Part shown: piece after piece, positions 1 to 38,533 of the stretch
How the letters are laid out: each line of letters opens with the position of its first letter
How positions within the stretch are numbered: the first letter of the stretch is position 1
Assembly (NCBI GenBank): GCA_021155985.1
Contig: JAJNBA010000011.1
Span: forward strand, 1 to 38,533
From: Actinomycetes bacterium
Lineage (GTDB): Bacteria; Actinomycetota; UBA4738; HRBIN12
Reading direction: 5' to 3'
Length of the DNA stretch: 38,533 nt
Notes under the pieces: model-generated
The model's database searches: none
The model's input: only the letters and a program-made list of their open reading frames with translations
What the model was told of the DNA's origin: nothing
Translations under genes and position numbers: made by a program

Positions 1-1101
<1,101 letters not shown>

Positions 1102-1102
1102 C

Positions 1103-1522
1103 TCAGGTTCCGGTGTCGATCCGCTCCTGCACCTCGCGGAGCCGCTCCACCACGCCATGCAGGATCGCGACCGCGACGCTCGGGTTCTGGATCAGGAACG
1201 GCTCGAAGTAGATCGTCTCGATCACGAGCGCCTCGACCCGCTCCGCGGCCGTGACGCTCGCCGAGCGGCGCGTGTGACCGAGCAACGCCATCTCCCCGAA
1301 GAAGTCGCCGGGGGCGAGGTCGTGGACGGCGCCACCCACCTCCACCCGGGCGGAGCCGGACAGGAGCACGAAGAGGCCGCCGCGGTCCGAGTCTCGCTCG
1401 ACGAGCGCCTCGCCGGCGGCGAAGCTGCGGCGCTGCCCGAGCTTCGCGACCCGCGCCAGGTCGTCGTCGGTGAGCTCCTCGAAGAAGCGAACCCTCCGGA
1501 GCGCCTCGACATCCGTGGTCAT
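1103..1522 (-). CDS. Stand-alone cyclic nucleotide-binding domain protein (no HTH)
   Basis: Phosphate-binding-cassette-like GDFFGEMALLGHTRRSASVTA. About 139 aa from MTTDVEALRR, with GAGGGG upstream of the ATG at 1522. The ORF can extend to 1540. Confidence 0.85.
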   Translation of the reverse strand: MTTDVEALRRVRFFEELTDDDLARVAKLGQRRSFAAGEALVERDSDRGGLFVLLSGSARVEVGGAVHDLAPGDFFGEMALLGHTRRSASVTAAERVEALVIETIYFEPFLIQNPSVAVAILHGVVERLREVQERIDTGT

Positions 1523-1570
1523 CTCGTCCCCTCGCCGCACCTCATGCCGTCGCTCCCGTTCGGCGCGCGC

Positions 1571-3901
1571 TCATCCTAGCGAGGCGAGCTCCACGGCCTC
1601 ATCCCGTAGCCTCCGAGCGTCGGCCCGACCGCCTGCCCGGATCAGCTCCATGGAATCGCGGACGTCGGAGGGACGGTCGATCGAGACGACCGCCCGGACC
1701 CTGCCGGCCGTCATGTAGAACGCGGCGAAGCTCCTCGACTCCATGCTTCCGCGGATCACGAGGTCGTCCCATCCGTGGTGGTACCCGGCGTACTGGATCG
1801 TGTGCTCGTACTGGTCGGACCAGAACCAGTGCACCTCGTCATAGGGGGTCGTTCGCCCCAGCATGTTCAGTGCAGCGGCGCGACCCTGGCGGCGCGCGTT
1901 GTTCCAGTGCTCCGTGCGGATCCGCTCCCCGAAGACGGGATGGAAGTGCCGGGCCACGTCTCCGGCGGCGAACACGCCGTCCACGTTCGACCGGCAGTGC
2001 TCGTCGACGAGCACCCCGTCGTCCACGTCGATCCCGGATCCGTCGAGGAAGTTCGTGACCGGTTCGACGCCGAGACCGAGCACGACGAAGTCGCAGTCGA
2101 GTCGCAGGCCGTTCGCGGTGGTGACCCCACGCACCCGCCCGTTGCCCTCGAAGCCGGTCACCTGGTCGTCGAACGTCATCTCGACGCCGTGATCACGATG
2201 GATCGCCTCGAGCACGCGGCCGACCTCCTCGCCGAGGACCCGGTCGAGGGGGGCGTTCCCGCCGGCGACGACGTGCACCTCCAAGCCGCGCTGTCGGAGC
2301 GACGCCGCCACCTCGGAGCCGATGAAACCCATCCCGGCCATCACGACCCGGCGCCCGGGCACCATCTCGGCACGGATCCTCGCTGCGTCGCCGAGGGTGC
2401 GGAGGTCCAGGACGCCGGGCAGGTCGATCCCCGGGATCGGGAAGCGGCGGTTGCGCGCGCCCGTCGCGATCAGGAGCGAGTCGAACGCGATCGGGTCCCC
2501 GCCGGCGACCTCGATCGTCCTCGCGGCCATGTCAACACCGAGCACCGTCGTGCCGAATCGCGTTTCGATCCGATTGTCCGCGTAGAAGGCCTCCGGCCGG
2601 ACCATCGCCTCCTGGATCGTGGACTCCCCGCGCAGGAAGGTCTTCGACAGCGGCGGCCGCTCGTACGGGAAGGCCGGCTCCGAGCCGATGAGGACGACGT
2701 CGCCGTCGAACCCCTCTTCGCGGAGCGTCGCGGCCGCCGTGGCGCCCGCCAGGCTGGCGCCCACGATCACGAACCGGCGGTGCCCCTCTGCGGGGACCGC
2801 GCTCCGGTCGGGTGTCGGGACCGGCTCGCTGTCGGACGCCGCGAGAGCCCCGTCGGCCGACGGCGCCGACCCGCCGATCCGTTCGAGCGGCTCCGACGCG
2901 GGCCCGTGCACGACCGACCCGTCGGCGGCGTACCGCGACCCGTGACACGGGCAGTCCCAGGTCCTCGCGCTGTCGTTCCAATCGACCGTGCAGCCCATGT
3001 GGGTGCAGCGGGGTGAGAGCTCATACGTGTTGCCCTCCTCGTCCCGGTAGACGGCCAACTGCCGTCCGTCCACGCTCACCAGGCCGCCGTGGCCGGCATC
3101 GAGATCGGCGACCGAGCGGTCCACCGTCTTCACGATCAGGACGTCCGACGGCACCTCGTGCGCGACCTTGTTCGGCACCGAGCCGAGGAACCGCCGGACC
3201 CCGGCCATCCCCTTGTTGCCGACCACGACGAGCTGGACGTCTTCTGCCTCGGCGAGCTCGCAGATCCGCTGGGCGGGATCGCCGTCGACCGTCCGCTTCT
3301 GGACCTCCACATCCTCCGGCTTGGCAGACGTGACCTCCTCGAGCTTGATCGCGCCCACGAGCGGATCGCCCACATGCACGAGGATCACCGACCCGGCGTA
3401 CACGGAGGCGAGCGTGTACGCCTTGCGCACGGCCTCGGTCGCCGTACCCGACCCGTCCGTTCCCGCCAGGATCCTCGAGTAGGGAGGCGCGGGTTCGCGG
3501 GGACCGGCGCGACCGGTCGTGTCCACGATGAGCAGGTCGCACGGCGCGTCGTGCGCGACCCAGTCCGGAACGCTCCCCAGCCGGAAGCGGGTCGCCTGGC
3601 CCATCCCGCGGTTCCCGACCACGATCAGGTCGGCGTCGTGCTTGATCGCCGCGGCCAGGATCGACTCCCCCGGGGTGCCTTCGATCAACTCGGCCGTGGC
3701 ATCGACCTTCTTCGCTCGCGCGTGCTCCGCGGCTTCGTAGAGCGCCGTCTGCAGAGGCTGCCGGGACACGCCGTAGGCGTCGAGTGCCCCGACGAGGACC
3801 AGCCGTCCGCGGAGCCGCTTCGCGAGCTTCTGCGCCACCTCGACGGCGACCGTCGCCGTCGGTGAGCCGTCGGTGCCCACGACGATCGTTCGGTAGGGCA
3901 T
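1571..3901 (-). CDS. UspA-UspA-Rieske [2Fe-2S]-FAD/NAD(P) ferredoxin-reductase-like fusion protein
   Basis: Single 776-aa ORF. Usp1 (IVVGTDGS...VVGNRGMG), Usp2 (ILAGTDGSGTA...VVGNKGMAG), Rieske ligands CTHMGC...CPCH, then FAD/NAD Rossmann motifs (VIVGASLAG, VVMAGMGFIGSE, GVFAAGDVA). Confidence 0.9.
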   Translation of the reverse strand: MPYRTIVVGTDGSPTATVAVEVAQKLAKRLRGRLVLVGALDAYGVSRQPLQTALYEAAEHARAKKVDATAELIEGTPGESILAAAIKHDADLIVVGNRGMGQATRFRLGSVPDWVAHDAPCDLLIVDTTGRAGPREPAPPYSRILAGTDGSGTATEAVRKAYTLASVYAGSVILVHVGDPLVGAIKLEEVTSAKPEDVEVQKRTVDGDPAQRICELAEAEDVQLVVVGNKGMAGVRRFLGSVPNKVAHEVPSDVLIVKTVDRSVADLDAGHGGLVSVDGRQLAVYRDEEGNTYELSPRCTHMGCTVDWNDSARTWDCPCHGSRYAADGSVVHGPASEPLERIGGSAPSADGALAASDSEPVPTPDRSAVPAEGHRRFVIVGASLAGATAAATLREEGFDGDVVLIGSEPAFPYERPPLSKTFLRGESTIQEAMVRPEAFYADNRIETRFGTTVLGVDMAARTIEVAGGDPIAFDSLLIATGARNRRFPIPGIDLPGVLDLRTLGDAARIRAEMVPGRRVVMAGMGFIGSEVAASLRQRGLEVHVVAGGNAPLDRVLGEEVGRVLEAIHRDHGVEMTFDDQVTGFEGNGRVRGVTTANGLRLDCDFVVLGLGVEPVTNFLDGSGIDVDDGVLVDEHCRSNVDGVFAAGDVARHFHPVFGERIRTEHWNNARRQGRAAALNMLGRTTPYDEVHWFWSDQYEHTIQYAGYHHGWDDLVIRGSMESRSFAAFYMTAGRVRAVVSIDRPSDVRDSMELIRAGGRADARRLRDEAVELASLG

Positions 3902-4690
3902 CTACGCGACCTCCACGGAGCCGTCCATCTGCGGATGCACGTCGCATCGGAAGTAGTACGCACCGGGGTCAAGCGCCGGCACGTCGTACGTCACCGTCTC
4001 GGCGCCGGCGATCAGGTCGCCGACGAACAGCGACTCCTCCGCGGAGTCGTCCCGGTAGATCGCGACATTGTGCTGTACACCGCCGTCTCGATTGTCGAAC
4101 GCCAGCTCCACGGGCTCGTTCGCGGGCAGCCGGAGCACGTCCGGGACGAACGCCTGGTCGTCGAACGCGCAGACGGTGATCGTGGCCGTTCCCACGGGAC
4201 ATTCCGGGACGCCACCGAAGCCGAGCGTCGGCTTGAAGATCATCAGCCACAGGATCACGAGCAACCCGACGAACCCGATGGCCGCGATCGTGTAGGGCCG
4301 CTTCGATCGGAGGATCTCCTCGAACTGAGACCTCGAGACGGCTTCCGTCCCGCCCACCATCGCGCCGGAGATCGTCCTCAGCCGTTTCGCCCACGTGGTG
4401 CCCATCGCATACATCGCGGCCATGACGAGGACGAGGACGACGATCGCCGCCCAGATCCACCCCTGACCCCAGAACTGCCCGGTGAACCCGGCAGCGATCC
4501 CGCCGATGAGCAGGATGCCGATCGAGTTCCACATGAATCCGACCGACGACGCCGAGAGCTCCAGCAGCTGGCTCACGCGTGCCGGGTCGCGCTCCTTCGG
4601 GAGCCGAAGCGTCACGTAGGCCGAGACGCCGTGCGCCATCAGGAACCCGAACGCCCCGGCGATGTGGAGGAAGACCCACCAGCGATGCAT
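3902..4690 (-). CDS. Multi-TM membrane protein with C-terminal cupredoxin (type 1 Cu) domain
   Basis: N-terminal TM helices (MHRWWVFLHIAGAFGFLMAHG...). C-terminal cupredoxin with ligand-like H (GVQHNVAIY) and C-x2-H-x2-M (CDVHPQM). Stop is directly adjacent to the start of the downstream gene. Confidence 0.8.
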   Translation of the reverse strand: MHRWWVFLHIAGAFGFLMAHGVSAYVTLRLPKERDPARVSQLLELSASSVGFMWNSIGILLIGGIAAGFTGQFWGQGWIWAAIVVLVLVMAAMYAMGTTWAKRLRTISGAMVGGTEAVSRSQFEEILRSKRPYTIAAIGFVGLLVILWLMIFKPTLGFGGVPECPVGTATITVCAFDDQAFVPDVLRLPANEPVELAFDNRDGGVQHNVAIYRDDSAEESLFVGDLIAGAETVTYDVPALDPGAYYFRCDVHPQMDGSVEVA

Positions 4691-4693
4691 CCG

Positions 4694-4864
4694 CTAGCCC
4701 TCCCCCACGGTGACGGCGCCGGCCGTGGAGGTGTCACGAGCAGCCTCCTTCTTCCGGATCTGGCGCATCACGAGCCGCTCCAGGACGAACACCAGCGTGG
4801 CCATGAAGATGCCGACGAGCCACCGCTCGAACCGCCGGAGTGGGGACCGAGGCGTCGAGGTCAC
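4694..4864 (-). CDS. Small (56 aa) single-TM protein
   Basis: GTG start overlaps the upstream TGA (GTGA). VTSTPRSPLRRFERWLVGIFMATLVFVLERLVMRQIRKKEAARDTSTAGAVTVGEG has one hydrophobic helix with basic flanks. Confidence 0.6.
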   Translation of the reverse strand: MTSTPRSPLRRFERWLVGIFMATLVFVLERLVMRQIRKKEAARDTSTAGAVTVGEG

Positions 4865-5616
4865 CCGGCGGACGCCTCTCGCGCGTCCTCGATCCGGACG
4901 AGGATCCAGAACCCGATCCCAGCGGCGATCGCGAGCCACGACCAGGCGGTGTCGTCGGGGGCTCCCGCGTAGTCCGCGAACACGAGCCCGGCGACGCCGA
5001 ACAGGACGGCCGCGAGCGCCGTCACGACCCCCGTCACCTGCCACCCGACGCCGCGGAGCGACGTCGCGAGCGCGGCGCCCGCGACGGCCAGAGCCGAGAC
5101 GGCCACCCCCGACCAGTGATGGAACTCGACGTGGGGATCCGTCGCCGGCCCTTGCTGGAGCTCCGCGTTGATCACCGCGTAGATCCAGGCCGGGATCGTC
5201 CCGAGCAGGGCGTAGGTGAGCAACGCCACGCTGGGCCGACCCGGGAGTCGGAGGAGCGACCGGGGGGCGGGGTGCAGGATCGCGAGGAGCACCATCCCGA
5301 GAGGCGCGATGAAGAGCAATCCCGACACCAGGTCCCCGCCCATCAGCCCACCGAACGTCCACGCGAGCGCCTGCGCGACCAGGACGTGCCAGACGGCCGT
5401 CCATCCGGGCCGCAGCACGAACAGGATCGAGAACACACCGATCAGACCGCCACCGGCGAAGCCGCCCAGGTTGTGGAACCGGTGGCTCTGGGCCCCGGGA
5501 TCGCTTGACAGGATCGAGTCCACGATGAAGAAGAGGGAGTAGCCGATCGTGAGCACACCGAGGACCCAGCCGACGATCCGGAACGCGAGTGAGCTGCTCG
5601 TCGATCCGGTCTCCAT
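4861..5616 (-). CDS. Multi-pass membrane protein of unknown function
   Basis: 251-aa ORF with several hydrophobic helices (RIVGWVLGVLTIGYSLFFIVDSIL...). AGGGGG upstream of the ATG. Co-directional with neighbours. Confidence 0.75.
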   Translation of the reverse strand: METGSTSSSLAFRIVGWVLGVLTIGYSLFFIVDSILSSDPGAQSHRFHNLGGFAGGGLIGVFSILFVLRPGWTAVWHVLVAQALAWTFGGLMGGDLVSGLLFIAPLGMVLLAILHPAPRSLLRLPGRPSVALLTYALLGTIPAWIYAVINAELQQGPATDPHVEFHHWSGVAVSALAVAGAALATSLRGVGWQVTGVVTALAAVLFGVAGLVFADYAGAPDDTAWSWLAIAAGIGFWILVRIEDAREASAG

Positions 5617-5630
5617 CCCGCGCTGCCCCC

Positions 5631-7706
5631 TCAGTCTCCGTCGATCGGCACGTGACCGGTGACGGTCGTGCCGCGGCCCGGCGCCGAACTGATCTCGAGA
5701 GAGCCTCCCACGGCCGCGAGCCGGTCGGCCATGCCCTGCAGCCCCGAGCCGGCCACGACGCCGTCGGGGTCGAAGCCTCGGCCATCGTCCACGACCTCGA
5801 ACGACAGGTCGCCGTTCGACCGGGTCAGATGGACGACCGTGAGCGCGGCGTCCGCGTATTTCGCGACGTTCTGGAGTGCCTCGAGGGTGCAGAAGTACAC
5901 CGTGGCCTCGATCTCGGCGGAGAACCGTCCGAGCCCGTTCCCGTCGACCTCCACACCGAGCCGGCTCTTCCGCGACTGCGCCTCGATCGCGGCCACGAGG
6001 CCGCGATCCGCGAGCAGCGGCGGGTAGATCCCCCGTGCCAGGTCGCGCAGATCCTCGAGCGCCGTCTGCGTCTCGGATTCGATCTGATCGAGCATCTCGA
6101 CGGCCTTCGCCGGATCCCGTTCTGCGAGCTGCTTCGCCAGCCTCGCCTTCACCGCGAGGGCCACGAGCTGCTGCTGGGCGCCGTCGTGGATGTTCCGCTC
6201 GAGACGCCGGCGCTCTTGGTCCTGGGCTGCCACGAGCCGCTGTCGAGAGGTCCTCAGGTCCTCGACCAGGCGCACGTTGCGCAGGACCAAGCCCGCCTGC
6301 GCGGCGAGATCCGCGACGAGCTTGTCCTTCGTCGGACTCATGGGGTCCGCGGGCGGCATCCGAACGGACAGCGCCCCGAGGAGCTCGCCACGGTCCCGGA
6401 CCTCCACCACATGCTCGCCCGGGATCCGGAGCGGGCCGCCCTGATGGCGGACCGGCTCAGCTGGGGCAGCGTCGACGGGCCACGCGGCCGCTGGTCGGAG
6501 CTCCGCGCCGACGAGGAGCCACACCCTCGCCGTCTCGGCGCCCGTCCCCTCTCCGAGAACCTGGGCCATCCGCGGGAGGACGTCCTCCGTGGCGTAGGAG
6601 GTGCGCATCCGATCCGAAAACTCCGCGAGCACCTCGTACGGGGTCGCTCGCTTCCCGTAGACGAGCCGGTCGGCGAATCGGCGGGCGACACGCATCACCG
6701 GGCGGAACGCGATCCCGAGCGCCAGGGCGACCGCGAACAAGGCGCCCGTGTTCCCGCGGTCGGCGGTCAGAGAGGCCAACAGCGCTACCGCGCCCGCGTA
6801 GACGGCGAGGGCGAGGACGACGAGCGTGGCGACGACGACGGCCTTCTTCACCACGACGTCGAGATCCCAGAGGCGGTACTGGAGGATCGCGATCCCGACG
6901 GCAACGGGGAGCCCGAGCAGTGCGAGACCCGACATGAACTCCCCGAGGTCTCCCTCTGAGATGCCGAGCCACTCGAGCATCGCGCTCAACACGAAGTAGA
7001 TGACCAGCACGACGACCGCGAACGCGAACCACTTGAGCTGCTGCCGCTCGACGCCCCGCGATCGTCGGAACCGCATGATCATCGAGACGACGGCGAGGAG
7101 GAAGAGCCCCAGGAGGGCGGGCCACAGGCCCACCTCGAGCCAGGCCGGCGGTTCGAGGGCCGGCACGTGGAGCGGATTCGCGAGCTGCCCCGATCCGTCG
7201 GTCGTGAGCTCGAGCTCGGAGATGCCGAACCCGAGGACCAGGAACGCGAGCGCGGACAGGGCGAACCCCGCCCATTGGAGCGGCCGCCAGCGCTCTGACG
7301 GAACTCGCCCGTCGGGGAACCACAACGGCAGCAAGATCAGCAGCGGGAACAGGGCGACCGCCCACAACGCCGTCCCCGTCCAGCCCACCCACGCCGCTGC
7401 CGATCGCGACCCGTGTTCGAGGAGGTATATCGCCCACTCGGCGCTCGCGAATGCGACGGCCACGACGGCCGCCACCCACAGCAACAGGACCCCGATCCGG
7501 TTGCTGGGGGCACGGCTCAGGCTGAGAGCGCCGACGACGCCCATCCCCATGAACGCCAGGAAGTTCGTGCTGTCTCCGATGAGGGGATCACCGTTCAACG
7601 ACAGGAAGACGAGTCCCGAGGTCGCGACCGAGAACGCTGCGGCGAGTACGACCCACGGCCAGCGAGCAGGTCGGGGCGCGGGATCGCTCGCCGCCATCGC
7701 GCTCAC
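5631..7706 (-). CDS. Sensor histidine kinase (multi-TM N-terminus, GAF-like region, HisKA_3-type, HATPase)
   Basis: H-box LERNIHDGAQQQLVAL, N-box EALQNVAKYA, DDGRGFDPDG, GSGLQGMADR. GTG start overlaps the upstream gene stop. Confidence 0.92.
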   Translation of the reverse strand: MSAMAASDPAPRPARWPWVVLAAAFSVATSGLVFLSLNGDPLIGDSTNFLAFMGMGVVGALSLSRAPSNRIGVLLLWVAAVVAVAFASAEWAIYLLEHGSRSAAAWVGWTGTALWAVALFPLLILLPLWFPDGRVPSERWRPLQWAGFALSALAFLVLGFGISELELTTDGSGQLANPLHVPALEPPAWLEVGLWPALLGLFLLAVVSMIMRFRRSRGVERQQLKWFAFAVVVLVIYFVLSAMLEWLGISEGDLGEFMSGLALLGLPVAVGIAILQYRLWDLDVVVKKAVVVATLVVLALAVYAGAVALLASLTADRGNTGALFAVALALGIAFRPVMRVARRFADRLVYGKRATPYEVLAEFSDRMRTSYATEDVLPRMAQVLGEGTGAETARVWLLVGAELRPAAAWPVDAAPAEPVRHQGGPLRIPGEHVVEVRDRGELLGALSVRMPPADPMSPTKDKLVADLAAQAGLVLRNVRLVEDLRTSRQRLVAAQDQERRRLERNIHDGAQQQLVALAVKARLAKQLAERDPAKAVEMLDQIESETQTALEDLRDLARGIYPPLLADRGLVAAIEAQSRKSRLGVEVDGNGLGRFSAEIEATVYFCTLEALQNVAKYADAALTVVHLTRSNGDLSFEVVDDGRGFDPDGVVAGSGLQGMADRLAAVGGSLEISSAPGRGTTVTGHVPIDGD

Positions 7707-8986
7707 GCGGGATCTCCCACGATCCGGAAGACCTCGACCGGCTCTTCACGGCCTTTCACGACACGGGGGCCGATCGGCTCGGCGGCGACCGAAGGAGCCG
7801 CCGAGACGGTCGAGGCCGCGGCGACGACCTCGCCTCCTCCCGCCTCGGATTGCAGGCGCTGCGCTACGTTGACCGCGTCCCCGATCACCGTGTACTCGAG
7901 ACGCCCACCGCCACCGATGGCGCCGGCCATGACGACGCCGGTGTTCAACCCGATGCCCACGTGGAGTCCGTCGACCGAGTCGGTCCCCCACCCCATCGAG
8001 TTGAGCTCGCGTTGGCGATCCTGCATGGCGAGCGCGCAGTGCAGCGCGCGTTCGGCATGATCCTCGGACGGCTCGGGCGCGCCGAACACGGCCATCACGG
8101 CATCGCCCTGGAACTTGTCGATCGTGCCGCCATGCTCGGAGATCACCTCGGCCATCGCGCCGAGGTGACGTCCTACGATCTCGCCGATCTCCCGGGCCGT
8201 GAGCCGCTCCGCGATCGTCGAGAACCCTCGGATGTCGCTGAACAGCACGGTGACCTCGAGCTCGCGCTGGCTCGCGGCGTCGCCGCCGCGAGCCAGCGCG
8301 TCCACGAACTGCGACGGCACGTAGGACTTGAGGGACGTGGCGGTCGCCGAATGCTCGACCACGGCCGCATGCAGCTTCTTGAACTCCCCGAGGAGGCCGG
8401 TGCCGGCTTCGCCGTCACCGGCCATCCGCCGGAAGAGCATCGTCACACGCCCGTCCACCGCCTCCTGGGTCGTGCTGAGGGCCGCGGCCATCGCCTCGTA
8501 GCCGAGGCCCTGGGCCATCATGTCGAGCACGATGCGGTCCTCCTCCTGGGACTCGGCACGGCCGGAGAGACGCTCGGCGATCGCGGGGTCCACGACGCTC
8601 CCGCCGCTGCGCACCTCCCGGATCGCACGGGCGAGCTCGTCGCCCTGCGCGATCCGGTCCTTCAGGAGGTACGCGAGCCCGCTGTGACCTTTGCCGAGGA
8701 GCGCGATCGCGTACTCCTCGTCGTCGTGCGCGGAGAGGACCACGACACCCGTGTCCGGATGGCGCTCGCGGATCGCGTGTGCGCAGTCAATCCCTTCGAG
8801 CTGGAAGGACGGCGGCATCTTGATGTCGGTCACGACGACGTCGGGGCTGTGCTCCGCCGCCGTCGCGAGGAGCGTCGGCGCGTCCTCGGCGACCCCGACG
8901 ACGTCGATGTCTTCGTAGGAGTTCAACAGCGCGCGCACGCCTTCGCGAACCAGGACGTTGTCTTCGCCGAGCACCACCCGGATCAT
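7703..8986 (-). CDS. Response regulator with REC, degenerate LuxR-type HTH and class III nucleotide cyclase domain
   Basis: REC: MIRVVLGEDNVLVREG...VVTDIKMPP...YLLKD. Cyclase: TVLFSDIRGFS, DKFQGDAVMAVFG, YTVIGDAVNVAQRL. The listed ORF extends to 9142, but homology starts at ATG 8986. Confidence 0.9.
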   Translation of the reverse strand: MIRVVLGEDNVLVREGVRALLNSYEDIDVVGVAEDAPTLLATAAEHSPDVVVTDIKMPPSFQLEGIDCAHAIRERHPDTGVVVLSAHDDEEYAIALLGKGHSGLAYLLKDRIAQGDELARAIREVRSGGSVVDPAIAERLSGRAESQEEDRIVLDMMAQGLGYEAMAAALSTTQEAVDGRVTMLFRRMAGDGEAGTGLLGEFKKLHAAVVEHSATATSLKSYVPSQFVDALARGGDAASQRELEVTVLFSDIRGFSTIAERLTAREIGEIVGRHLGAMAEVISEHGGTIDKFQGDAVMAVFGAPEPSEDHAERALHCALAMQDRQRELNSMGWGTDSVDGLHVGIGLNTGVVMAGAIGGGGRLEYTVIGDAVNVAQRLQSEAGGGEVVAAASTVSAAPSVAAEPIGPRVVKGREEPVEVFRIVGDPA

Positions 8987-9039
8987 CACGCAACCGCCCC
9001 CCGAGCCCTCTGCACGTTCCTCGCGTGTACCATCCGCGC

Positions 9040-9705
9040 ATGCCGCTGCGGGTGGTCTTCGCCGAGGATAACTACCTCGTGCGCGAAGGAACCGCCGCCC
9101 TCCTCGCCACCGCCGGCGAGGTCGAGATCGTCGGCACCGCATCCACCCTCGATGAGCTGCTCTCGGCGGTCGACGAATACGGACCCGACGCGGTGCTCAC
9201 GGACATCCGCATGCCGCCCAGCGGGAGCGACGAGGGCATCCGCGGCGCGAAGCAGATCCGGGCCTCGCACCCCGAGATCGGCGTCGTCGTCCTGTCGCAG
9301 TTCGCGGAAGAGGAGTACGCGTACGACCTGCTGAAGGACGGCGCGGCCGGCCTCGGCTACCTGTTGAAGGAGCGAGTGGCCGACGTGGAGGAGCTGGTGC
9401 GCGCCCTGACCGAGGTGGCCCGCGGCGGGAGCGTGCTCGATCCGAAGATCGTCGAGGCGCTCGTCGCCGCGAAGGAGCACCTTGCCCACTCGCCCCTCGC
9501 TCGATTGACCGATCGGGAGCGAGAGGTGCTCGGACACATGGCGCAAGGGCAGAACAACGCCGCGATCGCGAAGTCGCTCTTCCTCACGGAGCGCGCGGTG
9601 GAGAAGCACATCAACTCGCTGTTCCACAAGCTGGGCCTGACCGAGGAGGCCGACGTGCATCGCCGGGTGATGGCGGTGCTCGCCTTCCTTCGCGATCAGA
9701 CCTAG
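9040..9705 (+). CDS. NarL/LuxR-family response regulator
   Basis: REC (MPLRVVFAEDNYLVREG...VLTDIRMPP...YLLKE) plus LuxR HTH (LTDREREVLGHMAQGQNNAAIAKSLFLTERAVEKHINSLFHKLG). ATG 9040 preferred because a -10-like TACCAT at 9028-9033 lies inside the longer ORF starting at 9025. Confidence 0.92.
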   Translation: MPLRVVFAEDNYLVREGTAALLATAGEVEIVGTASTLDELLSAVDEYGPDAVLTDIRMPPSGSDEGIRGAKQIRASHPEIGVVVLSQFAEEEYAYDLLKDGAAGLGYLLKERVADVEELVRALTEVARGGSVLDPKIVEALVAAKEHLAHSPLARLTDREREVLGHMAQGQNNAAIAKSLFLTERAVEKHINSLFHKLGLTEEADVHRRVMAVLAFLRDQT

Positions 9706-9716
9706 GGTTCCCATCG

Positions 9717-10124
9717 TTACTGCGCCCGCCGCGTGTCGACGATGTAGACGCTGCAGGGAGCGTGCCGGAGCACGAGGTTGGGGACCGTCTCGCGGACGCG
9801 CCAGCGTGAGCCGTGCGTCCCTCGATTCCCCAGCACGATCGTGTCCGCCCGGATCTCCTCGGCCACGTCGACGATCCGAGACGCGGCGTCGCCGTCCTCG
9901 ATCCGAGTCGTGATCGGCAAGCCGGGGAACCTCGCGGCCAACCGACGCAGGTGCGACTGGGGATCGGCCGCGCGGTCGGGGTCAACGACCGCCCGCACGT
10001 CACTCTCGGACTTCACGTACAGGACCAGGAGCTCGGCACCGCGATCGCGGGCGAGCCGCGCCGCGTCCTCCACCGCGAGATCCGCGGCCGCCGAGGTGTC
10101 GGTTCCCACAAGGATCGTCGTCAT
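9717..10124 (-). CDS. UspA-family universal stress protein
   Basis: MTTILVGTDTSAAADLAVEDAARLARDRGAELLVLYVK...IVLGNRGTHGSRWRVRETVPNLVLRHAPCSVYIVDT. SD GGAGG upstream of ATG 10124. Confidence 0.9.
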   Translation of the reverse strand: MTTILVGTDTSAAADLAVEDAARLARDRGAELLVLYVKSESDVRAVVDPDRAADPQSHLRRLAARFPGLPITTRIEDGDAASRIVDVAEEIRADTIVLGNRGTHGSRWRVRETVPNLVLRHAPCSVYIVDTRRAQ

Positions 10125-10303
10125 CTGAGAGCCTCCTTCGTTCGTCACCGCGACGCTACGCCGCGCCCAGCGGCGTGACGACGGCGCGGCCATGCCGAAT
10201 CCGCCGGGGTGCCAGCACACCCCCGGACCGGGTGTTCTCGCACCGGAAGCCGCAGGTCGACGCCCTTGGAGGGACCACACGCCGATGGGACGATGCCCTG
10301 GTC

Positions 10304-12358
10304 ATGGCGGATGGACGAACTTCCTCCCGGCTCGCGTGGTCCCTCGCCGCGCTGACAGTCGCCTTCATGGTGCCGGCGATCGTGTTCTTGGTGCTCGGTC
10401 TCGGCACGCCCCCGCCGGAGGCCGTCTTCGGGTTCCGCGGGTGGGGGCTGCTGCTCGCGGCCGCGTTCGCGGTCGCGGGCCTGTTGATCGCGTCGAGGGT
10501 CCCGTCCAATCCGATCGGATGGATCCTCCTCGTGGCCGGCGTCGGCACGGCGATCCAGGAGCTCGCCCAGCAGTACGCGCTCTACGGTCTCTACCACGCA
10601 CCCGGAGCTGTCCCGGCGGCCCAGGTCGGCGCGTGGGTGACGGAGTGGGTGTGGATCCCCTACATGGCCGCCGTGGCGTTCGTGGTCCCGATGATCTACC
10701 CGACCGGGCGACTGCTCTCGTCGACGTGGCGGCTCATCCTCATCGTCGGCCTGATCGCGGCCGCGCTCGGCACCCTGTGCTTCGCGCTCGCTCCCGGTGA
10801 GCTCGAGAGCTCCCCAGGCGTTCAGAACCCCCTCGGTGTCCGCGGTGCGGACTGGATCCGGACGATGGGTGACGTCGTGATGCTGACCTTCGCGGCTGCG
10901 CTACTGAGCGGCATCGGGTCCCTCGCGCTCCGCTACCGGATCTCCTCGGCAGACGAACGGCAGCAGGTGAAATGGCTCCTGCTCGGCCTGTCGCTACTCG
11001 CCTCGACGTTCCTCATCGGTGTCCCGTACTGGACGCTCGGCGGTGAGGGAGCCTCTTCGCTGGACGTCGTCGAGAACCTGCTCGTCCTCGCGATCGCATC
11101 GATCCCCGTGACGATCTGCATCGCGATCCTGAAGTACCGTCTCTACGAGATCGACGTCGTCGTGAAGAAGACGGCCGTCTACGCGGTCCTGGCGCTCCTG
11201 TTGTTCGTCCTCGGCATCCTCCCCGCTTGGGCGATCGCGGGCGTCGTGTTCGAGAGCACGAACGACGGCTTCGTCTACATGCTGTCGGGGATCGCGGTCG
11301 GGCTGGCGGTGTGGCCGCTTCGTCGGGTCGCGACCCGTCTCGCCGATCGGATCGTGTTCGGGCGCCGCGCGACGCCGTACGAGGTCCTCAGCGAGTTCTC
11401 CGGACGGGTCGCCGAGACCTATGCCGCCGATGACGTGCTCGAACGGATGGCGCAGGTCCTCGGCGAGGGCGTGGGCGCCGATCGTGCGACGGTGTGGCTG
11501 CGGATCGGCGACCGATCTCGGGCGGCCGCGACGTGGCCGGGCGGCGAGACCGTGGGAACCGACGTGCCGGCCGACGCCGTGGAGGTCCGCCATCAGGGCG
11601 AGGTCCTCGGCGCCCTGTCGGTGCGGATGCCGGCGAACGATCTCATGACGCCGGCCAGGGAGCGGCTGATCCGCGACCTCGCGGCCCAGGCCGGCCTCGT
11701 CCTTCGGAACGCGTCCTTGATCGAGGACCTCAAGGCCTCGCGGCAACGACTCGTGACGGCCCAGAACGAGGAACGGCGACGGATCGAGAGGAACATCCAC
11801 GACGGCGCGCAGCAGCAGCTGGTCGCGCTCGCCGTGAAGCTGAAACTCGCCGACTCCCTCGTCGGCCAGGACGACCAGCGCGCACACACGATGCTTGCCG
11901 ACCTGCAGACGGACACGAGCCAGGCGCTGGAGGACCTGCGAGATCTGGCGCGGGGCATCTACCCGCCCCTGCTCGCGGACAAGGGTCTCGGCGCCGCGCT
12001 GGAAAGCCAGGCTCGGAAGTCGGCGGTTCCCGTCACCGTCGAGGTCGACGGGATCGGCCGCTATCCGCAGGAGGCGGAGGCCGCCGTCTACTTCTCGTGC
12101 CTCGAAGCCCTGCAGAACATCGCCAAGTACGCGGAGGCGACTGCCGCCACGATCCGGCTCTCGCAGACGAACAGCACCCTCAGCTTCGAGATCACCGACG
12201 ACGGTCTCGGCTTCGACCCGGACGCCACCGGGCACGGCTCCGGCCTCCAGGGGATCGCGGACCGTCTCGCCGCGCTCGGGGGCGAGTTCGTCCTGCGCAC
12301 CGCGCCCGGCCGGGGCACAACGATCCGCGGCACCGTCCCCGTGGGGGAGGGGCCGTGA
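10304..12358 (+). CDS. Sensor histidine kinase (multi-TM, GAF-like, HisKA_3-type, HATPase), paralogue 2
   Basis: MADGRTSSRLAWSLAALTVAF...; IERNIHDGAQQQLVAL; EALQNIAKYAEA; DDGLGFDPD. Confidence 0.92.
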   Translation: MADGRTSSRLAWSLAALTVAFMVPAIVFLVLGLGTPPPEAVFGFRGWGLLLAAAFAVAGLLIASRVPSNPIGWILLVAGVGTAIQELAQQYALYGLYHAPGAVPAAQVGAWVTEWVWIPYMAAVAFVVPMIYPTGRLLSSTWRLILIVGLIAAALGTLCFALAPGELESSPGVQNPLGVRGADWIRTMGDVVMLTFAAALLSGIGSLALRYRISSADERQQVKWLLLGLSLLASTFLIGVPYWTLGGEGASSLDVVENLLVLAIASIPVTICIAILKYRLYEIDVVVKKTAVYAVLALLLFVLGILPAWAIAGVVFESTNDGFVYMLSGIAVGLAVWPLRRVATRLADRIVFGRRATPYEVLSEFSGRVAETYAADDVLERMAQVLGEGVGADRATVWLRIGDRSRAAATWPGGETVGTDVPADAVEVRHQGEVLGALSVRMPANDLMTPARERLIRDLAAQAGLVLRNASLIEDLKASRQRLVTAQNEERRRIERNIHDGAQQQLVALAVKLKLADSLVGQDDQRAHTMLADLQTDTSQALEDLRDLARGIYPPLLADKGLGAALESQARKSAVPVTVEVDGIGRYPQEAEAAVYFSCLEALQNIAKYAEATAATIRLSQTNSTLSFEITDDGLGFDPDATGHGSGLQGIADRLAALGGEFVLRTAPGRGTTIRGTVPVGEGP

Positions 12359-14400
12359 GGAGAAGTACCTCCTTCTGGCTCGCGTGGGGCTCGTTCGTCA
12401 TCGATATCGCACTCCTCGTATGGAGTTTCGTCCTCGCGACGGGCGCGGCGTCCGGAGAGAAGGACTTCATCGTCATCTACGGAGGGATCGGTTTGGTCCT
12501 CGGCTACGGTGGTGTCGGCGCGCTGATGGCCTCGCGGCGGCCGGGCAATGCGATCGGATGGCTCTTCTGCGCGACAGCGACGGTATTCGCTCTGTCTGCG
12601 TTCGCAGATGAGTTCGTGACCCGCGGGCTCGTCACCGGTTCGATGGCGTTCGTCATCCCGATCGCCTGGTTACAGAGCTGGCTCTTCGTCTTGGCGCTGG
12701 AATCGATCCCGCTCGTCCTGGTGCTGTTCCCGGATGGCCGGCCGCCTTCGCGCAGATGGCGCCCCCTCGTCTGGGCGATCGCTAGCCTGACGGTCCTCGC
12801 CGTCCTCGGCTTCGTTCTTTCGCCGAACGAGCTGGAGACGCCCGAGCGCTTCCATCTCGAGAATCCGACCGCGATCGAGCCGCTCGAACCACTCGCGGAC
12901 GTCTTCCTGACGGTCGGCGGCATCGGATCGCTCGTGGCGGCGCTCGCAGCACTGACGGCCCTGGTTCTCAGGTTCAGGAGGTCGTCCGGGGACGAGCGCC
13001 AACAGATCCGATGGCTGGCGTACGTCGGCATCGCAGCGCTCGTGCTCATGGTCGGCACCTTCGCCACCGAGAGCAACGTCGTCGTGAACAACGTCCTCTT
13101 CTTCCTGCTCTTCATCGTGCTGGCGATCGGCGTCCCTGCGGCCATCGGCACCGCGATCCTGAAATACGGCCTCTACGAGATCGACCTCGTGATCCGGAGA
13201 ACGATCGTCTACGCGGCCCTCGCGGCGTTCGTCACGGTCGTGTACGTGAGCATCGTGGTCGGCGTGGGAGCCGCCGTCGGTAGCCGCGGGAACACGATCC
13301 TCTCGGCGGCGGCGGCGGCCGTCGTCGCATTGGCTTTCCAGCCCGCACGTCGCCGGGCCCAGCACCTCGCGAACCGCCTCGTCTTCGGGAAGCGGGCGAC
13401 GCCGTACGAGGTCCTGTCGACGTTCTCCGACAGGCTTGCCGATGCCTACTCGGTGGACGACGTGCTTCCGAGGATCGCGCGCGTCCTCGCAGAGGGGACC
13501 GGCGCCGAAGAGGTGACCGTCTGGCTCCGCGTCGACGACCGATTCCGTGCTGCCGGGTCGTGGCCGAGCGACGCGCCCACTACCGCTACGGACGTGGATC
13601 GACTTCCAGATCCAAGCTTCGAGGTCCGTCATCTAGGAGAGGCCCTGGGCGCGATCTCCGTCACGATGCCCGCGAACGAGCGGATCACCGCGGCGCAGGA
13701 GAAACTTGCCGCCGAGGTGGCGGCGCAGGCGGGTCTCGTGCTACGCAACGTTCGGCTCGTGGAGGAGCTGAGGGAGTCGCGTCGTCGGATCGTCGCAGCC
13801 CAGGACGATCGCGCGAAGAAGCTCGAGCGGAATATCCACGACGGCGCGCAGCAGCAGCTGGTCGCGCTCAGGGTGAAGGCCCGTCTGGCCCGGCAGCTCG
13901 CCGCCCGAGACACCGCCAAGACCGAGGAGATGCTCGCCCAGATCGAGGAGGACACCCAACACGCGCTCGAGGACCTCCGCGATCTCGCACGAGGGATCTA
14001 CCCGCCCCTCCTCGCGGACAAAGGGCTGCCGGCGGCGCTGGCGGCGCAGGCACGGAAGGTGCCCATCCCGACCCAGGTGGCCGCCGACGGGATCGGTCGG
14101 TTCGAACCTGAGGTGGAGGCCACGATCTACTTCTGCACCCTGGAGGCGCTTCAGAACGCCACCAAGTACGCACAGGCGTCGACCGTCGACGTCTCCCTGC
14201 GCCAGGATGACGGCGTCGTCGAGTTCACCGTCGCCGACGACGGGCGCGGGTTCGATCCCGGCGTGACGAACCTCGGGACGGGGCTGCAGGGAATGGTCGA
14301 CCGTGTCGAGGCGATCGGCGGAACGATCGAGATCGAGAGCGCCACGGGAGCCGGAACTACCGTGCGTGGACGTATCCCGGCGACGGAGATGACGCGATGA
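12355..14400 (+). CDS. Sensor histidine kinase, paralogue 3
   Basis: GTG start at 12355 overlaps the previous TGA (GTGA). LERNIHDGAQQQLVAL, EALQNATKYAQA, DDGRGFDPG. Upstream in-frame extension to 11494 overlaps paralogue 2 and is rejected. Confidence 0.9.
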   Translation: MRRSTSFWLAWGSFVIDIALLVWSFVLATGAASGEKDFIVIYGGIGLVLGYGGVGALMASRRPGNAIGWLFCATATVFALSAFADEFVTRGLVTGSMAFVIPIAWLQSWLFVLALESIPLVLVLFPDGRPPSRRWRPLVWAIASLTVLAVLGFVLSPNELETPERFHLENPTAIEPLEPLADVFLTVGGIGSLVAALAALTALVLRFRRSSGDERQQIRWLAYVGIAALVLMVGTFATESNVVVNNVLFFLLFIVLAIGVPAAIGTAILKYGLYEIDLVIRRTIVYAALAAFVTVVYVSIVVGVGAAVGSRGNTILSAAAAAVVALAFQPARRRAQHLANRLVFGKRATPYEVLSTFSDRLADAYSVDDVLPRIARVLAEGTGAEEVTVWLRVDDRFRAAGSWPSDAPTTATDVDRLPDPSFEVRHLGEALGAISVTMPANERITAAQEKLAAEVAAQAGLVLRNVRLVEELRESRRRIVAAQDDRAKKLERNIHDGAQQQLVALRVKARLARQLAARDTAKTEEMLAQIEEDTQHALEDLRDLARGIYPPLLADKGLPAALAAQARKVPIPTQVAADGIGRFEPEVEATIYFCTLEALQNATKYAQASTVDVSLRQDDGVVEFTVADDGRGFDPGVTNLGTGLQGMVDRVEAIGGTIEIESATGAGTTVRGRIPATEMTR

Positions 14401-16637
14401 GCCCCCGGCTGGCGCGCGCGATCGCCGCGGGCATCGTCGCCCTGTGTGTGACGACGACGGCAGCGTCGATTCCCATCGGGCTCGCCGCGCGCGAGCGGAT
14501 CGAGCCGGGCGAGATCGTGATCGTCGGCAACCCGACCGCCCCGGAGATGCGGAGCGCCCTGGCCGAGCTCGAACGGGAGCGCGAGGCGGGAGAGGCCCTG
14601 ACGGAGACCACGCAGGGGTTCAACCCGTTCTTCGGCGCGGTCGTCGTCCTCTTGATGCTCTGGCTCGGTGTCGGTCTCCTGATCGTGTGGCGCCAACCCC
14701 GGAACTGGGCGGGATGGCTCTTCCTGATCACCGGCGCGCCGTTGCCCCTACTGACACTGGTCCAGGGACTGACGATCTACGGGGCCAAGGCCGATCCCGG
14801 CTCCGTGCCCCTGCTCGGGCTATGGGCCACCGTCGGTGAGTACCTGATCTATCCGATCGCCCTCCTGCCGCTCCTCTTCCTACTCTTCCCCGACGGCCAC
14901 CCGCCGAGCCGGCGCTGGCGTTGGGCCGTCCGCGGCCTCGTCGGAGGAACGGCCCTGGCCGTCGTCGGCTTCCTCGTCGCGCCCGGCCCCTTCAACGCCT
15001 ACCTCACGGACGGGATCCTCTACGAGAACCCGATCGGGATCGACGCCCTCGGCGGCGTCGCACCGCTGGTGATCCTCATCGGCGCGCTGGTCGCCCTGGC
15101 ATCGGCGTTCTCGACGGTGGTCGCGGTCCGCCAGCGGTTCAAGGCCGCGGTCGGCGAGGAGCGTCAGCAGATGCGCTGGCTGGCGTTCGTGGCGTCGTTC
15201 GCCGGCGCGTGTTTCGCGCTCCAGTGGGTCCTCGGGGGGATCGCGGAGTTCTTCTTCCACGACGAGGACGCGCCGATCTTCGGGCTCTTCTTCGCGCTCA
15301 CGGCTTTCTCGCTCGTGATCGGTCTCCCCGCGGCGTACCTGATCGCGATCTTCCGTCACGGACTCTGGGACCTGGACGTGGTCGTGAAGAAGACGGTCCA
15401 GTACGGCGTGCTCGTTGCGGGGTTCATCGCGATAGTGGGACTCGTCGTCGTGATCGTTCCCGTCCTGTTCGTCGGTGTCGGGGCCGATGTCGGGTTCGTT
15501 CCGGTGCTCGTCGGAGGCGTCGTCGTCGCGGTCGGGTTCAACCTCATCCGATCGCGTGCCCGGCGCTGGGCGAATCGGATCGTGTACGGGAAGCGGTCGA
15601 CCCCGTACGAGGTGCTGTCGGCGTTCGCGGAGCGAGTGGGTGGGACGTACTCGGTCGACGATGTCCTCCCTCGGATGGCGCAGCTGCTCGGGGAAGCGAC
15701 CGGCGCTCGGGCGGCGCGGGTCTGGCTCCGCATCGGCAACGAGATGCGTGCGGAAGCGTCGTGGCCCCTGGACGCGCCGGAGGCGACGAGCGTGCCGGTC
15801 CGTGGGGACGAGCTGCCGCCCTTCGGTGACGAGGAGGCCTTCGAGGTCCGGCACCAAGGGGACCTCCTCGGGGCGCTCACGGTCTCCCCCTCCGCGGCGG
15901 ACCCGATGAACCCGACGAAGGCGAAGCTCGCGCGTGACATCGCGTCGCAGGCGGGCCTGGTCCTCCGCAACGTCCGGCTGATCGAGGACCTCCGCGAGTC
16001 GCGCCGTCGGATCGTGAGCGCGCAGGACGAACGCGCCCGCAAGCTCGAGCGGGACATCCACGACGGCGCCCAGCAGCAGCTCGTGGCGCTGTCGGTCCAG
16101 CTGCGCCTCGCCGAGGGCATGGTCGATCGCGATCCCGCGAAGGCCCGAGGGCTCCTCGCCGATCTCCAGGCGCGCACGGTCGAAACGCTCGAGGATCTCC
16201 GAGACCTCGCACGAGGCATCTACCCGCCGCTCCTCGCTGACAAGGGACTGTCTGCCGCGCTCGAGGCACAGGCGAGGAAGTCGCCTTTCCCGGTCACCGT
16301 GGAACCCGACGCCGTCGGTCGCTACGGTCCGGATGTCGAGTCGGCCGTGTACTTCTGCTGCCTGGAGGCGCTGAACAACGTCGCGAAGTACGCCGACGCA
16401 TCGACCGTCGAGATCCGACTCGCGCAGGCGAACGGCGAGCTTCGTTTCGAGGTGACCGACGACGGCCGGGGCTTCGAGACTTCGGGGTCCGGCCACGGCA
16501 CGGGACTGCAAGGGATGGCGGACCGGCTGGATGCGATCGGAGGCCTGCTCGAGATCCGGAGCGCTCCCCATCGCGGGACCACGATCTTGGGCAGGATCCC
16601 CGCCTCAGCGGCAAGGGAAGTGGGAACGGAAGGATGA
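14397..16637 (+). CDS. Sensor histidine kinase, paralogue 4, with an extra ~60-aa likely extracytoplasmic loop near the N-terminus
   Basis: ATGA overlap with the previous gene. LERDIHDGAQQQLVAL, EALNNVAKYADA, DDGRGFE. Confidence 0.92.
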   Translation: MSPRLARAIAAGIVALCVTTTAASIPIGLAARERIEPGEIVIVGNPTAPEMRSALAELEREREAGEALTETTQGFNPFFGAVVVLLMLWLGVGLLIVWRQPRNWAGWLFLITGAPLPLLTLVQGLTIYGAKADPGSVPLLGLWATVGEYLIYPIALLPLLFLLFPDGHPPSRRWRWAVRGLVGGTALAVVGFLVAPGPFNAYLTDGILYENPIGIDALGGVAPLVILIGALVALASAFSTVVAVRQRFKAAVGEERQQMRWLAFVASFAGACFALQWVLGGIAEFFFHDEDAPIFGLFFALTAFSLVIGLPAAYLIAIFRHGLWDLDVVVKKTVQYGVLVAGFIAIVGLVVVIVPVLFVGVGADVGFVPVLVGGVVVAVGFNLIRSRARRWANRIVYGKRSTPYEVLSAFAERVGGTYSVDDVLPRMAQLLGEATGARAARVWLRIGNEMRAEASWPLDAPEATSVPVRGDELPPFGDEEAFEVRHQGDLLGALTVSPSAADPMNPTKAKLARDIASQAGLVLRNVRLIEDLRESRRRIVSAQDERARKLERDIHDGAQQQLVALSVQLRLAEGMVDRDPAKARGLLADLQARTVETLEDLRDLARGIYPPLLADKGLSAALEAQARKSPFPVTVEPDAVGRYGPDVESAVYFCCLEALNNVAKYADASTVEIRLAQANGELRFEVTDDGRGFETSGSGHGTGLQGMADRLDAIGGLLEIRSAPHRGTTILGRIPASAAREVGTEG

Positions 16638-18688
16638 TCGCGAACGTGAAGCGATGGGTGCCGTGGGTGCTCTACGCGATCCTCGTCGGTCTGATGACGC
16701 TCGCGCTCTGGATGACGAGCGTGAACGACTCATTCGAAGCGTTCGTCGCGCTGGCGATCCTGATGATGCTCGGGTACGGGACGGTCGGCGCGTTCCTCGC
16801 GTCTCGCGGGCGAGGGGGCTTGCTCGGTTGGCTGATGCTCACGCTCGCCCTCGGTTTCGTGCTGACGGGGATCACGGATGAGATCCTCCGCTATCGGTAC
16901 GTGACCAGCCCCGCCTCCTCGGTACCGCTGGCAGGGGTCGCGGCATGGCTCACGAACTGGCTGTTCATCCTGGTCTTGATCCCGATCCTCCTGATCCTGC
17001 TGCTCTTCCCGACAGGTCGGGCGCAGTCCCCGAGATGGCGTTGGCTGCCGCCGACGATCGTCGTGACGTCGGTCCTCGCCGCGCTGGGGACGATGCTCCA
17101 GCCGGGCCCGATCGACTTCGACGGGGCGAGGATCCTCAACCCGACGGGCGTCGAAGTCCTGAAGCCGGTCACCGACCTCCTCCTCCGCATCACGGGCTTC
17201 GCCCTCCTCCTCTTCGCCGTGCTTTCGGTCGTGTCGGTGTTCCTGCGGTTCCGGCGTGCCAGCGGGGACGAGCGACAGCAGATCCGGTGGCTGGCCTACC
17301 TCGCGCTCCTCGGGATCGTTCTGCTCGCCGGGGCGATCGTCTCCGGGATCACGACGGGCGAGTCGCCGCTGAGCGAGGTCTCCTTCCTCGCGCTCTTCGC
17401 CGTGGTGGGCGTGGCCTTCCCCGTCGCCATCGGCGTCGCGATCCTCAAGTATCGGCTCTACGACCTGGATCTCGTGATCAAGAAGACGGTCCTGTACTCG
17501 ATCCTCGCGCTCGTGCTCGTCGGCCTCTTCCTCCTCTCGGCAGCCGTCCTCGGGGGAGCCTTGATCGAGGCGGATCCCGCGACCATCGTGGCGTCCGTCG
17601 CGATCGGGCTCGCGTTCTGGCCTGCGACCCGTCTCGCGCGTCGTCTCGCCGACCGCATCGTCTACGGCGGACGTGCGACCCCGTACGAAGTGCTGACCGA
17701 TTTCTCGGAGCGCGTGGCCGGCTCGTACGCGGCTGAGGACGTGCTGCCCCGCATGGCCAGGATCCTCGCCGATGCCGTGGGGGCCAACCAGGCGACCGTC
17801 TGGCTCCGTGTGGGCCCGGAGCTCCGGCCCGCGGGCCTGTCATCGGCGGACCAAGCAGCGCCGGCCGCCGTTCCGATCCACGGGGACGCTCTTTCGGCGC
17901 TCCCCGGTGAAACCGCCGTCGAGGTGCGCGACCAAGGGGCGCTCCTGGGCGCGTTGACCGTATCGATGCCCGCGAACGATCCGATGAACCCGGCGAAGGA
18001 GAGGCTCGTCCGGGATCTCGCGTCCCAGACGGGGCTGGTCCTGCGGAACGTGAGGCTGATCGAGGAGCTACGCGCCTCACGGCAGCGGCTCGTGGCGGCC
18101 CAAGACGAGGAACGACGTCGGCTCGAGCGCAACATCCATGACGGAGCACAGCAGCAGCTCGTGGCGCTCACCGTGAAGCTCCGACTGCTCGAACAGATCG
18201 CCGCCCGCGACCCGGCGAGGGCGACCGAGATCGCCGCCCAGCTCCAGGCGGAAGCGACCGCCGCGCTCGATGATCTCCGCGATCTCGCGCGCGGGATCTA
18301 TCCTCCGCTGCTCGCGGACAAGGGACTCCCCGCCGCGCTGGAGGCGCGGGCGCGGAAGTCACCGGTTCCGGTCTCCGTCGACGCCGGTGAGCTCGGCCGG
18401 TTCTCCCAGGACGTCGAAGCGGCGATCTACTTCTCGTGTCTCGAGGCGCTGCAGAACGTGACCAAGTACGCGGAGGCCTCGCGGGTCCAGATCTCACTCG
18501 CTCGGAGCAACGGCCGGCTGGCGTTCGAAGTCACCGACGACGGTGTGGGCTTCGACCCCGCTACCGCCTCGTACGGCACCGGGCTGCAAGGGATCGCGGA
18601 CCGGCTGGATGCGCTGGGCGGCACGTTCGCGATCGTGAGCACCCCCGGCGGAGGGACGACGGTCAACGGGAGCGTGCCGGTCTCTTAG
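16634..18688 (+). CDS. Sensor histidine kinase, paralogue 5
   Basis: ATGA overlap with the previous gene. LERNIHDGAQQQLVAL, EALQNVTKYAEA, DDGVGFDP. Confidence 0.92.
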   Translation: MIANVKRWVPWVLYAILVGLMTLALWMTSVNDSFEAFVALAILMMLGYGTVGAFLASRGRGGLLGWLMLTLALGFVLTGITDEILRYRYVTSPASSVPLAGVAAWLTNWLFILVLIPILLILLLFPTGRAQSPRWRWLPPTIVVTSVLAALGTMLQPGPIDFDGARILNPTGVEVLKPVTDLLLRITGFALLLFAVLSVVSVFLRFRRASGDERQQIRWLAYLALLGIVLLAGAIVSGITTGESPLSEVSFLALFAVVGVAFPVAIGVAILKYRLYDLDLVIKKTVLYSILALVLVGLFLLSAAVLGGALIEADPATIVASVAIGLAFWPATRLARRLADRIVYGGRATPYEVLTDFSERVAGSYAAEDVLPRMARILADAVGANQATVWLRVGPELRPAGLSSADQAAPAAVPIHGDALSALPGETAVEVRDQGALLGALTVSMPANDPMNPAKERLVRDLASQTGLVLRNVRLIEELRASRQRLVAAQDEERRRLERNIHDGAQQQLVALTVKLRLLEQIAARDPARATEIAAQLQAEATAALDDLRDLARGIYPPLLADKGLPAALEARARKSPVPVSVDAGELGRFSQDVEAAIYFSCLEALQNVTKYAEASRVQISLARSNGRLAFEVTDDGVGFDPATASYGTGLQGIADRLDALGGTFAIVSTPGGGTTVNGSVPVS

Positions 18689-19071
18689 GAGACGTCGGCA
18701 GCGCCGCGCGCGGCGGCCCACGCCTCTTCCAGGCGATCGGGGCCGAAGACCGACTTGGGGATGTACGCGGCCGCGCCGCACTCCGCCGCGCGCGGCGCGT
18801 ACTCCTCCTCCTCGTACGTGGACAGGAGCAGCACCACGGCGCTGTTCGCGTTGTCGGCCAGGATCTGGCGCGTCGCGTCGAGGCCGTTGATCCCGGGAAG
18901 GTTCACGTCCATCAGCACGAGGTCCGGCAGGAGATCGGAGGCCATCGTGACGGAGTCCTCGCCCGTCTCGGCCTCGCCCACGACATCGAACCCGTCCGTG
19001 GCCTCCACCACCATCCGTGCGGCCATGCGGAAGGGCTCCTGGTCGTCGACGATGAGAACGCGCACGGTCAT
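18685..19071 (-). CDS. Stand-alone REC (CheY-like/NarL-type receiver) protein
   Basis: MTVRVLIVDDQEPFRMAARMVVEA...LVLMDVNLPGINGLDA...YIPKSVFGPDRLEEAW; no output domain. SD GGAGGA upstream of ATG 19071. Confidence 0.88.
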   Translation of the reverse strand: MTVRVLIVDDQEPFRMAARMVVEATDGFDVVGEAETGEDSVTMASDLLPDLVLMDVNLPGINGLDATRQILADNANSAVVLLLSTYEEEEYAPRAAECGAAAYIPKSVFGPDRLEEAWAAARGAADVS

Positions 19072-19153
19072 CCGTTCCTCCACACGCAAGCGTCCCACCA
19101 CTCCGAGCATGCGCCAGTGGTGCCAGCACCACAGTTGGTGTCCCCGGATGGCC

Positions 19154-20278
19154 CTACGCCGCAACCTCGCCGAGACGCAGGAACGCCCGCTCGAGCACCA
19201 ATCGCGTGTTCAGGTTGATGTCCTCGGCGAGCGCGGCGCGTGCTTCCTCCACCGCGGCCATCCCCCGGGTCGCACGGACGACGGACAGGCGCGCGCCGGC
19301 CTGTTCGCCTGCCAGGTCGGGATTGAGGAGCACCTCGAGCCCGCCGCCCACCTCGGCCGCGACCGAATCACGGAGGAGGGCGGAGATGCCGAGCAGCACC
19401 CAGTCGACGTAGTCGCGTTCCGCGCGGCGCTCGCGACGCTGGAACCGGGTCTCGATCCGCCTGATGGCTCCCCGATAGGCCTCTTCCGGTCGTCCTCGAT
19501 CGTCGAGGAACGGCGCGAGGTCCGTGGCGAGATCGTCCTTCATCCCTTTCCTGTAGTCGGCAGCCGCCTGGAGCACCACACCAGCGGCATCGAGCGCTCC
19601 GGCGGGGCCGCCGGCCGCGAGCTCGATCGCCGACCGCGCGGCCTCGCGGAACCGCATGCCTTCGTCGGATCCGGCGAGCCTCCGCGCTCGGCCGAGGTTC
19701 CCGCCGGCCAGGCGAGCCGCCAGCCGCGCTCGGACCTCGTCCGCCCCGGAGCGGACCAGCTCATCGACGACGAACGCCTCCGGAAGGGCGGTGAACGTGA
19801 CGACGTGACACCGGGAGAGCACGGTGTCGGGGAGCTCGTGCGCCCGGGCGGAGAGCAGCACGAGGACGGCATCGGCCGGAGGCTCCTCGAGGACCTTCAG
19901 CAGCGTGTCGGCGGCCTGCGGCGACAGGCGGTCGGCCTCGCGGAGGAGGAAGACCTTCCGTCCGGGCTCCGGCGCGGTGCGGTACGCGGGCTGCCAGACC
20001 TCCGCGCGGATCGTGTCGACGTGGATGTCCCGGCCCTCCGGCTCCACCAGGAACTCGTTCGGATGATGATCCTCGTCGGCGAGCCGACAGTCGCGACACT
20101 CGCCGCACCCCCCGGCATGGCACAGCAGCGCGGCGGCGAAGGCACGCGCGGCGAGCGATTTCCCACTCCCCTCCGGCCCGGCGAACACGTACGCGTGATG
20201 CGGACGTTCGGCGGCACCGCGGAGGAACGCCATCGCTCCGGTCTGGCCGGGCACGCGGTCGAGCACCGGGAAGCTCAT
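19154..20278 (-). CDS. holB: DNA polymerase III subunit delta'
   Basis: Walker A-like GPEGSGKSLAARAF, zinc module CGECRDC, VLEEPPADAVLVLLSA, LSRCHVVTF. Confidence 0.9.
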   Translation of the reverse strand: MSFPVLDRVPGQTGAMAFLRGAAERPHHAYVFAGPEGSGKSLAARAFAAALLCHAGGCGECRDCRLADEDHHPNEFLVEPEGRDIHVDTIRAEVWQPAYRTAPEPGRKVFLLREADRLSPQAADTLLKVLEEPPADAVLVLLSARAHELPDTVLSRCHVVTFTALPEAFVVDELVRSGADEVRARLAARLAGGNLGRARRLAGSDEGMRFREAARSAIELAAGGPAGALDAAGVVLQAAADYRKGMKDDLATDLAPFLDDRGRPEEAYRGAIRRIETRFQRRERRAERDYVDWVLLGISALLRDSVAAEVGGGLEVLLNPDLAGEQAGARLSVVRATRGMAAVEEARAALAEDINLNTRLVLERAFLRLGEVAA

Positions 20279-20309
20279 GGCGGCACGCTAACGCGCGCGT
20301 CCGACGACG

Positions 20310-22382
20310 TCAGCCGGACGGTGAGATCTCGCGGTCGGCAGGGGCGTCCTCGGCGGCGCTCGGCGGACGCGGCGCCCGGGCACCCGCGCCGTCCTCCCGG
20401 TCGGCGAGGGCCTTGTCGAGGGCCTGCCGGACGTCCTCGAAGACCTGGTCCTGGTCCTTGTCGGCTTCGATCACGACGATCCGCTCCGGGTGCTCCTCCG
20501 CGATCCGGAGATAGGCGTCCGCCACCTTCGCGTGGAAGTCCTGACCCTCCATCTCCATCCGGTCGGGTGCCTCCGTCGACCGGAGCAGGCCGCGCTCGGG
20601 CTCCAGGTGCAGCAGGATCACGAGGTCGGGGAACAGGCCCTGCGTCCCCCACACGTTGAGGGTCAGGATGTCCTGCTCGCCGAGGCCCCGTCCCCAGCCC
20701 TGGTACGCGAGGGACGAATCGACGTACCGGTCGCAGAGCACGACCTTGCCGTCCGCGAGGGCGGGACGGATCACCGAGTGGACGGTCTGCGCGCGCGCGG
20801 CGGCGAACAGCAGCGCCTCGGTCCGTGCGTCCAGATTGCCGGTGGCCGGATCCAGGAGCAGCTCCCGCAGTCGTTCGCCGACAGCGGTCCCACCGGGCTC
20901 CCGCGTCACGAGCACGTCGTGGCCTTCGGCGCGAAGATGCTCCTCCGCGAGGCGGAGCTGTGTCCCCTTGCCCGAACCCTCGACACCCTCGAAGGCGATG
21001 AAGAAGCCGGTCGCGGGCGGCCGCTTCAGCTTCGGCACGAGCGTGAGGGGTTGAGGACGGGACAGGCGGTACCGCTTGAGGAGGCGGCGCGTGTTGAGTC
21101 CGGCGAGTGCCACCGCGATCCCCGCGCTCGCCAGCGCGAGGCGGATCCCGAGCTCGGAGCCGGCGCCCAACGTCCCATAGACACCCGCCAGGGTAGGGAA
21201 CGTGGCGAGGGAGAGGAACAACCCCATCCGAGACAGGACGGTGAGCGAGGCGAACGTTCGTCCGCGGAACTCGTCACGGACGTTCTCCTGCAGCAAGGTG
21301 TAGCCGGTCACCCAGGCCAACCCGCAGAAGGCCCCCAGCCAGACGGTGACCACAGCGGCGAGGGCCAGGTTGGGCATCGAGGCCAGCACGAACAGCGTGG
21401 CGGCAGCCACGACGATCGACCAGGGGAAGAGCGAGACGCGTTCGACGAGGCGCGACGCCTGGTTCGCGCTCACCATCCCCAAGCCGATCCCGACGCCGAA
21501 GGACGTGACCATGAAGCCCCATGCGGCGTCGTCGGCGCCGAGGCTCCGTACGACGAACAGCGGTGCCAGCGCGAGGACGGCGCCGACGGCAGAGAAGGCG
21601 ACGACGATCCCGGCGGTCATCGCCGACGCCATCGAATCCTCGCGGAGGAAGCGGATCCCGTCGCCCACGTCGCGCCAGATGCGCGAGAAGTCCAGACGCC
21701 CGGTGAGCGCCGCCGGGGACGGAGGGATCGGCACGCGGCTGATCATCGCGGCGGAGAACACGAACGTCGCGGCGTCGAGGAACAGGGGCACCGCTTGATC
21801 ACGTCCCTCGAGGATCGGGATCGCGTGGCTGAGCAGGGTGTTCAACCCGACGAGCACGGTGAACACGATCCCGCCCAGCGGGAGGGTACCGTAGGTGGAG
21901 GCGAGCGCGATCGAGTTCGCGTTCGCGAGCTGACGGCGCGGGACGAGGTTCGGGAGCGACGCGTCGCGAGCGGGTCCCCACACGAGCGAGAAACTCTCGA
22001 TCACGAAGGAGAGCGCGTAGATCGCCCACAGCTGGCCGATGAACACCATCGCCGCGTACATCGCGCCGCGGGCGAGGTCGGCGATGACCATGATCCGCTT
22101 CCGGTCCAGTCGGTCCACGAGGGCACCGGCGATCGGACCGAACAGCACGGCGGGGAGGGTCCGTGCGAGCATCAGTCCCGCGACCGAGAAGGCCGCTCCG
22201 CCGGTGCCGCCGGCCAGCTCCGCGACGAGCGCCGTTACCGCCAGGAAACCGACCCAGTCGCCCAGCGAGGACACCGACATCGCGGCGAGCAGGCGCGCGA
22301 ACGGTGGATGCGTGATCAGATCGCCGAGCGTCGCCGACCGGGTGCCGCGGAGCGCGGCAACCTCGTCCGCGACAGTCGCCAC
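20310..22382 (-). CDS. tmk: Fused MFS-type transporter and thymidylate kinase
   Basis: N-terminal ~430 aa MFS-like TM region. C-terminal Tmk: FIAFEGVEGSGKGTQ, TREPGGTAVGERLRELLL, CDRYVDSSLAYQGWGRGL. GTG start 2 bp after the topA stop. Confidence 0.92.
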   Translation of the reverse strand: MATVADEVAALRGTRSATLGDLITHPPFARLLAAMSVSSLGDWVGFLAVTALVAELAGGTGGAAFSVAGLMLARTLPAVLFGPIAGALVDRLDRKRIMVIADLARGAMYAAMVFIGQLWAIYALSFVIESFSLVWGPARDASLPNLVPRRQLANANSIALASTYGTLPLGGIVFTVLVGLNTLLSHAIPILEGRDQAVPLFLDAATFVFSAAMISRVPIPPSPAALTGRLDFSRIWRDVGDGIRFLREDSMASAMTAGIVVAFSAVGAVLALAPLFVVRSLGADDAAWGFMVTSFGVGIGLGMVSANQASRLVERVSLFPWSIVVAAATLFVLASMPNLALAAVVTVWLGAFCGLAWVTGYTLLQENVRDEFRGRTFASLTVLSRMGLFLSLATFPTLAGVYGTLGAGSELGIRLALASAGIAVALAGLNTRRLLKRYRLSRPQPLTLVPKLKRPPATGFFIAFEGVEGSGKGTQLRLAEEHLRAEGHDVLVTREPGGTAVGERLRELLLDPATGNLDARTEALLFAAARAQTVHSVIRPALADGKVVLCDRYVDSSLAYQGWGRGLGEQDILTLNVWGTQGLFPDLVILLHLEPERGLLRSTEAPDRMEMEGQDFHAKVADAYLRIAEEHPERIVVIEADKDQDQVFEDVRQALDKALADREDGAGARAPRPPSAAEDAPADREISPSG

Positions 22383-22384
22383 GA

Positions 22385-24889
22385 CTACGCGTCCTCGCCG
22401 GCGACGACCGACTCGGGGACCGGATCCTTCGTCGTGGCCGACTCCTTCGTCGTTGCCGAGGATCTCTTCGCGGCCTTCTTCTTCCTGGCCGTGGTCTTCG
22501 AGGATCCCGTCTTCGCGGCCGTCTTCCGCGCCGGCTTCTTCGCAGCCGCTCGGGCCTTCCGCGCCTCGGCCTTCGCGGCGCGGGCCGCCGCCTCCGCCTC
22601 ACGATCACCCGGCTTCGTGATCTTCAGGTCGAGGTCGGTCTCCGCGCCGCAGTGCCAGCATCGCAGGCTCTTCGGGCGGCGCAGGAGGAGTCCTCCGCAG
22701 TCGGGGCACGGGATGTCCTTCTCCGGAGGATTGTTGACGGCGCAATCGCAGTCCGGATAGCGATCGCACCCGTACATCAGCCCGAACCGCGTCCGTTTCT
22801 CGACCAGCTCGCCCTGTCCGCACTGCGGGCAGGTGACGCCCGTGCTCTTCGGCGGCTCCTTCTTGATGTAGCGACAGTCCGGGTAGCCGCTGCATCCGAT
22901 GAACGGTCCGAACCGCCCCACCTTCTTCACGAGCTGGCGACCGCACTCGGGACACGTCTCTTCCAGCAGCTCCGGCTCGGGACGCTCGCTCCCGTCGAGG
23001 TTCCTGATGTAGTCGCAGTCGGGGAAGTTGTCGCAGCCGATGAACTTGCCGAACCGGCCGAGCCGCACCTGCAGGCGTCCGGGCTCCCTCCCCTCGGTCG
23101 GACACTTCGGGCAGAGCTCCTCGGTCTCCTCCAGGTACCGCTCGAACTTCTCCTCGGCGAGCGCCAGCTCCTCCGCGAACGGGACGTAGAAGTCCTGCAG
23201 GACGGCCACGCGGGTGGCGTTGCCCTCCGCGATCTCGTCCAGCTCCTCCTCCATCCGGGCGGTGAAGTTGACGTCGACGACGTCGGGGAAGTGCTGGATC
23301 AGTTTGTCCGTCACCACTTCCGCGACGTCCTCGGGCAGGAACCGCTTCGCGTCCAAGCGGACGTACCCGCGCGCCTGGATCGTCTGGATGATCGACGCGT
23401 ACGTCGAGGGCCGACCGATGCCGAGCTCCTCGAGGGTCTTGACGAGCGACGCCTCCGTGTACCGGGGCGGGGGCTGTGTGAAGTGCTGCTCGGGCAGCAG
23501 CTCGAGCATCCGCAACACCTGCTCCGCGGAGAGGTCCGGTAGGCGCGACTCGGCGTCCTCGTCGGGCCCCTCGTCTCTGCCCTCCGTGTAGACGCGGATG
23601 AACCCGTCGAACACGAGCGTCTGTCCGGTGGCACGCAGGCCGTAGTGCGCGTCGCCGTCGACGGCTCGGATGTCCACGCCGACCTGGGCGAAGCGAGCCT
23701 CGGCCATCTGCGTCGCCATGGTCCGCTTCCAGATCAGGTCGTACAGGCGGAGCTGATCGCGATCGAGGGAGGCGGCGACCCGATCGGGAGAACGGAGAAC
23801 CGACGTCGGACGAACGGCCTCGTGGGCCTCCTGGGCATTGCGCGACCTCGTCTTGTAGCGCCGATGCTCGGCGAGCGCGTACGAGGGGCCGTACTCCTGC
23901 TTCACGAGCTCCTCGATCTCTCGGAGGGCCGCGTCGGCGATCGTCACGGAATCGGTCCGCATGTACGTGATCAGTCCCACCGACCCCTCGCCGGGGAGCG
24001 AGATGCCCTCGTACAGGCGCTGCGCGAGCGTCATCGTCTTGCGTGCCGAGAACCCCAGCTTCCGCGCCGCCTCCTGTTGCAGGGTGGAGGTGGTGAACGG
24101 CGGAGCCGGCGACCGCTTGCGCTCCTTCCGCTGGACGTCGACGACCTGGTAGGAGGCCCGGCCGAGCCGCTCCACGTGCGGCGTCGCATCGGCCTCGGCA
24201 CCGAGAAGGATGCCCTTCTTGTCCGGCGCGGTCGCGAGCTTTCCCTCGGGGATCTCGGTGAGCCGCGCGACGAACGGCTGCTCCTCTCCCTCCGGTGTGA
24301 GTCGGACGTCGACGCTCCAGTACTCGACCGGGACGAACGCGCGGATCTCGCGCTCGCGCTCGACGATCAAGCGAACGGCGACCGACTGCACCCGCCCCGC
24401 GGACAGCCCGGGCCGCACCTTCCTCCACAGGATCGGGCTGATCCGATAGCCGACGAGACGGTCGAGGACCCGGCGGGCTTCCTGCGCATCGACGAGCTTC
24501 AGGTCGATGGCGCGCGGGTGCCGCACCGACTCGAGGATCGCGTCCCGCGTGATCTCCGTGAACGTGATCCTCTTCGCCTGATCGGGCGCGACGCCGAGCA
24601 GGGTGGCCACGTGATAGGCGATCGCTTCGCCCTCCCGGTCGTAGTCCGTGGCGAGCACGAGCTCGTCCGCGCCCTTGAGCGCCCGCTTCAGGTCCGCGAC
24701 GTGCCGCTTGGAGTCCTCGGGGACCTCGTAGACCGGTTCGAACCCGTCCTCCACGTCGACGCCGAGCTGGCTCTTCGGCAGGTCCCGGACGTGCCCGAAG
24801 GAAGCCCGGACGGCGTAGTCGCCGCCCAGGTACTTCTCGATGGTCTTCGCCTTGGCGGGCGATTCGACGATGACGAGGGTTCCTGGCAT
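22385..24889 (-). CDS. topA: DNA topoisomerase I (type IA) with C-terminal zinc ribbons and Lys/Ala-rich tail
   Basis: LVIVESPAKAKTIEKYLG, TDYDREGEAIAYH, GLITYMRTDS active site, four CxxC...CxxC-like modules, basic tail KKPARKTAAKTGSSKTTARKKKAAKR. Confidence 0.97.
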   Translation of the reverse strand: MPGTLVIVESPAKAKTIEKYLGGDYAVRASFGHVRDLPKSQLGVDVEDGFEPVYEVPEDSKRHVADLKRALKGADELVLATDYDREGEAIAYHVATLLGVAPDQAKRITFTEITRDAILESVRHPRAIDLKLVDAQEARRVLDRLVGYRISPILWRKVRPGLSAGRVQSVAVRLIVEREREIRAFVPVEYWSVDVRLTPEGEEQPFVARLTEIPEGKLATAPDKKGILLGAEADATPHVERLGRASYQVVDVQRKERKRSPAPPFTTSTLQQEAARKLGFSARKTMTLAQRLYEGISLPGEGSVGLITYMRTDSVTIADAALREIEELVKQEYGPSYALAEHRRYKTRSRNAQEAHEAVRPTSVLRSPDRVAASLDRDQLRLYDLIWKRTMATQMAEARFAQVGVDIRAVDGDAHYGLRATGQTLVFDGFIRVYTEGRDEGPDEDAESRLPDLSAEQVLRMLELLPEQHFTQPPPRYTEASLVKTLEELGIGRPSTYASIIQTIQARGYVRLDAKRFLPEDVAEVVTDKLIQHFPDVVDVNFTARMEEELDEIAEGNATRVAVLQDFYVPFAEELALAEEKFERYLEETEELCPKCPTEGREPGRLQVRLGRFGKFIGCDNFPDCDYIRNLDGSERPEPELLEETCPECGRQLVKKVGRFGPFIGCSGYPDCRYIKKEPPKSTGVTCPQCGQGELVEKRTRFGLMYGCDRYPDCDCAVNNPPEKDIPCPDCGGLLLRRPKSLRCWHCGAETDLDLKITKPGDREAEAAARAAKAEARKARAAAKKPARKTAAKTGSSKTTARKKKAAKRSSATTKESATTKDPVPESVVAGEDA

Positions 24890-24918
24890 CTCGAAGTCGA
24901 TCTCTCCTTCAATCGGGG

Positions 24919-25761
24919 ATGGTGACGGGTGGTGTCAAGCTCACCCCGTTCGGGACCGTACCACCGGCCCTCGGGGCGTCCTCGGAGCGCCGGCGAGGCT
25001 CACGGACACCGCGGGGAGGGGGCGGAGCGCCTCCAGCCAGCACGAAACGCGCTGGTACGCTGCGGTATTCCCACCCCGAGGAGCGCTCCCACCTGCTCGC
25101 GATCTTCAACGAGTTCATCACGACCCTGATCGGCGACTACGGCTACCTGGCCGTGTTCGTCTTGATGGTGCTCGAGTCCGCGTGCGTCCCCGTCCCGTCC
25201 GAGGTCACGATGCTCTTCGGCGGAGCGCTCGCGAGCGCCGCGTTCGCCGGCGCGGGCCAGGAGCTCGACTTCGTTGCCGTCGGCCTCCTCGGGACGGCCG
25301 GGAACCTGGTCGGATCCTGGCTGGCCTACTGGGCGGGTGCCATCGGCGGGCGGCCGCTGGTCGATCGGTTCGGGCGGTACCTGCTGGTGCTCCCTCACGA
25401 GGTGGATCGAGCGCACGACTGGTTCGAGCGGCGCGGCGAGATGGCGGTGTTCGTCTCGCGGCTGCTGCCGGTGATCCGGACGTTCATCTCGCTGCCCGCC
25501 GGCGTCGCGAAGATGCCGTTCTGGCGATTCACGATCTACACGATCCTCGGGTGCCTGCCGTGGACGTTCGCGCTCGCATGGCTGGGCTACGTGCTCGGCG
25601 AGCGATGGACCACCGTGGAGGACGTCCTCCAGCCGATCGCGTGGGCGATCGCGGCCGTGGTCGTCGCCGTCGGCGCCTGGTGGATCGCGCGCCGATACCG
25701 GAAGGTGCGCGCCGCCTACGCCGAGCTCGATGCGACCTCCGGGGGCGGGGACGCGGGGTAG
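24919..25761 (+). CDS. DedA-family membrane protein (start codon uncertain; real start probably near 25093)
   Basis: FITTLIGDYGYLAVFVLMVLESACVPVPSEVTMLFGGAL and FVSRLLPVIRTFISLPAGVAKMPFWRFTIYTILGCLPW are DedA-like. The first ~58 codons of the maximal ORF look non-coding. Confidence 0.85.
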   Translation: MVTGGVKLTPFGTVPPALGASSERRRGSRTPRGGGGAPPASTKRAGTLRYSHPEERSHLLAIFNEFITTLIGDYGYLAVFVLMVLESACVPVPSEVTMLFGGALASAAFAGAGQELDFVAVGLLGTAGNLVGSWLAYWAGAIGGRPLVDRFGRYLLVLPHEVDRAHDWFERRGEMAVFVSRLLPVIRTFISLPAGVAKMPFWRFTIYTILGCLPWTFALAWLGYVLGERWTTVEDVLQPIAWAIAAVVVAVGAWWIARRYRKVRAAYAELDATSGGGDAG

Positions 25762-25770
25762 GCTCCCGCC

Positions 25771-28700
25771 GTGCGTACCTGCACCACCTGCGGGAAGCGG
25801 AATCCCGACGACGCCAGCTTCTGCGCGAACTGCGGATCACCGCTCGCCGACGAAGCGGCGTCGACCCGAGAAGAGCGGAAGGTCATCACGGTCCTGTTCG
25901 CCGACCTGGTGGGCTTCACCAGCAGGAGCGAGCAGCTCGATCCCGAGGACGTCCGCGCCACCCTCAGCCCGTACTTCGCTCGGCTCCGCGAGGAGCTCGA
26001 GCGCAGGGGCGGCACGGTGGAGAAGTTCATCGGGGACGCGGTGATGGCGGTGTTCGGCGCCCCGACCGCGCACGAGGACGACCCCGAACGGGCGGTCCGG
26101 GCCGCGCTGGCGATCCGCGACGCGCTTGCGGAGATGAACGAACAGGACCCGGGCATCGATCTCCACGTCCGTATCGGCGTGAACACCGGCGAAGCGCTCG
26201 TCTCGCTCGGCGTTCGCCCGCTCGAGGGCGAGGGGATGGCCGCCGGCGACGTCGTGAACACGGCGTCCAGGCTTCAGACATCGGCCCCCGTCGACGGGGT
26301 ACTGGTCGGAGACGCGACGTATCGCGCAACCGAGCGGGCGATCGAGTACCGAGCGGGGGATCCCGTCGAGGCGAAGGGGAAGGCCGACCCGATCGTGGTC
26401 TGGGAGGCGATCGAGGCGCGATCCCACTACGGGATCGACATCACGCGCCGCGTCGACACCGCGCTCGTGGGGCGAGACCGGGAGCTCGCGCTCCTCCGAG
26501 ATGCGCTCGATCGCGCACGACACCAGGACGAGCCGCAGCTCGTCACGCTCGTCGGCGAACCCGGCATCGGGAAGAGCCGCCTCGTCCACGAGCTCTTCGT
26601 CCACATCGAGGACATGCCGGACCTGATCACCTGGCGGCAGGGCCGGTGCCTGCCCTACGGCGACGGCGTGAGCTATTGGGCACTCGGCGAGATGATCAAG
26701 GCTGAGGCGGGCATCCTCGAAACGGATCCCGACGGCGAGGCGGCGGCCAAGCTCGACCGGAGCGCGACCGAGCTGATCGCGGAAGAGGACGAGCGTCGCT
26801 GGGTCGCGCGCCACCTCCGCCCCTTGATCGGTCTGGCTCAGGAGCGGGACTCGGGCTCAGAGGCGATGGATGACGGGCCTTCGGCGTGGCGTCGCTACCT
26901 CGAGTCCCTGGCCGAGCGCCGCCCGACCGTTCTGGTGTTCGAGGACCTGCACTGGGCCGACGACGGCCTCCTCGATTTCCTCGACGACCTGATCGATTGG
27001 ACGCGAGACGTTCCTCTCCTCGTCCTGTGCACGGCGAGGCCCGAGCTCCTCGTCCGCCGGCCGGACTGGGGCGGGGGCAAGCTCAACGCGGCGACGCTCG
27101 CGCTCGCCCCTCTGTCCGACGAGGAGACCGCGGTGTTGCTCGCGGCGCTCCTCGATCGGTCCGTCCTCCCCGCCGAGCTCCAGTCCGCGCTCCTCGCCCG
27201 AGCGGGTGGGAACCCTCTGTACGCGGAGGAGTTCGCGCGGATGGCGGCGGACCGCTCGGTGGCCGACCTCGCGGCCGCGGAGTTGCCCGGCTCGGTCCAG
27301 GGGATCATCGCGGCTCGTCTCGACGGGCTCGCGCCGGCCGACAAGTCACTGTTGCAGGACGCCGCCGTGGTCGGCAAGACGTTCTGGCTCGGCGCCATCG
27401 CCCCGATCGGCGGGCAGGATCGCGCCGACCTCGAGCGACGGCTGCACGAACTGGAGCGCGGACGGTTCGTCCGCCGCTCGCGGCGCTCATCTGTCGGCGG
27501 GGAGACCGAGTACGCGTTCCTGCATCTCCTCGTCCGCGATGTGGCCTACGGGCAGATCCCTCGGGCCGCCCGGGGCGAGAAGCATCGTGTGGCGGCCGAC
27601 TGGATCGCATCCCTCGGCGGCGATCGCCTCGAGGACCGAGCGGAGCTGCTCGCCCACCACTACGGCTCCGCGCTCCAGCTCACCAGGGCCGCGGGCCTGG
27701 ACGCCACGGCGTTGGAGGCTCCGGCCAGGCTCGCGCTGCGCGCGGCGGGCGACCGCGCGTACGCCTTGGGTGCGTACCCGCCCGCCGAGCGCGCCTACGC
27801 GGCCGCAGCGGACCTCTGGCCCTCGGACGATCCCCAGCGGCCGGCCCTGCTGCTCCGCTACGGCCGGACCCTCTCGCTCGACCGCGATGCCGGAACGGAG
27901 GAGCTGACCGAGGCGAGGGACGGCTTCCTTGCGGCGGACCAGCGGGACGCGGCCGCGGAGGCGGAGCTCCTGATCGGCGACCTGGCGTGGCGGCGCGGGA
28001 TGGGAGAGGAGGCGCAAGCCCACATCGAGCGGGCGATGGCGCTGGCGGACGGACTCCCACCCACCCCCGCGCTCGCCGCCGTGAAGTCCCACCTCGCTCG
28101 GTACTTCATGGTCGCCGGCCGCCACGACGACGCGATCAGGGTCGGCCGGGACGCCCTGGCGATCGCCCGCGACCTGGACCTCGAGGAGCTCCAGGCGTTC
28201 GCGCTCACCTCGCTCGGGACGGCCCGCATCAACCGCGCCGAGATGGGTGGCTTCGACGACCTCGAAGAGGGCATCGCGATCGCGGAACGGGCCCACAGCC
28301 CGTGGCACCTGACGCGGGGGCAGGTCAACCTGGGCGTCGGCTACTTCCTCGTGGGCGACGTCCGCCGTGCCCTCGCGGTCCACGAGCGCAACCTCGAGGC
28401 CGCGCGCCGGTTCGGGATCGAGGGCGCGATCACCTGGAACCTCGCGGAGGTCGCCTTCGACTTCTGCCTCGCGGGCCGCTGGGACGCCTCCCTCGAGATC
28501 CACGATGCGGAGATCGCGCGCATCGAGGGGGGCGCACCCCACTATCTCGAGACGCAGCACCGACAGAGCCGATCGAGGATCCGGCTCGCCCGGGGCGACC
28601 TGGCAGGGGCCCTCGAGGACGCCGAGCGCGCCGTCGCCGCGGGTCGTGAGGCCGGTGACCCGCAAGCGCTCCTGCCCTGCCTCGCGGAGCGCGCGAAGGC

Positions 28701-29124
28701 GTTGCTCGCGTCGGGGAGAGGGGAAGACGCCGAGGCCGACGTCTCGGAGATCCTGGAGCGGAACGCCGCCGAACCGTCCCTGGACTGGTCGTGGTGGATC
28801 CTCCAGGCTTCGATCGTGCTCACGGAGCGGGGCCGAGGGGGCGACCTCCTGGCGTTGGGAGGCGAGGACCTCCCGTCGGACTGGGTCCGCGCGGCGCGCC
28901 TGTGGGCATCGGGTGACACCGCCGGCGCAGCGGACCTGCTGGAGGAGATGGGCGCGGCGCCGGACGAGGCGTACGCGCGGTTGAAGGAGGCGGAGCGGCT
29001 GATCGCGGCGGGTCGCCGGGCCGACGCCGAGCCGTTCCTCGCACGCGCGCTGGAGCTCTTCCGGTCGATGGGGGCCGCCGGGTCGATCCGCGAGGCGGAG
29101 CGCCTGCTCGCCCCGCCGGCGTGA
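25771..29124 (+). CDS. Zinc ribbon, class III adenylate cyclase domain, AAA/STAND-type ATPase and TPR-like repeats
   Basis: N-terminal CTTCG...CANCG; VLFADLVGFTSRSE, EKFIGDAVMAVFG, GDVVNTASRLQ; Walker A LVGEPGIGKSR, Walker B VLVFEDLHWADD; helical C-terminal repeats. Confidence 0.93.
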   Translation: MRTCTTCGKRNPDDASFCANCGSPLADEAASTREERKVITVLFADLVGFTSRSEQLDPEDVRATLSPYFARLREELERRGGTVEKFIGDAVMAVFGAPTAHEDDPERAVRAALAIRDALAEMNEQDPGIDLHVRIGVNTGEALVSLGVRPLEGEGMAAGDVVNTASRLQTSAPVDGVLVGDATYRATERAIEYRAGDPVEAKGKADPIVVWEAIEARSHYGIDITRRVDTALVGRDRELALLRDALDRARHQDEPQLVTLVGEPGIGKSRLVHELFVHIEDMPDLITWRQGRCLPYGDGVSYWALGEMIKAEAGILETDPDGEAAAKLDRSATELIAEEDERRWVARHLRPLIGLAQERDSGSEAMDDGPSAWRRYLESLAERRPTVLVFEDLHWADDGLLDFLDDLIDWTRDVPLLVLCTARPELLVRRPDWGGGKLNAATLALAPLSDEETAVLLAALLDRSVLPAELQSALLARAGGNPLYAEEFARMAADRSVADLAAAELPGSVQGIIAARLDGLAPADKSLLQDAAVVGKTFWLGAIAPIGGQDRADLERRLHELERGRFVRRSRRSSVGGETEYAFLHLLVRDVAYGQIPRAARGEKHRVAADWIASLGGDRLEDRAELLAHHYGSALQLTRAAGLDATALEAPARLALRAAGDRAYALGAYPPAERAYAAAADLWPSDDPQRPALLLRYGRTLSLDRDAGTEELTEARDGFLAADQRDAAAEAELLIGDLAWRRGMGEEAQAHIERAMALADGLPPTPALAAVKSHLARYFMVAGRHDDAIRVGRDALAIARDLDLEELQAFALTSLGTARINRAEMGGFDDLEEGIAIAERAHSPWHLTRGQVNLGVGYFLVGDVRRALAVHERNLEAARRFGIEGAITWNLAEVAFDFCLAGRWDASLEIHDAEIARIEGGAPHYLETQHRQSRSRIRLARGDLAGALEDAERAVAAGREAGDPQALLPCLAERAKALLASGRGEDAEADVSEILERNAAEPSLDWSWWILQASIVLTERGRGGDLLALGGEDLPSDWVRAARLWASGDTAGAADLLEEMGAAPDEAYARLKEAERLIAAGRRADAEPFLARALELFRSMGAAGSIREAERLLAPPA

Positions 29125-29137
29125 GGGCCACGACCCG

Positions 29138-30115
29138 CTAGAAACGACCGCCGGGCGCGTATCCGAGCTCGATGTCGACCACGTTCCGCAGCGGCTCGCC
29201 CGCCACGAATCGCTCGAGGTTGTCCACGAAGAGCGCGACGACGTGAGCCGCCCAGCGTTCGTGATCCCCGGCGCGGTGCGGCGAGACCAGCACGTTCGGC
29301 ATCCGCCACAGGGGACTCTCCGCGGGCAGTGGCTCCGCCGCGAAGACGTCGAGCGCGGCGCCGGCGATCACCCCTCGCTCGAGCGCCTGGATCATGGCGG
29401 GCTCGTCGACGGTCGTGCCCCGGCCGATGTTCACGAAGACCGCGTGCCGCCGCATGGCCGCGAACGCCTCGGCGCCGAAGATGCCACGGGTGGCATCCGT
29501 GATCGGAAGCACGTTCACCACGTGGTCGGAGCGAGAGAGCTCGCTCATCAGCTCGTCGGGGCCGACGATCTCCTCGAACGTCTCGGTCGGCGTGCGGGCC
29601 GTGCGCGCCACGCCGCGGACGTGGAGCCCCGCCGCTCGGAGCAGCCGCCCCACCTCCGTCCCGATGGAGCCCGCGCCGACCACCAAGGCCGTCGTGCCCC
29701 GGAGCAGCGTGATCTCGTCGGCGGGCCACTCCCCCGGCCGGAGACGGGCGTCCTCGAGGAGGCGGGCCGAGAACGCGAGCAAGAAGCCCAACACCGATTC
29801 CGCGAGGCCGGGGTCGTAGACACCGGCGGCGTTCGTGAGGACGACGCCATGCGTCGGCAGCGTGGGCGACGCCAGCTCCTCCACGCCCGCCGAGATCGAC
29901 TGGATCCAGCGGAGCCGCGGCGCTCGCGGCACGACGTCGAGCAGTCGCGGCCGGTCGAAGTTCCACGCGAACACCGCTTCGAGTTCGGGGAGATGGACCT
30001 CGAGGTCCTCGACGCCGGTCACCTGCACGAGACGAGCGAGATCGGCGGCCGCTCGAAGATCGGGGAGCTCTCGATCGACCGCGTCGACGACCGCGACGAG
30101 CGGGGAGGGAGCCAC
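29138..30115 (-). CDS. D-isomer-specific 2-hydroxyacid dehydrogenase family protein
   Basis: VVGAGSIGTEVGRLLRAAGLHVRG, VNIGRGTTVDEPAMIQALERG, AALDVFAAEPLPAESPLW, VLVSPHRAG. Confidence 0.9.
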   Translation of the reverse strand: MAPSPLVAVVDAVDRELPDLRAAADLARLVQVTGVEDLEVHLPELEAVFAWNFDRPRLLDVVPRAPRLRWIQSISAGVEELASPTLPTHGVVLTNAAGVYDPGLAESVLGFLLAFSARLLEDARLRPGEWPADEITLLRGTTALVVGAGSIGTEVGRLLRAAGLHVRGVARTARTPTETFEEIVGPDELMSELSRSDHVVNVLPITDATRGIFGAEAFAAMRRHAVFVNIGRGTTVDEPAMIQALERGVIAGAALDVFAAEPLPAESPLWRMPNVLVSPHRAGDHERWAAHVVALFVDNLERFVAGEPLRNVVDIELGYAPGGRF

Positions 30116-30603
30116 TACAGGTTCGCGAGCATCGTCCAGGTATCGGAGGAGCCACCGGACTCACCGACCTTCTCGAAGCCGGCTCGCTGGTACATCATCC
30201 GCGAGCGGTTGTGGACGGCGACCGAGAGGGAGAGCGCCTGGAAGCCCTCCTCGCGCGCCTGCACCATGCAGGAGCGAAGGACCGCCTGGCCGATGCCCTT
30301 GCGACGATGGAGCGGCGCCACGGCGATGCTCAGCTCCGGCGTCTTCTCGTTCACGAACCCGAACCCGGGCTCCTCTTCGGTGAAGACGCGATACCAGGCC
30401 GCTCCCACCGGCTGGCCGTCGATCTCCGCGACGACGCCGCCATCACCCTCTCGCCCCCAGTCTTCGTGGTAGCGCCGAAGCGTGGGCTCGACCAGGAACT
30501 CCTCGATCGTTTCCCGAGGCCAGTCGGGGTTCCATCGCGCGGCCTCGTAGAGCATCGTGCGGAGGAACTCCGCGTCGTCCTTGGTGGCGGGCCGGATGTT
30601 CAC
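30115..30603 (-). CDS. GNAT-family N-acetyltransferase
   Basis: VNIRPATKDDAEFLRTMLYEA...ELSIAVAPLHRRKGIGQAVLRSCMVQAREEGFQALSLSVAVHNRSRMMYQRAGFEKVG. GTG start at 30603. Confidence 0.88.
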   Translation of the reverse strand: MNIRPATKDDAEFLRTMLYEAARWNPDWPRETIEEFLVEPTLRRYHEDWGREGDGGVVAEIDGQPVGAAWYRVFTEEEPGFGFVNEKTPELSIAVAPLHRRKGIGQAVLRSCMVQAREEGFQALSLSVAVHNRSRMMYQRAGFEKVGESGGSSDTWTMLANL

Positions 30604-30608
30604 GTCGC

Positions 30609-32963
30609 CTAGCGTACCGCGGGGCTCGTCGGCGCTCCTTCGCCCTCCGTCGCGCCCCGAAGCGACTCGGGTGCCGACAGGTGGAAGGGGACGCTCGTGA
30701 CGACCACGTGTGGCTCGAAGAGGAGGATCCGCTTGAAGAACAGCGCGGACTGGTTGTGCAACAACGTCTGCCACCAGTGCTCCGGCACGAGCTCGGGGAG
30801 CACCACGGTGACGACGGTGTCACCCCGAGCGGTGCGGCTCCGGATCTCCTCGAGGAACGGCGGGCCGAGGTCCCGGAAGGGCGCCTCCACGAGGACGAGC
30901 GGGACGTCCATGCGCCGTTCGTGCCAGCCCTCGACCACGCTCGGGATCTCCTCCGGATCGGTGGCCATGTGGATCGCTTCGATCGAGGACGGCTGGAGGG
31001 ATTTCGCGTAGATCACGGCGCGGACGGTGGCGTCCTGGACGCTCGAGACCGGCACGATCACCTCACTGCGCGGACGCTCGATGGGGCGCGCCCCTTCGGC
31101 TCCGTGCGGCTCCCCGGGAACGAGCGGCACGTTGGTCACCACGATCTTCGGCTGGAACAGGAGCGAGGTCTTCAACAGGAACGCGGACCGGTGGCGGACG
31201 AGCTGGAGGAGGGAGCTGGACGTCACCACCTCCGGGATCACGACGGTGATGAAGTCCGTCGCTGAACCACGGTGTTTGAGATAGCGGAGCAGCGCGCGGA
31301 CCGGATGCTCCTCACCGCCCGGCAGCAGGGCGAGCTCGTCGAATCGCGGCGCGACGCGTCGCCATGTCTCACGCGCGTCCGCGAAGTCTTCCTCGCGCCC
31401 CACCCAGAGCGCGGTGAGCTCCCGGCACCGGATCGTGAAGAGATAGGACACGGCGTCGATCGTCGCCGGTCCGAAGTCTCCGACGAGGAGGACGAAGGAG
31501 TTGGTCGCCGTGGTGTCCCCGGTCAGCCGTCCTGCGGCGAGGATCTGCCCGATCCGCCGGTAGTGGCGGTTGACCCCGAGGAAGAACGCGATGATGAAGG
31601 GAACCGCCACGATCACCATCCAGGCGCCCAGGCGGAACCGGGTGATCGCGACGATCGCCAGGACGAGGCCCGTGGTGGCCGCGCCGATCCCGTTCGTGAT
31701 CGCGCGCCTCTGCCATCCGTGGTCTCGCCGGGAGAACTGGCGTCGCACCATCCCGGCTTGCGAGAGCGTCAAGGCGATGAAGACCCCGACCACGTAGAGC
31801 TGGATCAGCGCCGAGAGGTTCGCGTTGAACGCCCAGACGAGCGCGGCGGCGAGCAGGGACAGGACGATGATCCCGTTCGAGAACACGAGCCGGTCGCCGC
31901 GGTTGCGGAACTGCGAGGGCATGAACCGGTCGCGAGCGAGGATCGACGACAGCCGGGGGAAGTCCTGGTACGCCGTGTTCGCCGCCAGGATCAGGATCGC
32001 CGCCGTGAAGACCTGGAGGACGATGAACATCGGCCCCCCTGCGTAGATCGTGTCCCCGATCTGTGCGAGCACGGACTTCGAAGACGCGAGGTCGTGATTC
32101 ACCCGAACGTCGAGGAGACCCGCGAAGACCGTGATGCCGAGGAACATGGGGATGCTCATCGCGCCCATCAGCAGGAGCGTCGAGGCGGCGTTCTTGGCCT
32201 GCGGCCGGCGGAACGCCTGGACGCCGTCCGCGATCGCTTCGACCCCGGTGAGCGCCGTGGCCCCGGAGGAGAACGCGCGGAGCACGAGGAACAAGGAAAG
32301 GCTCGCCTCGGCCTCGAGCGGCAGCGTCGCGCTCGCCGCCTGCGGGCATCCACCCGTGGAGCACTTGAAGAGCCCCCAGCCGAGCGTGATCCCGACCATC
32401 AGGACGAACCCATACGTCGGGATGGCGAACAGCTTTCCCGCTTCCTTGGCTCCGCGCAGGTTCGCGACCGTGATCAGGAAGACGAAGAAGGTCGCGAGAC
32501 CAACCTTGTGCTCGGCGAGACCTGGGGCCGCGGACGTCACCGCGATCGCGCCCGCGGTGACGCTCACCGACACGGTGAGGATGTAGGAGCTGAGGATGGC
32601 GCCGGCCGCGGTCAAGCCGGGGACCGTGCCGAGGTTCTCCTTCGCGACGATGTAGGAGCCGCCTCCGCGCGGGTAGGCGTAGACGGTCTGCCGGTAGGAG
32701 ACGATCACGACGACGAGCAGCACCGCGACCCCCAGCCCGAGCGGCGACAGCAGTCCGAGCGCGGAGGCCCCGGCCAACGCGAGCACCAGCATCATCTCCT
32801 CGGTCGCATACGCGACCGAGGAGAGCTGATCGGAGGCGAAGACGGGCAGGGCCAAGAACTTGGGCAACAGCTGGTGCTCCTGGGACGACGTCGAGAGCGC
32901 CCGTCCCACGAGGAGGCGCTTCAGGGCGCCGCCGACGCCCGAGCCATCGGTGCGCGTGGCCAT
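30609..32963 (-). CDS. KimA-like APC-superfamily permease (candidate K+ importer) with duplicated cytosolic C-terminal domain
   Basis: LLPKFLALPVFASDQLSSVAYATEEMMLVL, YAYPRGGGSYIVAKENLGTVPGLTAAGAILSSYILTVSVSVTAGAIAVTSA resemble remembered KimA/YdaO sequence. C-terminus has two ~130-aa repeats. Confidence 0.82.
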   Translation of the reverse strand: MATRTDGSGVGGALKRLLVGRALSTSSQEHQLLPKFLALPVFASDQLSSVAYATEEMMLVLALAGASALGLLSPLGLGVAVLLVVVIVSYRQTVYAYPRGGGSYIVAKENLGTVPGLTAAGAILSSYILTVSVSVTAGAIAVTSAAPGLAEHKVGLATFFVFLITVANLRGAKEAGKLFAIPTYGFVLMVGITLGWGLFKCSTGGCPQAASATLPLEAEASLSLFLVLRAFSSGATALTGVEAIADGVQAFRRPQAKNAASTLLLMGAMSIPMFLGITVFAGLLDVRVNHDLASSKSVLAQIGDTIYAGGPMFIVLQVFTAAILILAANTAYQDFPRLSSILARDRFMPSQFRNRGDRLVFSNGIIVLSLLAAALVWAFNANLSALIQLYVVGVFIALTLSQAGMVRRQFSRRDHGWQRRAITNGIGAATTGLVLAIVAITRFRLGAWMVIVAVPFIIAFFLGVNRHYRRIGQILAAGRLTGDTTATNSFVLLVGDFGPATIDAVSYLFTIRCRELTALWVGREEDFADARETWRRVAPRFDELALLPGGEEHPVRALLRYLKHRGSATDFITVVIPEVVTSSSLLQLVRHRSAFLLKTSLLFQPKIVVTNVPLVPGEPHGAEGARPIERPRSEVIVPVSSVQDATVRAVIYAKSLQPSSIEAIHMATDPEEIPSVVEGWHERRMDVPLVLVEAPFRDLGPPFLEEIRSRTARGDTVVTVVLPELVPEHWWQTLLHNQSALFFKRILLFEPHVVVTSVPFHLSAPESLRGATEGEGAPTSPAVR

Positions 32964-32972
32964 CGGAGGATG

Positions 32973-33671
32973 CTACGACTCGGCGTCCGTGCTTTCCGCG
33001 ATCCAGCGATAGCCGACGCCCGGCTCGGTCACGATCAGCTGTGGCGCCTGCGCGTCGTCGCCGAGCTTCTTGCGGAGCGCGCGCACGTAGGTCCGGAGGT
33101 ACGTCGTCTCCGTCCCGTAGCCCTGCCCCCACACCTTCCGGAGGAGCCACTGATGGGTGAGGAGCTTGCCGGGATGCGTCGCGAATGCCTCGAGCAGCTG
33201 GTACTCGGTCGGCGTCAGGCGCAGCGTCTCACCTTCGAGAAGGACGAGTCGCCGGCCGAGGTCCATCTCGAGCGCGCCGAACCTCATCGTCGGGGCCGGC
33301 GGCTCACCCGGTTGCGCCCGCCGCATCGCCGCCCGCGCCCGAGCGAGCAGCTCCTCCATCGCGAACGGTTTCGTCACGTAGTCGTCGGCCCCGGCGTCGA
33401 GCGCCGCGACCTTGTCCTGCTGCGCGTCGCGGACCGACAGCACGATGATCGGGAGCTCAGTGAACCCACGAACGCGACGGATCACCTCGGTCCCGTCGAG
33501 GTCCGGGAGGCCGAGGTCCAGCAGCATCAGCTCGGGGGCGCTCTCGGCCGCGCCGATCACCGCCTCCTCGCCGGTGCCCACGGTCTGGACCTCGTACCCG
33601 TGCGCCTCGAGGCTGGTCCGGAGGGCACGGCGGATCTGTGGCTCGTCGTCGACGACCAGCACCCGGTTCAC
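32973..33671 (-). CDS. kdpE: OmpR/KdpE-like response regulator
   Basis: VNRVLVVDDEPQIRRALRTSLEAHGYEV...LLDLGLPDLDG...YVTKPF; winged helix LTPTEYQLLEAFATHPGKLLTHQWLLRKVWGQGYGTETTYLRTYVRALRKKLGDD...TEPGVGYRW. Confidence 0.88.
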   Translation of the reverse strand: MNRVLVVDDEPQIRRALRTSLEAHGYEVQTVGTGEEAVIGAAESAPELMLLDLGLPDLDGTEVIRRVRGFTELPIIVLSVRDAQQDKVAALDAGADDYVTKPFAMEELLARARAAMRRAQPGEPPAPTMRFGALEMDLGRRLVLLEGETLRLTPTEYQLLEAFATHPGKLLTHQWLLRKVWGQGYGTETTYLRTYVRALRKKLGDDAQAPQLIVTEPGVGYRWIAESTDAES

Positions 33672-35116
33672 GGCGCCACCTCCTCGCGCGGGATCTCGAA
33701 CGCCACCACGCAGCCGCCATCCGGGCCGCCCTCGATCCAGATCCGACCACCGTGCGCCACCACGACCGCCTTGGAGATCGCGAGCCCCAGTCCGCTGCCC
33801 GGCGTCTCCGGGCTCGACGATCCACGATAGAACGCCTCGAAGACCCGTTCCCGTTCGTCCAGGGGGATCCCCGGTCCCTGATCCGCGATCCTGACCTGGA
33901 CGGCATCGCGGATCCACTGGACGCTCACCCGGATCTCGCTCCCCTCCGGAGCGTGCCGGCCCGCGTTCTCCAGGAGGTTCGTGAGCACCTGGTCGAGCTG
34001 GACCGGGTCGACGGAGACGTCGGGCAGATCGGAGGGAAGGTCGGCGGCGACGGTGTGATGCACGAGCCGGGGTCGCATCCGCGCCAGGACGACCTCGACG
34101 ATCTCATCCATCGCGGCCTGCTGGCGCGTGGGCGTCAGCGCGCCGGCCCGGATCCGCGCGAGGTCGAGCAGGTTCCCGACGAGCCGATTCAGCCGGTCGG
34201 TCTCCTCGAGGATCGTCGTCAGCAGGTCCCGCTCCTGCTCGGGATCGTGGTGCACCGCCGCGTCCAGCAGGCTGGTGACGCCCGCTTTGATGGAGGCGAG
34301 CGGCGTGCGGAGATCGTGCGTGACCGAGGAGAACATCGCGGCGCGGAGCTGGTTCGTCTCGGCGTCGAGCTGCGCGATCCGCGCGCGAGCGTCCAGCCGG
34401 GCGCGATCGAGTGCCGCGGTGGCTTGGCGCGCCGCCGCCTCCAACAGGAGCTGGTCGTCGCGCGAGAACGGCCGGCCTCCGTCCGGGCGCTCGGCGACGA
34501 GCCTGCCGATCGAGGCCTCTCCCGCCAGCAACGGGACGGTCGTGCGCGGCCCTGGGGACGACTCGCCGTCCGTCCTGGAGACGGCGCGGAGCTCCGTTCC
34601 GTCGAGGGACGCCTCGACCTCGACCTTCGACAGGGCGAACGGCTCGAGGAGGACCTCGGCGAACTCGTCGAGCACTCGGTCCGGGACCTCGCCCGTGTGC
34701 AGGGTGCTCGAGAGCGTCCCCAGGAACCGCGCCTCTCGTTCGCGGCGGGAGGCGCGTGCCCGGTCCTCGCTCGCCTGGCCGACCAACAGCCCAACGATGA
34801 GCGCCACCGAGAGGAACACGACACCCGTCGCGACGTCTTCCACGTCGTCGAAGCGGAACGTGAGCTGCGGGTCCTCGACGACGAGCGGCCGGATCGTCGA
34901 GGCGAGGATCCCGGCGATGAGGCCGGCCCCCAGCCCGCCCGCCACGGCGGCGATCACGACCGCCAGCATGAACAGCGCGATCGAGATCTCGGGCCGGGCG
35001 GGAGCGAGGGGGAACGCGATCGCGGTGGCGATCGCGGGGGTGATCAGCCCGATCACCGTTCCCCGCAGCGTGAACTTCGCGGTTCCCTCGGCTTCGTGCT
35101 CCTCGCTCACGACCAC
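33668..35116 (-). CDS. KdpD-like sensor kinase (4-TM DUF4118-like region, GAF-like, HisKA, HATPase; lacks KdpD N-terminal domains)
   Basis: N-terminal TM block (GLITPAIATAIAFPLAPARPEISIALFMLAVVIAAVAGGLGAGLIAGIL); SSVTHDLRTPLASIKAGVTSLLD; NLLENAGRHAP; ADQGPGIPLDERERVFEAFYRG; GSGLGLAISKAVV. Stop overlaps the kdpE-like GTG. Confidence 0.88.
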   Translation of the reverse strand: MVVSEEHEAEGTAKFTLRGTVIGLITPAIATAIAFPLAPARPEISIALFMLAVVIAAVAGGLGAGLIAGILASTIRPLVVEDPQLTFRFDDVEDVATGVVFLSVALIVGLLVGQASEDRARASRREREARFLGTLSSTLHTGEVPDRVLDEFAEVLLEPFALSKVEVEASLDGTELRAVSRTDGESSPGPRTTVPLLAGEASIGRLVAERPDGGRPFSRDDQLLLEAAARQATAALDRARLDARARIAQLDAETNQLRAAMFSSVTHDLRTPLASIKAGVTSLLDAAVHHDPEQERDLLTTILEETDRLNRLVGNLLDLARIRAGALTPTRQQAAMDEIVEVVLARMRPRLVHHTVAADLPSDLPDVSVDPVQLDQVLTNLLENAGRHAPEGSEIRVSVQWIRDAVQVRIADQGPGIPLDERERVFEAFYRGSSSPETPGSGLGLAISKAVVVAHGGRIWIEGGPDGGCVVAFEIPREEVAP

Positions 35117-35119
35117 GAC

Positions 35120-35179
35120 ACGCTAGCCCCTTTCACGGGATCTTCACGCCTCGAGAAGGATCCTTCACGCTTCCCTCAC
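35120..35179 (-). promoter_or_regulatory. Candidate OmpR-family operator/promoter of the kdpD-like operon
   Basis: TTCAC(G) at 35132, 35143, 35164 and CTCAC(G) at 35175 (steps 11, 21, 11 nt). -10-like TAGCGT on the minus strand at 35125-35120, next to GTG starts at 35116/35110. Confidence 0.5.
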
Positions 35180-35281
35180 GCCGTTGTCTCGAAGATGAGC
35201 GCAGAGGAACCCATCCTCCGAGTCAAATCCGGGGGCCGACAGCTCCCTCCAGTTGCCGGACCTCCGGATCCGTCCTCACCA

Positions 35282-35314
35282 TTCGGGCCCGCTCTGCGGG
35301 CCCGAACTCTTTCC
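35282..35314 (+). terminator. Strong hairpin resembling an intrinsic terminator
   Basis: Perfect 11-bp stem TTCGGGCCCGC-TCT-GCGGGCCCGAA followed by CTCTTTCC on the + strand. The T-tract is weak. Confidence 0.45.
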
Positions 35315-35391
35315 GGGGCCTCCACGACCGTCCTCTTCCTCCGGCAGGGGCGACACCACCGCGGGGACGACGGCCTCCCGACGGCCTCCTC

Positions 35392-35420
35392 TTGGTGTGC
35401 GGTACACCCCGGGGTAGTCT
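35392..35420 (+). promoter_or_regulatory. Candidate promoter of the first trkA-like gene
   Basis: TTGGTG at 35392-35397, 17-nt spacer, TAGTCT at 35415-35420, then 10 nt to ATG 35431 (leaderless-like). Confidence 0.35.
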
Positions 35421-35430
35421 TCCGCACCGT

Positions 35431-36087
35431 ATGCACGTGATCATCATGGGCTGTGGGCGGGTCGGCTCCGAGTTGGCGAACGCGATCGCCGACGAGCACG
35501 ACGTCGCGATCATCGACAAGAACCCCGAGGCGTTCCACGCCTACCCGCCCGGCAGCGCGCGACAGATCGTGGGCCTGGGCTTCGATCGAGACGTCCTGGA
35601 GGACGCCGGCATCAAGGACGCGGATGCGTTCGTGGCGGTCTCCAGCGGCGACAACTCGAACATCGTCTCGGCCCGCGTGGCGCTGGAGTACTACCACGTG
35701 CCCAGGGTGATCGCCCGGATCTACGACTCGCGTCGAGCGGAGATCTACGAGCGCCTGAACATCCCGACCGTCGCCACCACGCGATGGGGCGTCAAGCAGA
35801 TCCAGCTGATGTTGTTCCACGACCGCGAGGAGATCCGCGAGACGCTCGGTGGAGGTGACCTCCTTCGTCTCCGGGTCCCGGTCGCCGAGCACCTGGCCGG
35901 CAAGCCTGTGTCCTCACTGGAGGTCGACGGCAAGGTGCGCGTGGCGGGGATCTCTCGAGGAGGCGGTGGGTTCATCCCCACGGCGTCCTCCACGCTCCAG
36001 GCGGGTGACTACCTGATCCTCATGATCTCCAAGGACGGGCTCGAGCTGGTCGACGGACTGACGGCGCCCGAGGACCATCGGGCATGA
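35431..36087 (+). CDS. trkA: TrkA-family K+ uptake regulatory protein (RCK N + C), first of pair
   Basis: MHVIIMGCGRVGSELANAIADEHDVAIIDKNPEAF...GLGFDRDVLEDAGIKDADAFVAVSSGDNSNIVSARVAL; C-terminal RCK_C-like region. Confidence 0.9.
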   Translation: MHVIIMGCGRVGSELANAIADEHDVAIIDKNPEAFHAYPPGSARQIVGLGFDRDVLEDAGIKDADAFVAVSSGDNSNIVSARVALEYYHVPRVIARIYDSRRAEIYERLNIPTVATTRWGVKQIQLMLFHDREEIRETLGGGDLLRLRVPVAEHLAGKPVSSLEVDGKVRVAGISRGGGGFIPTASSTLQAGDYLILMISKDGLELVDGLTAPEDHRA

Positions 36088-36812
36088 AGGTCGTCGTGAC
36101 CGGAGGCGGCGCGGTCGGCCGGCATCTCGCGCAGGATCTCACCGATCGCGGCCATGACGTCACGCTGGTCGAGCAGCGGCGGGACCTCGCGGAGAAGCTC
36201 GGCCAGTGGGCCCCGGACACCAGGATCGTCTACGGCGACGCTTGCGAGCCGCGCATCCTCGAGAACGCCGACGTGCGGTCGGCCGATGTGGTGGTCGCCG
36301 CCACCGGCGACGACGAGGACAACCTCGTCACGTCGCTGCTGGCCAAGCAGGAGTTCGGCGTCCCACGCGTGCTCGCGCGGGTCAACCACCCGAAGAACGA
36401 GTGGCTCTTCGATGAGCAATGGGGCGTGGACGCGTCGGTCTCCCCTCCCCACATCCTGACGGCGATGGTCGAGGAGGCCGTCACCGTCGGGGACCTCGTC
36501 CGCCTCCTCCGCCTGGAGGGCGGGAGGGTCGCGCTCGTCGAGATGCGTCTGCCCGAGCGATCGCCGAACGTCGGCCGGGCCCTCTACGAGCTCCGCCTGC
36601 CCACCGACACCACGCTCGTCGCGATCCTCCGGGAGGGACACGTGATGATCCCTCAGCCCGAGACGGCCCTCGCAGCGGGGGACGAGATCGTCGCCCTGTC
36701 GAGCGTCGACTCCGAGGCGTCGCTCCGAGACGTCGTCATGGGGACGGGGACCGGGGCGCCCGGCGCAGCGGGCACCGCGGACACCGGTTCCGACGGCGCT
36801 CCGGACGCGTGA
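36084..36812 (+). CDS. TrkA-family K+ uptake regulatory protein (RCK N + C), second of pair
   Basis: ATGA overlap with the previous gene. MKVVVTGGGAVGRHLAQDLTDRGHDVTLVEQRRDLAEKLGQ...GDACEPRILENADVRSADVVVAATGDDEDNLV. Confidence 0.9.
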   Translation: MKVVVTGGGAVGRHLAQDLTDRGHDVTLVEQRRDLAEKLGQWAPDTRIVYGDACEPRILENADVRSADVVVAATGDDEDNLVTSLLAKQEFGVPRVLARVNHPKNEWLFDEQWGVDASVSPPHILTAMVEEAVTVGDLVRLLRLEGGRVALVEMRLPERSPNVGRALYELRLPTDTTLVAILREGHVMIPQPETALAAGDEIVALSSVDSEASLRDVVMGTGTGAPGAAGTADTGSDGAPDA

Positions 36813-36819
36813 GGTCCGG

Positions 36820-37179
36820 CTAGCCGGCGAACTCCAGGCGTGGGTTGACCATCCGGATCTCTCCCCGGTGATCGGCGAGGACGCCGTCGACCACCACGCG
36901 CTTGCCCAGGGAGAGGCCGCCGATCCCGCGGCGGCCCATGAACACGATCATCACCTCTCCGGTCCCGTCCGAGATCAGCGCCTGGAGCGCCTCCTTGCCC
37001 TCCATGGGGAGGACCGTCATCCGGCGGATCACGCCGGCGACCCGCACAGGTTGTCGAACGGGGGCGGCGGCGATCCGGACGGTTCCCTCGATCGTCTCGG
37101 CCCAGGCTCGGGTCTCTTCGGCGAGACGTGTCTCATCGCTCTCGTTGAGGCGCTCGAGGAGCCGACCGATCAGGCCCAC
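36820..37179 (-). CDS. OB-fold nucleic-acid-binding-like protein
   Basis: [78 protein letters not shown] 37179 or upstream alternatives. Confidence 0.75.
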
Positions 37180-37180
37180 G

Positions 37181-38533
37181 TCACGAAGGGGTGGGCGCTC
37201 CGGCCACGTCCCGCTGCTTGATCTCATCGCCCAGCTCGGACTTCCGGGATTTCGAGACCCAGATCATCGACGCCAGCACCACCGCCGCGATCGCGACGAC
37301 CGCCACCCTGATCGCGGTGTCGTCGGTGTGGGAGACGACGATGGGGGCGATCAGTAGGGCGACCAGGTTCATCACCTTGATCAGCGGGTTCAGCGCCGGG
37401 CCAGCCGTGTCCTTGAACGGGTCGCCGACCGTGTCGCCGATCACCGCAGCCGTGTGGGCCTCGCTCCCCTTGCCGCCGTAGTGACCTTCCTCGATGAACT
37501 TCTTCGCGTTGTCCCACGCGCCGCCGGCGTTCGAGAGCATCACGGCGAGCAGCTGACCCGTGAGGATCGAGCCGGCGAGGAACGCGCCGAGCGCCTCGGC
37601 TCCGAGGAAGAACCCCGCGATCACCGGGCTCAGCACGGCCAGCAGGCCCGGGGTCATGAGCTCGCGGAGGGACGTGCGGGTGCAGATGTCGACGACCCGG
37701 CCGTAATCGGGCTTCTCCGTGTAGTCCATGATCCCCGGGTGGTCCCGGAACTGGTTCCGCGCCTCCAGTTCGAGGCCGGCGCTGCCGAGCGCCTCGAAGA
37801 ACGATCCGAAGAGCGAGGTCGCGGCCAGCACGGCCGTCGCGATCGCCATCCCTTTCGTGATCGCCTTCGTCGAGTTGCCGACCGCGTCGAGCCCACCGAG
37901 GATCTCGGCGGGGCGGCCCTCGAACTCGCCCGACATCTCGGCGATCCCCTGCGCGTTGTCCGAGATCGGGCCGTACGTGTCCATCGAGACGACGACGCCG
38001 ACCGTGGTCAGCATCCCCATCCCGGTGAGGGCGATGAAGTAGAGCTGCTCCGCGAGGTTGTCCCCCAGGTAGAAGGACCCCATCACGGCACCGGCGATGA
38101 TCAGCACCGACCACACGGTCGACTCGAGGCCGATCGAGAAGCCGGACAGGATCGTGGTGGCCGGCCCAGTGACCGTCGACTCGGCGATCTCTTGGACGGG
38201 CTTGTACTTCGTGTCGGTGAAGTATTGCGTGAGGACCTGGATCACGCTCGCGAGGACGAGGCCGATCGCGACCGCCGCGGCCGGCCTCCAGTCGTCGAGG
38301 TAGACCTGGGAGAGCACGAACACGGCGCCGGCCGAGATCGCGGCGGACAGGAAGAAGCCACGGTTGATCGCCTTCATCCCGTGCTCGGTCTCGCTCCGCG
38401 GCGTGACCGCGAGGATCCCGATGATCGACGTGATCACGCCGATCGCCCGCACGAACAGCGGGAACATCACGCCCGCGATCGCCCCCAGCTCGGAGTCGGC
38501 GAACGCGGCGGCGCCCAGGATCAGTGAGGCGAC
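37181..38533 (-). CDS. hppA: Membrane-bound proton-translocating pyrophosphatase, N-terminus cut by window edge
   Basis: [128 protein letters not shown]. Frame open to 38533. Confidence 0.95.

Follow-up and report, generated by a model that had tools for sequence, protein, structure and literature searches.

Seven genes that follow one another on the minus strand at positions 1103–8986 of the window, which is the whole stretch of 38,533 nucleotides that was analysed, from a MAG assembled into 139 contigs with 2.67 Mb in total, raise the question whether they form one dedicated signalling and redox system or separate units that have come to lie next to each other. We favour, with a probability of roughly 0.7, two independently conserved modules placed end to end, namely a sensor/cyclase operon (Module A, 4694–8986) and a redox cassette (Module B, 1103–4690). 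An operon-like run in a single genome is easily over-read, and it is the comparison with related genomes that separates it into two modules and reveals a clean site of insertion.

Gene order and synteny of the run

Open reading frames and Pfam agree with the original prediction of seven co-directional genes with the domains it named and tight junctions. Module A begins with a response regulator of 427 aa (7703–8986), in which a REC domain is followed by a degenerate NarL/LuxR-type HTH and a class III nucleotide cyclase, and continues with a membrane histidine kinase (HK; 5631–7706, 691 aa) with about nine hydrophobic segments, a multi-TM protein (4861–5616, 251 aa) with 7–8 hydrophobic segments and, as the last gene of the conserved operon, a single-TM protein of 56 aa (4694–4864). 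Module B comprises a DUF2269-like four-TM domain with a C-terminal type-1 copper cupredoxin (3902–4690, 262 aa), a Usp-Usp-Rieske-FAD/NAD reductase fusion (1571–3901, 776 aa) and a stand-alone cyclic-nucleotide-binding (CNB) protein (1103–1522). Above their cut-offs, Pfam recognised REC and Guanylate_cyc in the cyclase regulator, HisKA_3 and HATPase_c in the kinase, Cupredoxin_1 in the copper protein, cNMP_binding in the CNB protein, and two Usp domains, Rieske, Pyr_redox_2 and Reductase_C in the fusion, and it assigned no family to the multi-TM and 56-aa proteins. On the plus strand, the run is flanked by a convergent UbiB/ABC1-like gene (1–1101, Pfam), which is syntenic in relatives and bounds the insertion site on the left, and by a divergent NarL/LuxR response regulator (9040–9705), a conserved partner of Module A that is paralogous to the REC part of the cyclase protein. 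From the cyclase gene onwards, the junctions are a GTGA overlap, a 14 bp gap, a second GTGA overlap, 3 bp, 0 bp and finally 48 bp, or 30 bp if the CNB gene starts at an upstream GTG instead of its ATG. Since no intrinsic terminator-like or sigma-70-like sites were found inside the run, a single transcript is possible.

Searches with the main proteins covered, besides the genome of the window, 26 genomes of its order and 34 more of the phylum, and the neighbourhoods were then mapped. In none of those 26 does the seven-gene order occur. Six genomes of the same family (G001, G003, G004, G006, G013, G014) share the layout of a UbiB gene facing, in the opposite orientation, the 56-aa gene, a multi-TM or kinase gene and the REC-cyclase gene, and in all of these except G013, whose contig ends inside the cyclase gene, a LuxR gene and then a Usp gene lie on the other side of the cyclase. 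The 56-aa gene is kept in six family genomes, and a homologue of the multi-TM protein occupies the same position in G003, G001 and G002 (L099, L100 and L113). Between the stop codons of the 56-aa and UbiB genes there are 6–15 bp in the six genomes, as opposed to 3,592 bp in the window, a distance that the three genes of Module B fill exactly. The neighbourhood on whose conservation the original prediction depended is not conserved in relatives, since the cassette is missing between the 56-aa gene and UbiB. Cyclase orthologues with 73–78% identity are found in family genomes without Module B at that place, and in two further family members (G002, G012) with the orthologue the cassette genes are not adjoining, as far as their partly visible surroundings extend. 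Where the redox/CNB cassette is present in relatives, it sits on other contigs, which speaks against one seven-gene system, although the relatives are fragmented MAGs, so that a separate contig by itself counts for little; the stronger indication of modularity comes from the family flanks and from the unrelated neighbours around Module B. At the level of sequence, modularity, synteny and residue conservation are thus shown: among the genomes compared, the signalling half is found again with no redox half attached, and the redox pair turns up at other places in different genomes.

In the original prediction, the run was read as one dedicated system in which the HK-driven cyclase would supply cAMP to the local CNB protein and this, in turn, would act on the copper/Rieske module. 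The co-directional genes with their tight junctions and lack of a terminator-like site agree with this, as do the intact residues of both cyclase and CNB protein and the repeated occurrence of the CNB gene beside Usp-Usp-Rieske/DUF2269 genes, but we consider it quite improbable, because apart from the missing gene order, in eight family genomes the cyclase orthologue is present and those of cupredoxin gene and CNB are absent. Nor is the cyclase firmly tied to the other genes by co-occurrence: in 27 genomes of the order, counted without correction for phylogeny, it is not significantly associated with the cupredoxin gene (P=0.16) and weakly with the CNB (P=0.057). Furthermore, 35 matches to cyclase domains and 18 to CNB domains were counted in the genome, so that cAMP is probably a shared pool and a private pairing of this cyclase with this CNB, which no sequence feature singles out as its receiver, is not supported.

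The location of Module B is most simply explained by an insertion, which probably took place downstream of Module A, between its 56-aa gene and UbiB. Were the cassette instead ancestral at this site and lost from other family members, the seven-gene order would be old. This is unlikely: the Usp-Usp-Rieske tree does place the window copy beside that of G008, a member of the same family, with a support of 95/86 and within a mixed clade, so that the cassette may be long established in the family, and the composition is native, but the copy in G008 lies among different genes, without a matching CNB alongside, Module B is located elsewhere in other families, and separate losses would be needed in several genera, each leaving a gap of 6–15 bp. 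The CNB tree puts the window copy with orthologues of families f2–f4, without firm resolution. Recent transfer from family f4 was also weighed, and is neither favoured nor rejected by the two trees. Recent foreign DNA was rejected on composition, as the tetranucleotide profile of the cassette is ordinary (rank 52 of 88). An assembly error joining two unrelated contigs might be suspected in a MAG of 139 contigs that was judged from its assembly; since the genes on either side of the cassette, UbiB and the 56-aa gene, are those expected, the genes abut at sensible spacings of 1–3 bp and the tetranucleotide composition does not deviate, such a misjoin has a very small probability. The insertion remains the preferred reading, and the two modules could have become functionally coupled in the lineage of the window, where gaps of 3, 0 and 48 bp would allow one transcript.

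The sensor/cyclase module

The cyclase regulator was aligned with its orthologues for residue analysis (13 orthologues). In the REC domain, D54, S85 and K109 are invariant and provide the phospho-acceptor Asp, the conserved Ser/Thr and the Lys of receiver domains. In the cyclase domain, D251, D295, D370, N373 and R377 are invariant and K291 is found in 12 of the 13, so that, in the alignments with orthologues and PDB sequences alike, the two metal Asp, the K/D substrate pair and the Asn/Arg of class III adenylyl cyclases are all present. In class III cyclases, a K/D substrate pair specifies ATP as the substrate, and the same substrate is predicted for the window cyclase. Relatives of the protein in the PDB are bacterial adenylate cyclases on the one hand and NarL/DevR on the other. 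The linker is homologous to NarL/DevR as far as the HTH, yet degenerate: GerE has no match in the window protein and only weak matches in 5 of the 13 orthologues, and a weak HTH resembling sigma-70 region 4 is detectable in 12 of the 13. Of the predicted REC-HTH-cyclase architecture, the two outer domains are thus confirmed, and the HTH is not recognisable as GerE. Classification as a LuxR/NarL DNA-binding regulator was rejected for lack of a recognisable GerE HTH. A fold of the whole protein modelled from one sequence had a mean pLDDT of 46 and was set aside.

The HK gene adjoins the REC-cyclase gene in 7 of the 8 family genomes with readable context. Because this adjacency is conserved and the REC and cyclase residues are intact, the HK probably controls the cyclase through REC, as originally proposed. 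The paralogous LuxR regulator is encoded divergently from the cyclase gene in the window and in every other genome of the order whose context could be read (13 of 13). The HK-REC-cyclase pairing is also backed by this divergent regulator in 14 loci. In the mechanism that we propose, the membrane kinase would phosphorylate the REC domain of a regulator with a class III adenylyl cyclase as its output, and the divergent LuxR-type regulator may serve as a parallel transcriptional branch beside the cyclase output. A response regulator in which a degenerate NarL-type HTH precedes a class III cyclase looks undescribed, and a NarL-type regulator that has become an adenylyl cyclase, with its LuxR paralogue still encoded opposite, would be open to experimental test.

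The redox/CNB cassette

The membrane protein of Module B covers the full length of the DUF2269 profile (PF10027) with a score of 25.1 bits, as opposed to a Pfam cut-off of 28, which the orthologue in G020 exceeds with 29.2 bits. Four helices are predicted from the sequence, the positively charged loops put the cupredoxin on the outer side, and H9 and H20 are invariant in TM1. The type-1 copper ligands H207, C249, H252 and M255 are all kept in 11 of 11 cupredoxin-bearing orthologues, and the modelled cupredoxin domain (mean pLDDT 72.7) matches amicyanin and auracyanin.

In the 776-aa protein, the Rieske motifs CTHMGC and CPCHGS, with both extra Cys, occur together in 28 of 28 aligned sequences and are those of the bc1/b6f high-potential type. 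Its reductase part matches putidaredoxin/BphA4-type reductases. The full-length Usp-Usp-Rieske-FAD fusion is also found in G017, G023, G024 and G026, as well as in G025, where the contig end cuts it. The protein looks like a fusion of neighbouring genes, because the FAD reductase is a separate but adjacent gene in G019 and G020. Both Usp domains have cAMP-binding mycobacterial Usps among their top PDB matches, and Usp1 keeps equivalents of the ligand-contact residues Gly10 and Gly114 throughout the cupredoxin-linked clade; since the same glycines are present in other Usps of the genome and are hence non-specific, cAMP binding by the Usp pair is only a lead. A second Usp-Usp-Rieske clade, in family f1, lies beside a DUF2269 protein without cupredoxin. 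No description of a Usp-Rieske fusion was found in the open-access literature, and the combination of the Usp-Usp-Rieske-FAD fusion with a DUF2269-cupredoxin membrane protein looks undescribed as well.

The pair of a DUF2269-cupredoxin gene followed by Usp-Usp-Rieske(-FAD) recurs in eight genomes (G008, G017, G019, G020, G021, G024, G025, G026) and outside the order in G049 and G056, on other contigs and with unrelated neighbours; G023 also has the pair, cut at the contig start. The CNB protein scores 59 bits for PF00027 (cut-off 27.5), its relatives are the CNBs of PKA, PKG and CRP, and the phosphate-binding cassette FGEMALL..RRSA with its Glu and Arg is intact, by which nucleotide binding is predicted. 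In family f4, its orthologue is mostly fixed beside a small conserved gene of 77–79 aa, with a phosphoribosyltransferase adjoining where visible, and the redox pair appears at this site in one orientation in G026, in the opposite orientation in G019, and is absent in G020 and G021. Across the 27 genomes of the order, the cupredoxin gene and the CNB orthologue occur together in eight, one of them alone in two and one, respectively, and neither in 16 (Fisher P=1.7e-4, likewise without phylogenetic correction). The CNB gene adjoins Usp-Usp-Rieske genes at 5 of about 25 loci as opposed to 0.7 expected, a test that also ignores phylogeny, and two pairs of these five share ancestry, leaving perhaps 2–3 independent cases. 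A recurring CNB-redox association is therefore suggested, and of the predicted role of the CNB protein its tie to the redox module is kept as suggestive and its role as receiver of the local cyclase is not supported.

In the electron path that we infer, NADH would reduce FAD and the high-potential Rieske cluster on the cytosolic side, from which electrons would pass through the DUF2269 four-helix domain, with a putative cofactor, to the extracytoplasmic type-1 copper. The Usp pair, and possibly also the CNB protein, may provide an adenine-nucleotide input, and the promoter of Module A may drive Module B in this genome. We infer enzyme activities, nucleotide control and co-transcription alike, and the cassette as a whole would be a nucleotide-sensing NADH-to-cupredoxin electron carrier. 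In its most far-reaching form, the proposal of a cAMP/ATP-gated transmembrane NADH:cupredoxin oxidoreductase, formed by the fusion protein, the DUF2269-cupredoxin and the CNB and placed by insertion under a phosphorelay-driven adenylyl cyclase, is a long shot; if true, it would be a new kind of respiratory-type device. Through the recurrent cassette, cytosolic NADH and the nucleotide state may be linked to a copper carrier outside the cytoplasm, and the cassette suggests a possible function for DUF2269.

Comparison with known systems

Proteins with a CHD and a LuxR domain such as Rv0386 are known with the order CHD-AAA-LuxR and without REC, as opposed to the order REC-HTH-CHD in the window. 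With these actinobacterial proteins (PMC3466318), the window protein shares the combination of a cyclase and a LuxR-type HTH in one chain, and with bacterial class III adenylyl cyclases (PDB 2w01, 6fht, 3r5g) the K/D substrate residues. Module A also resembles the Rec-GGDEF diguanylate cyclases, in which REC is coupled to a nucleotide cyclase and the likely cognate HK is encoded next door (PMC8041772). Unlike those regulators, the window protein has a degenerate NarL-type HTH between REC and cyclase, and a complete LuxR regulator, its paralogue, is encoded divergently from it.

Rieske-FAD proteins are common, and AIFM3-like proteins are fusions of Rieske and ferredoxin-reductase domains. The window fusion shares with them the Rieske domain and an FAD/NAD reductase fold with Reductase_C (reductase relatives PDB 3lxd, 1q1r, 1d7y), but differs by two N-terminal Usp domains and a Rieske domain of the bc1/b6f high-potential type (CTHMGC/CPCHGS). 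Rv1636/MSMEG_3811 is a cAMP-binding Usp (PMC11107214; PDB 5ahw/1tq8), from which the Usp pair of the window differs in being fused in tandem and in having contact glycines shared with other Usps of this genome. The urate oxidase PuuD is a DUF989-cytochrome c protein with its C-terminal cytochrome c outside, and a distant similarity of DUF989 to DUF2269 has been stated (PMC4562309). The DUF2269-cupredoxin protein likewise joins a membrane domain of Nout-Cout topology to a C-terminal extracytoplasmic electron-transfer domain, with weak homology between the two; unlike PuuD, it carries a cupredoxin in place of cytochrome c, has four helices and is accompanied by a separate NADH-Rieske protein.

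Position of the redox pair in relatives

The redox pair (DUF2269-cupredoxin and Usp-Usp-Rieske(-FAD) genes) was compared in four genomes of the same order (loci L120, L122, L131 and L133) at a site bounded by a phosphoribosyltransferase pair on one side and by the CNB gene and a small conserved gene on the other. At this site, the pair is present in G026, present but inverted in G019, and absent from G020 and G021. The redox cassette thus appears to be mobile, without a visible recombinase.

Kinase cluster and REC-cyclase genes

A Usp gene (9717-10124, minus strand) adjoins the divergent LuxR regulator (9040-9705, plus strand), and on the same side the plus strand encodes a tandem array of four histidine kinases of HisKA_3 type (10232-18688), an arrangement that is kept in relatives. 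Together with the kinase/REC-HTH-cyclase operon (4694-8986, minus strand), the region 9040-18688 is a single locus with about five kinases and two response regulators.

In G049, from outside the order (L111, 2384-14546), the REC-cyclase gene is followed by one small gene and then five tandem genes, whose products of about 800 aa each are of no recognised kind.

Other Usp-like and cyclase proteins

An APC-type permease (30609-32963) has an apparently Usp-like C-terminal part. The 1117-aa protein encoded at 25771-29124 combines a zinc-ribbon-like N-terminal segment, a class III cyclase and an ATPase/TPR-like region; its cyclase is one of 35 cyclase-domain matches in the 2.7 Mb window genome.
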